A stretch of 64,000 nucleotides of DNA from Streptomyces sp. NBC_00708 (GTDB lineage Bacteria; Actinomycetota; Actinomycetes; Streptomycetales; Streptomycetaceae). The notes below the pieces were generated by a model. The model was given only the letters and a program-made list of their open reading frames with translations. It was not told the origin of the DNA and searched no databases. This document shows positions 1 to 64,000 of the stretch, one piece after another; the first letter of the stretch is position 1; each line of letters opens with the position of its first letter. Position numbers and translations under genes: made by a program. The stretch is from contig CP108997.1 in NCBI GenBank assembly GCA_036226585.1, positions 3,286,001 to 3,350,000 of the forward strand, given 5' to 3'.

Positions 1-623
1 AGCCACAGGAGACCGAGGCCGGCACCGGCGGTGAACGCGAGAACCGACGCGGCCGAGCCCATGAACCCGGCGAGGACAGCCACGGGTACGACCCGCGACG
101 CCACGGCCCAGCCCCGAAGACCCCGGGCGGCAAGCGGGCGAGCCAGAACGGCGAACGCCGCACACAGAGCGAGGTAGCCGATCATTCCGGCGCCCATGTG
201 GACCGCACCGTGCCCACTCATCACCGTCGCGTCCGGGGAGCCTGCCGGGAACCCCGCACCGGCGTCGGCCGGGAAGGCGGCAGCGGCCCAGAAGGAGAGG
301 CCGAACACGCCGACCAGAGACGGTGCCCACTTCCCGGCAGGACCGCTGCGCAGAGTCCGCCGCAGTCCGGCCGCGCCGACGATCAGCAGCGCTCCGGTGA
401 ACACGAAACTCAACGTCTGAACCCAGCCAGCCCCACCCAGAGCGAGTTGGCTGATCGCGTTCCGGGTGAAGCGAAAGCCGTCGCGCGTGAGGCCCTGGGC
501 GAGTCCGGCCGCGAGGAACAGCGGACCTGCCACCACACCACCGGCCGTGAGCCACCGCGCCGCGGATCGCTGAGTGGTGGCTACGGGGTGGATGGGGACG
601 GGTGGGGTGAATGTGTCGGCCAT
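1..623 (-). CDS. DUF998-type integral membrane protein (3' end beyond window)
   Basis: Read on the minus strand from the ATG at 623 the frame stays open to the window edge (about 207 codons), so the C-terminus is missing. The visible protein has a short polar N-terminus, a first hydrophobic segment near residues 27-45, then the block TRNAISQLALG followed by further hydrophobic segments separated by short loops. The NxxSxL...G pattern after the first membrane segment and the later GHGxxH-like loop are typical of DUF998 proteins, whose biochemical function is not established. It is divergent from the antitoxin gene at 777, with about 150 bp between them. Codon use is ordinary for the genome. 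It could equally be named 'hypothetical membrane protein'. Confidence 0.75.
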   Translation of the reverse strand, partial: MADTFTPPVPIHPVATTQRSAARWLTAGGVVAGPLFLAAGLAQGLTRDGFRFTRNAISQLALGGAGWVQTLSFVFTGALLIVGAAGLRRTLRSGPAGKWAPSLVGVFGLSFWAAAAFPADAGAGFPAGSPDATVMSGHGAVHMGAGMIGYLALCAAFAVLARPLAARGLRGWAVASRVVPVAVLAGFMGSAASVLAFTAGAGLGLLW

Positions 624-776
624 GGCGTGCCTTCCTCGTGCGCCGTGTCACCCATATGACCGACGTCAAGAAACAAAGTGATCGCCCTCCCGCATGTGAC
701 CTGGGCCACATGCGGAAGCCCGTGTCGGCTCCAGGAGTCACGCCCCCTCCCGCGCATACTCCAGCATGCTTGACGT

Positions 777-1025
777 ATGTCCTCAACGACTCGCATCACC
801 GTCACGCTCCCCAGCGACCAGGTGGCGGAGCTCCGCAAGCTCACGGACAACGTCTCCGGCTACGTGGCGGAGGCCGTGGCCCGCCAGATCCGGCACCAGC
901 TTCTGGGCGACGACCTTCGTCGGCACGAGGAAGAACAGGGGGACTTCAGCGACGAGGAACTCGCCGAGGCCCGTGCGAAGATCTTCGGCTCCGCCGTCTC
1001 CCCCAAGGATGCGGACGCCGCGTGA
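777..1025 (+). CDS. Putative antitoxin of a VapBC-type pair
   Basis: An 82-residue protein with an N-terminal beta strand plus helix arrangement (TRITVTLPSDQVAELRKL) characteristic of ribbon-helix-helix antitoxins, followed by an acidic, charged tail (DFSDEELAEARAKIFG) of the kind that wraps the cognate toxin. A -10-like CATGCT at 765-770 is 6 nt from the ATG, so the message may be leaderless. The stop codon overlaps the next start by 4 bp (GTGA), the usual translational coupling of antitoxin and toxin. It would bind and neutralise the PIN protein encoded next and repress its own promoter. Family assignment rests on size, fold pattern and the neighbour. Confidence 0.7.
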   Translation: MSSTTRITVTLPSDQVAELRKLTDNVSGYVAEAVARQIRHQLLGDDLRRHEEEQGDFSDEELAEARAKIFGSAVSPKDADAA

Positions 1026-1414
1026 GTAAGCGCGTCGAAACCGTTGTTCTGGACTCGGAAGAGCTCTCCGCCTGGACCGCGCAGGATCGCAAGCTGCTCG
1101 CGATGCTTCAGGTCTTCCACGCCATGGGAGCCGATCTGGTGATCGGGGCCAACACCATCGTGGAAGTCAGCCACTCCCGTACCAACATGCCCCGCCTGAA
1201 CGGGGCTCTGTCCCGCGCCAAGGTGGAGCCGGTCACCGAACAGGCGGCGAAAGCGGCAGCGGAGCTGCTCAAAGGCGCCGGACTGCACGGGGACAAGTAC
1301 GCCATCGTCCCCCTCCGACCAGTCGGCCCGCCCGGAGCCCATGTCGCGCTGCCAGCTCTCATGCCACAGCGAAATCGCAGGTCAGACCCCCTCCAACAAC
1401 GTAAGCACCGTTGA
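1022..1414 (+). CDS. PIN-domain toxin-like protein with degenerate C-terminus
   Basis: The 130-residue product begins with VVLDSEELSAW, giving the first catalytic Asp of a PIN RNase, and continues with GANTIVEVSHSR, giving the conserved Glu. Up to KYAI it matches the familiar actinobacterial PIN toxin pattern. There the family normally continues with an Asp-Ala-x-x-Ala block and later a TSDxxD block, which supply the remaining metal-binding aspartates. Here the sequence goes directly to VPLRPVGPPG and a basic tail, with neither block. The remnant LRPVGPPGAHVAL resembles the family's LRQPGPVAL segment, so a deletion of several codons plus small indels is likely. The protein probably lacks RNase activity but could still bind the antitoxin. 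Confidence 0.6.
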   Translation: MSKRVETVVLDSEELSAWTAQDRKLLAMLQVFHAMGADLVIGANTIVEVSHSRTNMPRLNGALSRAKVEPVTEQAAKAAAELLKGAGLHGDKYAIVPLRPVGPPGAHVALPALMPQRNRRSDPLQQRKHR

Positions 1415-1462
1415 TTCCCAAGCTCAGAGGGCAAGTTCGGCTCTCGTGACCCGTTCTTCGAA

Positions 1463-2056
1463 TCAAGGCCCTGGTCGACGACCGGGGCCTTTTGCGTTCC
1501 GCACAGCACTCACGTGCCGGAAGGGCCGACGATCTCGCCCTCCAACAGTTCCAGCGCCTCCTCCCTCCCACCGGAAGCGGTCCGCTCCGCCGCCCGTCTT
1601 CGGCCGGTGGGGCTCGTACGACCCGATCCGTACGCCCATTTCCCGGAGCTGAGTCAGGCTCCGGCCGTATGCCGGGTGGGCGGCCATGGCCGTGTTCACG
1701 TACGGGAGGACGGCGGTCGGGATGCCCATCCCGTATGCCTCGCACAGGATGCCGAGGGCCAGGGTGTCGGCGATGCCGGCCGTCCATTTGTTGATCGTGT
1801 TGAAGGTGGCGGGCGCGACGGCGATGGCGTCGGCGGGCGGGAACGCACGAGCGTCGCCGGGGCTGCGCCAAGCCGACCGGATCGGGTAGCCGGTCCGGGC
1901 CTCCACCGCTTCCGTGTCGAGAAACCCGAGGCCCTGGGGTGTGGCCACCACCCCGACACGCCAGCCCTTGCCCTGCGCGGCGCTGATCAGCCGGTGGGCG
2001 TCGCCCGCGACGCCGGCGGCGCAGACCACGATGTACAGGAAGGGCGGTGTTGTCAT
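1463..2056 (-). CDS. Flavoprotein (HFCD-type) with frameshifted C-terminus
   Basis: The 197-residue frame starts MTTPPFLYIVVCAAG, a Rossmann-like flavodoxin strand, and includes PADAIAVAPATFNTINKW, the substrate/FMN-binding segment of the phosphopantothenoylcysteine-decarboxylase-like flavoprotein family. These proteins bind FMN; in streptomycetes most are uncharacterised decarboxylase-like enzymes. The normal end of this family is recovered only in another frame: after DRFRWE the next frame reads EALELLEGEIVGPSGT and stops at 1510-1512. The shift coincides with a local duplication of GGAG around 1558-1573 (minus-strand GGGAGGGAGGAGG). The annotated tail of about 30 residues is therefore probably not native. 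It may be a recent mutation or a sequencing error. The FMN-binding core is intact. Confidence 0.7.
   Translation of the reverse strand: MTTPPFLYIVVCAAGVAGDAHRLISAAQGKGWRVGVVATPQGLGFLDTEAVEARTGYPIRSAWRSPGDARAFPPADAIAVAPATFNTINKWTAGIADTLALGILCEAYGMGIPTAVLPYVNTAMAAHPAYGRSLTQLREMGVRIGSYEPHRPKTGGGADRFRWEGGGAGTVGGRDRRPFRHVSAVRNAKGPGRRPGP
1467..1493 (+). terminator. Intrinsic terminator between convergent genes
   Basis: The arms GGCCCTGGTCG and CGACCGGGGCC form an 11-bp stem with one G-U pair and almost no loop, followed by TTTT on the plus strand. It ends the antitoxin/toxin transcript and also lies at the end of the convergent flavoprotein frame. Confidence 0.7.
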
Positions 2057-2122
2057 GCGGGGCTCCGGGTCGGGACGAGGACGTGGACTGTTTGGGGCCC
2101 GGCTGCGATCTTCCGACCGAGA

Positions 2123-2353
2123 GTGGCGGACTCGGGCACGGCCAAGTTTTGCCTGCTAGCCATTGCCGCTGGTCTCGTTTTCATCACCCTCTTGCCCATG
2201 GCCGAGGCCACAACAGAGGCCATCCGCTCTCTCCGTCGGGCTCGCACAAGGCGGCGGGAGTTCACCAGGCGCGAGGCAGAACTCGTCGCCCGCCTCCATA
2301 CCCGACGATCTACCGAATTAGCAGCGCTGCGACCTCGGCCTGCCATCGACTGA
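2123..2353 (+). CDS. Small single-pass membrane protein with a TTA codon
   Basis: From the GTG at 2123 a 76-residue protein would have a hydrophobic segment near residues 8-26 (FCLLAIAAGLVFITLLP) followed by an Arg-rich cytosolic tail (RSLRRARTRRREFTRREAE). It has no family I recognise. A TTA leucine codon (in STELAAL, near 2318) would make translation depend on the bldA tRNA, which is unusual and would tie expression to development. The Shine-Dalgarno is weak. It is a plausible gene, but the alternative is non-coding sequence between the flavoprotein and the SUKH gene. Confidence 0.35.
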   Translation: MADSGTAKFCLLAIAAGLVFITLLPMAEATTEAIRSLRRARTRRREFTRREAELVARLHTRRSTELAALRPRPAID

Positions 2354-2405
2354 ACAAGGCCGACCCGACAGAGGAATTCTGTGCCGGGGCGGCGGGTGGC
2401 TCGCC

Positions 2406-2411
2406 TAGCGT
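2406..2411 (+). promoter_or_regulatory. -10 box of a probable leaderless promoter
   Basis: TAGCGT matches the Streptomyces vegetative -10 pattern, and the ATG of the SUKH gene begins 6 nt later, which places the likely transcription start at the start codon. Confidence 0.45.
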
Positions 2412-2417
2412 GGGCTC

Positions 2418-3077
2418 ATGCGTGAGGGCATGTGGGTGGGGGTGCGGGAGCGGGTTCTCCGGCTTGGGGAACATCCGGAGGCGGGGCAGGTGTTCGGTGC
2501 GCGGGGGCACGGCTTTCGTCTCGGGCCGGTCATGAGCGAGGAGCAGCTGCGGGGCCTGGAGGCGGACTTGGGTATCGGTCTGCCGCCGCAGTACCGGAGC
2601 TTTCTCCTTCATGTCGGAGCAGGTGGAGCCGGGCCGGACTACGGCCTGATGACACCGTCCTTGGGTGACGACGGGTGGCGGTGGCGCGGCATCGGGCTCG
2701 CGTTCTCCGCCCAGCCGACCAGCGCCGGGTTCGCGGGGCGGCCCTTCGTGGTCGAGGCGTTGCAGGGGGAGCTCGACGCGCTCGAGGGGCAGGAGCCCGA
2801 GGAGGGCGCCTTCTCGACCGACGAGGAGTTCCTTCATGCTCACGCGGCCTGGGACGCGCGCTACGAGGAGCTGTACGACGCGCAGGAAGCGGGCACGGTG
2901 TTCCTCAGCGAGCAGGGGTGCGGATATACGTCGCTTCTGGTGATGACGGGACCTCACCGAGGCGCTGTATGGGAGGATTTGAGACCGATGGACCGAGGGA
3001 TCGAGCCGACCGGACTGGACTTCGCGGACTGGTACCGGCGCTGGCTCGAACGCACCGAGCAACGGCTCGAAACCTGA
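2418..3077 (+). CDS. SMI1/KNR4 (SUKH) family protein
   Basis: A 219-residue soluble protein. The segment MSEEQLRGLEADLGIGLPPQYRSFLLHVGAGGAGP is the hallmark N-terminal SUKH pattern: helix, LPxxYRxFLLxxG, then the Gly-rich turn. The C-terminal GCGYTSLLVMTGPHRGAVWEDLRPMDRGI carries the conserved GxVW-like strand. SUKH proteins are often immunity proteins against polymorphic or contact-dependent toxins, but stand-alone copies are common in Streptomyces and no toxin gene is adjacent here. The start is chosen at the ATG directly after a -10 box. It is followed 13 bp later by the Cys-rich gene, probably in one transcript. Confidence 0.8.
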   Translation: MREGMWVGVRERVLRLGEHPEAGQVFGARGHGFRLGPVMSEEQLRGLEADLGIGLPPQYRSFLLHVGAGGAGPDYGLMTPSLGDDGWRWRGIGLAFSAQPTSAGFAGRPFVVEALQGELDALEGQEPEEGAFSTDEEFLHAHAAWDARYEELYDAQEAGTVFLSEQGCGYTSLLVMTGPHRGAVWEDLRPMDRGIEPTGLDFADWYRRWLERTEQRLET

Positions 3078-3090
3078 CAGGGTGACGACG

Positions 3091-3408
3091 ATGCAGTACT
3101 GCGAACGCCACGAAATGCACAACTGCGCGGACTGCGCTCCGTCCGCACCACAGCGCAGCGCGCCCACCAGTGAATGGGACGGCTGGCCGGCAGCCGCGAT
3201 CATCATCCACGCCAGCGGCAAGGCTCACCTTCCGGGCTGTATGCACATCGCCCCGGACGACATCCGGCCACCCCGCTACGGCTGGGTGCTCACCCCGTCC
3301 CCCGGGTCCTGGCGCCGCCTCGCGGCCTCCAGCCCGCTCCGCGCCACCCAGGGCAACACCGAGCGGGCGGCCGTGAGCCGCTGCGAGAGCTGCGACGCAA
3401 CGCAGTAG
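3091..3408 (+). CDS. Small Cys/His-rich protein, putative zinc binding
   Basis: A 105-residue protein starting MQYCERHEMHNCADC, which gives a CxxHxxxxCxxC cluster, then HLPGCMHIAPDDI in the middle and SRCESC near the C-terminus. The spacing suggests one or two structural zinc sites. The central part with WxxxTPxPGxWRRL and ATxGNT resembles small conserved Streptomyces hypothetical proteins that I cannot name. It lies 13 bp after the SUKH gene. The ATG at 3091 has AGGG about 8 nt upstream; a GTG at 3082 in the same frame is an alternative start. Confidence 0.6.
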   Translation: MQYCERHEMHNCADCAPSAPQRSAPTSEWDGWPAAAIIIHASGKAHLPGCMHIAPDDIRPPRYGWVLTPSPGSWRRLAASSPLRATQGNTERAAVSRCESCDATQ

Positions 3409-3774
3409 GAACGCGGCTCGCTCACCACCTCGCGCGACCGGGGCGAACTGCATCTCGGCCTGGTGTTTTGGGAACGTTGTGGCTGTGGTCGGTGAATACC
3501 TGTGGCGGCGGTCCCAGAATTTGCCGGGCCTCATGGGGAGAAATTCTGCCGCAGCGCGCGGGAGGAATTATATGACGCACATAATTCTCCGCGGCGTGCT
3601 ACTGTCGGATCCAGTTGCAGTTGTGGTACCCAAAAAAACTTCGAGCACCTCAAACCGGCCTCGAGCCGCTGGAGGTGCTTCGTATTTCCGGTCATTTTCC
3701 GGGCAGGGCATCATCGCGGCGACACGGTTTCCGTACCGTACGGGTTCCGTCGTACTGCCCCAAGGAGATATGAC
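3409..3774 (+). promoter_or_regulatory. Promoter and long 5' leader of cold-shock gene 1
   Basis: No gene is seen here. A TACTGT -10-like box at 3600-3605 is followed by a leader of roughly 160 nt. It contains the block GTTGCAGTTGTGGTACCC (3614-3631), an A7 run, a hairpin with arms AGCACCTC/GAGGTGCT (3644-3651 and 3672-3679), TATTTCCGG (3683-3691) and a block ending ATCGCGGCGACACGG (to 3727). The first block and the last two blocks recur almost unchanged in the leader of the second cold-shock gene at 29180-29357. The ribosome binding site CAAGGAGAT lies at 3761-3769. Long structured leaders are known to regulate csp mRNA stability and translation. Confidence 0.6.
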
Positions 3775-3978
3775 ATGGCTACTGGCACCGTGAAGTGGTT
3801 CAACGCGGAAAAGGGCTTCGGCTTCATCGAGCAGGACGGTGGCGGCGCCGACGTGTTCGCCCACTTCTCGAACATCGCCGCCCAGGGCTTCCGCGAGCTG
3901 CAGGAAGGCCAGAAGGTCTCCTTCGACATCGCGCAGGGCCAGAAGGGCCCGACGGCCGAGAACATCGTCTCCGCCTGA
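3775..3978 (+). CDS. Cold-shock protein (CspA family), copy 1
   Basis: A 67-residue single cold-shock domain: [17 protein letters not shown] contains RNP1 (KGFGFI) and DVFAHFSNI contains RNP2-like VFAHF. It ends [12 protein letters not shown], the usual end of the family. It binds single-stranded nucleic acid and acts as an RNA chaperone in the cytoplasm. A strong hairpin follows at once, and the helicase gene starts 300 bp downstream. By order and neighbours this corresponds to the SCO5921-type locus of S. coelicolor (from memory). The protein differs from copy 2 at 28976-29179 at about a dozen positions. Confidence 0.95.
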
Positions 3979-3997
3979 CGCTGATACGCATCTGGTA

Positions 3998-4033
3998 GCT
4001 GGGGCCCGCATCCACCGGGGTGCGGGCCCCAGC
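3998..4033 (+). terminator. Strong hairpin between csp copy 1 and the helicase
   Basis: GCTGGGGCCCGCA and TGCGGGCCCCAGC form a perfect 13-bp stem with a 10-nt loop and no U tract. The same arms occur after csp copy 2 (28901-28933), again between csp and helicase. It probably ends most csp transcripts and may allow partial read-through. Confidence 0.7.
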
Positions 4034-4278
4034 CGCACGCGTTTCCCGGCGGCGCCGTCCACGGGAACGCACTGTTGAGGGACGCAGCCTCCCCGGATTC
4101 GCATCCGGTGCCACAGCGGAGTCATTCGGGCACGCCGTCCCCACCTTTTCGCTGACGTCGACACGGTATTCCCGTGAGCCACGTCCGCCGCATTCCACTC
4201 GGTCCGTGCCTGTAATTCCTCGTGCTGCTCCTCCGCTGTGGAATTCCTTGATACGTGCCGTATCGAGGAAGATTTCTC
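4034..4278 (+). promoter_or_regulatory. Leader of DEAD-box helicase 1
   Basis: No gene is seen here. Just before the Shine-Dalgarno GAGGAAG (4265-4271) lies a perfect hairpin GATACG-TGC-CGTATC (4250-4264). The helicase-2 leader keeps GATACGTGCC and TCGAGGAA at the same distance from the start but not the second hairpin arm. The conserved GATACGTGCC suggests a shared control element near the ribosome binding site. Confidence 0.4.
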
Positions 4279-5784
4279 ATGAATCCCACACGCACGAACA
4301 GCCGTTCCTCCCGCGCCCGCCGCGGCGACGGCCACGGGTACGACTCCACCGCCGGCTCGATGCGGGGCAGTCGCTTCGCATCGTCCGCCCCGAGCCGTCC
4401 GGCACGCGCCAACCGTCCGGGTGGCCGCCGGCCCGCTGGGATGCAAGGCGAGTTCGCCCTGCCCGAGACGGTCACTCCGGCGCTGCCCCCGGTCGAGGTG
4501 TTCAGCGACCTCGACATGCCGAGGAGCCTGCTGGCGGCGCTCACCGCGCAGGGCGTGACCACTCCGTTCCCGATCCAGGGTGCGACGCTGCCGAACTCAC
4601 TGGCGGGCCGGGACGTCCTGGGCCGTGGCCGGACCGGCTCCGGCAAGACGCTCGCCTTCGGCCTGGCCCTGCTCGCCCGCACCGCCGGGCAGCGCGCCGA
4701 GCCCCGTCGGCCGCTGGCCCTGGTCCTGGTCCCCACCCGGGAACTCGCTCAGCAGGTCACCGATGCGCTCGCCCCGTTCGCCCGCGCCGTGCGACTGCGG
4801 CTGGCCACGGTCGTCGGCGGGATGTCGATCGGCCGGCAGGCGAACGCGCTGCGGGGCGGTGCCGAGGTCGTCGTGGCCACCCCCGGCCGCCTCAAGGACC
4901 TCATCGACCGCGGGGACTGCGGGCTGGACCAGGTAGCGATCACGGTCCTGGACGAGGCCGACCAGATGGCCGACATGGGCTTCATGCCGCAGGTCACGGC
5001 GCTGTTGGACCAGGTCGGCCCCGGGGGTCAGCGCATGCTGTTCTCCGCGACCCTGGACCGTAACGTCGATCTCCTGGTCCGGCGCTACCTCACCGACCCC
5101 GTCGTCCATTCCGTGGACCCCTCCCAGGGGGCGGTCACCACGATGGAACATCACGTCCTGCACATCCACGGGGCCGACAAGCACCGGCTGACGACGGAGA
5201 TCGCGGCACGCGACGGCCGGGTGATCATGTTCCTGGACACCAAGCACGCCGTGGACCGCCTCGCCCGGGACCTCCTCGCCAGCGGTGTACGGGCCGGCGC
5301 CCTGCACGGCGGCAAGTCGCAGCCTCAGCGCACCCGCACCCTCGCCCAGTTCAAGGCGGGGCACGTCACCGTCCTGGTGGCTACGAACGTCGCGGCGCGC
5401 GGCATCCACGTCGACCACCTCGACCTCGTCGTCAACGTGGATCCGCCGACCGACCACAAGGACTACCTCCACCGGGGCGGCCGTACCGCGCGCGCCGGCG
5501 AGTCCGGCAGCGTCGTCACCCTGGTCACCGCCAACCAGCGCCGCGACATGACCCGCCTCATGGCGGCCGCCGGCATCGTGCCCCGTACCACCCAGGTCCG
5601 CTCCGGCGAGGCCGCGCTCGGCCGGATCACCGGTGCCCGCACCCCCTCCGGCGTCCCCGTGACGATCACCGCCCCGTCACCCGAGCGGCGCAAGCGCACC
5701 GCGGCCCCCGGCGGCCGGCGCGGCGCTGCCGGGTCCGCCCGGCGCGCGGGCGGGCGGGCGTCCGCCTTCGACGCGGCGGCCTGA
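4279..5784 (+). CDS. DEAD-box ATP-dependent RNA helicase, copy 1
   Basis: A 501-residue RhlE/DeaD-type helicase. The Q-motif region (FPIQ) precedes motif I RTGSGKT (118-124), then PTRELAQQ, DEAD (225-228), SAT (256-258), and motif VI HRGGRTARAG (from 398). The N-terminal 60 residues are Arg/Ser/Gly-rich and the C-terminus is basic, fitting RNA contact. It unwinds RNA duplexes in the cytoplasm and probably works with the cold-shock protein encoded upstream. The start is the ATG preceded by GAGGAAG, 7 nt away. A highly similar paralogue lies at 27056-28549. CBS-like and SCO5918-family genes follow on the same strand. Confidence 0.95.
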   Translation: MNPTRTNSRSSRARRGDGHGYDSTAGSMRGSRFASSAPSRPARANRPGGRRPAGMQGEFALPETVTPALPPVEVFSDLDMPRSLLAALTAQGVTTPFPIQGATLPNSLAGRDVLGRGRTGSGKTLAFGLALLARTAGQRAEPRRPLALVLVPTRELAQQVTDALAPFARAVRLRLATVVGGMSIGRQANALRGGAEVVVATPGRLKDLIDRGDCGLDQVAITVLDEADQMADMGFMPQVTALLDQVGPGGQRMLFSATLDRNVDLLVRRYLTDPVVHSVDPSQGAVTTMEHHVLHIHGADKHRLTTEIAARDGRVIMFLDTKHAVDRLARDLLASGVRAGALHGGKSQPQRTRTLAQFKAGHVTVLVATNVAARGIHVDHLDLVVNVDPPTDHKDYLHRGGRTARAGESGSVVTLVTANQRRDMTRLMAAAGIVPRTTQVRSGEAALGRITGARTPSGVPVTITAPSPERRKRTAAPGGRRGAAGSARRAGGRASAFDAAA

Positions 5785-5830
5785 GCACCGTCTGATCCGG
5801 AAGCCGACCCATCCACGCAGGAGGCACGTT

Positions 5831-6238
5831 GTGACACTGGTCCGGACACAGCCCCACCCGGCGAACACCGGCCCCGTCCCCCGGACGGCACTCGAAGGCG
5901 CGGCACTCGACGCCACGGACACGGCCGGCCCGCAGGTAGGCGGCGACATGACCGTGGAGGTGGCCCTGTCCGTCATGATCAGCGCCAGGACCGGCCACCT
6001 GCGGGTCTGCGACAACGACGGCCTGTGCACCGGGCTGGTCACCCGGGCCCAGCTCGCGGTCGTCCGCGACGGCCCCGCCTACTCGGACCGGCTCCAGCTG
6101 CGCGACATCCTCGGCGGCCACGGGCCGTACCTCCCGCCCGTCACCATGGCGGCCGAGTACTCCGCGTACGTCCGCCGGCCCGGCGCGGGCGAGCGGGACC
6201 ACGCCCGGGGCGTCCTCGCCCCGGCGTCGGCCCTCTGA
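5831..6238 (+). CDS. Small CBS-domain-like protein
   Basis: A 135-residue protein from a GTG preceded by AGGAGGCA. After a disordered N-terminus of about 40 residues, MTVEVALSVMISARTGHLRVCDNDGLCTGLVTRAQLAVV matches half of a CBS pair (helix, strand, GLVTxxxL). CBS modules bind adenosyl ligands; a single module would need to dimerise. It lies 47 bp after the helicase gene and 48 bp before the SCO5918-family gene and is likely co-transcribed with them. Its cellular role is unknown. Confidence 0.65.
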   Translation: MTLVRTQPHPANTGPVPRTALEGAALDATDTAGPQVGGDMTVEVALSVMISARTGHLRVCDNDGLCTGLVTRAQLAVVRDGPAYSDRLQLRDILGGHGPYLPPVTMAAEYSAYVRRPGAGERDHARGVLAPASAL

Positions 6239-6285
6239 ACCGCTTCCCCGGCGGAACCATCCCTTCCTCTCCCTGTGAGGCATCC

Positions 6286-6597
6286 GTGCGCTGTGTCATC
6301 GCCCGCTTCCCGTTCGAGCTCACCAGGAGTGGCGTCCTGACCTCCATGAAGGGCGTCAAGCCCGAGGCGGTCGTCGGTGAGTCCGTGACCATCGGCCGCC
6401 GCGCCTACCCCGTCAAGCAGGTCGGCGAGGTCATCACCCGCCAGGACCGCCGCGACTTCAGCTCCCACGAAGTCGTCCGGGCCATGACCAAGCTCGGCTT
6501 CACCTGCCGCGCCCTCCCGTCGGCCGCCGCGCCCGCCCGCCCTCTCAGCCCGCTCCAGCACGCCGCCGCCCTGCTCGGCACCCCGGCCGCCGTCTGA
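6286..6597 (+). CDS. SCO5918 family protein
   Basis: A 103-residue protein starting VRCVIARFPFELTRSGV from the GTG at 6286, which has GTGAGG 5 nt upstream. The central MKGVKPEAVVGESVTIGRRAYPVKQVGEVITRQDRRDF and the segment VVRAMTKLGFTC match what I recall of the streptomycete SCO5918 family, which sits beside the cold-shock/helicase pair. No enzymatic motif is visible. The basic, compact sequence and its neighbours suggest an RNA-related accessory role, which is inference. A 48-bp palindrome ends the transcript. Confidence 0.75.
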   Translation: MRCVIARFPFELTRSGVLTSMKGVKPEAVVGESVTIGRRAYPVKQVGEVITRQDRRDFSSHEVVRAMTKLGFTCRALPSAAAPARPLSPLQHAAALLGTPAAV

Positions 6598-6630
6598 CCG
6601 CGCGGCAGGCAGGGTGCGCTGACACCCGAG

Positions 6631-6678
6631 TACGCGGGAGGGCCCGACCGGCACGTGCCGGTCGGGCCCTCCCGCGTA
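6631..6678 (+). terminator. Perfect 48-bp palindrome, terminator-like
   Basis: The two 24-nt halves beginning TACGCGGGAGGG are exact reverse complements with no loop spacer. It follows the SCO5918-family gene by 33 bp and forms an extremely stable hairpin. Confidence 0.7.
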
Positions 6679-7285
6679 CCGGTGAGCCGCCCGTCGGGCT
6701 CCGACATGGGAGCCGATCCTGTTCGCGGTTCGCGCGACCTCCCGGACCGGTCGGCAACAAGCTGGACAGGGTCGATTATCTGCTTACGGAGGACACGTAA
6801 ATCTCCTGTGGCCAGAGTAGACATTGAGGCATGGCTCAGTTACGGTTTCTCTTGTAACCAGAGAGACATCAATGCCTGGCAGAGATGGACTGCCGGGAGT
6901 ACGCGCAGGTGCAGGACGGTGCGGCGGTGGAGTTCCGAAGCCAGGATGGTTCGACGGCGACGGGACTGACGGCCGGACCGGGCGGCCCGCAAAAAGGGGC
7001 CCCACGCAGGTAGTCGACAACCGAGGAAAGAACGGAGGAGCCCGCGCCATCAGGATCGCCTGGGCCGGAGCCTTTGGCCCGCCCGGGTACCGCAGGACAT
7101 CGATAGTGAGGTGGTCTCCGGTCGAGCAACCGCGATCCCCGCGTTCCCGACAGCGTCCGGGTCGGAGCCGCGGAAACAGAACGCCGGTGCAGTGTCAGGG
7201 CCGGCGGGTGGTGTAGTAGTTCCTTCGGGGTCCTGGTGCCACACGGCGCCAGGACCCCTCAACGCGTTCCCCGTGAGAGGTGCAA
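6679..7285. other. Non-coding stretch between module 1 and the MerR-like gene
   Basis: I see no convincing gene in this 600-bp region. About 6765-6900 is noticeably less GC-rich than the surroundings and holds an inverted repeat GTTAC...GTAAC (6839-6858). A frame starting ATGGACTGCCGG at 6883 runs 42 codons but has no good ribosome binding site. The 3' end forms the leader hairpin of the MerR-like gene. Confidence 0.4.
7227..7258 (+). promoter_or_regulatory. Leader hairpin of the MerR-like gene
   Basis: GGGGTCCTGGTGCC and GGCGCCAGGACCCC form a 14-bp stem with one G-U pair and a 4-nt loop, 27 nt before the start codon. It could be an attenuator or the end of an upstream transcript. Confidence 0.45.
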
Positions 7286-7606
7286 GTGACAGCAGACGAC
7301 TCGTACGACCGCCTGGATGACGACGACTATCCCGCCTACACGATGGGCCGGGCCGCCGCGATGCTCGGCACGACCCAGGGCTTCCTCCGCGCCATCGGCG
7401 AGGCTCGTCTGATCACCCCCCTGCGCTCGGAGGGCGGCCACCGCCGTTACTCGCGCTACCAGCTGCGCATCGCCGCCCGCGCCCGCGAACTGGTCGACCA
7501 GGGCACGTCCATCGAGGCCGCCTGTCGCATCGTCGTCCTGGAGGACCAGCTGGAAGAGGCACAGCGCATCAACGCGGAGTACCGCCGCGCCGCCGAATCC
7601 GCGTAG
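7286..7606 (+). CDS. MerR-like winged-helix regulator, copy 1
   Basis: A 106-residue protein. TMGRAAAMLGTTQGFLRAIGEARLITPLRSEGGHRRYS is a MerR-type recognition domain with the GGHRRY wing. A coiled C-terminal helix (VVLEDQLEEAQRINAEYRR) probably dimerises it. There is no effector domain. The start is the GTG at 7286, which has GAGAGG 5 nt upstream; GTG 7280 is too close to that site. A close paralogue follows the same design at 29498-29836. Both accompany a csp/helicase pair, so regulation of the cold-shock module is a reasonable guess. Confidence 0.8.
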   Translation: MTADDSYDRLDDDDYPAYTMGRAAAMLGTTQGFLRAIGEARLITPLRSEGGHRRYSRYQLRIAARARELVDQGTSIEAACRIVVLEDQLEEAQRINAEYRRAAESA

Positions 7607-7950
7607 CCGCCACCTGCGGTCCGAGGGGGTGCCCGCCGGGCGTCGGCGGGCACCGCGCACCACTGCGGGCGACCCCCGCGATGACGGAGTACGCGGCCGT
7701 TCCCGCCGCCCGCTCCTCGAAGCCCCGGGCTCCCGTGCCGCCCGGGGGCTCCGCGTGGTCCACAATCGTTGAAGTGCGCCCTTCATGTGCCGGCCACAGG
7801 TACGCCGATGGCCCGGCCGTCCGTGAGTGTGCGCCGGGTTCCACGGATCCGGTGCTCCGTACGAAGAGTGCGAGCGCGGCCACTGACGTCGCGGCGCCTG
7901 TTCCCCACCGATGAATCCGTGAACCACCTCAGACCCCTTCGGGAGACCTC
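7607..7950. other. Intergenic stretch without a recognised gene
   Basis: I see only GC-driven open frames here, without ribosome binding sites or family resemblance. The last 12 bp carry GGGAG, the ribosome binding site of the DUF6243 gene. Confidence 0.5.
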
Positions 7951-8166
7951 ATGACCGTGAGCAAGAACATCAACAACCCCGTGGGCATGGGCGGCGGCCA
8001 GCGCAAGAGGCTGTCGCGCGCCGAACGGCAGAACAACGGCCCGCACCGCAACCTCGACCGCCAGGGTGCCGCCGACCGAAAGGCGGAGCTGGTACGCAAG
8101 ATGCGGGAGAAGGCGGGCCAGGCCGAGGGCGCGGAGCAGCCGGGCGCCGACGCCGCACAGAGCTGA
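7951..8166 (+). CDS. DUF6243 family protein
   Basis: A 71-residue, very polar protein. NNPVGMGGGQRKRLSRAERQ, then NNGPHRNLDRQGAADRKAELVRKMREKAG is the characteristic DUF6243 sequence found throughout Streptomyces. The function is unknown. The basic composition without hydrophobic segments suggests a cytoplasmic nucleic-acid-associated protein. GGGAG lies 5 nt before the ATG. Confidence 0.85.
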   Translation: MTVSKNINNPVGMGGGQRKRLSRAERQNNGPHRNLDRQGAADRKAELVRKMREKAGQAEGAEQPGADAAQS

Positions 8167-8253
8167 CCCGCCGCCTCCGCGACGCGGCGGCACACGGCGC
8201 GGGGCCCGGACCGCAGCGCGCGGTCCGGGCGAACGGCGCTAGGGGCGCTGCCC

Positions 8254-8259
8254 CTACAC
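8254..8259 (+). promoter_or_regulatory. -10 box of a probable leaderless promoter
   Basis: TACACT ends 7 nt before the GTG start of the acetyltransferase gene, and there is no Shine-Dalgarno between them. Confidence 0.45.
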
Positions 8260-8266
8260 TGCCCGC

Positions 8267-9145
8267 GTGATCAACGACCTGCCCGCCGGGCTGACCGCGC
8301 GGCACCCCACCGCCGAGGATCACCGGCGCGTGCCGGCCGTGCTGGACCAGTGGTGGGGCGGGCTCAAGGGTGAGGCGGGGGCGCTCGAGCGCGCGCTGCT
8401 GCTTCCCCGCCTGTACTTCCAGCACTTCACCGAAACCAGCTTCCTGGTCGAGGATCCCGACGGGAGTCTCGCCGCGTTCCTCGTCGGCTTCCTGTCACCG
8501 TCCGAGCCGGACGTCGCCTACGTGCACTTCGTCGGCGTCGACCCGGCGCTGCACGGACAGGGCATCGGGAGCGCCCTCTACCGCGCCTTCTTCACGCTCG
8601 CCCGCGCGCACGGACGGCGGTACGTGCACTGCATCACCAGCCCGGAGAACACCGCCTCCCAGTCCTTCCACACCCGGCTCGGCTTCACGGCCGCGCCCGC
8701 GCAGCCGGACTACGACGGCCCCGGCCTCGACCGCGTGGCCTTCACCCTCGACCTGGACCCGCGCCCGGCCCGCCCCACGCGTCGCCTCCGGGTGCTGGAC
8801 GCGTCCCTGGTCCTCGAACACCACCCTCAGCTGCGTGAGCCGTGCGACGACGACTGGCTCGCCCTGGTGCGGGCGCCGGAGGGTCTGACAGTGATCCGGA
8901 CCGCGGGCGGCGCGGTTCCTCCGGCCGATCGCTGGATCGCGCTGTACGACGCCGACCCGGACCACGGACTCGACGAGCCGGGGCTGCTCGCCGCCGTCCT
9001 CACGCCGCTGGCACGCGCCGCGATCCCGGTGTTCACCGCTTCGACGTACCACGCCGACCTGGTGCTCGTACCGGAACAGCGCCGTGACGAGGCGCTGCGC
9101 GCGCTGCGGTCGGCCGGTTACGAGACCACGGCCGCCGACGCGTGA
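8267..9145 (+). CDS. GNAT acetyltransferase with C-terminal ACT-like domain
   Basis: A 292-residue, two-domain protein. Residues 1-165 are a GNAT fold: VHFVGVDPALHGQGIGSALY is motif A with the acetyl-CoA loop (QGIGSAL), and SPENTASQSFHTRLGF is motif B. Residues about 170-292 include DDDWLALVRAPEGLTVIR and VLTPLARAAIPVFTASTYHADLVLV, the pattern of the ACT/CASTOR-type ligand-binding domain. The combination suggests an acetyltransferase controlled by a small metabolite such as an amino acid; the substrate is unknown. It overlaps the next acetyltransferase gene by 4 bp. Confidence 0.8.
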   Translation: MINDLPAGLTARHPTAEDHRRVPAVLDQWWGGLKGEAGALERALLLPRLYFQHFTETSFLVEDPDGSLAAFLVGFLSPSEPDVAYVHFVGVDPALHGQGIGSALYRAFFTLARAHGRRYVHCITSPENTASQSFHTRLGFTAAPAQPDYDGPGLDRVAFTLDLDPRPARPTRRLRVLDASLVLEHHPQLREPCDDDWLALVRAPEGLTVIRTAGGAVPPADRWIALYDADPDHGLDEPGLLAAVLTPLARAAIPVFTASTYHADLVLVPEQRRDEALRALRSAGYETTAADA

Positions 9146-9642
9146 ACGGCTCCGTCCTCGTCGTACCGCTGACCGCCGGTCACGCCGATGAGGTGATCGC
9201 GATCTACCGGGCCGGCATCGACGAGGGGAACGCCACGTTCGAGACCACCGCGCCCACTTGGGCGGACTTCGACGCGGCCAGACTGCCCGAGCACCGCTTC
9301 GCCGCCGTCGACGAGACCGGGCGGGTTCTCGGCTGGGTGGCCGCCGCGCGGGTCTCCCGGCGGCGCGCGTACGCCGGAGTGGTCGAGCACTCCGTCTACG
9401 TTCATCCGGGGGCCCGCGGCCGGGGCGTCGCGGCCGTGCTGCTCAAGGCGCTCATCGGCTCCACCGAGGCGGCGGGGATCTGGACCATCCAGTCCGGGAT
9501 CTTCCCGGAGAACACCGCGAGCCTCGCCGTGCACGAGCGGGCCGGCTTCCGAGTGATCGGCATCCGCGAGCGCGTCGGCCTCCACCACGGCCGCTGGCGT
9601 GACGTGGTGCTGGTCGAGCGGCGCAGTCCGGTTGTCGTCTGA
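9142..9642 (+). CDS. GNAT N-acetyltransferase, phosphinothricin-acetyltransferase-like
   Basis: A 166-residue single-domain GNAT. IYRAGIDEGNATFETTAPTW near the N-terminus, GVVEHSVYVHPGARGRGVA (acetyl-CoA loop) and PENTASLAVHERAGFRVIG match the PAT/Bar subgroup, which acetylates phosphinothricin or related amino compounds. The actual substrate cannot be read from sequence. Its GTG overlaps the stop of the preceding acetyltransferase (GTGA), so the two are translationally coupled. Confidence 0.8.
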   Translation: MNGSVLVVPLTAGHADEVIAIYRAGIDEGNATFETTAPTWADFDAARLPEHRFAAVDETGRVLGWVAAARVSRRRAYAGVVEHSVYVHPGARGRGVAAVLLKALIGSTEAAGIWTIQSGIFPENTASLAVHERAGFRVIGIRERVGLHHGRWRDVVLVERRSPVVV

Positions 9643-9752
9643 CGTCGCCCGGCCGCTGTCCGGCGGGTCCGTCGTCGCTCACGATGACGGCCTTCGCGGG
9701 CGCGTGCGAGCATGGGCCCTCGTCCGTTGCGCCCAAGGGAGGCCTCGCCGTC

Positions 9753-10499
9753 GTGTTCGTGCAGCACTACACCCTTCCCGAGGAACTGCTGCTGCTCGCC
9801 TACGATCCGGCCGAGGGGCGGCCCCTGTGCCGGCCCCACTTGCTGCGCCTGGGTCTCGCGGGGGCGCTGGCCGCCGAGTTGCTGCTCGCGGGCCGGGCCG
9901 CCGTGCGGGACGGCCGGATCACCGGGACCGGCGGACCGCCGCTCGGTGACACCTTGCTCGACGCGGCGCTGACGCGGCTCGCCGGCCGGCGCAAGGGCCA
10001 GAAGCTGCCGCGCTGGGTGCGCGACACCGCGGGCCTGAAGACCACCGCGGGCAGGAGCGACGAGCTGTGGCGCGACCGGCTCGTCACACGCGGCGCGCTG
10101 CGGGCGGAGCGCACCCGGACCCTGGGGGTCATCGCACAGCGGCGCCACCCCGTGGGCCCGGACGACCGCACCGGACCCGCGCGCGAGCGGGTGACCGCCG
10201 TGGTGAAGGGCTGCTCCGCGGACGAGCGCGCCGTCCTGCTGGCCGCGCTCGTCGGCGCGACGGGACTCACCGGGCAGGTGCTGCCCGGGGAAGATCAGTC
10301 CGGGGAGCGCGACGAGTTGACGCTCGCCGCCGGCCGGGACCCGATAGCCCGGGTCGTACGCGACCTGGTGCGCGAGGCGCGGGGCCCGGCCCCGCGCCCC
10401 CGTGGCGGCGCCGAGCCGATCGCCGAGGGCACGGGCTGGAACCCGCTGGACTGGGTCTTCGGCGGAAACGGCGACGGCGGGGACGGCGGCGGGGACTGA
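9753..10499 (+). CDS. GPP34 (GOLPH3-like) family protein
   Basis: A 248-residue soluble protein. LPEELLLLAYDPAEGRP, LLRLGLAGALAAELLLAGR and LWRDRLVTRGALRAERTRTLG are the successive conserved helices of the GPP34 family, whose eukaryotic member GOLPH3 binds phosphatidylinositol-4-phosphate. Streptomyces have many paralogues of unknown function, often near conservon-like genes. The start is the GTG at 9753, which has AAGGGAGG 10 nt upstream; an upstream in-frame ATG at 9684 lacks one. The C-terminus is Gly/Asp-rich and probably disordered. Confidence 0.85.
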   Translation: MFVQHYTLPEELLLLAYDPAEGRPLCRPHLLRLGLAGALAAELLLAGRAAVRDGRITGTGGPPLGDTLLDAALTRLAGRRKGQKLPRWVRDTAGLKTTAGRSDELWRDRLVTRGALRAERTRTLGVIAQRRHPVGPDDRTGPARERVTAVVKGCSADERAVLLAALVGATGLTGQVLPGEDQSGERDELTLAAGRDPIARVVRDLVREARGPAPRPRGGAEPIAEGTGWNPLDWVFGGNGDGGDGGGD

Positions 10500-10739
10500 C
10501 GCGGCGGGCGGGGACGCGCCGTAGCCTCCCGGCCCTGCACAACAGCGCGCCTGGTCCCTGCGGGAGGCCGCGCGGAACGTGTGGCCGCACGCGCGACGGG
10601 AACGCCGTCCCGGCCGAACCGACCTCGCGGGCCGCCCCGCTGAAGGGGCGCGGCGCGAAGCTGACGCCGACTCATCAGGGCTGCATACGCGCGCAATTCG
10701 TATCTAGTCATGATCAGAACGACCGTTTAGCCTATCGAC

Positions 10740-11519
10740 ATGGTGTTCAAGCGCCTGCGGCGCATAGGTGGGGGCGGCGCCGTGCCGCTGGAGGTCGACA
10801 CCCAGGTGGCGGCCGGATTCGTACGGCCCGGCGAGGTGCTTCAGGGCGCAGTCCTTCTGCGTGCACTCGACCGGGAGGTCGATCTGGGCGGCGTCGAGCT
10901 GGAGTTGTTCGCCAAGGTCACACCGTCGTACGAGGGCGCCGGCACCACGGAGACGATCTGCTGGCCCAGCACCTCCGCCTATTTCAAGCTCGCCAAGGGG
11001 GAGGAACGCCGCGTCCCCTTCGAGCACAGGCTGCCTTGGGACACTCCGGTGACCGAGGTATCGGGGCAGGCCGTCGGCGCGGTTCTCGGGCTCAGCACGA
11101 AGGTGCAGATCGAGGATGCCGAGGCGGTGAGCGACAACGATCTCGTCCATGTCGCCGCGCTTCCTCTGCACGAGGCGGTCCTCGACGCCTTCGCCGCCGA
11201 GGGATACCTGTGCGACGCCTGCGACGTCACGGACGACCGCATCCCCACGGTGGAGTACGGGCTGTACCTGACGCAGACCTTCCTGCTCGCCGACCGGCTC
11301 GGTACAGCCGGCCGGCCGCCACAGCTGGAGCTGAGCTTCATCACCAACCGCGTCGGCTGCGAGATCTACCTGCGGCGGGCCGCCCCCGCCCAGGACGACT
11401 GGGAGGACAAACCGCCGGCCGCCAGCTGGGTCGCCGCGCACCACGACGTCGGCAGCGTCGACTTCGGGGCCGAAGCCAGGACCTGGATCGACCTGGTCGG
11501 CAAGCTCCCCGCCGGCTGA
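10740..11519 (+). CDS. Sporulation protein Spo0M family
   Basis: A 259-residue arrestin-fold protein. MVFKRLRRIGGGGAVPLEVDTQV followed by FVRPGEVLQGAVLLRA and VELELFAKVT is the N-terminal beta-sandwich of Spo0M. RVPFEHRLPWDTPVT and CEIYLRRA mark the second half. In Bacillus Spo0M influences sporulation control and cytoskeletal interactions. Streptomyces homologues are present but poorly studied. A TAGCCT -10-like box at 10727-10732 is 7 nt from the ATG, consistent with leaderless expression. The 240 bp upstream hold no recognisable gene. Confidence 0.85.
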   Translation: MVFKRLRRIGGGGAVPLEVDTQVAAGFVRPGEVLQGAVLLRALDREVDLGGVELELFAKVTPSYEGAGTTETICWPSTSAYFKLAKGEERRVPFEHRLPWDTPVTEVSGQAVGAVLGLSTKVQIEDAEAVSDNDLVHVAALPLHEAVLDAFAAEGYLCDACDVTDDRIPTVEYGLYLTQTFLLADRLGTAGRPPQLELSFITNRVGCEIYLRRAAPAQDDWEDKPPAASWVAAHHDVGSVDFGAEARTWIDLVGKLPAG

Positions 11520-11568
11520 CGGCCCCGCCGCCCATGGGACCAGGCCGGTGATCACCCGAACGAGGTAA

Positions 11569-11598
11569 TTGACCGATCGTTCCAATTTGGCCTACGCT
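11569..11598 (+). promoter_or_regulatory. TetR promoter and operator
   Basis: -35 TTGACC (11569-11574), an 18-nt spacer and -10 TACGCT (11593-11598) precede the GTG by 7 nt. The operator TTGACCGATCGTTCCAA (11569-11585) overlaps the -35 box and spacer. Its core recurs inverted at 12256-12279 before the SDR gene, supporting autoregulation and control of that gene. Confidence 0.65.
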
Positions 11599-11605
11599 CC
11601 TGGAT

Positions 11606-12190
11606 GTGGCCAGGACCAAGGAATTCGATCCGGAGGCCGCGCTGCAGGCAGCCCTCGAACTGTTCTGGCAGCGCGGCTACGAAGCAACGTCGATGGCCGA
11701 CCTCGTCGAGCATCTCGGCATCGGCCGGGCCAGTATCTACGCCACCTTCGGGAACAAGCACGAGCTGTTCCTGAAGGCCATGGACCGTTACGCGGAGGGG
11801 CGCGATCCGCTCCTTCTCGCGGAGCTGTCCCAGCCGGGGCCGGCCCTGCCCGCCGTCCGGGCCGTGGTGCGCCGCTTCTCGGAAGAGGCCACGTCCCTGG
11901 AGGGGCGGCTGCACGGGTGCCTCATCACCAACACCGCTTCCGAGCTGGCACCGCACGACACGGCGGTGGCCCGCCGGGTCGAGATCAGCTGGGAGCATCT
12001 CGAAACGCCGCTGCACTCCGCGCTCATACGGGCCCAGGCCCAGGGCGAGTTGCCGGAGGATCGCGATCCCCGCGCACTGGCCCGCCTGCTGCTCGTCCTG
12101 CTCCAGGGCGTGCGGGTCGTCGGCAAGGCGTCCAGCGATCCGGCCCGCGTACGGGACGCCACCGAGCAGGCCCTGAGCCTGCTGGACTGA
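11606..12190 (+). CDS. TetR family transcriptional regulator
   Basis: A 194-residue repressor. The N-terminal HTH is FDPEAALQAALELFWQRGY-EATSMADLVEHLGIGRASIYATFGNKHELF, a standard TetR_N domain with the recognition helix GRASIYATF. The C-terminal ligand domain has HGCLITNTASELA, as in TetR_C_16-like regulators of reductases. The gene is probably leaderless. It most likely represses itself and the short-chain dehydrogenase gene 150 bp downstream, because both promoters share the same operator core; the inducer is unknown. Confidence 0.85.
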   Translation: MARTKEFDPEAALQAALELFWQRGYEATSMADLVEHLGIGRASIYATFGNKHELFLKAMDRYAEGRDPLLLAELSQPGPALPAVRAVVRRFSEEATSLEGRLHGCLITNTASELAPHDTAVARRVEISWEHLETPLHSALIRAQAQGELPEDRDPRALARLLLVLLQGVRVVGKASSDPARVRDATEQALSLLD

Positions 12191-12255
12191 CCCGCCCCGA
12201 CAGGGCTGAACAACTCGCCGCCTCAAGCCCGAGGTGGTCGACTTCGCGCGGCGCC

Positions 12256-12279
12256 ATACTGGAACGATCGGTTCAGTAT
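12256..12279 (+). promoter_or_regulatory. Operator before the SDR gene
   Basis: A 24-bp imperfect palindrome from ATACTGG to TTCAGTAT centred on CGATCG, with two mismatched pairs. Its core TGGAACGATCGGTTCA matches the inverted TetR-promoter operator (TTGGAACGATCGGTCAA) at all but one position. Confidence 0.6.
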
Positions 12280-12338
12280 GGGCATTCAGTGCTCGCCCCT
12301 ACACATTCAGTGCTTGTCCCTACAGAGGAGTTGTGGAA

Positions 12339-13097
12339 GTGAACCGCTTCATCGGCAGGACCGCCCTCGTCACAGGTGCCGGCTCCGGTCTGGGCCGCGC
12401 CACCGCTCTGGCCTTCGCCGCCGAAGGCGCGTCCGTGGTGGTCGCGGGGCGCACCCGGGCGTCCCTCGACGAGACGGTGCGCCTCATCGAGGCGGCCGGG
12501 GGCACCGCCGCCGCCGTGGTCGCCGATGTCACCGACTCGGACCAGGTCCGCCACCTCGTCCAGGAGAGCGTGGCCCGCTTCGGCGGCCTCCACATCGCGG
12601 TCAACAACGCCGGGATACTCCGGGGTTCCGGCCCGGTGGCGGACGTGAGCGAGGAGGACTGGGATGCGGTGCTGCGGACCAATGTCACCGGTGTCTGGCT
12701 GGCGATGAAGCACGAGATAGCGCACATGCGGGGCAAGGGCGGCGGAGTCATCGTGAACATCGCCTCCAACCTCGGCGCCCACCTGCGGATACCGCACGCC
12801 GCCGCCTACATCACCTCGAAGGCGGCCGTCTCCGCGCTGACCCGAGCCGCCGCCCTCGATCACATCCACGAGGGCATCCGCGTCAACGCGGTCAGCCCGG
12901 GTGCCTCCGACGCGCCCATGTCCCTCCGCCCGGGTGAGACCGAGGCCGAGCGGGCGGAGCGGGTGAAGTCGCAGAACCCGCTCGGGAGGCTCGCGGGGGC
13001 CGAGGAGGTGGCGGCCGCGGTGCTGTACCTCGCCTCGCCGGCGGCCGGCGCGGTGGTCGGCACGGACCTGGTCGTCGACAGCGGAGCGGCGGCATGA
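12339..13097 (+). CDS. Short-chain dehydrogenase/reductase (SDR)
   Basis: A 252-residue classical SDR. The NAD(P) motif TGAGSGLG is near residue 12, NNAG near 90, catalytic Ser lies in VNIASNLG and the YxxxK motif is YITSK. The C-terminus GTDLVVDSGAAA is typical of glucose-1-dehydrogenase/FabG-like enzymes. It oxidises or reduces an unidentified alcohol or ketone. The start is GTG 12339, 8 nt after AGAGGAG; the in-frame GTG 12333 is too close. It is likely induced by relief of the adjacent TetR repressor. Confidence 0.85.
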   Translation: MNRFIGRTALVTGAGSGLGRATALAFAAEGASVVVAGRTRASLDETVRLIEAAGGTAAAVVADVTDSDQVRHLVQESVARFGGLHIAVNNAGILRGSGPVADVSEEDWDAVLRTNVTGVWLAMKHEIAHMRGKGGGVIVNIASNLGAHLRIPHAAAYITSKAAVSALTRAAALDHIHEGIRVNAVSPGASDAPMSLRPGETEAERAERVKSQNPLGRLAGAEEVAAAVLYLASPAAGAVVGTDLVVDSGAAA

Positions 13098-13228
13098 ACG
13101 GCGACCTGAGCGGCGACCTGACTGCGACCTGAGCGGGGCGGGACCGGCCCGATGTGAGCCGGGCCGGTGAGTACGGCGTCGGACAGGCCCTAGCATCGGG
13201 GCCTCGTCGATCAGTGGAGTGAGCCGCC

Positions 13229-14143
13229 ATGCCCTTGTCGCCACGTATCGGGGTCGTCATCGTGACCATGGGGACGCGCCCCCAGGAGCTGGAAGCGCTG
13301 CTCGCGTCCGTGGCGAAGCAGGACGTGCCGGCCGCGCGGGTGGTGATCGTGGGCAACGCGACCTCGCTCGACGACGTTTCGACCGATGTGCTGAGCGCGG
13401 CGGGCGCCCCCGGCGCCACCGTCGTGACCAAGGTGCCGCTCACCGAGAACCTGGGATGCCCCGGGGGACGCAACGTGGGGCTGGAGCTGCTGCGCGACGC
13501 GGACGAGGTCGATGTGGTCGTCGAGCTGGACGACGACGGGCTGCTCATCGCGACGGACGTCTTCCGCGAGGTGCGCCGGCACTTCGCGCAGGACCCGAAG
13601 CTCGGGATCATCGGGTTCCGGGTCGCCGACGAGCACGGGCGGACCGAACGGCGGTGGGTGCCCAGGCTGCGGGCGGGCGATCCGATGCGCGGGGGGCCGG
13701 TGACCGCGTTCCTCGGCGGCGGCCACGCCTTCTCGATGCCCATGCTGCGGCAGATCGGCCTGTGGCCCGGGGAGTTCTTCTTCGGCCACGAGGAGTCCGA
13801 CCTCGCGTGGCGGGCGCTGGACGGCGGGTGGGAGATCCGTTACGTGCCGACGCTCGTGCTCCAGCACCCGAGGACGTCTCCGGCCCGGCACGCGGTCTAC
13901 TACCGGTTCACCGCGCGGAACCGGGTGTGGCTCGCGCGCAGGAGGCTTCCCGTTCCGCTGATCCCGGTCTACCTCGGGGTGTGGATCGCGCTGGCCATGC
14001 TGCGGATGCGTTCGCTGACCGGTCTCAAGGCGTGGTGGGGCGGCTTCGCCGAGGGGGCCAGGACACCGGCCGGGGAGCGTGCGCCGATGCGCTGGCGGAC
14101 CGTGTGGCGCATGACCCGCCTGGGCCGGCCTCCGATCCTCTGA
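13229..14143 (+). CDS. Family 2 glycosyltransferase
   Basis: A 304-residue GT-A protein. IGVVIVTMGTRPQELEALLASV opens the nucleotide-sugar fold, NLGCPGGRNVGLE is the conserved NxGxxGGRN block of rhamnosyl/galactofuranosyl-like GT2 enzymes, VVELDDDG holds the DxD metal site, and EEFFFGHEESDLAWR-type residues (FFGHEESDLAWR) supply the acceptor-site ED motif. A hydrophobic stretch near 245-262 may associate it with the membrane. It probably adds a sugar to a cell-surface polymer; donor and acceptor are unknown. It stands alone, followed convergently by the xylanase gene. Confidence 0.85.
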   Translation: MPLSPRIGVVIVTMGTRPQELEALLASVAKQDVPAARVVIVGNATSLDDVSTDVLSAAGAPGATVVTKVPLTENLGCPGGRNVGLELLRDADEVDVVVELDDDGLLIATDVFREVRRHFAQDPKLGIIGFRVADEHGRTERRWVPRLRAGDPMRGGPVTAFLGGGHAFSMPMLRQIGLWPGEFFFGHEESDLAWRALDGGWEIRYVPTLVLQHPRTSPARHAVYYRFTARNRVWLARRRLPVPLIPVYLGVWIALAMLRMRSLTGLKAWWGGFAEGARTPAGERAPMRWRTVWRMTRLGRPPIL

Positions 14144-14213
14144 CCCGCCGCGGCCGTCCGGGAACCGCGCGGGCGCCCCGGAGCGGCCGCCGCCGTCCGG
14201 GGCACCCGCCGGG

Positions 14214-15239
14214 TCAGGCCGTGCTGCAGGACACCGTCGGCCAGGTCCAGGTTCCGTTGCTCTGGATGGTGACGCCGAAGGTGTTGCCGCTGCCGTTGGG
14301 TTTGGCGGTCAGCACCTGGGCGCTGGGGTAACTGGCGCTGGTGTTCCAGGTGGAGAGGACCTTCTCCGGGGAGGGGACGTTCATGGTCACGGTCCAGTTG
14401 CTGGAGCCGGAGACCGCGACGTTCAGGTTGTAGCGGTCGCTCCACTGCTGGCCCGCGGAGAGGGTCGCGGTGCAGCCGTTGCCGCCGCCGCCGGTGCCGC
14501 CCCCGTTGTCGCCGCCGCCGGATGTGCCGCCCAGCGTGATGCTGGAGCTGCCGCTGCTCTGGTAGCCCTCGGTGGCCATGATCATGTAGTTGAAGCTGCC
14601 GAGGTTCATCCCGTGCTGGGCCCAGGCGTCGAAGTGGTTGCCGGTGGTGATGGTGCCGCCGGTGCGCTTGGACTGGCGGACGCTCCAGTACTGCTGGAAG
14701 GTCTTGTTGCCCTCGATCGAGGGCGCGTTGGTCCGGGTCGTCTCGTAGATGTCGTACGTCCCGCCGTCACTGGTGACGGTGCCCTTGAAGGTGCCGGTGG
14801 GCCGGTAGGTGCCCCAGTTGTCGACGATGTAGTACTCGACGAGCGGGTTCTGCGACCAGCCGTAGAGGGCCAGATAGGCGTTGCCCGACGGATTGAAGGA
14901 GCCGGAGTAGGTCACGCTGCGGCGTCCGCCGGTGCTCCAGCCCTTGCCGGCGACGAAGTTCCCGGTGTTGCTCCAGGAGGTTCCGTAGCTGCCGCCGGAA
15001 CCGAGGTTCATCGAGACGGTGCCGGGGCTGTCGGTCCAGAACGAGTAGTAGTAGCCGTTGTTGGTGCCCGTCTGGTTGGAGGTGACGGTGGTGTCGGCGG
15101 TGGCGGTGCCGGGCAGGGCGATCGCCGCGACGGCCGCCATCACCAGGGCGAAGGCACTGCGGATGAACAGCCTGATGCCGTCCATGGGTCCGGTGCGGCC
15201 TCGCGGGTGGCTCGTGGGATGTGCGGGGGTTGCGTACAC
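14214..15239 (-). CDS. xlnB: Secreted GH11 endo-1,4-beta-xylanase with C-terminal carbohydrate-binding module
   Basis: The product closely follows S. lividans XlnB. A signal peptide with core [19 protein letters not shown] ends just before [20 protein letters not shown]. The GH11 domain carries the nucleophile Glu in [13 protein letters not shown] and the acid/base Glu in [11 protein letters not shown] Gly/Asn/Thr linker joins it to a CBM of about 85 residues with two cysteines (CTATL...VSCSTA). It hydrolyses xylan outside the cell. The GTG at 15239 (341 aa) is chosen because GAGGAGGAG lies 9 nt upstream; ATG 15185 is an alternative. Upstream CGAAA/TTTCG repeats suggest substrate-controlled transcription. 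A lactonase gene lies upstream on the same strand. Confidence 0.95.
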
Positions 15240-15330
15240 GGGGGAGCTCCTCCTCGTCCTCATGAGCGGGTCGTCGGCGGGGGGCCTGCCGACGGCGCTC
15301 AGTGTTGGACCGGCCCCAAGGGGTGTCAAT

Positions 15331-15490
15331 AGTTTCGGCACGAGTTGCGAAACTGTCGAATGCCTTGCCCCGTAAGAGAGTTGGGCAACCAACCAGCTCA
15401 GCGGCGGCCTCCCTGTCAGTAGCCCCGCCTGAATTCACGCGGAGGCGACCCACTCCGCACGATCGCACGCCACCTGTTTCGAAAGTTTCG
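15331..15490 (-). promoter_or_regulatory. Xylanase promoter region with CGAAA/TTTCG repeats
   Basis: An inverted repeat AGTTTCG (15331-15337) and CGAAACT (15348-15354) lies about 90 bp before the xylanase start, and a second cluster reading CGAAACTTTCGAAAC on the minus strand lies at 15476-15490. Paired CGAAA/TTTCG elements have been described upstream of actinobacterial xylanase genes (from memory), so these are likely operators. Confidence 0.55.
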
Positions 15491-15507
15491 GAATGTCATG
15501 GAGCCCT

Positions 15508-16458
15508 CTAACGGCCGAGCCAGGGGCGGTGGCCCGGCCCCGTCGGGTGGGTGCCCGTGACGCCCATGACCACCGAGTAGAGGCTCGTCTCCGCCGTGAT
15601 GAAGAGGCGGTTGCGCTTCGCGCCGCCCCAGGAGATGTTCGCCACCGCCTCCGGCACGTTGAGCCGGCCGATGAGCGTGCCGTCGGGGTCGTAGCAGTGG
15701 ACCCCGTCGTTCATCGCCGCGGCCCACAGCCGGCCGCCGTCGTCGAAGCGCAGGTTGTCGAACCGGGCGCCCAGGCGGGCACCGGCCTCGGCGAAGACCT
15801 CGCCGTCCGAGAGCGTTCCGTCGTCCCGTACGCCGAAGACGCGGATGAGGCCCGCCCGGGTGTCGGAGACGTACAGCCGCTGCTCGTCGGCCGAGAAGAC
15901 CAGTCCGTTGGGCGCGCCGAAGCCGTCCGCGACGAGCCGCACCTCCCCGGTGCCGGGGTCGATCCGGTAGACGTTGTTGGCGCCGATCTCGCTCTCGGCG
16001 CGGTAGCCCTCGTAGTCGCTGGTGATGCCGAAGTCCGGGTCGGAGAACCAGATCGAGCCGTCCGACTTCACCGTCGCGTCGTTCGGGCTGTTCAGCCGCT
16101 TGCCCTGCCAGCGGTCCGCCAGGACCGTGGCCGTGCCGTCGTGCTCGGTCCGCGTCACCCGCCGGTTGCCCTGCTCGCAGGTGATCAGGCGGCCCTGCCG
16201 GTCGAGGGTGTTGCCGTTCGGGTGGCCCGCCGTGCGGCGGAAGACACCGACGGCCCCGGTCTCCTCGTCCCAGCGCAGCATCCGGTCGTTGGGGATGTCG
16301 CTCCAGACCACCTGCCGCCAGGCCGGCACGTACACCGGGCCCTCCGCCCAGCGGCAGCCGGTGTGCAGCACCTCCAGGTCCTCGTCGCCGTTCATGCAAC
16401 GGCCCGAGCGGAACCGGTCGTCGAGCAGTTCGTACAGCCGGGGGCTCTCGCGGGTCAT
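15508..16458 (-). CDS. SMP-30/gluconolactonase/LRE family protein
   Basis: A 316-residue six-bladed beta-propeller lactonase. CRWAEGPVYVPAWRQVVWSD carries the metal-ligand Glu of the first blade (AEGP), LNSPNDATVKSDGSIWFSDPDFG carries the conserved Asn and Asp (SPND, SDP), and GFGAPNGLVFSADEQRLYVSDT carries the PNG and SD ligands. There is no signal peptide, so it acts in the cytoplasm on a sugar lactone. Its position just upstream of the xylanase suggests a role in pentose or uronate oxidation, but co-transcription is uncertain because 268 bp separate the genes. Confidence 0.85.
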   Translation of the reverse strand: MTRESPRLYELLDDRFRSGRCMNGDEDLEVLHTGCRWAEGPVYVPAWRQVVWSDIPNDRMLRWDEETGAVGVFRRTAGHPNGNTLDRQGRLITCEQGNRRVTRTEHDGTATVLADRWQGKRLNSPNDATVKSDGSIWFSDPDFGITSDYEGYRAESEIGANNVYRIDPGTGEVRLVADGFGAPNGLVFSADEQRLYVSDTRAGLIRVFGVRDDGTLSDGEVFAEAGARLGARFDNLRFDDGGRLWAAAMNDGVHCYDPDGTLIGRLNVPEAVANISWGGAKRNRLFITAETSLYSVVMGVTGTHPTGPGHRPWLGR

Positions 16459-16611
16459 GCCGTGCCATCCATTCGTCCGTCAACAGCCGGCGTCAACCGC
16501 CGGGTGATCTTCACGTCTTGATCGAAAGATGGCACAGCGTCCCCGCGGACACGCCGTGTTGTGTCCCTCGCTCCCGGTCCGCCGGTTCCGTGGAGCCCCC
16601 AGGGCCTGTCC

Positions 16612-16617
16612 TAGGGT
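16612..16617 (+). promoter_or_regulatory. -10 box of a probable leaderless promoter
   Basis: TAGGGT is followed after 7 nt by the ATG of the membrane protein gene. Confidence 0.4.
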
Positions 16618-16624
16618 GGGGCGG

Positions 16625-18256
16625 ATGGTGGTCGATCCGGGGGTACGGGCGGACGCGGGCGTCCCTGAACGGGAGCCGGGGCGGCGGCCGTCGTGGTGGC
16701 GGGTCCACCGGGTACCACTGGTCTCCGTCGCCGCCGTGCTGCCGCTGTACGCCGTGTGGGCCGCCGTCCTGGCCACCGGCGGCGGGGACCTCGCCGCGCA
16801 GCTGGCCTGGGCCGGGTTCACCGCGCGGCACCCGGGATCGGCGTACAACCTCTCCTGGTACGGCGGGACGCACACCGCCGGCTACAGCGTCCTCTCCTCG
16901 TACGTGATGGCCCTCGTCGGTGTCCGGACGGTCTCCGTCCTCTCCGGGCTCGCCGCGACCTGGCTGATGGCCCGTCTCCTCGTGCGTACGGGCCTGCGCC
17001 ACCCGCTCGCACCCGCGCTGCTCGCCGCGTTCGCCCTGTGGTGCAACGTCGCTTCGGGGCGTACGACCTTCGCGCTCGGCGTCGCCATCGGGCTCGTCGC
17101 CTGCCGGTACGCCGGCCGGGCCGTCGTGGCCGTAGTGGCGGGGGCGCTGGCCACCATGGCGAGCCCGGTGGCCGGGCTGTTCCTGGTCGTGGCGGGCGCG
17201 GCGTACCTCCTGGACCGGCGGTGGCGCACCGGGGCCGTGCTGACGGTGCCGTTCTTCGCGGTCGTCGGGGCCACCACGCTGCTGTTCCCGATCCGGGGCG
17301 AACAGCCCATCCAGGCCTCACAGGTCTGGATGCCGGTCCTCGTCTGCGTGGTCCTCGCGCTCGCGGCGCCCCGGGCGCGGGAGTGGCGGGTCACGCGCCA
17401 CGGGGCCGTCGTGTACGCCGTCGGCGTGCTGCTCACGTTCCTCGTACCGTCCCCCATCGGCACGAACGTCGAACGGCTCCTCGGCCTCCTCGCCGTACCC
17501 GTGCTGTGCGCCGCCGTCCTCGACACGGGCCGGGCCAGGGCGTGGGTGCGTACGGGGGTGCTGGCCGCCGCCCTCGCGCTCTGCGGGCTGTGGCTCGTCG
17601 ACAGGACCCTGGACGACCTGCGCGTCACCACCACCGTGCCGGCCTGGGCGTCGCACACCGAGGGCGTCGTCACCGCGCTCGACCGGCTGGGCGCCGACCG
17701 GGTCCGCGTGGAGGTCGTCCCGGCGCGCAACCACCGGGAGGCCGCCCTCCTCGCCCCGCACGTGAACATGGCCCGGGGCTGGAACCGCCAGCTCGACGTC
17801 GAGCGCGGCCGGCTGTTCTACGAGGGCGGGCTCACCCCGGACCGCTACCGCGCCTGGCTCGACCGCTGGGCCGTGGGCCTCGTCGTCCTGCACCACGGCC
17901 GGCCCGACGTGCCCGCCGAGGCCGAAGCGGCGCTGGTCCGGGGCGGGCTGCCGTGGCTGGAGAAGGTGTGGGAGGACGGCGGCTGGACGGTCTACCGGGT
18001 CCGGGACGCCACTCCGCTCGCGCCCCCGCCCGCCACGGTCACCGAGGGCAGCGACGCGGACCTGACCCTGCGCATGGAGCGCGCGGGCTCGGTGACCGTA
18101 CGCCTCGCCCACTCCCCCTGGCTCCGCGTGCACGGGCCCGCCGGGGCCTGTCTGCGGCAGGACGGCGCGTGGACGCGGCTGACCGTGCGGAAGGCGGGGA
18201 CGTACCGGCTGGACTCGGCGTACGGGCTCGCCCGCTTCACGGGCGGCGGCTGCTGA
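16625..18256 (+). CDS. Large polytopic membrane protein, GT-C-like layout
   Basis: A 543-residue protein. After 30 polar residues come about ten hydrophobic segments up to residue ~330, then a soluble domain of about 200 residues beginning DDLRVTTTVPAWASHTEGV and containing ARGWNRQLDVERGRLFYEGGLTP. The first external loop has SAYNLSWYGGTHTAGYSVLS, reminiscent of GT-C glycosyltransferases and of proteins loosely annotated 'MFS transporter' in Streptomyces. No catalytic residues can be assigned. It is flanked by the divergent lactonase gene and the amtB promoter and appears monocistronic. Function unknown; polyprenyl-linked sugar transfer is only one possibility. Confidence 0.7.
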   Translation: MVVDPGVRADAGVPEREPGRRPSWWRVHRVPLVSVAAVLPLYAVWAAVLATGGGDLAAQLAWAGFTARHPGSAYNLSWYGGTHTAGYSVLSSYVMALVGVRTVSVLSGLAATWLMARLLVRTGLRHPLAPALLAAFALWCNVASGRTTFALGVAIGLVACRYAGRAVVAVVAGALATMASPVAGLFLVVAGAAYLLDRRWRTGAVLTVPFFAVVGATTLLFPIRGEQPIQASQVWMPVLVCVVLALAAPRAREWRVTRHGAVVYAVGVLLTFLVPSPIGTNVERLLGLLAVPVLCAAVLDTGRARAWVRTGVLAAALALCGLWLVDRTLDDLRVTTTVPAWASHTEGVVTALDRLGADRVRVEVVPARNHREAALLAPHVNMARGWNRQLDVERGRLFYEGGLTPDRYRAWLDRWAVGLVVLHHGRPDVPAEAEAALVRGGLPWLEKVWEDGGWTVYRVRDATPLAPPPATVTEGSDADLTLRMERAGSVTVRLAHSPWLRVHGPAGACLRQDGAWTRLTVRKAGTYRLDSAYGLARFTGGGC

Positions 18257-18326
18257 GGGCGAGCGGCCCGCACCTCGGGAGGACCGCGCGCCGAGGGAGG
18301 GCCCGGCGTCCCTCGCCGTCCCGTGA

Positions 18327-20093
<1,767 letters not shown>

Positions 20094-20114
20094 GGCCTGT
20101 ACTCAGCGGCGCCC

Positions 20115-20759
20115 TCAACGCCGCTTCAGCAGCCCCGCGTCCAGCGCCACCACCACCGCGCGGGTGCGGTCGTTGACGTCCAGCTTGGCGAAGATGCGCA
20201 GCAGATGGGTCTTCACCGTGGCCTCGCCGATGAACAGCCGGCGCCCGATCTCCCCGTTCGACAAGCCGTCCGCGACCGCTTCCAGCACGTCCGCCTCGCG
20301 GGCGGTCAGGGTGACCGGGGCGGGCCGCCGCATCTTCGCCACCAGGCGCTGCGCGACGCGCGGGGCCAGGACCGTCTCGCCGCGCGAGGCCGCGTGGATG
20401 GCCTCCACCAGCTGCTCCCGGGTGGCGTCCTTGAGCAGATAGCCGGTGGCGCCCGCCTCCACGCCGCGTTCGATGTCCGCGTCGGTGTCGTACGTGGTGA
20501 GGATCAGCACCCGGGTCGGGGCGGGTCCCGCGACGATCTCGGTGGTGGCGCCGACGCCGTCGAGGACCGGCATGCGCAGGTCGAGCAGGGCCAGGTCCGG
20601 GCGGAGGCGTTCGACGAGAGCGACGGCCTCGCGGCCGTCGCTCGCCTCCCCGACGATGTCGAGTGTCGGCTCGGAGCCCAGCAGGGCGACCAGTCCGGCG
20701 CGCATCACGGTGTGGTCGTCGGCCAGGATGATGCGCAGGGGCGCGGGCGGGAACGTCAT
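20115..20759 (-). CDS. NarL/LuxR-family response regulator
   Basis: A 214-residue protein. The receiver domain has the acidic pair DD in IILADDHTVMRAGL, the phosphoacceptor Asp in LALLDLRMPVLDG and Lys in GYLLKDATREQL. The C-terminal LuxR-type HTH is LTAREADVLEAVADGLSNGEIGRRLFIGEATVKTHL. It is activated by the histidine kinase encoded immediately upstream (ATGA overlap) and probably controls the MMPL transporter gene at the head of the same operon. It is convergent with glnK, with 21 bp between the two stops. Confidence 0.9.
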   Translation of the reverse strand: MTFPPAPLRIILADDHTVMRAGLVALLGSEPTLDIVGEASDGREAVALVERLRPDLALLDLRMPVLDGVGATTEIVAGPAPTRVLILTTYDTDADIERGVEAGATGYLLKDATREQLVEAIHAASRGETVLAPRVAQRLVAKMRRPAPVTLTAREADVLEAVADGLSNGEIGRRLFIGEATVKTHLLRIFAKLDVNDRTRAVVVALDAGLLKRR

Positions 20760-21946
20760 GGCACCTGGGGCCTCTCGTGCAGGGGGATGGTGGCGAGGAC
20801 GCGGGTCCCGTCGCCGAGCGAGCTGGTGACGGTGAGCCCCCCGCCGAACTCGGCGAGGCGCTTGCGCATACCGTCCAGGCCGAAGCCCCGGGACTCCTCG
20901 ACGACGAAGCCGCGGCCGTCGTCGGTGATCTCCAGTTCGGCGCCGCCCGGCTGTGCGGCGAGGACGACGCCCACGGTGGTGGCATCGGCGTGTTTGCGTA
21001 TGTTGGCCAGGGACTCCTGGGTGCAGCGCAGCAGGGCGATCCGGGTCGGCTGGTCGCAGTCGAGGTCCGCCAGCTCGGCGGTGACCGTGAGGCCGGTGTC
21101 CTCGGTGAAGCGGTCCAGGGTGCGCCGGATCGTCGCGGCGACCGAGCCGGCCGCCACCCCGCTGCTGGGGGCGGCGCCGACGAGGACCCGGGCCTCGGCG
21201 AGGTTCTCCCGAGCCGTCTGCTCGATCGACTGCAACTGCTGGGCGCTGCGCCCGGGATCCGCGGCGAGCTGGGACCTGGCCGCCTCGGCGAGCACGATGA
21301 TCGACGCGAAGCCCTGGGCGAGGGTGTCGTGGATCTCGCGGGCGAGACGTTCGCGCTCCTCGGCCGCGCCCTGGCGCTTCTGGATCTCGGCCAGTTCGAG
21401 CTGGGTGCTCTGCAACTCGGCGCGCAGGGCGGCCCGTTCGTCGCGCTGTGCCAGGGCCCTGGGGGTCAGCAGGGCCATCAGGACGGCCACCGCCCAGACG
21501 CCGAGCGACGAGACGGAGTTCTGGAGGAAGACCTCCGGCCGCCCGCCCTCCCGCAGGCTTCCCCCGGCCGTGATGCCCAGCGCCCCGAGCCCCGTGAGGA
21601 GGACGGCGCCCCGGGGGCTGTCCACGAAGACGATGAACTGCGCGAGCATCACGGTGTAGAGCGCGCCGAAGCCGTCGCCCAGGTAGGAGAGGAACCCGAG
21701 CCCGACGGCGAGCACCGTCAGATAGCCGTACGGCCCCGGCAGCCGGCTCTCGGGGCGCAGCCGCACCCGTGCGTAACAGGCGGCGATCAGGAGCGTCAGC
21801 GCGAGGATGCCGAGCTTCCGGTCCCCGGGTGTCCCGCCGGCCATCGTGATCAGCGTGACGAGGGCGACCAGTCCCCAGGACAGGGCCTCCCACCCGTGGA
21901 GCACCCAGATCCAGAACGGGTCGCCGCGCCGGGGCCGTTGGAGCAT
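20756..21946 (-). CDS. Sensor histidine kinase (HisKA_3 type)
   Basis: A 396-residue protein with about five N-terminal membrane segments (residues 10-165), a coiled-coil (RAALRAELQSTQLELAEIQKRQ), the HisKA_3 dimerisation helix EERERLAREIHDTLAQGF with the phosphorylated His, and an ATPase domain ending RGFGLDGMRKRLAEFGG with DDGRGF. It lacks an extracellular sensor domain, so it may sense a membrane or lipid signal, as intramembrane-type NarX-like kinases do. It is in an operon between the MMPL gene (5-bp gap) and its response regulator (4-bp overlap). Confidence 0.9.
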   Translation of the reverse strand: MLQRPRRGDPFWIWVLHGWEALSWGLVALVTLITMAGGTPGDRKLGILALTLLIAACYARVRLRPESRLPGPYGYLTVLAVGLGFLSYLGDGFGALYTVMLAQFIVFVDSPRGAVLLTGLGALGITAGGSLREGGRPEVFLQNSVSSLGVWAVAVLMALLTPRALAQRDERAALRAELQSTQLELAEIQKRQGAAEERERLAREIHDTLAQGFASIIVLAEAARSQLAADPGRSAQQLQSIEQTARENLAEARVLVGAAPSSGVAAGSVAATIRRTLDRFTEDTGLTVTAELADLDCDQPTRIALLRCTQESLANIRKHADATTVGVVLAAQPGGAELEITDDGRGFVVEESRGFGLDGMRKRLAEFGGGLTVTSSLGDGTRVLATIPLHERPQVP

Positions 21947-21951
21947 GTCCG

Positions 21952-24159
21952 TCAGCCTACGGGGAGGGCCGGGGACGCGGGGGCGGCGGTCGTCGCGCGA
22001 CGGGACCGGGGCCAGGCGCGCTCGCCGAGCAGCAGGAGCAGGGACGGGAGGATCATCATCCGGATCACCACGGCGTCCAGCAGGACCGCGACCGCGAGGC
22101 AGAAGCCCATCTGCTTCATCTCCGTGAGGTGCAGGAAGACGAAGGCCGCGAAGATCGTGACCATGACCAGGGCGGCGCTCGTGACGACCTTGGCCGAGCG
22201 GGCGATGCCTTCGACGACGGCCTCCCGGGCGGTCATGCCGTGGTCCACGGCCTCCTTGATCCGGCTGACGACGAAGACCTGGTAGTCCATCGAGAGGCCG
22301 AAGAGGAGCACGAAGAGGAAGAGCGGCACGCGGGACGCGATGGCGCCGAGCGAGTCGAAGCCGAGCAGCCCTTCGGCCCAGGTGCCCTGGAAGACCAGGA
22401 CGAGCGCGCCGAGCGCGGCCGCCGCCGAGAGCAGGTTCAGGGCGACGCCGATCAGCCCGATGACCGCCGAGCGGAAGGCCACCGCGGTCGTCACGAAGGT
22501 GAACAGCAGCAGGAAGCCGATCACCAGCGGCAGCTTGCCGCGCTCGTGGTGCACATAGTCCTGCCCGCGTGCCACGTCACCGCTGACCGCCGTGTCGGCG
22601 CCGCTCAGCTTCCCGACCGTGGCGGGGATGTAGCGGTCGCGGAGGCGGTCCAGCGAGGCGATGGCCTCGTCGGAGGGAGCGGGGTGCGGCACGGCCAGTT
22701 CGAGCACGGTGACGCGTCCGTCGGCGGAGGTCCGGACGACGGGCTTCCCGGTCCGCGCGAAGAGCGGGTCGGCCTGGGCACGCCGGCCCAGCTCGGTCAG
22801 CGCCGCCCTGACCTCGGGTGCCCGGCCGGGGCTCGTACGGGTCACCACCTCGTGCTTCACGAGGAGTTCGGGGTAGGCGGCGGTCAGCCGGTCGTAGACC
22901 CGCATCGCCGGGATGGACCGGGAGAAGGTGTCCTTGCCCGGGTCGACGAGCTTGAGGCCCAGCGCGGGCGCCGCGACGGCGAGCATGACCAGGACCGAGG
23001 CGCACAGGGTGGCCACGGGGTGCCGCTGCGCGGGGCGCATGAGCGCGGTGAACACCCGGCCGTTCTCGGGCTTTCCGTGCCGCGTCGCGGCCGGCGCACC
23101 GCGCTTCGCCCGCCGGGCGGCCCTCTTCGCGGCGCGGCGTTCGGTGCGGCGGCCGAGCGTGACCAGCAGGGCGGGCAGCACGGTCAGCGAGCTGAGCACG
23201 GCCACGGCGACGACGAGGATCGTGCCGGTGGCCAGCGAGGAGAAGATGACGTCGGTGGCGAGGTAGAGGGTCGCGGTGCAGACGATCACCGCGAGGCCGG
23301 AGATCACCACGGCCCGGCCGGCCGTCGCCGCCGCGAGCTCCACCAGCGCCTCGGAACCGAGCCAGCCGTCCGCGCGGGCCCGTTCCTCGCGTTCGCGCTT
23401 CAGGTAGAACAGCGTGTAGTCGACGCCGACGGCGAGGCCCATGAGCAGGATCATGTTGGTGCCGACGCCAGGGTCGGGCAGGAGATGCGAGGCCAGCATG
23501 GACAGGCCCAGGGCCGCGGTGATGGAGGAGAGCGCGAGCAGCAGCGGCACTCCGGCCATGACCACCGAGCCGAAGACGGCCAGCAGGATGACGAGCGTGA
23601 CCGGCAGGGAGAGCCGTTCGGAGAGCGCGAGGTCCTCGCCCCGCTGGTCGTTGACGCCCTTGCTGATGGCCGGCGAACCGGTCTCCTCCACCACCAGGTC
23701 CGGGTGCGCGGCGGCCACTTCGGCGGTCTCTTCGAGGAGCGGGACGACGTGCTTCCTGGCGTCCAGCTCGGCGCCCTCCATGACGACGCTCACGCGCAGT
23801 GCGGTGCCGTCCTTCGAGCGGACCGGCTGCGCGACCCCGCGTACCTCGTCCAGGGCCCGCATCCGGGCGGTGAGATCACGGGCCGCCCCGGTCGCACGGT
23901 CCAGGTCCAGGGGGCCGGACGCGGACCGGATCAGGATGTGCTCGGTGGGCCGGCGCTGGAGGCCGCTGTCGGTGGCCATCGACTCGGCGTGACCGGCCTC
24001 GCCGACCCGGAAGTCCTCGGTGGTGGCCGCATTGCTGCCCGCCGCGATGCCGGCGCCGAGGCAGAGCAGGACGAAGAGGAACCATCCGGTGATCGCGCGC
24101 CACGGGTGCCGGGCGCTCCACCGGGCCATGTGTACGGGTCGAAGTCTCATGCCCTCCAT
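21952..24159 (-). CDS. MMPL/RND-type transporter
   Basis: A 735-residue protein with twelve predicted membrane segments in two halves, each with a large extracytoplasmic loop after the first segment. LMGLAVGVDYTLFYLKREREER in the first half and LLFGLSMDYQVFVVSRIKEA in the second are the conserved proton-relay motifs (GVDYTLF, SMDYQVF) of the MMPL family. It would export lipids or hydrophobic compounds using the proton gradient. It is the first gene of an operon with a histidine kinase and response regulator, which suggests feedback control of export. ATG 24159 is used; ATG 24150 is possible. Confidence 0.9.
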   Translation of the reverse strand: MEGMRLRPVHMARWSARHPWRAITGWFLFVLLCLGAGIAAGSNAATTEDFRVGEAGHAESMATDSGLQRRPTEHILIRSASGPLDLDRATGAARDLTARMRALDEVRGVAQPVRSKDGTALRVSVVMEGAELDARKHVVPLLEETAEVAAAHPDLVVEETGSPAISKGVNDQRGEDLALSERLSLPVTLVILLAVFGSVVMAGVPLLLALSSITAALGLSMLASHLLPDPGVGTNMILLMGLAVGVDYTLFYLKREREERARADGWLGSEALVELAAATAGRAVVISGLAVIVCTATLYLATDVIFSSLATGTILVVAVAVLSSLTVLPALLVTLGRRTERRAAKRAARRAKRGAPAATRHGKPENGRVFTALMRPAQRHPVATLCASVLVMLAVAAPALGLKLVDPGKDTFSRSIPAMRVYDRLTAAYPELLVKHEVVTRTSPGRAPEVRAALTELGRRAQADPLFARTGKPVVRTSADGRVTVLELAVPHPAPSDEAIASLDRLRDRYIPATVGKLSGADTAVSGDVARGQDYVHHERGKLPLVIGFLLLFTFVTTAVAFRSAVIGLIGVALNLLSAAAALGALVLVFQGTWAEGLLGFDSLGAIASRVPLFLFVLLFGLSMDYQVFVVSRIKEAVDHGMTAREAVVEGIARSAKVVTSAALVMVTIFAAFVFLHLTEMKQMGFCLAVAVLLDAVVIRMMILPSLLLLLGERAWPRSRRATTAAPASPALPVG

Positions 24160-24196
24160 GCTGGTGAGGAGGGCCGTGCGCCCGGCAGCCCCGGCC

Positions 24197-24227
24197 GGTG
24201 GAACCGGGGGTCCACCGGTCGGTGGAC
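24197..24227. promoter_or_regulatory. Overlapping palindromes upstream of the MMPL operon
   Basis: GTCCACCGGTCGGTGGAC (24210-24227) is a perfect palindrome. It overlaps a second inverted repeat GGTGGA...TCCACC (24197-24216). They lie 38-68 bp before the MMPL start and just after the stop of the acetyltransferase gene. This is a likely operator of the operon, possibly for its own response regulator. Confidence 0.5.
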
Positions 24228-24244
24228 AACGGCATGACGTGCTA

Positions 24245-24829
24245 TCAGATACGTGCCTCCAGGCGGCCCTTCGCCTCCGGCCACTCCTGAGCCAGCAACG
24301 AGAAGTACACCGTGTCGCGCCAACTGCCGTCCGGGCGGCGGCGGTGGCGGCGCAGGACGCCCTCGCGGCGGGCGCCGAGGCGGGCGATGGCCTCCTGGGA
24401 GCGCTCGTTGAGGTGGTCGGTCTTCAACTGGACGCGCCCCATGCCCAGTTCCTCGAAGGCGTGGGTGAGCAGGAGCAGCTTGGTCTCCGTGTTGACCGCG
24501 GTGCGCCAGTACGCGCGGCCGTACCAGGTCCAGCCGATCTCCAGGCGCTCGTTCTTCACGTCGACGTCCATGTACGTCGTCCAGCCGACCGCCCGCCCGC
24601 TCGCCAGGTCGACGACGGCGAACGGGAGGTAGGACGGGTCCGCGAGGAGGGCCGTGAGCTCGGCCTCCAGCTCCTGGGGGGTGCGGGGCGTCGGGGTGCC
24701 GAGCCAGCGCCAGACGTCGTCGTCGTTGCCGCCGGCGGCGAAGAGGTCGTCGAGGTGGGCGGGGGCGAGGGGTTCGACGCGGACGTGGCGGCCGGTCAGG
24801 GTCACGGGGAGCGGGCTCGTAGCGGACAT
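24245..24829 (-). CDS. GNAT acetyltransferase (RimJ/RimL type)
   Basis: A 194-residue protein. LTGRHVRVEPLAPAHLDDLF opens the fold, EIGWTWYGRAYWRTAVNTETKLLLLTHAFEEL carries the acetyl-CoA-binding loop region in the RimJ/RimL variant, and RVQLKTDHLNERSQEAIARLGA is the conserved N-x-x-S motif B. It probably acetylates an amino-terminal or small-molecule amine; the substrate is unknown. It has its own leaderless promoter. Confidence 0.85.
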   Translation of the reverse strand: MSATSPLPVTLTGRHVRVEPLAPAHLDDLFAAGGNDDDVWRWLGTPTPRTPQELEAELTALLADPSYLPFAVVDLASGRAVGWTTYMDVDVKNERLEIGWTWYGRAYWRTAVNTETKLLLLTHAFEELGMGRVQLKTDHLNERSQEAIARLGARREGVLRRHRRRPDGSWRDTVYFSLLAQEWPEAKGRLEARI

Positions 24830-24835
24830 GGACGC

Positions 24836-24863
24836 ACCCTACCCTGTTACGTACTAGCGTCAA
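24836..24863 (-). promoter_or_regulatory. Leaderless promoter of the RimJ/RimL-type gene
   Basis: On the minus strand TTGACG (24858-24863), a 16-nt spacer and TAGGGT (24836-24841) precede the ATG at 24829 by 6 nt. The perfect palindrome GCACTAGTGC at 24873-24882 just upstream overlaps the stop of the amidase gene and could be an operator. Confidence 0.6.
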
Positions 24864-24875
24864 GAGATTTATGCA

Positions 24876-25655
24876 CTAGTGCGTATTCCCGGCGTCTTCC
24901 GTGTCCGCCCGGCCCTCGCGCCCCGCCGCCGCGCGCAGGGCCGCCGCCATGGACCGGATCTCGGGCAGCTCGTCGTGCAGCGCCTGGCCGGGGCAGCTGG
25001 TCTGGTACGTGTCGCGGTGGCCGGAGATGACGTTGAGCACGGCCACCTCGCCCTTGGGGTACCTGCTCGCGTCGTTCGTCGACCGCAGCCGCACCGTGCC
25101 GCGCGGGTCCTCGCCCGGCAGCAGCTTCCAGGCCGCGATCGCCGCCAGCGCCCGGACCACGACGGCCGGGACCTTCTCGCCGTCGCGGTAGTCGCCGAGC
25201 ACCGCGATGCCCACACTGTCGGCGTTGAAGCCCGTGGTGTGCGCCCCCCGCACCGAGCGCGCGACGCCGCCGGCCCGGCCCTCGTAGATCGTTCCGCAGC
25301 GGTCGACGAGGAAGTTGTAGCCGATGTCGTCCCAGCCCCGGCCCTTGATGTGGGCCTCCTCGACGTGCCGGATCAGCTCCGGCGCCTCGGCGCAGTCGTA
25401 GTCGTTCGTCTCGCCCGTGTGATGGATGAAGACCGCCCGCACGGCGCCCGTGTAGACGGCACGCTCCCGGACGATGGACTCGTCCGCGTGCCAGGCCGCC
25501 CTGCCGACGATCACGGGCTGCGGCACCGTCCGCGCCCGCTCATGGGCGGGCGCGGCGGGCGGCTCGGCCAGGATGTGGGGCACCGGGGCGTCCCGCGGGA
25601 CCAGCAGGGCCAGCGGGAGGACCGCGGCACCCAGCCATATTCGATGGGGCCACAT
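24876..25655 (-). CDS. Secreted peptidoglycan recognition protein / N-acetylmuramoyl-L-alanine amidase
   Basis: A 259-residue protein with an N-terminal signal sequence (LGAAVLPLALLVPRDAPV). The amidase_2/PGRP domain keeps all zinc-site residues: His in AVFIHHTGET, Tyr in DIGYNFLVDRCG, His in VISGHRDTYQTSCPG and the adjacent Cys. It cleaves the amide bond between N-acetylmuramic acid and L-alanine in the cell wall. No cell-wall-binding repeats are present. It is transcribed alone on the minus strand and ends next to the acetyltransferase promoter. Confidence 0.9.
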   Translation of the reverse strand: MWPHRIWLGAAVLPLALLVPRDAPVPHILAEPPAAPAHERARTVPQPVIVGRAAWHADESIVRERAVYTGAVRAVFIHHTGETNDYDCAEAPELIRHVEEAHIKGRGWDDIGYNFLVDRCGTIYEGRAGGVARSVRGAHTTGFNADSVGIAVLGDYRDGEKVPAVVVRALAAIAAWKLLPGEDPRGTVRLRSTNDASRYPKGEVAVLNVISGHRDTYQTSCPGQALHDELPEIRSMAAALRAAAGREGRADTEDAGNTH

Positions 25656-25931
25656 GGCTCCACCCTGCGGCTATACCGCCCGGGGCGCAGATGAGGTGGC
25701 CGATCGGGTGAAATCGGCCCGGATGCGGAATAACCGCGAGAGCCCGGGGCCGTGCGCCGGGCAGGGCCCCGGCGGCGATATCCTGGGGGCAGCAGAGGGC
25801 CGGTTCCGGCCGCTGCGCGGCGGTGGGGCCCGCCGTACCCGAACCGCGGACGCGTGACGCGTCCGCCAACGGTCCCTACTTGCGCAGACGCGCGCCCACG
25901 TCCGGTGGGCGCCCCGGCAGGTAGGAGACGT

Positions 25932-26351
25932 ATGCCCGGCTCATTCCCGAAGAACCCGCAGACCGCGGTCGTCGCCGTGGTCGCCCTCGGTGGCGCGGTC
26001 GGCGCCTCCGCGCGCTACGGGGCGGGGCTGCTGTGGCCCACGGCGGCCGGCGGCTTCCCCTGGACGACCCTCGTGGTCAACGTCATCGGCTGCGCGGTCA
26101 TCGGCGTGTTCATGGTGGTGATCAGCGAGGCCTGGGCGGCGCACCGGCTGGTCCGGCCGTTCTTCGGCACCGGAGTGCTCGGCGGGTTCACCACCTTCTC
26201 CACCTACGCGGTGGACATCGAACGGCTCGTGGCGAAGGACCGGGCCGGGACCGGACTGGTCTATCTCGGAGTGACACTGCTCGCGGCCCTCGCGGCGGTG
26301 TGGAGCGCGGTGTGGCTGACGCGCCGCGCACTGGCGTGGAGGCAGGCATGA
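25932..26351 (+). CDS. crcB: Fluoride channel subunit CrcB/Fluc, first copy
   Basis: A 139-residue, four-span protein. [28 protein letters not shown] (conserved Asn in the second helix) and [15 protein letters not shown] (the Phe-box and TTFST central-sodium motif) define the family. Two Fluc proteins form a dual-topology dimer that exports fluoride. ATG 25932 has AGGAG at the right distance. The stop overlaps the start of the DUF190 gene by 4 bp, and a second crcB follows. I did not recognise a fluoride riboswitch in the 275-bp upstream region, which does contain a GCGGACGCG/CGCGTCCGC hairpin (25846-25866). Confidence 0.95.
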
Positions 26352-26713
26352 CGACACCCGTGACCGAACCGGGACTGCGGCTGACCGTGCTGGTCGGCGA
26401 GTCCGACACCTGGCACCACCGGCCCGTCTACACGGAGATCGTGCACCGGGCACACGCCGCCGGACTCGCCGGTGCCAGCGTCTTCCGGGGCATCGAGGGC
26501 TTCGGCGCCTCGTCGATGATCCACACCCAGCGACTGCTCTCGCTGAGCGAGGACCTGCCGGTGGCGGTGATCGTCGTGGACGCGGAGGAGGCGGTACGCG
26601 CCTTCCTGCCGCAGATCGCCGAGCTGACCGACGGCTGCCCGGTCACCCTGGACGCGTGCGAGATCGTACGGAGCCAGGGCCCCGGCCCCGGGATAGAGGG
26701 GGAGCAGGGGTGA
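26348..26713 (+). CDS. DUF190 protein, PII-like
   Basis: A 121-residue protein. [40 protein letters not shown] is the DUF190 signature (VGExD...[18 protein letters not shown]), and [22 protein letters not shown] follows. The family has a PII-like ferredoxin fold and is commonly encoded between or fused near crcB genes. A regulatory role over the fluoride channel is likely by context, not demonstrated. It overlaps both crcB genes by 4 bp, giving three coupled cistrons. Confidence 0.9.
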
Positions 26714-27084
26714 ACTGGCTTCTGGTGATCGCCGGCGCGGCCGTCGGCGCCCCGCTGCGCTATCTGACCGACCGGGCCGTGCAGTCCCGCCATGACACGG
26801 TCTTCCCATGGGGGACGTTCACCGTGAACATGGCGGGCTGCCTGGTCCTGGGCCTGCTGACCGGGGCGGTGGCGGCCGGGGCCGCCTCCTCCCACCTGCA
26901 ACTGCTGCTCGGCACCGGGTTCTGCGGGGCGCTGACCACGTACTCCACGTTCAGCTACGAGACGCTGCGGCTGGCCGAGGACGGGGCCCGGTTCTACGCG
27001 GCGGCCAACGTGGTGGCCAGTGTGGTCATGGGCCTCGGCGCGGCCTTCGCGGGCGTCACGCTCGCCGAGGCGCTCTGGACCTGA
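26710..27084 (+). CDS. crcB: Fluoride channel subunit CrcB/Fluc, second copy
   Basis: A 124-residue, four-span protein: [31 protein letters not shown] and [17 protein letters not shown] carry the conserved Arg, Asn and TTYSTF motifs. With the first CrcB it probably forms a heterodimeric channel, as expected when two crcB genes are adjacent. GTG 26710 overlaps the DUF190 stop. The 3' end overlaps the convergent helicase gene by 29 bp. Confidence 0.95.
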
Positions 27085-28549
27085 CCCCCCGGCCGCGCGA
27101 GGAGCCGCGGCCGGCGCGCTGCTCGGAGGGCGGCGCGGTGATGGTGACGGGTACGCCGGAAGGGGCCTGCGCACCGGTGATGCGGCTCAGCTCGGCCTCG
27201 CCGGAGCGGACCTCGGCGACCTTCGGGGTGATGCCCGCGTCGGCCATCAGCCGGGTCATCTCGCGGCGCTGGTTGGGCAGCACCAGCGTGACGACGCTGC
27301 CGGACTCGCCGGCCCGTGCGGTACGCCCGCCCCGGTGCAGGTAGTCCTTGTGGTCGCTCGGCGGGTCCACGTTGACGACCAGGTCGAGGTTGTCGACGTG
27401 GATGCCGCGCGCCGCGACGTTGGTGGCCACCAGGACCGTGACGTGCCCGGTCTTGAAGCGCTCCAGGGTGCGGTTGCGCTGCGGCTGGGACTTGCCGCCG
27501 TGCAGCGCGGCCGCCCGGACCCCGCTCTTGAGCAGGTGGTCGGTGAGCTGGTCCACGGCGTGCTTGGTGTCCAGGAACATGATCACCCGGCCGTCGCGCG
27601 CCGCGATCTCCGTCGTGGTGGCGTATTTGTCGGCGCCGCGCACGTAGAGCACGTGGTGCTCCATCGTGGTCACCGCGCCCGCGGCCGGGTCCACCGAGTG
27701 GACGACCGGGTCGTTCAGGTAGCGGCGGACGAGCAGGTCGACGTTGCGGTCCAGGGTCGCCGAGAACAGCATGCGCTGGCCGTCCGTGCGTACCTGGTTC
27801 AGCAGCTCGGTGACCTGCGGCATGAAGCCCATGTCGGCCATCTGGTCGGCCTCGTCGAGCACCGTGATCTCGACCCGGTCCAGGATGCAGTCGCCGCGCT
27901 CGATGAGGTCCTTGAGGCGGCCCGGTGTCGCGACGACGATCTCGGTGCCGCCGCGCAGCGAGGCGGCCTGGCGGCCGATGGACATGCCGCCGACGACGGT
28001 GGCCATCCGCAGCCGCAGCGGCTTGGCGTACGGGGTCAGCGCGGCGGTCACCTGCTGGGCCAGCTCGCGGGTCGGGACGAGGATCAGCGCCAGCGGGTGC
28101 CGGGCCTCGGCGCGGCGGCGCTCCATGCGGGCGAGCACGGCCAGGCCGAAGGCGAGCGTCTTGCCGGAGCCGGTGCGGCCCCGGCCCAGCACGTCGCGTC
28201 CCGCCAGCGAGTTCGGCAGGGTGGCCGCCTGGATCGGGAACGGCTCGGTGACGCCCTGGGCGGTCAGCGCGGCCAGCACGGCGTCGGGGAGGTCCAGGTC
28301 GGCGAAGGCCTCGACGGGCGGAAGCGCCGGGGTGACGGTCTTCGGCAGCTCGAACTCGCCCTGCCGGGCGACGGGCCTGCGGCCGTAGCCGCCGGAGCGG
28401 CGGTCGGAGGAGCCGAAACGGGCCTGGCCCGGGCGGCCCGCGCCCTGAAAGCGGGACTTTCCGCCGGAGCGGAAGCCGGTGCCCGAGGAGCCCTGTCCAC
28501 GGGTACGGGAATATCGGTCGGTGGATCCGGTGGTGCGGTCGCGGTTCAA
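27056..28549 (-). CDS. DEAD-box ATP-dependent RNA helicase, copy 2
   Basis: A 497-residue helicase nearly collinear with copy 1 (4279-5784). GRTGSGKT, PTRELAQQ, DEAD (232-235), SAT, VAARGIHVDNLDLVVN and HRGGRTARAG are all present, with the same Arg/Gly-rich N-terminus. It starts with TTG at 28549, supported by GAGGAAAGG upstream and by alignment with copy 1; TTG starts usually lower expression. The C-terminus is rich in Gly/Arg. It lies downstream of csp copy 2 on the same strand, as in module 1. Confidence 0.95.
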   Translation of the reverse strand: MNRDRTTGSTDRYSRTRGQGSSGTGFRSGGKSRFQGAGRPGQARFGSSDRRSGGYGRRPVARQGEFELPKTVTPALPPVEAFADLDLPDAVLAALTAQGVTEPFPIQAATLPNSLAGRDVLGRGRTGSGKTLAFGLAVLARMERRRAEARHPLALILVPTRELAQQVTAALTPYAKPLRLRMATVVGGMSIGRQAASLRGGTEIVVATPGRLKDLIERGDCILDRVEITVLDEADQMADMGFMPQVTELLNQVRTDGQRMLFSATLDRNVDLLVRRYLNDPVVHSVDPAAGAVTTMEHHVLYVRGADKYATTTEIAARDGRVIMFLDTKHAVDQLTDHLLKSGVRAAALHGGKSQPQRNRTLERFKTGHVTVLVATNVAARGIHVDNLDLVVNVDPPSDHKDYLHRGGRTARAGESGSVVTLVLPNQRREMTRLMADAGITPKVAEVRSGEAELSRITGAQAPSGVPVTITAPPSEQRAGRGSSRGRGVRSRAPRRA

Positions 28550-28900
28550 GCGGGACCTTTCCTCGACTGGCGGGGCACGTATCGACGGATTCGACGCACC
28601 GCTGAGCGGCGCGGAAATCGCGGAAACGGGCCGTTGGCATACGTGGAACGAAGCCGACGGCCGGTGTTGAGCCGATACGGGCCAGGCCTGGGCCGGGTCC
28701 GGAGCTTCGCGATGGACGGGACCGGCCGGCCCGTGGAGCGGGCCTGCGGGTCATGTCACGGGCTCCGCCGGACCGGTCGGTCCGGGGAGCGGGGCGGATC
28801 GTCCGCCGCACGCGGGGTGCGACGGGTCCTGTGTGCGCCCTGGGGCGCTCATGACGATGGTACCGGCACGACGGTGCGCGGTACCGGAAAACGCAAACGA
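28550..28900 (-). promoter_or_regulatory. Leader of helicase 2, otherwise empty
   Basis: No gene is seen here. Close to the helicase start the minus strand reads GATACGTGCC and then TCGAGGAA, the elements that also precede helicase 1. A direct repeat GGTACCGG lies at about 28859-28888. The rest shows nothing recognisable. Confidence 0.4.
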
Positions 28901-28933
28901 GCTGGGGCCCGCACCCAAGGTGCGGGCCCCAGC
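28901..28933 (-). terminator. Strong hairpin between csp copy 2 and helicase 2
   Basis: GCTGGGGCCCGCAC and GTGCGGGCCCCAGC form a perfect 14-bp stem with a 5-nt loop. The arms are the same as in the hairpin after csp copy 1. Confidence 0.7.
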
Positions 28934-28975
28934 CGTGGATGCACGGTCAGCGCGTCGGCGCCGACGTGATCAGAT

Positions 28976-29179
28976 TCACGCGGGGGTGATGTTCTCCGCC
29001 TGCGGGCCCTTCTGGCCCTGCGTGACGTCGAAGTTCACCTTCTGGCCCTCCTGCAGCTCACGGAAGCCGGAGGACGCGATGTTCGAGTAGTGGGCGAAGA
29101 CGTCGGCGCCGCCGCCGTCCTGCTCAATGAAGCCGAAGCCCTTTTCCGAGTTGAACCACTTCACGGTGCCGGTAGCCAT
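28976..29179 (-). CDS. Cold-shock protein (CspA family), copy 2
   Basis: A 67-residue cold-shock domain with RNP1 KGFGFI and RNP2-like VFAHYSNI. It ends [12 protein letters not shown]. Compared with copy 1 it has substitutions such as FNSEKG, AHYSN and VNFDVTQ. It is an RNA chaperone. GAAGGAGAT lies 6 nt before the ATG. The long leader shares blocks with copy 1. Confidence 0.95.
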
Positions 29180-29497
29180 CTTTATCTCCTTCTGGGGCAG
29201 AGCCCGGGGACTCGCACTGTGCCAGTCCCGCGTCGCCGCGATGATTACCCCATCCGGATATTGAAGCCGGAAATACATCAGCGCATCCGTCGGCCACTGA
29301 GCCGGCAAATGCACCTGGAGTCTTCGGGAACCACAACTGCAACTGATATCCACCGTAGCACAATGAATGCGGCCGGACGCGAGAAGTAATTACATTCCCC
29401 CGGGTGGGCCATAAACCCTCACCGCGCATTGCACAGAATTCTGCCCCTGCGCCGGTAGATATTCATCGGCCCGCGGGGGCGTTCTCCCGCCGGGGGC
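29180..29497 (-). promoter_or_regulatory. Promoter and long 5' leader of cold-shock gene 2
   Basis: No gene is seen here. On the minus strand a TACGGT -10-like box (29352-29357) is followed by GTTGCAGTTGTGGTTCCC (29326-29343), TATTTCCGG (29267-29275) and ATCATCGCGGCGACGCGG (29228-29245), the same blocks in the same order as in the leader of csp copy 1. The leader is about 165 nt. A GAATTCTG motif further upstream also occurs before csp copy 1. Confidence 0.6.
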
Positions 29498-29836
29498 TCA
29501 GCCCGCGCCGCCGTCCCGGCCGCGCCCGCGCAGCTCCTCGTTCAGCCGGAGGGCCTCCTCCAGCTGGTCCTCCAGGATCACGATGCGGCACGCGGCCTCG
29601 ATCGGCGTACCGCCGTCGACCAGCTCCCTGGCGCGGGCCGCGATGCGCAGCTGATAGCGGGAGTAGCGGCGGTGGCCGCCCTCCGAGCGCAGCGGGGTGA
29701 TCAGCCTGGCGTCGCCGAGCGCGCGGAGGAACTGGGGCGTGGCGCCGATCATCTCCGCGGCGCGGCCCATGGTGTAGGCGGGGTAGTCGTCGTCGTCCAG
29801 GCGGTCGGCGGTGTGACGGGGCGTCTCGGAGGGCAT
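29498..29836 (-). CDS. MerR-like winged-helix regulator, copy 2
   Basis: A 112-residue protein whose core RLDDDDYPAYTMGRAA and SEGGHRRYSRYQLRIAARAR match copy 1 almost exactly. The C-terminal helix ILEDQLEEALRLNEELR is predicted to form a coiled coil. The start at ATG 29836 is chosen because it gives the same N-terminal length as copy 1; in-frame ATGs at 29887, 29899 and 29911 could extend it, and a TATGCT box (29908-29913) would even permit a leaderless start at 29899. It lies upstream of csp copy 2 on the same strand. Confidence 0.75.
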   Translation of the reverse strand: MPSETPRHTADRLDDDDYPAYTMGRAAEMIGATPQFLRALGDARLITPLRSEGGHRRYSRYQLRIAARARELVDGGTPIEAACRIVILEDQLEEALRLNEELRGRGRDGGAG

Positions 29837-30051
29837 GGGAACCTGCCGCGTCTCACTGACGTCGCTGCCGGAACGAGAATCTCTCATTGTGCGGGCCATC
29901 GCCTCCAGCATAGCCGCGGGAGATTTCCTGCACCGGCGGGGGAAGGAAACCGCAGCCCGGCCGGCCGGGCCCCGCGGCCCCGCGCGGGACCGGGCGGGGC
30001 GGGCCCTCGGCTGCCGGGACCCGGCAACCTGCGGCGGACCCGGACAAGGAC

Positions 30052-30098
30052 ACTGACCGGCCGGTCAGTTGATGACTGCCGGGGGCAGGGGTCATAAT
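30052..30098 (+). promoter_or_regulatory. Promoter overlapped by an 18-bp palindrome
   Basis: -35 TTGATG (30069-30074), an 18-nt spacer and -10 CATAAT (30093-30098) make one of the best consensus promoters in the window. The perfect palindrome ACTGACCGGCCGGTCAGT (30052-30069) abuts the -35 box and looks like a TetR-family operator. Confidence 0.65.
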
Positions 30099-30104
30099 GC
30101 ACGG

Positions 30105-30222
30105 GTAGCCCTTCACGCATCCCCCGTCGTGAAGGGCTACACCCCTTTGTGCGCCGCGGCGGCGCGCACCGGTGTCTTCACGGGCAAGGGACTCCCCTCG
30201 TGGCCCCCTGCCCATGTTTTTT
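30105..30222 (+). ncRNA. Candidate small RNA or attenuated leader
   Basis: Transcription from the promoter above should start near 30105. The first 36 nt form a perfect hairpin with arms GTAGCCCTTCACG/CGTGAAGGGCTAC. A second imperfect hairpin GGGCAAGGG...CCCTGCCC (30182-30213) is followed by six Ts (30217-30222), a rare intrinsic-terminator layout in this GC-rich genome. No good open reading frame lies between. The RNA of about 118 nt is either an independent small RNA or a leader that attenuates the HTH/ImmA operon starting at 30419. The 196 bp after it hold no gene, only a TACAGT -10-like box near 30337. Confidence 0.45.
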
Positions 30223-30418
30223 CGAGTTAACAGTGACGTAGAGTGTTTGCGCAAGCCCGCTCCGGACACCGGATCAGAATGCTCCGCTTCACGCCACCCC
30301 CGGTTCCCCGCCCCCGGGAGGGTGGCCGGGGGTTCGTTACAGTACGAGCCCGTTGACCGAATCGAGCGCCGCCCGGGGCCGGACAGGGGCCTGCGGCGGA
30401 CGTGAACGTGGGGGCCGG

Positions 30419-30865
30419 ATGGACAACGGCGAAGAGCGCGCGCCGGAGCTGCGGACGCTGCGCCAGAAGGTCGAGTACATGGTCGAGAAGACCTTCCCCG
30501 GCCGGAAGATCTCGGGCCGGTTCTTCGCCGACCTGGTCAGGGAGCGCGGCGGTTCGCTCTCCCACAGCTACTTCTCCAACATCCTGGCCGGCAAGGTCAC
30601 CCAGCCGTCCGAGGAGATCCTCAAGGCGCTCGGGCTGGGTTTCGGCGTGGACTGGCGGTTCTTCAAGGAGGAGTCCGAGGTCGTCGACGACGTCGTGGCC
30701 GGGCTCCAGTTCCTGGCCAAGCGGCGGACCGGCGAGATCAGCGGTCTGGCCGGGCGCGGGCTCGACGACGACGGGCTGCCGCCGGAGCTGCTGCGGTTCG
30801 CGCTCTCCCTGCTCAAGGACGCCGAGGACCGCAGGCCCCCGGCCGGCGGCGGACAGCAGGGCTGA
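30419..30865 (+). CDS. HTH (XRE-like) regulator of the ImmA/MAB_1171c operon
   Basis: A 148-residue protein. LRQKVEYMVEKTFPGRKISGRFFADLVRERGGSLSHSYFSNILAGKVTQPSEEILKALGLGFGVDWRFF is an XRE-type HTH in the variant common to actinobacteria, with SHSYFSNILAGKVTQPS as recognition helix and turn. It probably represses the operon. It is followed after 3 bp by the ImmA/IrrE-like peptidase gene; such pairs usually work as repressor and repressor-cleaving protease. Confidence 0.8.
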   Translation: MDNGEERAPELRTLRQKVEYMVEKTFPGRKISGRFFADLVRERGGSLSHSYFSNILAGKVTQPSEEILKALGLGFGVDWRFFKEESEVVDDVVAGLQFLAKRRTGEISGLAGRGLDDDGLPPELLRFALSLLKDAEDRRPPAGGGQQG

Positions 30866-30868
30866 GCG

Positions 30869-31429
30869 ATGTCCATGCGGAAGCTGCTCAGGGAGTGCGA
30901 GGAGGGACTCGCGGAGCTGCCGCTGCCCTCGCCGTTCTCCATACCCGGCCTGGTGGCCAACATGGAGGCGGCCCGGGGCCGGACCATCGTGCTGCACGAG
31001 ATGCCCGACCGGCTGGCGCGCGTCAACGCCGCCTGCGGGCTCCGGCTGAAGACCGGCGACACCAGCTTCGTCCTCTATCGCCGGCGCCCCACCGCGTACC
31101 AGACCCAGCACGTCATCCTGCACGAGCTGTGCCACGAGTGGTTCGACCACGGCACCTCGCTGGACGCGGAACAGCTCCAGCGGCTGCTGCCCGTCTTCGA
31201 CACCTCGCTCATCTCCCGGATGGTCGGCCCGGACGCGGTGCTGACGCCGGACGCCGTGCAGGCGCGCGCGCAGTACGACACCCACGACGAACGCATGGCC
31301 GAATTCGGTGCCTCGCTCATCCCCCGGATGGCCCGGGACGTCACGAGCGATGACATGGTGGGGCGGCTCGCCAACTCGCTCTCGCGCCCGGTCGCGCACC
31401 GCCGCGGAGGCCTGTTCCGGCGTACGTGA
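30869..31429 (+). CDS. ImmA/IrrE-like zinc metallopeptidase
   Basis: A 186-residue protein with the HExxH zinc motif in VILHELCHEWFDHG. TIVLHEMPDRLARVNAACG and TSFVLYRRRPTAYQTQH precede it in the order found in DUF955 proteins. By analogy with ImmA it may cleave the HTH regulator encoded 3 bp upstream and so switch on the operon; a neighbouring HTH target is typical. It is cytoplasmic, with no membrane segment. Confidence 0.8.
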   Translation: MSMRKLLRECEEGLAELPLPSPFSIPGLVANMEAARGRTIVLHEMPDRLARVNAACGLRLKTGDTSFVLYRRRPTAYQTQHVILHELCHEWFDHGTSLDAEQLQRLLPVFDTSLISRMVGPDAVLTPDAVQARAQYDTHDERMAEFGASLIPRMARDVTSDDMVGRLANSLSRPVAHRRGGLFRRT

Positions 31430-31477
31430 CCTCCGTACCGTCCGACCGCACTCCCCCCACACCCGAGGACTTCTGCC

Positions 31478-32725
31478 GTGACCCCGCTCGACCTCGCCGG
31501 CTATCTCATAGCGGGCCTGATGACAGCCGTCGCCCTGTGGCGCATGCCGGCCGCCCTGTGGGGTGACGAGGAGGACCGGCGCCGCCGCGCGCTGTGGGGG
31601 TGTTACGCGGGATTCGCGCTGGCGCTGTGGACCAAGACCCGGTTCGTGCGCGTCGGGCTCAACGACAGCCCGGTCACCGACCTCTCCGTCCTCATCAAGC
31701 ACTACACGGCCACCATCGCGATTCTGGCCATTCTCAGCTACATCGTGGCGATCTACGGGCAGTACGCCGACGAGGGGGACATCCCCCGGCACGTACGGTT
31801 CGCCCGGCTCATCCAGCAGGTGGCGGCCAAGGCGTCCCTCGCCACGCTGGTGCTGCTCACCGTGCTGTTCTTCACCGTCGTCGACCGCTCCACGCCCTCG
31901 GACCGCTTCGTCGCGGACCACGCCGGGCAGTGGGGCGCCACGCTGTACATGAGCGTGTTCTACCTCTACCTCGGCGCGGCCTCCGCCGTCTGCGCGTACC
32001 AGTGGGCACTGGCCACCGGGAGCGCGGGGATGCGTCATCTGCGCATCGGGCTCGGGATGATGACGTTCGCGATGTTCATCGGCGTCGGCTACACGGTGAG
32101 CCGGACGCTGTTCCTCTGGGTCAGCGTCGTGGACCGGCCGAGCGAGTCCTTCGCGCTGCACTTCGACGAGGTCACCGAGGCCGCCCAGGTCGTCCTGTTC
32201 CTCTTCTTCGCGGTCGGCGCCTCCATCCCGGCCCTGAGCAATGTCCGCCGCCGCGCCAAGCTCTGGCGGGCGCAGGTGCGGCTGCACGCCCTCTGGTACG
32301 AGCTGATGACCGCCTTCCCGGACCAGCCCTTCGAGCCCCCCGCCCCGCTGCTGCGCGAGCTGACCCGCTTCGACACCCCGGCCGACCTGCGCGTCGACCG
32401 CTGGGCGGCGGACATCGCGGACGCGGTCGAGAAGCTGCGCCACTACGTGCCGGACACGCTGCTGCCCGCCGCCGAGGCCGCAGCCGGGGCCGGTTCCGGG
32501 TCGCCGCTCGCCGACGCGTACTGGATCAAGGCGGCCCTGATCGCCCGCGACGCCGGGGCGGCCCCGGGCGACGCGGCGGCCGTCGGTGCCCAGCACGCCA
32601 CCGACCAGGACGGCGAGGTCGCCTGGCTGGTCCGGGTCGCGGCGGCGTACCGCACGGTCGCCACGGAACGGGCGCGCCGGATCCTGGAGACCTCTTCCGC
32701 AGCGGGCAAGGAGCAGCCGGCATGA
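31478..32725 (+). CDS. MAB_1171c family putative membrane transporter
   Basis: A 415-residue protein with seven or eight hydrophobic segments in the first 250 residues and a cytosolic C-terminal domain. The spacing of segments and the motifs WTKTRFVRVGLNDSPV, SYIVAIYGQYADE and RRRAKLWRAQVRLHALWYELMTAFPD match the MAB_1171c family as I recall it. The transported substrate, if any, is unknown. The GTG start is followed immediately by LDLAGYLIAGLM. It overlaps the next gene by 4 bp. Confidence 0.8.
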   Translation: MTPLDLAGYLIAGLMTAVALWRMPAALWGDEEDRRRRALWGCYAGFALALWTKTRFVRVGLNDSPVTDLSVLIKHYTATIAILAILSYIVAIYGQYADEGDIPRHVRFARLIQQVAAKASLATLVLLTVLFFTVVDRSTPSDRFVADHAGQWGATLYMSVFYLYLGAASAVCAYQWALATGSAGMRHLRIGLGMMTFAMFIGVGYTVSRTLFLWVSVVDRPSESFALHFDEVTEAAQVVLFLFFAVGASIPALSNVRRRAKLWRAQVRLHALWYELMTAFPDQPFEPPAPLLRELTRFDTPADLRVDRWAADIADAVEKLRHYVPDTLLPAAEAAAGAGSGSPLADAYWIKAALIARDAGAAPGDAAAVGAQHATDQDGEVAWLVRVAAAYRTVATERARRILETSSAAGKEQPA

Positions 32726-33318
32726 GCACCACCGACACCACAGCCGCACCCGACCACACGCTCGCGCGCAGGGTCACCGATGTCCTCCAGCCGCGCAACG
32801 TGCTGCTCGTCGGCATGCTCGCCATCGGCCTCGCGGCGGCCGGGGAGTGGACCGGACTGCTCTGGGGCCTGCTCGGCGCCCTGTGCGCGGGGATCGTGCC
32901 GGCCGGATACATCGAGTGGGAGCGCGGGCGCGGCACCTGGGGCGACCGCCATGTCGTGGACCGCACCAAGCGGGCGCCGATCTTCTTCGTCATCCTCGGC
33001 TCCATCGGCGCCGGTTCGGCCGTCATGGTGCTGGGCGGGGCGCCCACCGGCATCCTGGCCGCGATGCTCGCGCTCTGGGCGATGACGGTCGTGCTGCTGG
33101 CCGTCAACACGGTGTGGAAGATCTCCGTGGACGCCTCCGTGGCCTCGGCGGTGGTCGCCCTGCTCGCCGCCGTGCACTCGCCGTGGTGGCTGTGCGGATA
33201 CGCGATGACGGCCGCCGTGGCCTGGTCGCGGGTGGCGCTGGGCTATCACACGGCCGGCCAGGTGACGGCCGGGACGGCGCTGGGAGCGGCGACGGCGGGC
33301 GCGTTCCTGTTCGTGTGA
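32722..33318 (+). CDS. PAP2-like membrane protein with altered active site
   Basis: A 198-residue protein with about five membrane segments. The C-terminal segment SRVALGYHTAGQVTAG resembles the third phosphatidic-acid-phosphatase motif (SRxxxxxHxxxD), but the Asp is Gln. KISVDASVAS takes the place of the KxxxxxxRP/PSGH motifs. The fold is probably that of PAP2 phosphatases with impaired or altered catalysis. It is the last gene of the HTH-ImmA-MAB_1171c operon (ATGA overlap). Confidence 0.65.
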   Translation: MSTTDTTAAPDHTLARRVTDVLQPRNVLLVGMLAIGLAAAGEWTGLLWGLLGALCAGIVPAGYIEWERGRGTWGDRHVVDRTKRAPIFFVILGSIGAGSAVMVLGGAPTGILAAMLALWAMTVVLLAVNTVWKISVDASVASAVVALLAAVHSPWWLCGYAMTAAVAWSRVALGYHTAGQVTAGTALGAATAGAFLFV

Positions 33319-33371
33319 GCGCGGGGCGGGGGGTCGTTGTCCGGACGGCGCCAGAGGTCCATGGTGGGGGC

Positions 33372-34220
33372 GTGCCGAACTTCGAGATCACCACAGCGAG
33401 CGCGGACGACCTCCGGATGATGGCGGACTGGGCCCATGCCGAGGGCTGGAACCCGGGCCTGACCGACGGTCAGGCGTTCTTCGCCGCCGACCCGTGCGGC
33501 TTCCTGACCGGCCGGCTCGACGGTACGCCCGTCAGTTGCGTCTCCGTGGTCCGCTACGGCACCGGCTTCGGCTTCCTCGGCTTCTACCTGACCCGCCCCG
33601 AGCTGCGCGGCCAGGGGTACGGGAGCCGGCTGTGGGCCGCCGGGACGGAGCGGCTGGCGGGGCGCCTGACCGGGCTCGACGGGGTGGTGGAGCAGCAGCC
33701 CAACTACCGGAAGTCCGGCTTCCGTCCGGCCTGGACGAACATCCGCCACGAGGGCCTGGCGCCGCTGGACGTGGCGCCGCCGCCCGGGGTCACGCTGGTG
33801 GACGTGCGGACGCTGCCGTTCGGCACGGTCACCGCGTACGACCGCCGCTTCTTCCCGGCCGAGCGCGACGGTTTCCTGGCCGCCTGGACGACCGCGCCGG
33901 GCCGCACCGCGTTCGCCGCGCTGTACGACGGCGAGGTGCGGGGGCTCGGTGTGCTGCGCGCCGGCCGTACGTCCGCGCGGATCGGTCCGTTGTACGCGGC
34001 CACGCCGGACATCGCCGAGGCTCTGGTGAGCGCGCTCGCCGCCACCGATCCGGCCACCCCGGTCGCGGTGGACGTGCCCGACGCCAACCCGGCGGCGGTG
34101 CGGCTCGCCGGACACCTGGGGCTCACCCCGTCGTTCGAGACGGCCCGGATGTACACGGGCCCGGCGCCGGACGTCGATCTCCCCGGCCTCTACGGCATCA
34201 CGAGCCTCGAACTGGGGTGA
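33372..34220 (+). CDS. GNAT acetyltransferase with duplicated domain
   Basis: A 282-residue protein. The N-terminal half has MADWAHAEGWNPGLTDG and GFYLTRPELRGQGYGSRLW, the acetyl-CoA loop of YitH-type acetyltransferases. The C-terminal half (from about 150) is the paired domain with VPDANPAAVRLAGHLGL. The start is the GTG at 33372, after GGTGGGGG. The substrate is unknown. It stands 53 bp after the PAP2-like gene and could be read from the same transcript. Confidence 0.75.
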   Translation: MPNFEITTASADDLRMMADWAHAEGWNPGLTDGQAFFAADPCGFLTGRLDGTPVSCVSVVRYGTGFGFLGFYLTRPELRGQGYGSRLWAAGTERLAGRLTGLDGVVEQQPNYRKSGFRPAWTNIRHEGLAPLDVAPPPGVTLVDVRTLPFGTVTAYDRRFFPAERDGFLAAWTTAPGRTAFAALYDGEVRGLGVLRAGRTSARIGPLYAATPDIAEALVSALAATDPATPVAVDVPDANPAAVRLAGHLGLTPSFETARMYTGPAPDVDLPGLYGITSLELG

Positions 34221-34234
34221 CGGGCGGCCTTCTC

Positions 34235-34309
34235 GGACCAGGTCGTCCCGGGCCAGGTCGTCCCGGGCCAGGTCGTCCCGGACCAGGTCGTCTCAGGCCA
34301 GGTCGTCCG
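34235..34309 (-). repeat. Five 15-bp tandem repeats across the phosphatase stop codon
   Basis: Five near-identical units of the form GGNCCAGGTCGTCCC. On the minus strand, in the frame of the phosphatase gene, each unit reads DDL(A/V)R. The native protein ends DDLA and then TGA; the next four units continue in frame past the stop. Confidence 0.75.
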
Positions 34310-35993
34310 GCCCCTCCCTGGTCCGCGAGGCCATCACCGCGATGTCGTCCTCGGCGCCGGGCCCGAAGCGTTCGAGCACCCGGTCGAGCAGGGTCTCCAG
34401 GTCACCGTCCTCCGGCAGGGTCAGCTCCCCCAGCCGGGCGACGCAGGTGTCGATGTCCTCGTCGCGCCGCTCCACGAGCCCGTCGGTGTACATGAACAGC
34501 ACCGTGCCCGGCCCGCACTCCATCACCGTGGACCGGTAGCCGCCGAACCCGGTACCGAGCGGCGGGGCGGCCGGTACGTCGCAGATCCGGGTGCCGGCCT
34601 CGCCCGGGTCGAGGAAGACCGGCGGCAGGTGGCCCGCGCTCGCCACCTCGCACATCCCGCCGTCCGCGTCGACCACGGCGAGCAGACAGGTCGCCGCCCG
34701 GTCGATCCCGGAGCGCTCCACCATCCGGTCCAGCTGCTCCAGGATGCGGTGCGGGGGCAGTTCCTCGTCGGCCAGCAGCCGCAGCAGCGAGCGGTAGTGG
34801 CTCATGGCGACGGCCGCCTCGACGCCGTGCCCCATGACGTCGCCCATGGCCTTGAGGTGCCGCCCGTCGGGCAGCGGGATGACGTCGAACCAGTCGCCGC
34901 CCACCAGGACACTGCGGTCGGCCGGCAGATAGCGGGTGGCGACCTCGATGTGCGGGTGGGGCGGCCGGGGCTCGGAGAGCAGCGAGCGCTGAAGCTCCAG
35001 GGCGATGGTGTGCTCGTGGGTGAAGCGGCGCGCGTGGTCGAGGTGGACGGCGGCCCGCCCGGCGAGCTCCCGGGCCACCACCACGTCGTCGTCCGAGAAG
35101 ATCGGCGAGCCGCCGGCCCGGAACAGGCCGAGTGCGCCGATCGGGGCGCCGCGCACGGAGACGGGCACCACGACCGCCGAGTGCAGGCCCAGGTCCCGGA
35201 AGGCCTCGGCCCACTCGGGGGTGGGGGCGGAGCGCTCCACCTGCTCGTCGTCGGTGAGGTTCTCGACGATGGGCTGGTCGCTGGCCAGACAGCGCGGTAC
35301 GGCGGCGTCCTCCTGGTGGTCGACGTAGTCGCCGGCCGTGCCGAACCGGGCGGCGCCGGGGCTCAGTCCCCGTACCGCCGACATCGCCGCGCGCCGCAGC
35401 CGGACGACCCCGGGCGGGGCCGGGCGGACCGGCGGGGCGACGTCTCTCGGGAAGACCTCCACGATGGCGACGTCCGCGAGGCCGGGGACGACGAGATCGG
35501 CCAGTTCGGCGCAGGTGGTGTCCATGTCGAGCGTGGTGCCGATGCGGGTGTTGGCGCTGTCCAGGAGGGACAGGTGGCGCTGGGCCTGGGCGAGGCGGCG
35601 CTGCTCGTCGTCGGAGGCCACGACCTCCAGCACGATCCCCACGACGCCGATGATCCGGCCGTCCATCTCCAGCCGGTGGTACGCCCCGTGCCAGTAGCAC
35701 CGGGCGGTGCCGGACTCGGCGGGCAGCCGGCCGCTGGAGGTGACCTCCCGGGCCCGGCCGTCCGCGAGCACGGCGCGCATCAGGTCCTCGCGGGCGTCGA
35801 TGTCGGGCATGACCTCGCTGGGGCGGCGGCCCAGGTGGGCGGAGGGCGGCAGACCGTTGTGGCGTACGAGTGACGGGTTCACGTACAGGTAGCGCAGCTC
35901 GGTGTCGAACACGGCCACACCCGCCGTCGTACCGTCGAGCACGGCGGCGAGCGCCGTGACGTCGATGGACGGCGGACGGTCGGCGTGCAGCAA
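34293..35993 (-). CDS. PAS-GAF-PP2C (SpoIIE-type) phosphatase
   Basis: A 566-residue cytoplasmic protein. A PAS domain (about 15-110; VAVFDTELRYLYVNPSLVR), a short helix with QAQRHLSLLDSANTRIG, a GAF domain (about 135-315; PVSVRGAPIGALGLFRAGG) and a SpoIIE/RsbU phosphatase (about 345-560) follow each other. Metal-binding acids lie in VGGDWFDVIPL, AMGDVMGHGVEAA and MYTDGLVERRDEDID. It would dephosphorylate an anti-sigma-factor antagonist in response to a GAF/PAS signal. The TTG at 35993 is chosen because AGGAGGT lies 5 nt upstream; the frame upstream lacks a plausible site. Confidence 0.85.
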   Translation of the reverse strand: MLHADRPPSIDVTALAAVLDGTTAGVAVFDTELRYLYVNPSLVRHNGLPPSAHLGRRPSEVMPDIDAREDLMRAVLADGRAREVTSSGRLPAESGTARCYWHGAYHRLEMDGRIIGVVGIVLEVVASDDEQRRLAQAQRHLSLLDSANTRIGTTLDMDTTCAELADLVVPGLADVAIVEVFPRDVAPPVRPAPPGVVRLRRAAMSAVRGLSPGAARFGTAGDYVDHQEDAAVPRCLASDQPIVENLTDDEQVERSAPTPEWAEAFRDLGLHSAVVVPVSVRGAPIGALGLFRAGGSPIFSDDDVVVARELAGRAAVHLDHARRFTHEHTIALELQRSLLSEPRPPHPHIEVATRYLPADRSVLVGGDWFDVIPLPDGRHLKAMGDVMGHGVEAAVAMSHYRSLLRLLADEELPPHRILEQLDRMVERSGIDRAATCLLAVVDADGGMCEVASAGHLPPVFLDPGEAGTRICDVPAAPPLGTGFGGYRSTVMECGPGTVLFMYTDGLVERRDEDIDTCVARLGELTLPEDGDLETLLDRVLERFGPGAEDDIAVMASRTREGPDDLA

Positions 35994-36095
35994 GTCAGAC
36001 CTCCTGGGACAGGGCGCGGGCCGCCACACTGCCCGGCCCTTCATCCTCGGTCGCCCCGCTCCCTCCCGCATCCGCAGCGGCTCCGGCCGCGCGGC

Positions 36096-36854
36096 TCAGC
36101 GGGGCGGGATCGCGCCCGCGTAGGACCCCGGGGTGGTGCCGAAGGCCTGCCGGAAGGACTGGATGAACGCACTCGGTCCGCTGTATCCGCAGGCCACCGC
36201 CACCGAGGTGACGGAGCCGCCCGAGGCCAGCAGGGTCAGCGCGTGGTGCAGCCGGAGCTGGGTGCGCCACTGCGGAAACGACATCCCGGTCTCCGCGCGG
36301 AAGAGCCGGCTCAGGGTCCGGGGGGCCGCGCCGACGGCCGCGCCCAGTTCGGTGAGGGTGCGTCCGTCGGCCGGGTCGTCCTGGAGGATGCGGGCGATGT
36401 CGCGCAGCCGGGCGTCGGCCGGGGAGGGCAGGCAGACGCCGAGCGGCTCGACCCGGCGCAGCTGGTCGAGCGCGACCCGCTCCAGGTTCCGCCGCTGCCG
36501 CGCGTCGCCGGTCAGCTCCGTGTCCTCGGTCAGGCAGGCCACGACCTCCCGCAGCAGCGGGGTGACGGCCAGGACGGTGGGCCGGTCGAGCCGCAGCGGG
36601 TTGTCGGCCGGGGCGAAGCTGAGCGCCCGCAGCTCGGTCGGCCCGTATGCCAGGTGGGCGTGGACCACACCGGCCGGGATCCACACGGCCCGGTGCGGGG
36701 GCACGGCCCATACGCCGAGCGGGGTGGCCACCTCCAGCACCCCGCGCGAGGGGCAGACGAGCTGGTGCTCCAGGTGGTGGTGGCTCTCGATGCGCTCCTG
36801 GTGGGCGAGCGGCACCCGGGCGGGGCCGTGCAGGGTTCGGCGGCTCGGCGACAT
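36096..36854 (-). CDS. AraC family regulator with cupin sensor domain
   Basis: A 252-residue protein. The N-terminal cupin has HHHLEHQLVCPSRGVLEVATPLGVWAVPPHRAVWIPAGVVHA. The C-terminal double HTH is TLTELGAAVGAAPRTLSRLFRAETGMSFPQWR and SVTSVAVACGYSGPSAFIQSFRQAFGTTPG. It is divergent from the MFS gene at 36929 with 74 bp between starts, so it probably controls that transporter and itself. Confidence 0.9.
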   Translation of the reverse strand: MSPSRRTLHGPARVPLAHQERIESHHHLEHQLVCPSRGVLEVATPLGVWAVPPHRAVWIPAGVVHAHLAYGPTELRALSFAPADNPLRLDRPTVLAVTPLLREVVACLTEDTELTGDARQRRNLERVALDQLRRVEPLGVCLPSPADARLRDIARILQDDPADGRTLTELGAAVGAAPRTLSRLFRAETGMSFPQWRTQLRLHHALTLLASGGSVTSVAVACGYSGPSAFIQSFRQAFGTTPGSYAGAIPPR

Positions 36855-36928
36855 AAGCAGGCAGATTATCGCTAGCCCGCTGCCGGGCCCGGCCGGAATC
36901 CTCGAAGGGACCCCGGCAAGGAGCCCTC

Positions 36929-38122
36929 ATGACTACCGACAACGTCCCGCAGACCGACGCCCCGCCCGGCGAGGCCGCCGCACCCGCCTCCGCCTGGCGG
37001 CGGATGCGGATGTGGGGGGCCGCGCACGCCGTGGACGACCTCTACCAGGGCCTGGTGCCCGCCTGCGTCCCGTACTTCGTGCTCGACCGGGGCTACAGCT
37101 ATGTCGCCGCCTCCGGGCTCACCCTCGCGGCGGCGCTCGGCAGCTCGGTGCCGCAGCCGTTCATCGGCCTCGCGGTGGACCGCTACCGGCTGCCCCGGCT
37201 GGCGCCCGCCGGGCTCGCCGTCGCCGGGCTCGGGCTCGGTCTGTCCGGCCTGGTGCGGCCGTACGCCGCCGTCTGGCTGCTGATCCTGCTGTCCGGGCTG
37301 GGCGTGGCGATGTTCCATCCGGCGGCGGGCAAGGCGGCCCGGGAGGCGGCCGGCGACAGTGCGTCCGCGATGAGCGTCTTCGCGGCGGGCGGCAGCGTCG
37401 GCTTCTTCCTGGCCCCGGTGCTCGCGACCCCGGCGCTCGTCGCGATGGGGGTCGGCGCGACGGCGCTGTTCATCCCGCCCGCCGTCCTGATGGCCTTCGT
37501 CCTGCTCCGGCACCGCCCGATCGCCGGGCCCGTGCGCAGAGCGGGCCGGGCCGGGCAGGACCGGTGGCGGCCGTTCCTCTTCCTCACCGGCATCGAGGTG
37601 GTGCGCTCGGTCGCGTTCTTCGGCGCGATCACCTTCATCGAGCTGTTCTGGATCCGCCATCTGCACTCCGGCCGGGGTGTCGCGGGTGTCGCCCTCGCCT
37701 GTTTCCTCGTCGGCGGGGTCGCCGGCACGCTGCTCGGCGGCCGGATCGCGGACCGCGTCGGCATGGTCCGTACGGTCCAGCTGGGCGGTCTCGCCGCCGT
37801 ACCGGCCCTGATCGCGCTCCGGGTGACCCCCGGCACCCTGCTGCCGCTGGTGTTCGCGGTCCTGGCGGGGCTCGCGCTGAACGTGCCGTTCGCCGTCCTG
37901 GTGAAGCTCGGCCAGGACTATCTGCCGGGGCGCCCCGGCACGGCGGCCGGGGTCACGCTCGGCCTCGCCGTCAGCATCGGCGGCCTCATCGCCCCGGCGC
38001 TGGGCGCGGCGGCCCAGGCGTACGGGCCGCAGGGCGTGTTCACGATCCTGTGCGCCATCCCCGTACCGGCCGTGCTCCTCGGACTGTTCCTGAGCGAGCC
38101 GGAACCGTCCTCCGGTGGCTGA
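36929..38122 (+). CDS. MFS transporter, fosmidomycin-resistance-like
   Basis: A 397-residue protein with twelve predicted spans. AHAVDDLYQGLVPACVPYFV (first helix with conserved His-Asp), VAMFHPAAGKAAREAAG (the FHPAA motif) and GTLLGGRIADRVGM match the Fsr subfamily, whose E. coli member exports fosmidomycin. AAGG at 36917-36920 precedes the ATG. The divergent AraC gene probably activates or represses it. Confidence 0.85.
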   Translation: MTTDNVPQTDAPPGEAAAPASAWRRMRMWGAAHAVDDLYQGLVPACVPYFVLDRGYSYVAASGLTLAAALGSSVPQPFIGLAVDRYRLPRLAPAGLAVAGLGLGLSGLVRPYAAVWLLILLSGLGVAMFHPAAGKAAREAAGDSASAMSVFAAGGSVGFFLAPVLATPALVAMGVGATALFIPPAVLMAFVLLRHRPIAGPVRRAGRAGQDRWRPFLFLTGIEVVRSVAFFGAITFIELFWIRHLHSGRGVAGVALACFLVGGVAGTLLGGRIADRVGMVRTVQLGGLAAVPALIALRVTPGTLLPLVFAVLAGLALNVPFAVLVKLGQDYLPGRPGTAAGVTLGLAVSIGGLIAPALGAAAQAYGPQGVFTILCAIPVPAVLLGLFLSEPEPSSGG

Positions 38123-38206
38123 CCGTCCCCTGTGACGGAGGCATGCTGTACGCGACACGGGCGGCACCACCGCCGCCCGGACGCCGGCACACCGAAGGGC
38201 ACGCCC

Positions 38207-38692
38207 ATGGGATCGTCACCGCAACTCGGCTCACCCGTACCGGACTTCACGCTGCCGGGTGGCGTGCTCGCCGGGGACTCCTTCGAGCGGCGGGACTACG
38301 CGCTCGCGGACGCGCGCGGCCGGGCCCTGGTCCTCGCCTTCTATCCGGGCGACAACACCGCCGTGTGCACCAAGCAGTTGTGCGCGTACTCCTCGGGCAT
38401 GGAGACCTTCGACGCGCTGGACGCCGAGGTGTGGGGGATCAGTCCACAGGGTGTGGACAGCCACGAATCGTTCGCCCGCGCCCAGGGGCTGCGTATGCCG
38501 CTGCTCGCGGACCCGGGCCGGGAGACGGCTCGGGCCTTCGGCGTCACGGCGCCCGGGATCGGGGTGCGGCGCGCCGTCTTCCTGATCGACGCGGAGGGGG
38601 TGCTGCGCTGGAAGCACGTGGCGCTGCTGGGGGCGACGTTCCAGTCACTGGACACACTGGCCGACCAGTTGTCCGGCATCAACAACAAGTAA
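38207..38692 (+). CDS. Peroxiredoxin (BCP/AhpC-TSA type)
   Basis: A 161-residue thioredoxin-fold protein. VPDFTLPGG and the active site FYPGDNTAVCTKQLCAY contain the peroxidatic Cys and a resolving Cys five residues later (CxxxxC), typical of atypical 2-Cys BCP/PrxQ enzymes. VWGISPQGVDSHESFA and PLLADPGRETARAFGV follow. It reduces hydroperoxides in the cytoplasm using thioredoxin. ATG 38207 is preceded by GAAGGG. It lies just upstream of the NfeD-flotillin genes with an 18-bp shared element between. Confidence 0.9.
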   Translation: MGSSPQLGSPVPDFTLPGGVLAGDSFERRDYALADARGRALVLAFYPGDNTAVCTKQLCAYSSGMETFDALDAEVWGISPQGVDSHESFARAQGLRMPLLADPGRETARAFGVTAPGIGVRRAVFLIDAEGVLRWKHVALLGATFQSLDTLADQLSGINNK

Positions 38693-38697
38693 AAGAC

Positions 38698-38715
38698 TGC
38701 CGGGTTCCGGCAATG
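38698..38715 (+). promoter_or_regulatory. 18-bp element upstream of flotillin operon 1
   Basis: TGCCGGGTTCCGGCAATG contains the inverted repeat TGCCGG/CCGGCA. It matches TGCCACGTTCCGGCAATG at 49252-49269, upstream of flotillin operon 2, at 16 of 18 positions. It is 85 bp before the NfeD-like gene. Confidence 0.55.
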
Positions 38716-38800
38716 TCGTTCGGGGGGTGCGTATGGGATCATCCAGCCAGTTCGACGGAAAAGCAGCACGGGGGTCGACGGGGCCGGGAGGGGTGATCAC

Positions 38801-39310
38801 GTGACCTTGTTTCTCGGTCTCGGCATCGCGGGGGTCGCCCTGCTCGCCCTGTCCCTGGTCTTCGACGGGATTCTGGAAGGCCTCTTCGGGGGCTTGCTGG
38901 AGGGCCTGTTCGGCGGGCTCGTCTCCCTTCCGGTGATCGCGGGCTTCCTCTCGATGCTCGGTTTCGGCGGCGCCATCGTGCTCGGCACGACCGGCGCCGG
39001 CACCCTCGCCGCCACCGCGGCCGGGGTCGCGGCCGGGCTGGTCGCCGCCGTACTGACCTGGCGGTTCAGCCGCGCCCTGATGCGGGACCAGACCGACGCG
39101 ACCCCGCGCAACGAGGACCTGGTCGGCACGTCGGGTTCGGTGGTCACCGCGATCCCGGCCGACGGCTACGGCGAGGTCCTGCTCCGCCTGGGCGGGCAGC
39201 TCGTCAAGCTGTCCGCCAAGAGCCCGGTACCGGTCGCCCGGGGGGCGGAGATCTGGGTCGAGGCGGCCCTCTCCAGCACCTCGGTCTCGGTCCGTCCCGT
39301 CGAACGCTGA
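38801..39310 (+). CDS. NfeD-like membrane protein
   Basis: A 169-residue protein. Two or three membrane segments (1-25, about 45-90) are followed by a C-terminal OB fold (from about 105: EDLVGTSGSVVTAIPADGYGEVLLRLGGQLVKLSAKS). NfeD proteins pair with flotillins and bind them through the OB domain. The N-terminal region has an internal repeat GLFGGLLEGLFGGL. GTG 38801 is used. The flotillin gene starts 69 bp downstream. Confidence 0.8.
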   Translation: MTLFLGLGIAGVALLALSLVFDGILEGLFGGLLEGLFGGLVSLPVIAGFLSMLGFGGAIVLGTTGAGTLAATAAGVAAGLVAAVLTWRFSRALMRDQTDATPRNEDLVGTSGSVVTAIPADGYGEVLLRLGGQLVKLSAKSPVPVARGAEIWVEAALSSTSVSVRPVER

Positions 39311-39379
39311 CCCGGTACACCGGCCCCACCACCGCTCGTCTCACAACTGCCCCCGTCCGGAGGCAGAGGGGGAAACCGC

Positions 39380-40825
39380 ATGAGTCCCGTAATGATCGCG
39401 ATCGTCGGAGTCGTCGTACTCCTCTTCCTGCTCGCCCTCGCCGTCATCACCCGTTACAAGGTGGCCGGCCCCAGCCAGGCGTTCATCATCACCGGCCGCC
39501 GGGGCAAGAAGTCCGTGGACCCGGTGACCGGGCGGACCAGCATCGACAACAGCGGCCAGAAGGTCGTCGTCGGCGGCGGCGTCTTCGTCGTGCCGTTCGT
39601 CCAGCAGAAGTTCACCCTGGACCTGTCCAGCCGGCACATCCCGGTCGCCGTGCGCGGCGCCGTCACCCTGCGCGGCGTCAAGGCGCACCTCGAAGGCGTC
39701 GCGATCGTCAAGGTCGGCGGCAGCGAGGACGCCATCCGGGCCGCCGCCCAGCGCTTCCTGCGCCAGCAGGACGGCATCGTCGGCTTCACCCAGGAAGTGC
39801 TCTCCGGTGCGCTGCGCGCCATCGTCGGCCGGATGTCGGTCGAGGACATCATCCGGGACCGCGCCGCGTTCGCCGGCCAGGTGGCGGAGGAGGCCGAGGC
39901 GAGCCTGTCCGGCCAGGGCCTGATCCTGGACGCCTTCCAGATCCAGGACATCACCACCGAGGGCTCCTACCTGGAGGACCTCGGCCGCCCCGAGGCCGCC
40001 CGCGCCAAGCAGGAGGCGGACATCGCGGAGGCCATCGCCCGCCGCGCCTCGGAGCAGGCCCGGCTGAAGGCCGCCGAGGAGATCGCGATCGCCGAGCGGA
40101 CCTTCTACCTGAAGCAGGCCGAGATCAAGGCCGAGACCGAGGCGGCCGCCGCCAAGGCCAACGCGGCCGGTCCGCTCGCCGAGGCGGCCCGTCAGCAGGA
40201 AGTCCTCACCGAGCAGGAGAAGGTCGCCGAGCGCCAGGCCGCGCTGACCGACCGCGAGCTCGACACCAAGGTCCGCAAGCCCGCCGACGCCGCCCGCTAC
40301 CAGGCCGAGCAGGAGGCGGAGGCCCGCCGCATCGCCCAGGTCAAGGAGGCCGAGGCAGCCGCCGAGCGCGCCCGGCTGACCGGTCAGGGCGAGAAGCTGC
40401 ACCGCTCCGCGCTCGCCGAGGCGGTGCGCATCGAGGGTGAGGCGGAGGCCGCGGCCATCGCGGCGCGCGGTTCGGCCGAGGCCGAGGCGATGCAGAAGAA
40501 GGCCGACGCCTTCGCGCAGTACGGCGACGCGGCCGTCCTGCAGATGCTCGTCGAGGTGCTGCCGCAGGTCGTCGCCAAGGCGGCCGAGCCGATGAGCGCG
40601 ATCGACAAGCTGACCGTCATCTCCACGGACGGCGCCAGCCAGCTGTCCCGTACGGTCACGGACAACGTCGCCCAGGGCATGGAGCTGCTGAGCTCCACCA
40701 CCGGGGTCGACCTCGCCGCCCTGCTCCAGAACCTCAAGGGCGCGGTGCCGAAGCCGGCCGAGCCGGTCGCCGAGGCCCCGGCGGCCCCGGCCGGGAAGAA
40801 CGGGAAGATCGAGATCAGCGACTGA
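39380..40825 (+). CDS. Flotillin (SPFH family), first copy
   Basis: A 481-residue protein: one N-terminal membrane segment (residues 4-24), the SPFH domain (about 30-190; GPSQAFIITGRRGKK, VAIVKVGGSEDAIRAAAQRFL, EEIVG-like LRAIVGRMSVEDIIRDR), then a long Ala/Glu-rich coiled coil (200-400) with EA repeats, and a flotillin C-terminus (VLQMLVEVLPQVVAKAAEP). It scaffolds membrane microdomains. It is transcribed with NfeD upstream, and the RCK-type regulator/antiporter pair follows after a palindromic terminator. Confidence 0.9.
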   Translation: MSPVMIAIVGVVVLLFLLALAVITRYKVAGPSQAFIITGRRGKKSVDPVTGRTSIDNSGQKVVVGGGVFVVPFVQQKFTLDLSSRHIPVAVRGAVTLRGVKAHLEGVAIVKVGGSEDAIRAAAQRFLRQQDGIVGFTQEVLSGALRAIVGRMSVEDIIRDRAAFAGQVAEEAEASLSGQGLILDAFQIQDITTEGSYLEDLGRPEAARAKQEADIAEAIARRASEQARLKAAEEIAIAERTFYLKQAEIKAETEAAAAKANAAGPLAEAARQQEVLTEQEKVAERQAALTDRELDTKVRKPADAARYQAEQEAEARRIAQVKEAEAAAERARLTGQGEKLHRSALAEAVRIEGEAEAAAIAARGSAEAEAMQKKADAFAQYGDAAVLQMLVEVLPQVVAKAAEPMSAIDKLTVISTDGASQLSRTVTDNVAQGMELLSSTTGVDLAALLQNLKGAVPKPAEPVAEAPAAPAGKNGKIEISD

Positions 40826-40848
40826 TCCACCGCACGATCCGACTCGCG

Positions 40849-40878
40849 TGCCCGGCCGGTTGCGCAACCGGCCGGGCA
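40849..40878 (+). terminator. Palindromic terminator after flotillin 1
   Basis: TGCCCGGCCGGTTGC and GCAACCGGCCGGGCA are exact reverse complements forming a 30-bp palindrome 24 bp after the flotillin stop. Confidence 0.7.
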
Positions 40879-41021
40879 TTCGTGTGCCGGGCCCCGGACC
40901 GCTCCCGGGGCGGTGGCCGGAACTCGCCCCTCCGGGGTGGCCGAAGCCTCCGGATAAGGTAATGCGGGTCTAAAGAGATCACCAAGTGCCTCGCGCGTAC
41001 CGCGCTCCTCGGGAGGAAGCC

Positions 41022-41492
41022 ATGGGAACCCACCGCACCACGCTGCCCGGAGTCGGCGTCCAGTACGACTACACCACCGAATCGGGGCAGCACATCTCCG
41101 TGGTCGTCCACCACGACGGGCGGCGGTTCATCGGCTTCTACGACCAGGACGACCCTGATTCGTGCCTGCTCTCCGTACCCCTGACCCCGCAGGAGGCGAC
41201 CGGGCTCGCGCACCTCATCGACGCGGCGCCCATCGACGCCGTACGGACCGAGGGCATCGACCTGGTCACCGAGCACATCCCGCTCGGCACCCGCTCGCCG
41301 TACGGCGGCCGGCTGCTCGGCGACACCAAGGCGCGGACCCGGACCGGCGCCTCGATCGTGGCGGTCCTGCGCACCCACAGCGCGCATCCGTCACCCGGGC
41401 CGGAATTCCGGCTGGCCATCGGCGACACGCTCGTCGCCGTCGGAACACGCGAGGGCGTCGACACGCTCTCCGAGATCATCGCGGAGGGCTGA
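41022..41492 (+). CDS. KhtT-like regulatory subunit of a cation/proton antiporter
   Basis: A 156-residue protein. The N-terminal half VGVQYDYTTESGQHISVVVHHDGRRFIGFYD and the C-terminal TrkA_C/RCK_C domain (GASIVAVLRTHSAHPSPGPEFRLAIGDTLVAVGTREGV) match KhtT. RCK_C domains sense nucleotides such as c-di-AMP in Bacillus and related regulators. GGGAGG precedes the ATG. The antiporter gene starts 2 bp after its stop. A TAAGGT -10-like box lies near 40956. Confidence 0.85.
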   Translation: MGTHRTTLPGVGVQYDYTTESGQHISVVVHHDGRRFIGFYDQDDPDSCLLSVPLTPQEATGLAHLIDAAPIDAVRTEGIDLVTEHIPLGTRSPYGGRLLGDTKARTRTGASIVAVLRTHSAHPSPGPEFRLAIGDTLVAVGTREGVDTLSEIIAEG

Positions 41493-41494
41493 CC

Positions 41495-42739
41495 GTGCAC
41501 GACACAACCGCACTGCTGGTGGAGCTGGGCTCCGTCATCCTGGGACTCGGCATCATCGGACGGTTCGCCGGCCGGATAGGACTCTCGCCGATCCCGCTGT
41601 ACCTGCTGGCCGGACTCGCCTTCGGCGAGGGCGGGCTGCTGCCGCTCGGGGCCAGTGAGGAGTTCACCGCCGTCGGCGCCGAGATCGGCGTCATCCTGCT
41701 GCTGCTCCTGCTCGGCCTCGAATACAGCGCGTCCGAACTCGTCACCAGCCTCAAGACCCAGTACCCCTCGGGTGCCGTGGACTTCGCGCTCAACGCGACG
41801 CCGGGGGCGATCGCCGCGCTGATGCTCGGCTGGGGCCCGGTCGGGGCCGTCGCGCTGGCCGGTGTCACCTGGATCTCCTCGTCCGGGGTGATCGCCAAGG
41901 TCCTGGCGGACCTGGGACGCCTCGGCAACCGGGAGACCCCGGTCATCCTCGGGGTGCTGGTGATCGAGGACCTCTCGATGGCCGTCTATCTGCCGCTGCT
42001 CACCGCGATGCTCGCGGGCGTCGGCCTCGCCGGCGGCAGCATCGCGCTGCTCGTCGCGCTCGGCACGGTCGGGTTCGTCCTCTACCTCGCGCTCAGGCAC
42101 GGCCGGCTCATCAGCCGCGCGGTCTCCTCCGACAATCCGGAGATGCTGCTGCTCGTCGTGCTCGGGCTGACCGTCCTGGTCGCCGGGGTGGCCCAGCAGC
42201 TCCAGGTCTCCGCCGCCGTCGGCGCGTTCCTCGTCGGCATCGCGCTCTCCGGCGAGGTCGCGGAGGGCGCCCGCAAGCTGCTGACCCCGCTGCGGGACCT
42301 GTTCGCCGCCGTCTTCTTCGTGTTCTTCGGGCTCTCCACCAACCCGGCCGAGATCCCGCCGGTGCTGCTGCCGGCCGCGCTGCTCGCCGTCGTCACCGTC
42401 TTCACGAAGATCGGGACCGGCTGGTACGCGGCCCGGCGCGCCGGCATCGGACCGCGCGGGCGCTGGCGGGCGGGCGGCACGCTCGTGGCGCGCGGCGAGT
42501 TCTCCATCGTGATCGCCGGTCTGGCCGTGGCGACCGAGCCCCGCATCGGGCCCATCGCCACCGCGTACGTCCTGATCCTGGTCATCGTCGGCCCGCTCAC
42601 CGCGCGCTGGACCCAGCCGGTGGTCGCGCGCGTCCAGCAGTGGCGCGGCAAGGACGGGGTGGTCGCCGCCCCGAGCACCGCGCCGGCCGCCCCGGCCCGG
42701 GTGCCGGCGCAGGAGGAGGTCTCGGCTTCCTCCGAATGA
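41495..42739 (+). CDS. CPA2-family cation/proton antiporter (KhtU-like)
   Basis: A 414-residue protein with twelve or thirteen membrane segments. GVTWISSSGVIAKVLADLG and VIEDLSMAVYLPLL carry the conserved Asp of the ion-binding site (ED in LVIEDLS). VSAAVGAFLVGIALSG and FFVFFGLSTNPAEIP are CPA2/KefB signatures. It exchanges K+ or another monovalent cation for protons. The regulator is encoded directly upstream. Unlike KefB it has no C-terminal RCK domain, which is supplied by the separate subunit. Confidence 0.9.
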   Translation: MHDTTALLVELGSVILGLGIIGRFAGRIGLSPIPLYLLAGLAFGEGGLLPLGASEEFTAVGAEIGVILLLLLLGLEYSASELVTSLKTQYPSGAVDFALNATPGAIAALMLGWGPVGAVALAGVTWISSSGVIAKVLADLGRLGNRETPVILGVLVIEDLSMAVYLPLLTAMLAGVGLAGGSIALLVALGTVGFVLYLALRHGRLISRAVSSDNPEMLLLVVLGLTVLVAGVAQQLQVSAAVGAFLVGIALSGEVAEGARKLLTPLRDLFAAVFFVFFGLSTNPAEIPPVLLPAALLAVVTVFTKIGTGWYAARRAGIGPRGRWRAGGTLVARGEFSIVIAGLAVATEPRIGPIATAYVLILVIVGPLTARWTQPVVARVQQWRGKDGVVAAPSTAPAAPARVPAQEEVSASSE

Positions 42740-42820
42740 GGGGGCGGCCGGGGCTCGTCGCCCGACCGGTGCCGGCCGCACGGGCGAGCCATGCGGCGCG
42801 CGTCCCGGCCGTCCGGCCGG

Positions 42821-43372
42821 TTACGCGCCCTGGCCCGCCGGGAGCTCCGGGGTCCAGCCCAGCGGGTAGGCGTCCGCGCCCTCGGCCGGGGCCGCCGCCT
42901 CGCCGCCCGCCTCGGTGAACGCCCGCAGCGCGTCGATCAGCGCGGCGCGCTGTCCGGGCGCGAGGCGTTCGACGATCGTGGCGACCTCCCGGCGGCGGCC
43001 GGCCGTGACCTCCTCGACCAGCCGGTGGCCCTCGGGCGTCACGCGCAACACCGTCTCGCGACGGTTGGCCGGGTTGACCTGGCGCTCCGCGAGGCCCGCC
43101 GCGATCAGCCGGTCCAGCATGCGCATCGCGGTCGACGGGTTGACGCCGAGGCGCTCGGCGAGCGTGACCAGCTTGGCGTCGCCGTGCGTGGAGAGCACCA
43201 CGAGCAGCCGGAACTGGGGCAGCGTCACCCGGTCCTCGACCGCCGCGAGCGACCGGGCCGACACGGCCACCAGCAGTCTCGACGCGGTCAGCACCGCGCG
43301 GGTCACCGCGTCGACGTCGTCCCGGTCCGGGGCGGTCGGTGGGTCATCGGGTGCCTGTCCGTGCGCGGCCAT
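42821..43372 (-). CDS. MarR family regulator
   Basis: A 183-residue protein. The winged HTH is LVTLAERLGVNPSTAMRMLDRLIAAGLAERQVNPANRRETVLRVTPEG. A Met at 43372 preceded by AAAGGGGC is chosen; a longer frame to 43474 lacks a site. It is divergent from the deazaflavin-type gene at 43504, and the 131 bp between include the palindrome TGCAACGTTTGCA. It probably senses a phenolic or oxidative signal. Confidence 0.85.
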   Translation of the reverse strand: MAAHGQAPDDPPTAPDRDDVDAVTRAVLTASRLLVAVSARSLAAVEDRVTLPQFRLLVVLSTHGDAKLVTLAERLGVNPSTAMRMLDRLIAAGLAERQVNPANRRETVLRVTPEGHRLVEEVTAGRRREVATIVERLAPGQRAALIDALRAFTEAGGEAAAPAEGADAYPLGWTPELPAGQGA

Positions 43373-43488
43373 GCCCCTTTCTACCGCGCGGAAAGGCCCT
43401 GCTCGAACCGGCGGCGATCCGATGCCGAACCGCCGCCCAACCGGTACCGGACCGTCAACGGCCCGCACTGGCACCGACCTTTGGATTA

Positions 43489-43501
43489 TGCAACGTTTGC
43501 A
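43489..43501. promoter_or_regulatory. Putative MarR operator
   Basis: TGCAACGTTTGCA has perfect 5-bp arms and overlaps the start region of the deazaflavin-type gene, immediately before GTG 43504, in the MarR divergent intergenic region. Confidence 0.45.
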
Positions 43502-43503
43502 CA

Positions 43504-44016
43504 GTGACGCATGAACCCGCGGCTACGCCCGCTCCCCGGCGCCCGGACCCGCCGACCGGCTGGCGGCGTGCCGCCTTCCGGCTGCCCGTCCACCTGTTCC
43601 GCATGGGGCTCGGGCCGCTCTTCGGGGGCCGGCTGCTGCTGCTCGTCCACACCGGACGGGTCTCGGGCCTGCCGCGCCGCACCGCCGTCGAGGTCGTCGA
43701 GGAGGGCACCCACGAGGGCCGGGCATGCTGGACGGTGGCGTCCGGCTTCGGCCCCGGCGCCGACTGGTTCCGCAATCTGGAGCGCACTCCGCACGCCACG
43801 GTGCAGGCCGGCCGCCGGTTCCACGCGGTGACCGCGCAGGTGCTGACCGCCGAGGAGGGCGGCGAGCTGATGGTGCGGTACGCGCCCCGCCACCCCAGGG
43901 TCGCCCGCCGGCTCTGCGCGTACATGGGTTTCACGGTGGACGGCGGTACGGAGGACTACCGGCGGGTGGGCGAGTCCATCCCGTTCGTCCGGCTGACGGA
44001 GGGTGCGAGGCGCTGA
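43504..44016 (+). CDS. Deazaflavin-dependent (DUF385-type) nitroreductase-family protein
   Basis: A 170-residue protein. LLLLVHTGRVSGLPRRTAVEVVEEG is the DUF385 signature (HTGRxSGxxRxTxVE) found in F420-binding Ddn-like proteins. WTVASGFGPGADWFRNLERTPHATVQAGRR is the conserved second half (GxxxxWxxNLxxxP). It probably reduces quinones or similar molecules with F420H2. GTG 43504 is chosen by reading frame. It is divergent from the MarR gene and convergent with the MFS gene (stops 7 bp apart). Confidence 0.85.
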   Translation: MTHEPAATPAPRRPDPPTGWRRAAFRLPVHLFRMGLGPLFGGRLLLLVHTGRVSGLPRRTAVEVVEEGTHEGRACWTVASGFGPGADWFRNLERTPHATVQAGRRFHAVTAQVLTAEEGGELMVRYAPRHPRVARRLCAYMGFTVDGGTEDYRRVGESIPFVRLTEGARR

Positions 44017-44022
44017 GGCCGC

Positions 44023-45522
44023 TCAGGCCCGTACCGGCTCCGGTTCCTCCACGAGATGCGGACGGGGTGCGCCGGGCCGGTAGAGGAACAGCGTGACGAG
44101 GAGCCCGAGGGCGAAGAAGCCCGCCGACCACCAGTACGCGGTGGAGTAGCTCTCCAGCTGGGCCTGGGCGGCGACGGACGGGGTCGGCCTGCGGCCCACC
44201 AGGTAGTTGGTGGCGGCGCTGGTGGCAAGGGTGTTGAGCAGGGCCGTACCGATGGAGCCGCCGACCTGCTGACTGGTGTTCACCATCGCGGAGGCCACCC
44301 CGGCGTCCCGCGCCCCCACCCCGGCGGTGGCCAGGTTCATCGCGGTGGCGAAGACCATGCCGAGGCCGATGCCCAGGCAGAGCGTCGGCGGCAGCACATG
44401 GGCGGCGTAGCTGCTGGTCAGGTCCAGGGCGGTCAGCCACACCATGGCGGCCGCCGCGATGCCCATCCCGGTCGGCACGATCGGCTTCGCACCCAGCCGG
44501 GGCACCAGCACGTTCGTCGTCGTCATGGACGAGACGATCATGCAGGCGACCATCGGGATGAAGGCGAGACCGGTGGAGACCGGCGAATAGCCGAGGCTCT
44601 TCTGCAGGTAGTACGTGAGGAAGAGGAAGACCCCGAACATCCCGCCACCGGAGATGAACATGGCGAGGAACGACGCCGCCCGGTCCCGGTCCAGCACCAC
44701 CCGCAGCGGCAGCAGCGGATGCGCCGCCCGGGTCTGCCACCACGCGAACGCCGCCACGAGCAGCGCGCCCACCACCAGGAACCCCCACGTCAGCGGCGAA
44801 CTCCAGGCATGGGACTCGGCCTCCGAGAATCCGTACACGATGCAGAACAGACCGGCCGAGACCAGCACGGTCCCCGGGATGTCCAGCCCCGGGCGGTCGG
44901 CCGGCGCACCGGCGGCGAGCAGCCGCCAGCCACCGATGAACGCCACGAACGCGAAGAGGAGGTTGACGTAGAGGCACCAGCGCCAGTCCAGGTACTCGGT
45001 GAGCACTCCGCCGAGCAGCAGTCCCACCGCACCGCCCGCCCCGGCGATCGCGCCGTAGATCCCGAACGCCTTGGCGCGTTCCTTCGGCACGGTGAACGTC
45101 GTGGTGAGCAGCGACAGCGCCGCCGGGGCGAGCAGCGCCCCGAACAGGCCCTGCAACGCGCGGGCCAGCACCAGGATCTCGAAGCTCGGGGCGGCGCCGC
45201 CGATCGCGGAGGCGACCGCGAAGCCGACCAGGCCGGTCAGGAAGACCACCCGGCGGCCCACCAGGTCCGCGATGCGTCCGCCGAGCAGCAGCAGTGAGCC
45301 GAAGGCGAGGGCGTACGCCGTCACGATCCACTGGCGGTTGCCGTCGCTGAAGCCGAGGTCCTGCTGGGCGGAGGGCAGCGCGATGTTCACGATCGTCGCG
45401 TCGAGCACCACCATCAGCTGGGCCAGACCGATGACCCCGAGCACCCACCAGCGATGGGACGGGCCCGGCTCACGGGGGGCCTTTCGGGTGCCTGCCTCTC
45501 GGGGGCCTGCTTCACGGGCCAT
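44023..45522 (-). CDS. MFS drug/proton antiporter (EmrB/QacA type)
   Basis: A 499-residue protein with fourteen predicted spans. GLAQLMVVLDATIVNIALPS is the DHA2 motif D1, GGRIADLVGRR is motif A and GAIAGAGGAVGLLLGGVLTEYLDWRW is motif C. It exports lipophilic drugs or metabolites. ATG 45522 has GGGAG about 10 nt upstream. Confidence 0.9.
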   Translation of the reverse strand: MAREAGPREAGTRKAPREPGPSHRWWVLGVIGLAQLMVVLDATIVNIALPSAQQDLGFSDGNRQWIVTAYALAFGSLLLLGGRIADLVGRRVVFLTGLVGFAVASAIGGAAPSFEILVLARALQGLFGALLAPAALSLLTTTFTVPKERAKAFGIYGAIAGAGGAVGLLLGGVLTEYLDWRWCLYVNLLFAFVAFIGGWRLLAAGAPADRPGLDIPGTVLVSAGLFCIVYGFSEAESHAWSSPLTWGFLVVGALLVAAFAWWQTRAAHPLLPLRVVLDRDRAASFLAMFISGGGMFGVFLFLTYYLQKSLGYSPVSTGLAFIPMVACMIVSSMTTTNVLVPRLGAKPIVPTGMGIAAAAMVWLTALDLTSSYAAHVLPPTLCLGIGLGMVFATAMNLATAGVGARDAGVASAMVNTSQQVGGSIGTALLNTLATSAATNYLVGRRPTPSVAAQAQLESYSTAYWWSAGFFALGLLVTLFLYRPGAPRPHLVEEPEPVRA

Positions 45523-45681
45523 GGTGCGGTTCTCCCTCGCTGCGCACACCGCCGGAATCCCCCGGATGATCACGCTAGGCGCAGGCCGCGCTCCCCGCAT
45601 GTGGAGCGGTCGTGCGGTGTGCGACGGATCGATGCGGCTGGCCGGGTGCCCCTGCCGGACACACCACCCGTCAGCGGTCGT

Positions 45682-45694
45682 TCACGAAACGTGA
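45682..45694. promoter_or_regulatory. Palindrome upstream of the lectin/DUF11 gene
   Basis: TCACGAAACGTGA has perfect 5-bp arms and sits 10-22 bp before the ATG at 45704, overlapping the expected -35 region. It is a possible operator. Confidence 0.4.
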
Positions 45695-45703
45695 CTGCTA
45701 TCT

Positions 45704-48004
45704 ATGCTGCGCATGACACGAACACCACGCTCATCGCCGCTGGACGGACGCGTACGGGCCTCGCGGCTCGCGGCGGCGGCGCTGGCCCTCGCCCTCGGCG
45801 TGGCCGGCCCCCTGACCCTGGACACCGGCGGACCCGCCCACGCGCAGCCGCGCCAGGGCGGCTCCCCCTTGCTCGATGAGACGTTCACCCAGGCGACGGC
45901 CCCGGAGTTCACCGGGGTCGGTTCGGCCTGCCTCACCGGAGCGCCCCAGGCCGGCGCCCTGCCGGGGCCCGGCAACCACCCGCTCGGAGGCTGCACGGTG
46001 GGCGTCGGCCCCGAACCGCCCAACGACGCCGCCCCGCGCGGCTATCTGCGGCTGACGGACTCCGCGACCGACCAGTCCGGCGCGGTCCTCTACAACCACG
46101 CGCTGCCCGCCGAGGACGGCCTCGACGTCACCTTCGACCAGTGGCAGTACGGCACCACCACGGGCGCCATCGCCCCGGCCGACGGCATCTCGTTCTTCCT
46201 GGTCGACGGCGAGGCGCAGCTGACCCGCCCCGGCGCGTTCGGCGGCAGCCTCGGATATGCGCAGAAGCTGCCGGACGACGACCCGGGCGCCGCGTTCCTC
46301 CCCGGCGTGGACCGCGGCTATCTGGGAGTCGGGCTCGACGTCCTCGGCAACTACTTCGGCGACTGGGAGCACCGGGGCAACGGCTGCCCGCCCGGCCGGC
46401 GCTCACCGGCGGGGACGACGTTCCGCGTGCCCGCGCCCGGGCCGAACATGGTCACGCTGCGCGGCCCCGGCGACGGCATCGAGGGGTACTGCTTCCTCAC
46501 CGCCACCACCAACAACTTCTCCACCACCGGGCCCTGGCCGTCGACCCTCCCCGGCCAGCTGCACGGGCCGGCCACCGAGGTGTCGAGCGACCCCGTCCAG
46601 GCCGAGCAGGACCTCGAGCCCTCGCGCCGGCGGGTGCACGTGGTGATCACCCCGGCGCCCGATCCGCAGGTCACCGTGTCCATCGACTTCAACGACGGCA
46701 ACGGCTCCCAGCAGGTCCTCCAGGCGGCTGCGCCGGACCCCGTACCGGCGACCTACAAGTTCGGGTTCGCGGCCTCCACCGGTCTGTTCACGGACACCCA
46801 CCTCATCCGCAATGTGGCCGTCCGCACCGAGCGGCCGCTGCCCCGGCTGAACCTCGTGAAGCAGGTCGGGGAGCCGTTGCCCGGTGACCTCACGGCCGGC
46901 TCGCAGGTGCCGTACGACTTCGTGGTCACCAATTCGGGCGGCACGACGATCGACGACCTCGCCGTCGACGACCCCAAGACCGGCCCGGTCTCCTGCCCCG
47001 TGAGCAGCCTCGCCCCCGGGGAGACCGTCACCTGCACGGCGACGTACACGGTGACGGCCGCCGACGTCACCAACGGCTCGATCGACAACACGGCCACGGC
47101 GTCCGGTACGTCGGGCGGGGAGCCGGTCACCTCACCGCCCTCCTCGGAGAGCGTGCCGATCGAGCGTGCGCCGGGCATCGAGGTCGAGAAGCGGGTGGAG
47201 ACCCCCGGCCCGTACGCGGTCGGACAGACGGTCACCTACGGCTACACCGTCCGCAACACCGGCGGGGCGGAGCTGACCGACGTGGCGGTGCACGACGACC
47301 ACGTCACGGACATCACCTGCGAGTCGGCCACACTCGCCCCGGCGGAGGAGGCCGGTGACAGCACCACCTGCACCGGCACCTACACGATCACCGCGGCCGA
47401 CGGTACGGCCGGCTCCGTGACCAACACCGCCACGGCGACCGGCACGGCGAACGGGGGGACCGTCACCTCGCCGGAGACGTATCAGACCGTCCCCGTCGGG
47501 CAGCCCCATCTGACGCTCCACAAGAAGGTCGTCTCCAAGGGCCCGTTCCGGGCCGGCACCGAGGTCCGGTACGCGTACACGGTCACCAACACCGGCAGCA
47601 CCCCGCTGCACGATGTGCACGTGGCGGACAACCGTGTCGCCACTGTGGTCTGTGACGCGACCTCGCTGGCGCCCGGGGCGAGCACCACGTGCCGCGGTTC
47701 CTACCGGATCACGGAAGCCGACATCGACCTCTGCCGGAGGGCCACCACCCGCAGCGGTGGCGGTGGCGGTGGCGGTGGCGGGGCCACCCTCACGTGCCGG
47801 ATCACCAACGTGGCCCAGGCCGGTGCCACCGACCCGCAGGGCGGAGAGATCGCCAGCGGGACCGCCTCGGCCACCGTCACGGTGAAGGCCACGCCCGAGC
47901 GTCCGAAGAAGCCCGGATGCGGCAAGCCCGGCAAGCCCGGGAAGCCCGGGAAGAGGGGCGGCGGTTGCCACAAGGACGAGAAGGAGCACCACAGCGGCGG
48001 CTGA
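45704..48004 (+). CDS. Secreted lectin-like protein with DUF11-type repeats
   Basis: A 766-residue protein. A signal peptide (ASRLAAAALALALGVAGPL) precedes a legume-lectin-like domain of about 330 residues (GYLRLTDSATDQSGAVLYN, DGISFFLVDG, GYLGVGLDVLGNYF). Three DUF11 beta-sandwich repeats follow at about 380, 500 and 610 (VTNSGGTTIDDLAVDD; VRNTGGAELTDVAVHDD; VTNTGSTPLHDVHVADN). The third contains a nine-Gly insert. The tail has KPG repeats and is His/Lys-rich. There is no sortase motif or C-terminal membrane segment, so it is released or held non-covalently. It may bind surface carbohydrates. A TATCT/TATGCT box overlaps the start; ATG 45713 is an alternative. Confidence 0.75.
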   Translation: MLRMTRTPRSSPLDGRVRASRLAAAALALALGVAGPLTLDTGGPAHAQPRQGGSPLLDETFTQATAPEFTGVGSACLTGAPQAGALPGPGNHPLGGCTVGVGPEPPNDAAPRGYLRLTDSATDQSGAVLYNHALPAEDGLDVTFDQWQYGTTTGAIAPADGISFFLVDGEAQLTRPGAFGGSLGYAQKLPDDDPGAAFLPGVDRGYLGVGLDVLGNYFGDWEHRGNGCPPGRRSPAGTTFRVPAPGPNMVTLRGPGDGIEGYCFLTATTNNFSTTGPWPSTLPGQLHGPATEVSSDPVQAEQDLEPSRRRVHVVITPAPDPQVTVSIDFNDGNGSQQVLQAAAPDPVPATYKFGFAASTGLFTDTHLIRNVAVRTERPLPRLNLVKQVGEPLPGDLTAGSQVPYDFVVTNSGGTTIDDLAVDDPKTGPVSCPVSSLAPGETVTCTATYTVTAADVTNGSIDNTATASGTSGGEPVTSPPSSESVPIERAPGIEVEKRVETPGPYAVGQTVTYGYTVRNTGGAELTDVAVHDDHVTDITCESATLAPAEEAGDSTTCTGTYTITAADGTAGSVTNTATATGTANGGTVTSPETYQTVPVGQPHLTLHKKVVSKGPFRAGTEVRYAYTVTNTGSTPLHDVHVADNRVATVVCDATSLAPGASTTCRGSYRITEADIDLCRRATTRSGGGGGGGGGATLTCRITNVAQAGATDPQGGEIASGTASATVTVKATPERPKKPGCGKPGKPGKPGKRGGGCHKDEKEHHSGG

Positions 48005-48020
48005 CACACCCGCCCACAGG

Positions 48021-48052
48021 ATTGGCGCGGCTCCGCACGGGGCTGCGCCGAT
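48021..48052. terminator. Bidirectional hairpin between convergent genes
   Basis: ATTGGCGCGGCTCC and GGGGCTGCGCCGAT pair over 14 bp (three G-U) around a 4-nt loop, between the DUF11 gene and the PucR-type gene. Confidence 0.6.
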
Positions 48053-48076
48053 CCGGCCTGATCCGAACGAAAGGCC

Positions 48077-49162
48077 CTAGACCTCCTTGGCCGGCCAGTC
48101 GAGCAGCCGGGCTCCGATCACCGCGGTCTGGAGGGTGTAGCGGTGCATGGGGTCGGAGGGGTCGGAGCCGGTCAGCTGGTGAATGCGTTCCAGCCGGTAC
48201 GTGAGGGCCCGGACGCTCAGCGAGAGGCGGCGGGCGGTCTCGGCGGCGACACAGCCCGCGTCGAAGTACACCGCGAGCGTCCGCAGGAGCGGTTCGGCGC
48301 CTCCCCTGGCCTTCTGGAGCGGGCCGAGCTCGCTGCGCACGAGGTCCGCCATGGCCTGCCGGTCCCGGGTCAGCACCGGGTAGACCAGCAGGTCGGCGGC
48401 GTACAGCACGGGGTCGTCGAGGTCCATCCGGTCCGCCAGATCCAGCGCGTCCAGCGCCTCGTCGTACGACTGGACGACCCCGCCGGGGCCCCGGTGGGCG
48501 CGGCCCACCGCCACCCGGCCGCCGTCGGTCGCCGCGTGTGCCTGCTTCGCGAAGTAGCGCAGGACGTCGGGCTGGCTGCCGGGCGCGATGCACACCATCC
48601 GGCCGTCCTTCGACGTGAGCAGGATCTTGCGCCCGCCGAACCGGGCCAGCAGCGCCGACTCCACGTGGCGCGGGACCTGGTCGGTCTCGGTGTACGCCTC
48701 CGGGCCGGTGGCGACCGCGACGGCGTGGGCGCGGGAGAGGCGCAGCCCGAAGCGCGTGGCCCGTTCGGCGAGGCGGCCCAGGTCGCTGCGCCCGTACAGC
48801 AGGTCGTCGATGAACTCCCGCCGGGCCGCCTCCTCGCGGCGCACGGTGAGGCGCTGGGCGCGCTCGAAGCCGTCGGCGAAGGCGTCGACCACCTGCTCGA
48901 CCGCGGCCAGCACGCTGTCGGCGGACGCGGCGACCGATGCGGGGGGCGCGCCGGGGGCGGGGACCGGCCAGGCGGCGCGGGTCTCGGCGAGGTGCATGCG
49001 GACCAGGGCGCGGAGCTGGTGCCCGGCCTCGGCGGCCTGCCGGCCCAGGGCGCGGCGGGTCTCCAGCTCCTCGCGGGTGAGGCGCCGCCCCGAGACGGCC
49101 GCCTCGCCCAGTATCCGGGCGTATCCCTCCAGAAAGATGCCGGGAATCTCCGGTTCCGCCAC
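48077..49162 (-). CDS. PucR-type helix-turn-helix regulator
   Basis: A 361-residue protein. An N-terminal helical region (to ~140) precedes a central GGDEF-like domain (FIDDLLYGRSDLGRLAERATRFGLRLSRAHAVAVA...RVAVGRAHRGPGGVVQSYDEAL) and the C-terminal PucR HTH (LLRTLAVYFDAGCVAAETARRLSLSVRALTYRLERIHQLTG). GTG 49162 has GGAGGCGG upstream. It is divergent from flotillin operon 2, with an operator-like element 90 bp from its start, and is the best candidate for its regulator. Confidence 0.85.
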   Translation of the reverse strand: MAEPEIPGIFLEGYARILGEAAVSGRRLTREELETRRALGRQAAEAGHQLRALVRMHLAETRAAWPVPAPGAPPASVAASADSVLAAVEQVVDAFADGFERAQRLTVRREEAARREFIDDLLYGRSDLGRLAERATRFGLRLSRAHAVAVATGPEAYTETDQVPRHVESALLARFGGRKILLTSKDGRMVCIAPGSQPDVLRYFAKQAHAATDGGRVAVGRAHRGPGGVVQSYDEALDALDLADRMDLDDPVLYAADLLVYPVLTRDRQAMADLVRSELGPLQKARGGAEPLLRTLAVYFDAGCVAAETARRLSLSVRALTYRLERIHQLTGSDPSDPMHRYTLQTAVIGARLLDWPAKEV

Positions 49163-49251
49163 GCGTCCGCCTCCGTTCCTGTTCCGTCTCCGCCTTCTGC
49201 CCAACGCACGGGGGCCGGTGCCGGTGCCCGGCATCGAGGAACGGCGAACAT

Positions 49252-49269
49252 TGCCACGTTCCGGCAATG
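49252..49269. promoter_or_regulatory. 18-bp element upstream of flotillin operon 2 and the PucR gene
   Basis: TGCCACGTTCCGGCAATG lies in the divergent region. With one more base on each side it contains the inverted repeat ATTGCC/GGCAAT (49250-49268). It matches the element at 38698-38715 at 16 of 18 positions. Likely the PucR-type protein's operator. Confidence 0.55.
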
Positions 49270-49312
49270 CGATCGAGCGCCCCAGGATGACACGATCCGG
49301 TCAGCACCAACC

Positions 49313-49356
49313 GGGGGACCACGGGGGAAACACGGGGGTGCACGGGGGATCGGGGG
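49313..49356 (+). other. G-quadruplex-prone run in the flotillin-2 leader
   Basis: Five GGGGG tracts separated by loops of 5, 6, 5 and 3 nt lie on the plus strand, 115-158 nt before the first gene of the operon. The 308-bp divergent region 49163-49470 otherwise contains only the element at 49252-49269; no gene is seen. Confidence 0.65.
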
Positions 49357-49470
49357 AAGACCCGGCTGCCGCGGTGTCGTCGAGGGTGACGCCGCGGCAC
49401 CGGGGTCACCGCCCGGCCCGCGCGCAGGCGCCGGCAGCACCGCCGGCGGAACGGCAGGGGGTGGAAACCG

Positions 49471-50118
49471 ATGCGGGAATTCCTGGACGCGACGCTGTCC
49501 TTCCCGGCCGTGCTCTTCGCCGCGGCGCTGGTCGTCGTCATCGCCTTCTGGCTGCTGGTCCTGGTCGGCGCGGCCGACCACCACTCCTTCGACGCGGACC
49601 TCGACACCGATCTCGCGGGCGTCGGCGGCGTACCGGTCACCGTCTCGGTGTCCCTGATGGTCGCCGTCGGCTGGTTCACCGCGCTGACCGGTTCGGTCCT
49701 GGTGCACCGCTCGGGAGCCACCGGCCCCGTCCGCGCCGCGCTGGCCTGCGCGGTGCTCGCCGGGGCGCTGCTGCTCGCCTGGGGCGCGGTGCGGCTGCTC
49801 GTCCACCACTTCCGGCGCTACTTCCCCGACCAGCCTCCGCCATCGCGCCAGGACTTCCTGGGCCGGGTCTGCACGATCCGTACCGGCTCGGTCGGTTCGG
49901 ACTTCGGCCAGGCCGAGGTCGCCGCCGCCGACGGGTCGACCGCCATCGTCCAGGTGCGCCAACTGGCGCCCGCCGACGCGGAGCTGACCTCGGGGAGTGC
50001 GGGCCTGCTGTACGCGTACGACGAGGCCGGCGAGTTCTTCTGGGTCTCCGCGTACGACAAGGCGCTCGACCCGGGTCCGCCGCCCGCCGCGCTGCCGCCG
50101 CACGGCCGTACGGCCTGA
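49471..50118 (+). CDS. YqiJ/DUF1449-like membrane protein with OB fold
   Basis: A 215-residue protein. Three membrane segments (about 11-35, 58-78, 88-112) are separated by an acidic loop with ADHHSFDADLDTDLAG, the hallmark of YqiJ-like proteins. The C-terminal OB fold is FLGRVCTIRTGSVGSDFGQAEVAAADGSTAIVQVR. In E. coli YqiJ is encoded with the flotillin YqiK; here too the flotillin gene follows (132 bp). It probably anchors the flotillin assembly. Confidence 0.8.
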   Translation: MREFLDATLSFPAVLFAAALVVVIAFWLLVLVGAADHHSFDADLDTDLAGVGGVPVTVSVSLMVAVGWFTALTGSVLVHRSGATGPVRAALACAVLAGALLLAWGAVRLLVHHFRRYFPDQPPPSRQDFLGRVCTIRTGSVGSDFGQAEVAAADGSTAIVQVRQLAPADAELTSGSAGLLYAYDEAGEFFWVSAYDKALDPGPPPAALPPHGRTA

Positions 50119-50199
50119 AGGCTCCACCGTCCGCATCACCGCTCCTGCCGGCGCGGTGTGCCCGTCCGGCCTGCCCGGACGCTGTGCGCCGCCGCGCCG

Positions 50200-50215
50200 T
50201 GTTTCACGTGAAACC
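50200..50215. promoter_or_regulatory. parS: parS-like site
   Basis: The 14-bp palindrome GTTTCACGTGAAAC (50201-50214) is the exact Streptomyces parS core bound by ParB, with T and C as flanking bases. It is in the intergenic region before the second flotillin gene. Confidence 0.75.
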
Positions 50216-50250
50216 GCTCATTTCCCTTTTCTCAGCCGCCAAGGACTGTC

Positions 50251-52350
50251 ATGGAAGCCATCTCCTTGGGCCTCGGCCTGCTCATCGCCGTGGTCCTGCT
50301 CATCGCCGTAGCCGTGCTGCTGATCGTCACCCGGCTCTTCCGCAAGGTGGAACAGGGCAAGGCCCTGATCATCTCCAAGACCAAGAAGGTCGATGTGACC
50401 TTCACCGGCGCCGTCGTCCTTCCGGTGCTGCACAAGGCCGAGTCCATGGACATCTCGGTGAAGACCATCGAGATCCGCCGCACCGGGCGCGAGGGCCTGA
50501 TCTGCCAGGACAACATCCGCGCCGACATCCACATCACGTTCTTCGTCCGGGTCAACAAGACCGTCGAGGACGTCATCAAGGTCGCCCAGGCGATCGGCAC
50601 CGAGCGCGCCAGCGACAAGGTCGCCATCCAGGAGTTCTTCGCCGCGAAGTTCTCCGAGGCGCTCAAGACCGTCGGCAAGCAGCTGGACTTCGTCGACCTG
50701 TACACCAAGCGCGAGGAGTTCCGGGACCGGATCATCCGCGTCATCGGTACCGACCTGAACGGCTACCACCTCGACGACGCGGCGATCGACTTCCTGGAGC
50801 AGACGCCGATGGCGCAGCTCGACGGCGCCAACATCCTGGACGCCCAGGGCATCCGGAAGATCACCGAGCTGACCGCGATCGAGCACGTGCGCACCAACGA
50901 GTTCCAGCGCACCGAGCAGAAGGAGATCACCCGGCAGGACGTCGACGCCCGGGAGACCATCCTGGAGCTGGAGCGCCGGCAGGCCGAGGCCGAGATCAAG
51001 CAGCGCCGCGAGGTCGAGACGCTGCGGGCCCGCGAGGAGGCCGTGACCGCCCGGGTCCAGGAGGAGGAACGCCTCGGCGCCCAGGCCGCGTTCATCAAGA
51101 CCGAGGAGCAGCTGGGCATCCAGCGGGAGAACCAGGCCCGCGAGATCGCCGTCGCGCAGAAGAACCGCGAGCGGGTCATCGCCGTGGAGAACGAGCGCAT
51201 CGAGAAGGACCGGATGCTGGAGGTCATCGGGCGCGAGCGCGAGACCGAGCTGAACCGCATCGCCGCGACGAAGGAGGTCGAGGCGGAGCGCCGCGAGGTC
51301 GCCGACGTCATCCGCGAGCGCATCGCGGTGGACCGTACGGTCGCCGAGCAGGAGGAGTCCATCAAGACGCTGCGGTCGGTCGAGGAGTCCGAGCGCACCC
51401 GCAAGTCGGTCATCATCGCCGCCGAGGCCGAGGCGCAGGAGCAGCTGGTCAAGGACATCAAGGCGGCCGAGGCGGCGGAGGCCGCGGCCACCCACCGGGC
51501 GGCCGAGCAGCTCACGCTCGCCGAGGCCCGGCTGAAGACCGCCGACCTGGACGCCCAGGCGAAGCTGCGGCTGGCCGAGGGCATCCAGGCGGAGTCGGCG
51601 GCGCCCGGCCTCGCGGACGTCCAGGTGCGGGACGCGGCGGCGGAGGTGATCGAGAAGACGGGGCTCGCCGAGGCCGAGGCCACGTCCGCGCGGCTCCGGG
51701 CCGAGGCCGAGGGAGCCCGTCTCAAGGCCCTCGCGGACGCGGAGGGTACGCAGGCGCAGGCGACGGCCGACGCGGCGATGATCGGCGAGAAGCTGAAGGC
51801 GGAGGCCGCGGGCCTCACGGAGAAGGCGGCCGCGATGGCGGCGCTGGACGACGCGTCGCGCGGGCACGAGGAGTACCGGCTGCGGCTGGCCGCCGAGAAG
51901 GAGATCCGGCTCGCCGGTCTCGATGTGCAGCGGCAGGTCGCCGAGGCGCAGGCAACGGTCCTGGCCACGGGCCTGGAGAACGCGGACATCGACATCGTCG
52001 GCGGCGAGTCGGTCTTCTTCGACCGGCTGGTCTCGTCCATCTCGATGGGCAAGAGCCTGGACGGTTTCGTCGCGAACTCGGACACGGCGCAGGCGCTGGC
52101 CGGTCCGTGGCTGAAGGGCGAGTCCTCGTTCACGGAGGACCTGACGCGGGTGCTGTCGTCGGTGTCCACGGGCGATGTGCAGAACCTGACGGTGTCGGCG
52201 CTGCTGATGCGGATGATGGCTTCGCCGTCGTCCGGCGTCGGTGCGGACCAGGTCCGCGCGCTGCTCGACCACGCGAAGTCGCTGGGGATCGCTGATGTCC
52301 CGGTGGCCGGCCTGGCCCCGGCGGGCCTGAACGGTACGCCTGTCGGCTGA
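50251..52350 (+). CDS. Flotillin (YqiK-type SPFH), second copy
   Basis: A 699-residue protein. One membrane segment (6-28) precedes the SPFH domain (to ~200; EQGKALIISKTKKVDVTFTGAVVLPVLHKAE, ADIHITFFVRVNKTVEDVIK). A very long charged coiled coil runs from about 215 to 530 (RRQAEAEIKQRREVETLRAREEAV, IAVENERIEKDRMLEVIGRERETELNRI), followed by AEAEGARLKALADAEGTQAQATADAA and a C-terminal domain ending in GADQVRALLDHAKSL. This is the YqiK type, distinct from the shorter flotillin at 39380. AAGGA precedes the ATG. Confidence 0.9.
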   Translation: MEAISLGLGLLIAVVLLIAVAVLLIVTRLFRKVEQGKALIISKTKKVDVTFTGAVVLPVLHKAESMDISVKTIEIRRTGREGLICQDNIRADIHITFFVRVNKTVEDVIKVAQAIGTERASDKVAIQEFFAAKFSEALKTVGKQLDFVDLYTKREEFRDRIIRVIGTDLNGYHLDDAAIDFLEQTPMAQLDGANILDAQGIRKITELTAIEHVRTNEFQRTEQKEITRQDVDARETILELERRQAEAEIKQRREVETLRAREEAVTARVQEEERLGAQAAFIKTEEQLGIQRENQAREIAVAQKNRERVIAVENERIEKDRMLEVIGRERETELNRIAATKEVEAERREVADVIRERIAVDRTVAEQEESIKTLRSVEESERTRKSVIIAAEAEAQEQLVKDIKAAEAAEAAATHRAAEQLTLAEARLKTADLDAQAKLRLAEGIQAESAAPGLADVQVRDAAAEVIEKTGLAEAEATSARLRAEAEGARLKALADAEGTQAQATADAAMIGEKLKAEAAGLTEKAAAMAALDDASRGHEEYRLRLAAEKEIRLAGLDVQRQVAEAQATVLATGLENADIDIVGGESVFFDRLVSSISMGKSLDGFVANSDTAQALAGPWLKGESSFTEDLTRVLSSVSTGDVQNLTVSALLMRMMASPSSGVGADQVRALLDHAKSLGIADVPVAGLAPAGLNGTPVG

Positions 52351-52390
52351 CCGCGCTCCGTGGCCCGACCGCCCCACCCGGCCCCGTCCG

Positions 52391-52547
52391 TCCTCAATCG
52401 CCGGACGGGCTGGGTGGGGCCGGCCTCCCAAGTCCACCCGCACACCCAAGCCCGTCCGGCGTTCGAGGACACCTGGACGGCACGTCCCAGCCCGTCCGCA
52501 GATGAAACAGGCCCGCGGGCTTTCAAGCCCGTCCGGCGATTGAGGAC
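52391..52547. repeat. Inverted copies of a dispersed Streptomyces repeat
   Basis: The 21-nt sequence at 52391-52411 (TCCTCAATCGCC...) is the exact reverse complement of 52526-52546. A third copy at 52449-52469 differs from the latter at two positions, and a partial copy lies at 52489-52499. The unit AGCCCGTCCGGCGATTGAGG recurs widely in Streptomyces intergenic DNA (from memory). Confidence 0.75.
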
Positions 52548-52583
52548 ACCGCCCCAAGCCCCACCGCGAGGAGACCCGCACCC

Positions 52584-55500
52584 ATGGACCCCGTGACCCC
52601 TCCCACCGCCGGGGACTACGACGTCCTGCGGCGCCGCCTGAGCACCCACGCCACCGAACTCGCCCGCAGGGCCACCGCCCTCAACGCCCGCCGCACCGAG
52701 GCGTTCGGCTCCACCGGCCTCCGGCTGCTCGGCAGCGAGCAGATCCGCACCGCCCGCCCCTCCGTCCCCCGCGACCTCGTCGCGCTCGGCGGCGAGCTGC
52801 TGTTCGGGTTCGAGCGGGGGCCCGGCCAGCAGAGCGAACCCGCCGTCGACGACGTGCTCGCCCTGTACGCCGCCGATCTCACGCCCGGCACCGGCGCCCC
52901 GCTCACCGACGCCTCCTTCGTCCGTGAATTCGACGGACTGCACCGGTACTTCCGGGACGCGAGGCTGCTGCGGCTGCGCCGGACCGAGGGCCGCCTGCTG
53001 GCGGTCTTCCGTACCGGCGAGACCGCGAAGGACATCCGCGTCCTGCGCTGGGCGCTGAACCCCGACGGCTCCCCCGGCGCGTTCCTCGACGCGCGCGGCG
53101 AGCGCGACCACGTGTTCCCGCCGTCGCACGACTTCACCTGGACGACCGCCGGACGCGAGTCCCACGTCGCGGGCCGCCACCCGCACATCGCCCTCGGCAC
53201 CACGGCCGAGCTGTACGTCGACACGCTCGGCGGCACGCTCACCGTGAAGACCGTCAACGACACGGACACCCCGGACGGGATCTACGAGGAGCCGGTGACC
53301 GAACCGCTCCAGTCGCTGGCGGACGCCGAGGTCGAGTACGCCGAGCTGGGCCCGCTGGTCCTGCTGCGCGTGCGCCCGTACAAGGAGGAGGCGAGGCGCC
53401 ACCTCGTCTTCAACGCCCTGCTCGGGACCGTCACCCGGCTCGACGGGATCGGCCCGGCCTGTCAGCGGCTCCCGGAGGACCAGGGGATCATCTTCCCCGG
53501 CGGCTTCTACCTGACCACCGGCGAGGCCAGGACCTTCGACATCGCGCAGCCGCTCACGGACCCGGTCTTCGAGGAGGCCGTCCGCTCCCCGAACGGCGAG
53601 GACGTGCTCTACGTCTTCCGCTCCCGCCAGGACGGCCGGAGCCTGCTGCTGCCGTACAACGTGATCCGCCAGGAGGTCGCGACCCCGCTCCAGGGCCGGG
53701 GCCACGCGCTGCTCGACGACGGCACGCTGGTCGTGCTGCGCGACCCGGTGGAGGGCGGCGACGGGGGCGCGGCACGGGTCCATCCGTTGCAGCGCTGGCA
53801 GACCTCGTACGTCTCCGACACCTATGCCGCGTCCCGCCCGGCGGGCGAGGGTCCGCTCGCCCGGGTCGGCAACGCCGACCTCGTGCGCGGGATCTCCGAC
53901 TGCCTCGCGCTCGCACACGCCGCGTCGGAGACGACGCCGACGGCCGCCGTGTACGACCGGCTGGTCGCGGACTGCGTACGGGCGGGCGACCGCTACCACT
54001 GGCTGGGCGACGGCGAACTGGGCGGCCTGGCCGAGCCATTGGCCGAGCTGCGGGAGACCGCGCGCCAGGTGGTCGCGGAGTTCGAGGCCGTCCAGGAACT
54101 GACCCGGCAGGCCGCCGACGCGCTCACCGAGACCGCCGACCGCATCACCGCCCTGGTCCGCCGGGTCCGCGGCGAGGCCCCGCGCACGGCCGCCGAGTGG
54201 GTCGACCGCCTGACCGGACTGCGCGGCGCTCACGGCCACTTGGCGACCCTGGCCGAGATGCGGTACGCGGACACCGAACGCATCGCGGAACTCACCGCCA
54301 CCACCGCCGACGACATCGAGGCGGCCGGCCGCCGCGCGGTCGCCTTCCTGGCCAGGGACGACGCGTTCGCCGGCTACCACGAGGACATCGCCCGCCTCAC
54401 CGAGGAGGCCGCCGAGCTGCCCTCGGTGACCGACGCCGCCGCGCTCGGGGAGCGGCTGGCCGGCATGACGGACGGCCTGAGCACGGTCACGGACGTCGTC
54501 GCCGGTCTCGACATCGGCGACGGCGTGGTCCGTACATCGATCATGGAGCGCATCGCGGAGGTGCTCGGCGCCGTCAACCGCGCCCGTGCCGTGCTCGACG
54601 CCCGTCGCCGCAGCCTGGCGGACCACGAGGGCCGGGCCGAGTTCGCCGCCGAGTCCGCGCTGCTCGGGCAGGCCGTGACGGCCGCGCTGGCCGCCGCCGA
54701 GACCCCGGAGTCCTGCGACGAGCAGCTGGCCAGGCTGCTGCTCCAGCTGGAGAACCTGGAGGCGCGGTTCGCGGAGTTCGACGACTTCCTGGCGGAGCTC
54801 GCCGAGCGCCGGACGGAGGTGTACGAGGCGTTCTCGGCGCGCAGGCAGAGCCTTCAGGACGCCCTGGCCCGCCGCACCGAGCGCCTGGCGGAGTCCGCCG
54901 CGCGCGTGCTGGAGACGGTCGCCCGCCGCAGCGCGGCCCTTCCGGACGCGGACGCCGTCCACACCTACTTCGCCTCCGACCCGATGGTCGCGAAGATCCG
55001 CCGGACCGCCGAGGAGCTGCGGGGGCTCGGGGACACCGTGCGCGCGGAGGAGCTGGACGGGCAGCTGCTCGCCGCCCGCCAGGAGGCGGGCCGGGCCCTG
55101 CGCGACCGCAGCGAGCTGTACGCGGACGGCGGGTCCGTGATCCGGCTGGGCCGGCACCGGTTCGCGGTGAACACCCAGCCGTTCGAGCTGACGCTGGTAC
55201 CGCAGGACGACGGGCTCTCGTTCGCCGTCACCGGGACGGACTACCGGATGCCGGTGACCGATCCGGAGTTCGCCGCGACCCGCCCGTACTGGGACCAGAC
55301 GCTGCCCTCCGAGTCCCCGTCCGTCTACCGGGGCGAGCACCTGGCCGCCCGCCTCCTCGACGAGCACGGCGCGGACCGGCTGGCCGCCCTGGACGACGCC
55401 GGACTCGCCACGCTCGTCCGGGAGTCGGCGGCAGCCGCGTACGACGAGGGCCATCAGCGCGGCGTCCACGACGAGGACGCGACCGCGATCCTGGCCGCGC

Positions 55501-57470
55501 TCCTGCGGCTGCACGCGGAGGCCGGACTCCTGCGCTTCCCGCCCGCTGTCCGGGCCGCCGCCCAGTTGTTCTGGGCCCACGGCACGGACGAGGCGCGCCG
55601 TACCTCCTGGACGCGCCGCGCCCGCTCGCTGGCCCGCGCCCGGGAGACCTTCGGCCTCGCCCCGGCGATCGCCGCGCTCCAGGAGGAGTGGGCGTCGGAG
55701 ATCGGCGGCGAGAGCCCCCGGACCGTCGCCGCGTACCTCTTCGAGGAGCTGGCCGGCGGCCCCGAGGGTTTCGTGACCGGTGCCTCCGTCCGAGCGTTCC
55801 TGGACAAGTTCCGCCATGCGACCGGCACGTCGGCGTACGACGACGACCTCGCCGCGCTCGCGGACGACCTGCCGGCCCGGCGCCAGCTCGTGGAGGGCTG
55901 GCTCACCTCGTACGCCGGGGCGAGCGGCACCGAGATCGATCCGGGCGACCTGGCGGAGGCCGTCGCGGTGGAGCTGTGCCCGGAGCCGCTGCTCGCCCGC
56001 TACGAGGCCGATGCCCCGCTCACCGAGACCGTGGACGGGCTGCTGGGCGTCCACCCGCGCATCGAGCGCGGCCGGCTCACCGTACGGATCGACGAACTCC
56101 TCGCCCGCACCGAGGAGTTCCGCACCGCCGTCGTTCCCGGCTTCCGCGCCTACCAGCGGCGGCGGAACTCCCTGGTCGCCGCCGAGCGGACCCGGCTGCG
56201 GCTCGACGACCACCGGCCCCGGGTGATGTCCGCGTTCGTGCGCAACCGGCTGCTCGACGAGGTGTACCTGCCGCTGATCGGCGACAGCCTCGCCAAGCAG
56301 CTCTCCACCGCCGACGCCGACCGCCGCACCGACTCGCAGGGCCTGCTGCTGCTCGTCTCCCCGCCCGGCTACGGCAAGACGACGCTCATGGAGTACGTCG
56401 CCGACCGGCTCGGGCTCGTCCTCGTCAAGATCAGCGGGCCCAACCTGGGCCACGACGTGACCTCGCTGGACCCCGCGCAGGCGGGCAGCGCCACCGCGCG
56501 CCAGGAGATCGAGAAGATCAACTTCGCGCTGGAGGCGGGCAACAACACACTGCTCTACCTCGACGACATCCAGCACACCTCGCCGGAACTCCTCCAGAAG
56601 TTCATCCCGCTCTGCGACGCCACCCGCCGCATCGAAGGCGTGCGGGACGGCGAGCCGCGCACCTACGACCTGCGGGGCAAGCGGTTCGCCGTCTGCATGG
56701 CGGGCAACCCGTACACCGAGTCGGGCGCGCGCTTCCAGGTGCCCGACATGCTCGCCAACCGGGCCGATGTGTGGAACCTGGGCGAGGTGCTGTCCGGCCG
56801 CGAGGACGTCTTCGCGCTGAGCTTCGTCGAGAACGCGCTGACCGCCAACCCGGTCCTCGCCCCGCTCGCCGGCCGCTCCCGCGAGGACCTGGCGCTGCTG
56901 CTGCGGCTCGCCGACGCGGACCCCACGGCCCGCCCGGAACGGCTCGAACACCCCTACGCTCCCGCCGAGGTGGACCGGATCACCGCCGTCCTGCGCCATC
57001 TGCTGCGCGCCCGGGACACGGTGCTCGCGGTCAACGCCGCGTACATCGCGTCGGCCGCGCAGACGGACGCCACCCGCACCGAACCGCCGTTCCGGCTCCA
57101 GGGCTCGTACCGCAACATGAACCGGATCGCGGAGCGGATCGCGCCCGTGATGAACGACGCGGAGCTGTCCGCCGTCGTCGAGGACCACTACGCGGGCGAG
57201 GCGCAGACCCTCACCAGCGGGGCCGAGACGGCCCTGCTGAAGCTGGCCGCCCTGCGGGGCACGCTCACACCGGCCCAGAGCGAGCGCTGGGCCGCGCTCT
57301 GCTCCTCGTACGTCCGCACCCAGGCGCTCGGCGGGCCCGAGGGCGATCCGATGACCCGCGCCGTGGCCGCGCTCGGGCTGCTCGCGGACCGGATCGCGGC
57401 CGTCGAGACGGCGATCGGCCGCGCCGCCGATCCCCGGCACCTGCTGGCGCGGCACCCCGAGGACCGCTGA
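52584..57470 (+). CDS. Giant AAA ATPase of the flotillin operon ('DNA repair ATPase'-like)
   Basis: A 1,628-residue cytosolic protein. The N-terminal ~480 residues look beta-rich (FDGLHRYFRDARLLRLRRTEGRLLAVFRTGE, HPHIALGTTAELYVD). Residues about 490-850 are helical with coiled coil (ELRETARQVVAEFEAVQEL, NLEARFAEFDDFLAELAERR). The ATPase module at 1,240-1,560 has Walker A PPGYGKTT (1260-1267), Walker B LLYLDDIQH (Asp1327-1328) and AGNP (near 1375). Similar proteins are labelled 'DNA repair ATPase' in databases (from memory); I see no nuclease or helicase motif. GAGGAG precedes the ATG. It follows the flotillin by 233 bp of repeats. It probably remodels a partner at the flotillin domain. Confidence 0.8.
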   Translation: MDPVTPPTAGDYDVLRRRLSTHATELARRATALNARRTEAFGSTGLRLLGSEQIRTARPSVPRDLVALGGELLFGFERGPGQQSEPAVDDVLALYAADLTPGTGAPLTDASFVREFDGLHRYFRDARLLRLRRTEGRLLAVFRTGETAKDIRVLRWALNPDGSPGAFLDARGERDHVFPPSHDFTWTTAGRESHVAGRHPHIALGTTAELYVDTLGGTLTVKTVNDTDTPDGIYEEPVTEPLQSLADAEVEYAELGPLVLLRVRPYKEEARRHLVFNALLGTVTRLDGIGPACQRLPEDQGIIFPGGFYLTTGEARTFDIAQPLTDPVFEEAVRSPNGEDVLYVFRSRQDGRSLLLPYNVIRQEVATPLQGRGHALLDDGTLVVLRDPVEGGDGGAARVHPLQRWQTSYVSDTYAASRPAGEGPLARVGNADLVRGISDCLALAHAASETTPTAAVYDRLVADCVRAGDRYHWLGDGELGGLAEPLAELRETARQVVAEFEAVQELTRQAADALTETADRITALVRRVRGEAPRTAAEWVDRLTGLRGAHGHLATLAEMRYADTERIAELTATTADDIEAAGRRAVAFLARDDAFAGYHEDIARLTEEAAELPSVTDAAALGERLAGMTDGLSTVTDVVAGLDIGDGVVRTSIMERIAEVLGAVNRARAVLDARRRSLADHEGRAEFAAESALLGQAVTAALAAAETPESCDEQLARLLLQLENLEARFAEFDDFLAELAERRTEVYEAFSARRQSLQDALARRTERLAESAARVLETVARRSAALPDADAVHTYFASDPMVAKIRRTAEELRGLGDTVRAEELDGQLLAARQEAGRALRDRSELYADGGSVIRLGRHRFAVNTQPFELTLVPQDDGLSFAVTGTDYRMPVTDPEFAATRPYWDQTLPSESPSVYRGEHLAARLLDEHGADRLAALDDAGLATLVRESAAAAYDEGHQRGVHDEDATAILAALLRLHAEAGLLRFPPAVRAAAQLFWAHGTDEARRTSWTRRARSLARARETFGLAPAIAALQEEWASEIGGESPRTVAAYLFEELAGGPEGFVTGASVRAFLDKFRHATGTSAYDDDLAALADDLPARRQLVEGWLTSYAGASGTEIDPGDLAEAVAVELCPEPLLARYEADAPLTETVDGLLGVHPRIERGRLTVRIDELLARTEEFRTAVVPGFRAYQRRRNSLVAAERTRLRLDDHRPRVMSAFVRNRLLDEVYLPLIGDSLAKQLSTADADRRTDSQGLLLLVSPPGYGKTTLMEYVADRLGLVLVKISGPNLGHDVTSLDPAQAGSATARQEIEKINFALEAGNNTLLYLDDIQHTSPELLQKFIPLCDATRRIEGVRDGEPRTYDLRGKRFAVCMAGNPYTESGARFQVPDMLANRADVWNLGEVLSGREDVFALSFVENALTANPVLAPLAGRSREDLALLLRLADADPTARPERLEHPYAPAEVDRITAVLRHLLRARDTVLAVNAAYIASAAQTDATRTEPPFRLQGSYRNMNRIAERIAPVMNDAELSAVVEDHYAGEAQTLTSGAETALLKLAALRGTLTPAQSERWAALCSSYVRTQALGGPEGDPMTRAVAALGLLADRIAAVETAIGRAADPRHLLARHPEDR

Positions 57471-57499
57471 CCGTACCGATCTCCGGAAGGGAGCAAGGC

Positions 57500-59449
57500 A
57501 TGCTGGGACATGTGTCCTCCTCATTCCCCCAGCAACCCCAACCCTCCCCGCTCTCCGGCCACATGGTCGTCTGCGGGGACGACGCGCTCGCCCAGCGGCT
57601 CGCCGTGGAACTGCGGTACGTCTACGGGGAGCGGGTCACCCTCGTCCTGCCGCCGGAGCCGGGCGCGGCCAGGCCGGACGAGCCGCTGAGCGGGCGCGGC
57701 CGGGCCGCCGCGCTGTTCGGGCGGATGGCGTCCGCGATGAACCGCAACGGCGGGGGGCTGCCGCACGGTTCGGACGGGGACACCAACGCCGGGGTGGAGG
57801 CCGTGCGCATCCTCCAGGCCGCGGAGCCGTCCGACGAGGCGCTGGAGGAGGCGGGGATCTCCAGGGCGTCGGCGGTCGCCCTGGTCTACGACGACGACGA
57901 GCGCAACATCCGGGCCGCGCTGACCGCGCGCCGGCTCAACCCCCGTGTCCGGCTGGTGATCCGGCTCTACAACCGCAAGCTCGGCCAGCATCTGGAGACC
58001 CTGCTCGACCAGGCCGCCGCCGTCGCCTCCCCCGGGCTCGACCAGGCCGCGATCGACGCCTCCACCACGGTCCTGTCCGACGCCGACACCGCGGCCCCCG
58101 CCCTCGCGGCCACCGCGCTCGCCGGGTCGACCCGGGTGATCCGGGCGGAGGGCCTGTTCCTGCGGGCCGCCGAGCGCACCCCGCCCCGGGGCGGCCAGGT
58201 CGCCGACCCCGGCCTGTGCACGCTGGCCCTGCTCTCCTCCACCACGCACGACCCGGCCGGCGCGGAGGGCTCCGACAGCAGCGGCGCGGAGGGGCCGCAG
58301 CTGCTGCCGGACCCGGCGGAGATCGCCTCCGCGACCGGACGCGGCACGGTCGTCCTGGAGGCCGTCACCCAGTCGGGACCGGCCGCGCCCAAGGTCCGGA
58401 TGAGCGGCCGGAGCGCGCCGCTGAGCCAGTTCTTCTCGCGCCGGCTGCGGTGGTCGGCCCTCGGCGTCGGGCTGGCGGTCCTCGGGCTCGCGGTGGCCTC
58501 CACGGTCACCACGGGCGACAACGCCCTGCACGCCACCTACCTCACCCTGCTCGACCTGTTCGCCATGGGCGACCCGGCCATCGGGGACCCGACCGCCCGC
58601 CAGATCATCCAGATCCTCTCCGGTATCGCGGGCCTGATGCTGCTGCCGCTGCTGGTGGCCGGTGTGCTGGAGGCGTTCGGCTCGCTGCGCACCGCCTCCT
58701 CGCTGCGGCGTCCGCCGCGCGGCCTGTCCGGGCACGTGGTGCTGCTCGGCCTCGGCAAGATCGGCACCCGGGTCCTGGTGCACCTGCGGGAGCTGGGCAT
58801 CCCGGTGGTCTGCGTGGAGGAGGACCCGGAGGCGCGGGGCATCCCGGTCGCCCGGCGGCTGCACGTGCCGGTGGTCCTCGGTGACGTCACGGACGAAGGG
58901 GTGCTGGAGGCCGCCAAGATCAGCCGCTCACGCGGGCTCCTCGCGCTGACCAGCGCCGACACGACGAACCTGGAGGCCGCGCTGTACGCCCGCTCGCTGA
59001 AGCCGAATCTGCGGGTGACGGTGCGGCTGTTCGACGACGAGTTCGCCACGGCGGTCTACCGCACGCTGCGCACGGCGCACCCGCAGGCGATCACCCGGTC
59101 CCGCTCGGTGTCCCATCTGGCCGGGCCCTCCTTCGCGGTCGCGATGATGGGCCGGCAGATCCTGGGGGCGATCCCGGTCGAGCGGAAGGTGCTCCTGTTC
59201 GCCGCGATCGAGGTCGCCGGGCATCCCCAGCTGGAGGGCCGTACGGTGGAACAGGCGTTCCGCGCGGGCGCGTGGCGCGTCCTGGCCCTGGACGTGGCGG
59301 CGGCGGCCGGCGGGGCGGCCGGCGAGGGCAGCCTGGTGTGGAACCTCCACCCCGGCTATGTGCTCCGCCCGACGGACCGCGTGATCATCGCGGCGACCCG
59401 GCGGGGCCTCGCGGAACTCCTGGGCCGCCGGGCGCTGACGCGCCGCTGA
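57500..59449 (+). CDS. Two-RCK membrane protein, unusual ion channel-like
   Basis: A 649-residue protein. A degenerate N-terminal TrkA_N domain (SGHMVVCGDDALAQRLAVEL, without GxGxxG) runs to about 190. A membrane segment at about 317-336 and another at 369-394 flank a loop YLTLLDLFAMGDPAIGDP that could be a pore helix but lacks the TVGYG selectivity filter. The C-terminal TrkA_N domain (from 411) has a proper GLGKIG and EDPEARGI, and a TrkA_C-like end. GGAAGGGAG precedes the ATG, 29 bp after the ATPase gene. It may be a CASTOR/Pollux-type channel or an ion-flux sensor of the same operon. Confidence 0.75.
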   Translation: MLGHVSSSFPQQPQPSPLSGHMVVCGDDALAQRLAVELRYVYGERVTLVLPPEPGAARPDEPLSGRGRAAALFGRMASAMNRNGGGLPHGSDGDTNAGVEAVRILQAAEPSDEALEEAGISRASAVALVYDDDERNIRAALTARRLNPRVRLVIRLYNRKLGQHLETLLDQAAAVASPGLDQAAIDASTTVLSDADTAAPALAATALAGSTRVIRAEGLFLRAAERTPPRGGQVADPGLCTLALLSSTTHDPAGAEGSDSSGAEGPQLLPDPAEIASATGRGTVVLEAVTQSGPAAPKVRMSGRSAPLSQFFSRRLRWSALGVGLAVLGLAVASTVTTGDNALHATYLTLLDLFAMGDPAIGDPTARQIIQILSGIAGLMLLPLLVAGVLEAFGSLRTASSLRRPPRGLSGHVVLLGLGKIGTRVLVHLRELGIPVVCVEEDPEARGIPVARRLHVPVVLGDVTDEGVLEAAKISRSRGLLALTSADTTNLEAALYARSLKPNLRVTVRLFDDEFATAVYRTLRTAHPQAITRSRSVSHLAGPSFAVAMMGRQILGAIPVERKVLLFAAIEVAGHPQLEGRTVEQAFRAGAWRVLALDVAAAAGGAAGEGSLVWNLHPGYVLRPTDRVIIAATRRGLAELLGRRALTRR

Positions 59450-59609
59450 GCCGGGGCTGCCATACCTGCGCGCCGCGTACCCGGCCGGGCTTGAGAGGCC
59501 CCCGGTCCGGGGTGACCGCGGCCGGGAAGGAATACCCCGGCCCCACCCCCCGTTGTACGGTGCGTCCACTTAGTTCAACGTTCAACAACAAGCGCAGGAG
59601 GCGGACGCC

Positions 59610-60695
59610 ATGCAGTTCGGGATCTTCACCGTCGGGGACGTCACCACCGACCCCACCACCGGGACGACGCCGAGCGAGCACGAGCGGATCAAGGCCACCG
59701 TCGCCATCGCACGGAAGGCCGAGGAGGTCGGGCTCGACGTCTTCGCGACGGGTGAGCACCACAACCCGCCGTTCGTCCCCTCGTCGCCCACCACCACGCT
59801 CGGCTACATCGCGGCGCAGACCGAGAACCTCCTCCTGTCGACCTCGACCACGCTGATCACCACCAACGACCCGGTGAAGATCGCCGAGGACTACGCGACG
59901 CTCCAGCACCTCGCGGACGGCCGCGTGGACCTGATGATGGGGCGCGGGAACACCGGCCCGGTCTACCCGTGGTTCGGCAAGGACATCCGCCAGGGCATCC
60001 CGCTCGCCATCGAGAACTACGCCCTGCTGCACCGGCTGTGGCGGGAGGACGTCGTGGACTGGGAGGGCAAGTTCCGTACGCCGCTCCAGTCGTTCACGGC
60101 GACCCCGCGCCCACTGGACGGCGTGCCGCCGTTCGTCTGGCACGGCTCCATCCGCTCGCCGGAGATCGCCGAGCAGGCCGCGTACTACGGCGACGGCTTC
60201 TTCCACAACAACATCTTCTGGCCCATCGAGCACACGCAGAAGATGGTGAACCTGTACCGGCAGCGGTACGCGCACTACGGCCACGGCACCGCCGAGCAGG
60301 CGATCGTGGGCCTCGGCGGCCAGGTGTTCATGCGGAAGAACTCGCAGGACGCGGTACGGGAGTTCCGTCCGTACTTCGACAACGCGCCGGTCTACGGGCA
60401 CGGGCCCTCGATGGAGGACTTCACCCGGCAGACGCCGCTGACCGTGGGCTCGCCCCAGGAGGTCATCGAGCGGACGCTGACCTTCCGGGACGCCGTGGGC
60501 GACTACCAGCGCCAGCTGTTCCTGATGGACCACGCGGGTCTGCCGCTGAAGACGGTGCTGGAGCAGCTCGACATCCTCGGCGAGGAGGTCGTCCCCGTCC
60601 TGCGCAAGGAGTTCGCCGCCCTGCGCCCGGCCGGTGTCCCCGAGTCCGCGCCGCTGCACCCCGCCTTCGCCGCCACCCTCACGAAGGAGAGCTGA
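59610..60695 (+). CDS. LLM-class flavin-dependent monooxygenase
   Basis: A 361-residue luciferase-like barrel. FGIFTVGDVTTDPTTG, AEEVGLDVFATGEHHNPPF (EHH) and DLMMGRGNTGPVYPWFG (GRG) are the FMN-binding and active-site patterns. It uses reduced FMN supplied by the reductase encoded 2 bp downstream to oxygenate an unidentified substrate. AGGAGG precedes the ATG. The direct repeat GTTCAACGTTCAAC at 59574-59587 is a possible regulatory site. Confidence 0.9.
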   Translation: MQFGIFTVGDVTTDPTTGTTPSEHERIKATVAIARKAEEVGLDVFATGEHHNPPFVPSSPTTTLGYIAAQTENLLLSTSTTLITTNDPVKIAEDYATLQHLADGRVDLMMGRGNTGPVYPWFGKDIRQGIPLAIENYALLHRLWREDVVDWEGKFRTPLQSFTATPRPLDGVPPFVWHGSIRSPEIAEQAAYYGDGFFHNNIFWPIEHTQKMVNLYRQRYAHYGHGTAEQAIVGLGGQVFMRKNSQDAVREFRPYFDNAPVYGHGPSMEDFTRQTPLTVGSPQEVIERTLTFRDAVGDYQRQLFLMDHAGLPLKTVLEQLDILGEEVVPVLRKEFAALRPAGVPESAPLHPAFAATLTKES

Positions 60696-60697
60696 CC

Positions 60698-61351
60698 GTG
60701 TTCGCCACCGAACCGCTGAGGATCGTCGCCGTATCGGCCGGGCTCAGCAACCCGTCGTCGACCCGGCTGCTGGCCGACCGGCTGGCCGCCGCCGCCCGGG
60801 ACCGGCTGGAGGACGCGCAGGACCGCCCGGTCGACGTCCGGGTGATCGAACTGCGCGACCTGGCCGTGGACATCGCGGGCCACCTGGTGTCCGGCTTCCC
60901 GTCGGCCGCCCTGGAGGACGCGCTCTCGGCGGTGACGGGCGCGGACGGGCTGATCGCGGTCACGCCGGTCTTCACCGCCTCGTACAGCGGCCTGTTCAAG
61001 TCGTTCTTCGACCTGGTCGAGAACACCGCCCTGACCGGTAAGCCGGTGCTCGTCGCCGCGACCGGCGGCACCCCCCGGCACTCGCTGGTGCTGGAGCACG
61101 CGATGCGCCCGCTCTTCGCCTACCTGCGCGCCATCACGCTGCCGACCTCGGTGTACGCGGCGTCGGAGGACTGGGGCGCGGCGGGCGACGCGTACGCCGA
61201 CGGCCTGCCGGCCCGCATCCGGCGCGCGGGCGGGGAGCTGGCCGAGGCCGTCACGGGCGGCCGTGCGGTCTCCGGAGCGACCCGGACCCCCGGCCTCGAC
61301 GACGAGGTGGTCCCGTTCGAGCAGCAGCTCGCCGCCCTCCGCCCGGCCTGA
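60698..61351 (+). CDS. NAD(P)H-dependent FMN reductase (CE1759 type)
   Basis: A 217-residue flavodoxin-like protein. RIVAVSAGLSNPSSTRLLADRL is the FMN-phosphate loop, VTPVFTASYSGLFKSFFDLVE the aromatic FMN-contact segment, and VAATGGTPRHSLVLEHAMRPLFAYL the conserved C-terminal half of the CE1759 subfamily. It supplies FMNH2 to the LLM monooxygenase encoded just upstream. GTG 60698 follows the monooxygenase stop by 2 bp. Confidence 0.9.
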   Translation: MFATEPLRIVAVSAGLSNPSSTRLLADRLAAAARDRLEDAQDRPVDVRVIELRDLAVDIAGHLVSGFPSAALEDALSAVTGADGLIAVTPVFTASYSGLFKSFFDLVENTALTGKPVLVAATGGTPRHSLVLEHAMRPLFAYLRAITLPTSVYAASEDWGAAGDAYADGLPARIRRAGGELAEAVTGGRAVSGATRTPGLDDEVVPFEQQLAALRPA

Positions 61352-61458
61352 CCGGACCCGCGAGAATCGCCGTTTCGACCGTTTTGACTAGAGTCGTACG
61401 GGAAGGCGTGACGCGAGCACGGACCGAGCACAACCGCAGAACCCAGCTGGAGGCAGAG

Positions 61459-61881
61459 ATGGGCAGGATCGTGGTGGGCGTGGACGGCTCCGAGTCGTCG
61501 GTCAAGGCACTGCACTGGGCCGTGCGCCAGGCGGAGCTGACCGGTGACACGGTGGAGGCCGTCAACAGCTGGGAGTACCCCGCGACCAGCTGGGCGTCGA
61601 TGATGCCGGGCCTGCCGGAGGACTTCGACCCGCAGGCCATGGCCACGGTGTCGCTCACCGAGACGCTGGAGGAGGCGCTGGGCGCCCAGGGCGCCGCCGC
61701 CGTCAGCAAGGTCGTGGTGATCGGCAACCCGGCGCAGGCCCTGCTCGACCGGGCCGAGGGCGCGAACCTGCTGGTCGTGGGCGCGCGCGGGTACAGCGGC
61801 TTCAAGGCGACCCTGCTCGGCTCGGTCAGCCTGCACGTCACCCAGCACGCGTCGTGCCCGGTGACCGTCGTCCGCGCCTGA
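61459..61881 (+). CDS. Universal stress protein (ATP-binding type)
   Basis: A 140-residue UspA-fold protein. RIVVGVDGSESSVKALHWAVRQAE starts the fold. The ATP-binding motif G-2x-G-9x-G-S is complete in VVGARGYSGFKATLLGSVS. ATG 61459 is preceded by GGAGGCAG. It is monocistronic, ending in a strong hairpin. Confidence 0.9.
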   Translation: MGRIVVGVDGSESSVKALHWAVRQAELTGDTVEAVNSWEYPATSWASMMPGLPEDFDPQAMATVSLTETLEEALGAQGAAAVSKVVVIGNPAQALLDRAEGANLLVVGARGYSGFKATLLGSVSLHVTQHASCPVTVVRA

Positions 61882-61893
61882 CCCCGGGACAGC

Positions 61894-61933
61894 CGGGAGG
61901 CCCCGCACACCACGCATGGTGCGGGGCCTCCCG
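61894..61933. terminator. Bidirectional hairpin between convergent genes
   Basis: CGGGAGGCCCCGCAC and GTGCGGGGCCTCCCG form a perfect 15-bp stem with a 10-nt loop between the stress protein and the MerR-PP2C gene. Confidence 0.75.
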
Positions 61934-61964
61934 CGTCCTCACGGCGTGGGGCGCTCCCGCGTCC

Positions 61965-63068
61965 TCACAGCTCCACGACGTCCGCCACCGCGCAGGCCAC
62001 GTTGTCGGGGGCGCCGGCCGCCTCCGCGAGGGCGATCAGCCCGCGCACGGCGGTGCCGGGCCCGTCCGCCCCGGCCAGCACCCGCGCCAGATCGCCGCCG
62101 TCGACGACCGCCGAGAGCCCGTCCGAGCAGAGCAGATAGCGGTCACCGGGCAGGGCGTCCCGGACGGCCAGATCGGGCCCCGAACCCTGCGGGCCGACAG
62201 CGGACAGCACCTTGAGGAGCATCGCCCGCTGCGGGTGCGAGAACGCCTCCTCCTCCGTCAGCGAACCGTCGTCGATCATCGACTGGACCAGGCTGTGGTC
62301 GTGCGTGATCCGGAACAGCTCGCCCCCGCGCAGCAGATACGCCCGCGAGTCCCCGATGTGCACCAGGCCCAGCTGGGAGCCGGTCCACATCATCGCCGTC
62401 AGCGTTGTGCCGGACTCCTCCGGCGCCGCGCTCCCCGCGACCGCGTCCCGTACCGCGTGCGCGGCCCGCTCCGCCGCGTCGTGCAGGCTGTTCAGCAGCT
62501 CCGCCGCCGGCACCGCGCCCGGCGCCAGGGGCTTCAGGGCCTCGATCGCCGCCGTACTGGCCCCCGCGCCGCCCGCGCCGAACCCGTCGGCGACCGCGAG
62601 CAGCCGGGCACCGGCGTACACCGCGTCCTGGTTGGTCTCCCGCACCGCTCCCGTGTCGGTGCCGGCCGCGTAGCGGATTCCGAGTGTGCCCACCGATGTC
62701 ATGACGTCCTCCGTCGACAGCTGGTCGATGAGGAAGGCCGCGAGGTCACGGCGGGCCGCCGTCTCCGCCTCGACGCGCGCCCAGTACGCCCGGATCGCCG
62801 CGGCGGCCGCGCCGGGTTCCAGCGCGATCACCTCCCTGATCCGGGCGAGCGGCATCCCGATCCGGCGGAGCCAGGCCACCAGCCGGGCCGCCCGCACCTG
62901 CGCCGGGTCGTAGTACCGGTAGCCGTTCACCGGGTCGACCAGGGCCGGCGGGAGCAGACCGAGCTCGTCGTAGCGGCGCAGCGCCTTGGCGGACAACCGG
63001 GACAGCCGGGCGAACGCCCCGATCGTCACCAGTGCCGCGCCGGGACCCTGCCCGTCGTCCGTCGTCAC
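61965..63068 (-). CDS. MerR DNA-binding domain fused to a PP2C phosphatase
   Basis: A 367-residue protein. An N-terminal MerR HTH (IGAFARLSRLSAKALRRYDELGLLPPALVDPVNGYRYYDPAQ, about 15-60) and its helix are followed from about 145 by a complete PP2C domain: TDTGAVRETNQDAVY, AVADGFGA, VHIGDSRAYLLR, LLCSDGLSAVV and APDNVACAV contain every metal-binding Asp. It should be an active Ser/Thr phosphatase with a DNA-binding domain. The GTG at 63068 follows GAGGAGGAG; ATG 63083 is an alternative. It is transcribed alone. Confidence 0.85.
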   Translation of the reverse strand: MTTDDGQGPGAALVTIGAFARLSRLSAKALRRYDELGLLPPALVDPVNGYRYYDPAQVRAARLVAWLRRIGMPLARIREVIALEPGAAAAAIRAYWARVEAETAARRDLAAFLIDQLSTEDVMTSVGTLGIRYAAGTDTGAVRETNQDAVYAGARLLAVADGFGAGGAGASTAAIEALKPLAPGAVPAAELLNSLHDAAERAAHAVRDAVAGSAAPEESGTTLTAMMWTGSQLGLVHIGDSRAYLLRGGELFRITHDHSLVQSMIDDGSLTEEEAFSHPQRAMLLKVLSAVGPQGSGPDLAVRDALPGDRYLLCSDGLSAVVDGGDLARVLAGADGPGTAVRGLIALAEAAGAPDNVACAVADVVEL

Positions 63069-63175
63069 CGCGCTCCTCCTCATACCGGGCGGACTTCCCG
63101 CCCCGGCACACTCGATCCTTGGCCTTCCCCCATGGAGAAGGTCAAGGACCGGCGACGCGCGGGTGGGTGCGGGGG

Positions 63176-63574
63176 TCACTCCCGCGTGTAGAAGTAGTAG
63201 TACGCGGCGAGCAGTCCGCCGAGGCCGAGGATCAGGCCGAGCACCGACGCCGACAGGATGCTCGCGCCGGACAGGCTGTAGAGGAAGCCGATCGAACCGC
63301 CGGTCAGCACCCCGTACGCGGCGGCCCTCAGCTCGCGCGGCAGCCGGTTCTGGATGCGGCCGAGGCCGAAGCAGAGCACCGCGAGCACGGCGCCGGAGAC
63401 GAGGCCGAGGGCCAGCCTGGTGCCGGTGAGCACCCCGCCGCCGCGGACGATGGCGGTCGCGTAGCAGCCCATGATCACGCCCAGCGTGACCGGGATCGCC
63501 CAGCTGAGGACCGGGCGGTGCCGGGCGGGCATCGCGTGCCTCCCGCGTGCCGGCACCGAAGCGTGTGCGGCCAT
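63176..63574 (-). CDS. Small membrane protein
   Basis: A 132-residue protein with four hydrophobic segments (PVLSWAIPVTLGVIMGCYATA; LALGLVSGAVLAVLCFGL; AAYGVLTGGSIGFLY; ASVLGLILGLGGLLAAYYYFY). No family is recognised. GGAAGGAG lies 8 nt before the ATG. The last residues are YFYTRE. Confidence 0.65.
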   Translation of the reverse strand: MAAHASVPARGRHAMPARHRPVLSWAIPVTLGVIMGCYATAIVRGGGVLTGTRLALGLVSGAVLAVLCFGLGRIQNRLPRELRAAAYGVLTGGSIGFLYSLSGASILSASVLGLILGLGGLLAAYYYFYTRE

Positions 63575-63693
63575 GGCCGAGCTCCTTCCGTCACCCCCGC
63601 TTTCCCTCCAGAGCACACCTGGTCGCGCCTCCCGGCAACTCGGATGGCCCACGGCCCGGGGCGCGCCGCCGCCATCCGGGATTCCCTGGAGGG

Positions 63694-64000
63694 GTGCGGA
63701 CGTATCTCTCGGTGGCTCTCTCGGCGGCGCTGGTGGTGCTGCTGGCCGTCCTGGTGCCGCTGAGCGCGCTGTCCGCGTGGGTCGACCTGGAGATCGACGA
63801 CACGGACCGTTATGTGGCCGCCGTCGCCCCGCTCGCCGACGACCCCGCCGTGCAGAGCACCGTCGCCGACCTCATCACCGACAACGCGATGAAGCAGATC
63901 GACGTCGGACCGCTCCAGAGCACCGTGCGCGAATTCCTCCACCAGGCGGTGGGGTCGTTCACCACCACCGAGGCCTTCCAGGACGCCTGGACCGCCGCCA
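63694..64000 (+). CDS. Membrane protein, N-terminal part (3' end beyond window)
   Basis: From the GTG at 63694 the frame is open to the window edge (about 102 codons). A hydrophobic segment (VALSAALVVLLAVLVPLSALSAW) is followed by an extracytoplasmic domain DLEIDDTDRYVAAVAPLADDPAVQSTVADLITDNAMKQIDV typical of large Streptomyces integral membrane proteins of unknown function. The Shine-Dalgarno GGAGG is very close to the GTG; GTG 63712 is an alternative. Confidence 0.65.
   Translation, partial: MRTYLSVALSAALVVLLAVLVPLSALSAWVDLEIDDTDRYVAAVAPLADDPAVQSTVADLITDNAMKQIDVGPLQSTVREFLHQAVGSFTTTEAFQDAWTAA

Follow-up and report, generated by a model that had tools for sequence, protein, structure and literature searches.

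A conserved YqiJ-flotillin-ATPase core in a Streptomyces operon probably devoted to membrane-domain maintenance under a PucR-type regulator

Introduction

Operons in which a band-7/flotillin gene is grouped with a YqiJ/YuaF gene and with a gene for an AAA+ protein of the coiled-coil/beta-propeller type were described from comparative genomics by Ravi et al. (2024; PMC11237479), whose available sections also note abbreviated operons without PspA. The YqiJ-flotillin-ATPase set is already known, though little studied. Related gene groups include the six-gene bac operon of Pseudomonas aeruginosa, for which the accessible parts of two papers report RT-PCR support (PMC10948618, PMC13086221). Among PucR-type regulators, GabR of Corynebacterium glutamicum is reported, in the part of the source at hand, to bind its divergent promoter at a pair of 21-bp inverted repeats (PMC7652997).

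The DNA analysed here (the window) is a stretch of 64,000 nucleotides from Streptomyces sp. NBC_00708. It carries genes for a YqiJ/YuaF-like protein with three transmembrane (TM) helices, a band-7/flotillin protein and an AAA protein in one direction, the arrangement by which Ravi et al. recognise their operon, and these are the same three core genes as in the available text of that paper (PMC11237479). An earlier note on this DNA had stated that no characterised system with such a composition was known to its author; this stands for the set of five genes which includes a PucR-type regulator and an RCK membrane protein, and falls for the three-gene core, already present in what could be consulted of that description (PMC11237479).

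Results

Gene content of the window

Genes, strands and gaps at 48077..59449 are as previously described from the ORF calls: a divergent PucR-type regulator precedes YqiJ-like, flotillin, ATPase and RCK genes on one strand (Table 1), with intergenic gaps of exactly 132 bp (YqiJ-flotillin), 233 bp (flotillin-ATPase) and 29 bp (ATPase-RCK gene). The PucR ORF had been listed as 48077-49267 (minus strand); the conserved start in the clade alignment is the GTG at 49162, which gives 361 aa; an ORF starting at the TTG at 49267 would cross the conserved palindromes described below. Since homologues keep their order in tens of genomes, the five genes lie far beyond chance. Genes in the fetched loci were called with a simple codon-score program, which sometimes trims starts and splits or merges genes (L041, L075, L114).

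A sigma-70 promoter search gave no promoter-like site, a terminator search gave a single candidate, which lies on the minus strand, where shuffled sequences gave 1.4, and Rfam gave no match across 36000-64000. Neither PspA nor CesT/Tir was found among the 16 genes searched with Pfam out of 17 called in 38801-63068 (61459-61881 was left out).

Table 1. Features of the locus and of the second SPFH operon, in positions of the window
Feature	Position	Strand	Evidence
NfeD-like partner of second SPFH protein	38801..39310	+	position beside SPFH gene; no Pfam match
Second SPFH protein, Band_7 + Flot domains	39392..40825	+	Pfam
Third candidate operator copy	38698..38712		88 bp before second NfeD-SPFH operon
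PucR-type regulator	48077..49162	-	GGDEF-like domain + PucR HTH_30 (Pfam); GTG start from clade alignment
Candidate operator site 1, TGCCGGTGCCCGGCA	49219..49233		clade alignment, pattern search
Candidate operator site 2, outer arms CATTGCC...GGCAATG, no mismatch	49249..49269		clade alignment
YqiJ/NfeD-like membrane protein, 215 aa	49471..50118	+	AlphaFold2, Foldseek
Flotillin (SPFH protein), 699 aa	50251..52350	+	Band_7 in homologue L139, 45% identity
Giant ATPase, 1628 aa, DUF3686-DUF7902-AAA	52584..57470	+	Pfam, alignment
RCK1-2TM(P-loop without GYG)-RCK2 membrane protein, 649 aa	57500..59449	+	Pfam (TrkA_N), predicted structure, alignment

Conservation of the core

The YqiJ-flotillin-ATPase core is a conserved unit. 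The flotillin accompanies the ATPase at 81 of the 82 fetched Streptomyces ATPase loci, the exception (L058) being cut by a contig end, and the core is held by 22 of the 23 non-Streptomyces actinobacterial loci examined, which bears out the earlier view that the two proteins belong together. The non-Streptomyces loci were chosen among the best 80 relatives out of at least 536, with distant phyla represented by L255 and L256 only and no gene called in L255; their neighbour maps cover up to seven genes ahead of the ATPase and up to six behind it, and within these neither PucR nor the RCK protein was called at any of the 23 actinobacterial loci. Two pairs of loci overlap (L154 with L049, L157 with L041), so that a few genes are counted twice. 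In the ATPase tree (FastTree, with ATPase calls below 1000 aa, L041, left out) the five-gene order is restricted to one Streptomyces clade. The conservation check proposed in the earlier note thus divides: the three-gene core passes, being kept beyond close relatives, and the five-gene order fails, being kept only within that clade.

Across 150 Streptomyces genomes the ATPase is found in 82, a flotillin match in 82 and a PucR match at E <= 1e-60 in 111, the last in 79/82 genomes with the ATPase versus 32/68 others (Fisher's test, which ignores kinship). Ion transporters or a TrkA_C partner occur at 38/82 ATPase loci versus 0/20 random regions, a small control for families picked after the fact.

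Core proteins

The YqiJ-like protein has no credible Pfam match and no PDB sequence match; PDB searches with the YqiJ and flotillin alignments gave none either. Its AlphaFold2 model (pLDDT 88.8) has three TM helices and five strands forming an OB-like barrel, with the NfeD C-domain (3wwv; Foldseek E 2.5e-3, prob 1.00) as top PDB fold, in agreement with its previous reading as a membrane OB protein. The window flotillin has no Pfam match at 0.01. A 45% identical homologue from another family (L139) has Band_7 at 1.4e-11, and through it the window protein can be assigned, indirectly, to the SPFH proteins, in which an N-terminal hydrophobic helix would be followed by Band_7.

In the giant ATPase, residues 25-472 correspond to DUF3686 (PF12458, E 3.4e-171) over the full profile (1-448/448; 570.1 bits against a cut-off of 25), residues 593-677 to DUF7902 (PF25472) and residues 1255-1332 to AAA (PF00004). 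The motifs Walker A (PPGYGKTT, 1260-1267) and Walker B (D1327-D1328) do not vary across an eight-sequence alignment and, with PF00004, confirm the single AAA module recognised earlier near residues 1260 and 1327. One search scored 7990 candidates, of which 4300 were homologues at E 1e-10 or better; among the 120 matches listed, most relatives that bear a name are called "DNA repair ATPase". We doubt a repair role, whose source is solely the Pfam description and this database name. The ATPase, although named for DNA repair, stands here in a context of membrane scaffolding and ion transport, and no repair genes occur among the recurrent neighbour families with Pfam-named representatives (part of the clusters being named). 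A defence system was also considered and rejected, PADLOC giving weak IetA ATPase matches alone (0.0032 and 0.0052). DUF3686 was found in no paper text searched, nor were "DNA repair ATPase" and "flotillin" found together in any.

The RCK protein and its relation to the ATPase

TrkA_N matches the RCK protein in two stretches, and the structure model predicts the order RCK1, TM1, P-helix, TM2, RCK2. A GYG or GFG selectivity filter is absent from the pore segment of all 60 aligned sequences, the window's included, which upholds the earlier description of a two-RCK membrane protein with a filter-less pore-like loop; the GxGxxG nucleotide loop is present in RCK2 of 60/60 and in RCK1 of 0/60. The protein is a further candidate for electrophysiology.

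The earlier note had proposed that a flotillin domain recruits the ATPase, which would couple ATP hydrolysis to gating or remodelling of the RCK protein. The two genes do adjoin on one strand with the 29-bp gap, and at 33/84 loci, in four orientations, no more than 20 kb separate the RCK gene from the ATPase, where about 0.6% would be expected per locus, this state changing at least 15 times on the ATPase tree. The RCK match is, however, present in 132/150 genomes versus 82/150 for the ATPase: 55 of the 132 are without the ATPase, and of the 82 with the ATPase 5 have no RCK match, a weak co-occurrence (p 0.047, Fisher; kinship ignored). In L119, L120 and L121 the RCK gene holds the same syntenic position although flotillin and ATPase are missing, and the 23 actinobacterial loci from outside Streptomyces yielded no RCK call. 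A dedicated RCK-ATPase pair was rejected, the RCK gene being commoner than the ATPase and kept at loci without the core, and we now regard ATPase-driven gating as quite improbable.

A candidate operator and a putative PucR regulon

The window regulator has GGDEF_2 and HTH_30 (PF13556) in Pfam, which places it among PucR-type proteins. The promoter between the divergent pucR and YqiJ genes contains two copies of a palindrome of about 21 bp, CATTGCCGG-N3-CCGGCAATG. This palindrome and its link to the core operon, the second NfeD-SPFH operon and an exchanger are new here. It was first seen in the window's clade, in the PucR/YqiJ and PucR/RCK promoters, so that counts for PucR, YqiJ and RCK genes there are not independent of its discovery; plain-pattern counts for the second NfeD genes (NfeD2) and the CPA1 Na+/H+ exchangers are.

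Searched from -300 to +60 of genes, with the window among the rows, the core pattern of the palindrome, TGCC-N7-GGCA, occurs before 57/71 PucR, 49/64 YqiJ, 14/14 NfeD2 (window included) and 12/18 CPA1 genes. These counts are not independent of one another, since a divergent pair, most notably PucR with YqiJ, has its sites in common, and the genomes are akin to each other. The background is 26/1217 for other genes and 4/321 for genes in random regions, and the highest count for four scrambled-arm patterns across the four families is 2/64 (YqiJ). In the 12 exchanger cases the distance of the pattern from the gene hardly varies (-142 to -162); the exchanger link comes from other species, since the window's genome offers only remote CPA1 relatives (best 32%). 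Only 6/65 RCK genes have the pattern, all six opposite a divergent gene (L114, L142, L144, L147, L149, L150). A weight matrix trained on PucR, NfeD2 and CPA1 sites, again with the window among the rows, put 61/1145 "other" genes above the 98% control threshold, more than the 2% set. Further families near the core (NhaA 0/20, AGCS 0/11, CPA2 0/20, CBS 0/14, CitMHS 0/9) lack the pattern and were not counted as regulon members; their proximity is for that reason unexplained by a PucR regulon.

The palindrome could belong to another regulator, with PucR adjoining by chance, a reading to which L116 and L117 lend something, as in both a strong site is lacking although PucR is matched at another place in the genome. 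It is unlikely: the pattern precedes pucR itself, no strong site lies before the core in either of the PucR-less Streptomyces genomes that allow the test (L056, L113), the pattern is missing before all 23 non-Streptomyces YqiJ genes (22 actinobacterial, 1 proteobacterial), and paired repeats of about 21 bp in a divergent promoter resemble those of GabR in the available account (PMC7652997). The PucR control proposed in the earlier note thus gains a conserved candidate operator in the PucR/YqiJ promoter, and the site distribution suggests a PucR regulon that would join two membrane-domain operons to cation homeostasis. Among the titles listed in a literature search, none concerns such a regulon.

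Discussion

We interpret the locus, with a probability of roughly 60%, as an operon by which Streptomyces maintains membrane domains and which a PucR-type regulator controls. PucR would bind the palindrome, regulate its own gene and most likely activate both operons and the exchanger in response to a small ligand, perhaps under salt or pH stress. The flotillin would form an SPFH-NfeD membrane scaffold with YqiJ, on which the giant AAA protein would dock, spending ATP to remodel or re-fold membrane proteins. The RCK protein may be a separate nucleotide- or ion-sensing protein of cation homeostasis whose gene joined the row in the window's clade, co-expressed and not driven by the ATPase.

A possible alternative, which deserves to be taken seriously though we do not favour it, is an envelope-stress (PSP-like) remodelling machine without special ion link, the neighbouring transporters being carried along as passengers in an accessory region that varies. 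According to the available text, PspA and a CesT/Tir chaperone accompany some bacterial versions (PMC11237479), and the bac operon, as far as its sources could be consulted, combines DUF2170, PspA, a short NfeD and an SPFH protein (PMC10948618, PMC13086221). The near-constant site before the CPA1 exchangers argues against passengers, as does the absence of the transporter families from the 20 random regions, within the limits of that small, retrospective control.

The PucR-regulated maintenance operon could be extended, more speculatively, to an "ion-stress membrane domain" regulon, in which one signal would call up two SPFH-NfeD scaffolds, the AAA remodeller misnamed DNA repair ATPase, a Na+/H+ exchanger in some species and the filterless RCK-pore-RCK protein in the window's clade, for ATP-driven assembly or protection of cation transporters inside flotillin domains; we hold this only tentatively. 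The candidate operator and its regulator offer a direct genetic handle on two SPFH operons in a tractable genus.

Comparison with known systems

The long form of the operon of Ravi et al. has PspA and CesT/Tir, neither of which was found among the Pfam-searched window genes, and the available sections of their account leave PucR, operator and RCK partner unmentioned (PMC11237479). The bac operon resembles the window in its short NfeD and SPFH proteins (BacC, BacD/PaFlo3) and differs in starting with DUF2170 and PspA and in a predicted sigma-54 site; the word ATPase is absent from both main texts on it (PMC10948618, PMC13086221). E. coli YqiJK and B. subtilis YuaFG (SPFH2-NfeD2) have an NfeD-like gene and a flotillin gene in one operon, in a paper whose main text does not use the word ATPase and whose available passages name neither PucR nor RCK (Hinderhofer et al. 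2009, PMC2636767).

The RCK protein is about 11-18% identical to GsuK, TrkA rings and CASTOR/DMI1 gating rings and, unlike all of these, has its predicted 2TM pore between two RCK domains. It shares an RCK domain with GxGxxG (RCK2) with RCK-gated K+ channels and lacks their GYG/GFG filter; with CASTOR/POLLUX/DMI1 it shares a filterless pore, but one modelled between the RCK domains rather than before an RCK-containing soluble region. GabR, according to the portion of its description at hand, differs from the window PucR in being without the GGDEF-like domain and in acting as a local regulator of GABA use, and resembles it as a divergent regulator with two repeats of about 21 bp in the common promoter (PMC7652997).

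Genes of the operon and their distribution

The five genes claimed in the earlier note are real and lie where it placed them. The start of the PucR-type regulator gene is GTG 49162 instead of TTG 49267. The giant ATPase contains a complete DUF3686 domain, followed by DUF7902 and, at its C-terminus, an AAA module (Pfam); its Walker A and Walker B motifs are invariant in eight sequences, the farthest 40% identical to that of the window. Most of its named relatives among the matches listed (P0007–P0126) are called "DNA repair ATPase", a label that the genomic context seen does not support. The flotillin is tied by sequence to the SPFH proteins via a homologue. Family and PDB sequence searches gave no credible match of the YqiJ-like protein to any sequence family; in its predicted model, three TM helices are combined with an OB-like barrel, and the nearest fold is the NfeD C-domain 3wwv. 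A large DUF7507/DUF11 repeat protein gene adjoins pucR (45800–48004), and a single protein combining a MerR HTH and a PP2C phosphatase domain is encoded at 61965–63068.

In a sample of 150 Streptomyces genomes, DUF3686 occurs above cut-off in 82, the flotillin in 82 (apparently the same genomes, from lists compared by reading), the RCK protein in 132 and PucR in 111. A phylum sample of 296 genomes includes eight with DUF3686, seven from Streptomyces (the window's own among them) and one from another family. Gene clusters called at the 82 Streptomyces ATPase loci are flotillin (81), YqiJ (59), PucR (57) and RCK (27). Conservation of gene order, named in the earlier note as a check of its proposal, holds for the YqiJ-flotillin-ATPase core, which is found in 22 of 23 non-Streptomyces actinobacterial loci (the exception, L228, is a 5-kb contig with the ATPase alone), but not for the five-gene layout, which is confined to a single clade (16 rows) in the ATPase tree. 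Neither PucR nor RCK occurs among the mapped neighbours of the ATPase at these 23 loci; a weaker PucR-like protein (46–53% identical) is present in 8 of 21 non-Streptomyces genomes searched.

A candidate PucR operator

Alignment of the clade, beside PucR-RCK promoters of core-less loci, identified two conserved palindromes in the PucR/YqiJ promoter. As a candidate operator, the plain pattern TGCC-N7-GGCA was scanned from -300 to +60 of gene starts. It precedes 57/71 PucR and 49/64 YqiJ genes, often as one shared divergent site, together with all 14 NfeD2 genes (of a second NfeD-SPFH operon, 38801–40825 in the window) and 12/18 genes for CPA1 Na+/H+ exchangers. Counts are 11/84 for flotillin, 6/65 for RCK, 1/17 for TrkA_C and 2/17 for TrpRS, and zero before ATPase (0/85), NhaA (0/20), CPA2 (0/20), AGCS (0/11), CBS (0/14), CitMHS (0/9), SulP (0/5), SPFH2 (0/15), LLM (0/20) and TerB (0/14). 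The background is 26/1217 for all other genes and 4/321 for genes of random regions, and four scrambled-arm patterns reached at most 1/71 for PucR, 2/64 for YqiJ, 0/18 for CPA1 and 0/14 for NfeD2. The CPA1 sites begin at -142 to -162: at two loci (L044, L048) the site is identical with that of a divergent pucR, at two others (L057, L157) pucR also lies opposite with its own separate site, and the other eight have no pucR directly facing. RCK sites at L147, L149 and L150 are those of the divergent NfeD2 gene. The symmetrised consensus of 99 sites is CATTGCCGG-N3-CCGGCAATG; at a cut-off chosen so that 2% of control genes pass, its matrix also selects 61/1145 other genes.

The window carries five matches against 1.81 expected (Table). 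In the whole genome, strict sites number 17 and mirror-pattern sites 3, with 4 of the 17 lying within the window. The strict copy at 30012–30026 is upstream of a small minus-strand gene (29498–29836), MerR-like by eye.

Table. Features located in the window
Feature	Position	Basis
TrkA_C protein and Na+/H+ exchanger-family protein	41022–42739	Pfam
Candidate operator site	38698–38712	pattern match
Candidate operator site	49219–49233	pattern match
Candidate operator site	49249–49269	pattern match
Operator-like match, chance possible	30012	pattern match
Operator-like match, chance possible, intragenic (repeat protein gene)	45960	pattern match

PucR is present in 79/82 ATPase genomes against 32/68 others, and strong operator sites occur within 1250 bp upstream of the flotillin at 71/81 loci. 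Ten loci lack such a site. In L082–L085 the promoters are longer and carry sites farther upstream in the alignment, the contig of L089 ends short of pucR, and the flotillin of L075 is split; L056 and L113 belong to genomes that have no PucR, whereas the genomes of L116 and L117 encode PucR elsewhere. The third PucR-less genome (G422, locus L058) has no called flotillin in its locus. The pattern was found in 28/34 named Streptomyces YqiJ promoters and 0/23 non-Streptomyces ones.

The YqiJ-flotillin gap also contains a perfect parS-like palindrome, GTTTCACGTGAAAC (50201–50214). The genome has 18 sites of this type, all within 3.26–3.82 Mb of contig C1, and among loci L039–L178 only the close relative L105 shares it in this gap.

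Association of the RCK gene with the ATPase

At 33/84 loci an RCK gene lies no more than 20 kb from the ATPase, for a chance expectation of about 0.6% per locus. It is downstream on the same strand at 19 loci and on the opposite strand at 4, and upstream at 4 and 6, respectively. Sixteen of the 33 loci constitute the window's clade and may represent a single event; the others are scattered over the ATPase tree, which requires at least 15 near/not-near changes, gains not being separable from losses. At the same syntenic site in Streptomyces, PucR and RCK occur without flotillin and ATPase in L119 and L121 (with a YqiJ-like gene) and in L120, and in L137 and L138 RCK is present with the core about 50 kb distant. 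The ATPase is absent from 55/132 RCK genomes and an RCK match from 5/82 ATPase genomes, a weak co-occurrence (p 0.047, on the listed places). RCK is thus linked to the neighbourhood and the regulator, and its tie to the ATPase is non-obligate.

Ion-transport neighbours

With core genes and clade-specific synteny set aside, recurrent neighbours at the 82 ATPase loci include NhaA (17), CPA1 (11) and CPA2 exchangers (11, with a TrkA_C partner at 8), CBS (9), Na:Ala symporter (8), CitMHS/ArsB (6) and SulP (4); a second SPFH protein occurs at five and its NfeD partner at four. A transporter of these families or a TrkA_C partner is found at 38/82 ATPase and 14/37 RCK-centred loci, and none of the listed neighbour families in 20 random 20-kb control regions (321 genes), the families having been chosen post hoc, after being seen, and the control comprising these 20 regions only. 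In Nocardia rhizosphaerihabitans (L245:9237-15644) an NhaA-like antiporter gene lies directly 3′ of the ATPase on the same strand.

A possible mechanism and its relation to known systems

By analogy with GabR, described in an excerpt of PMC7652997 as an octamer with two 21-bp inverted repeats, PucR would occupy the two palindromes and, once a ligand is bound, activate the operon. SPFH-NfeD pairs can build membrane cages, according to PMC13086221, which cites the structure of E. coli YbbK-YbbJ. Energy would come from the AAA protein, in agreement with the ESCRT-like complexes proposed by Ravi et al. (PMC11237479). Ion stress may be the signal, judging solely by the CPA1 operator and the gene neighbourhood; for Bacillus halodurans, a flotillin inducible by alkali has been reported (Zhang et al. 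2005, cited in a passage of PMC4453477). The core itself is already known from comparative genomics. New are a candidate operator for PucR, which would place an antiporter and two SPFH operons under common control, and the predicted RCK-pore-RCK protein.
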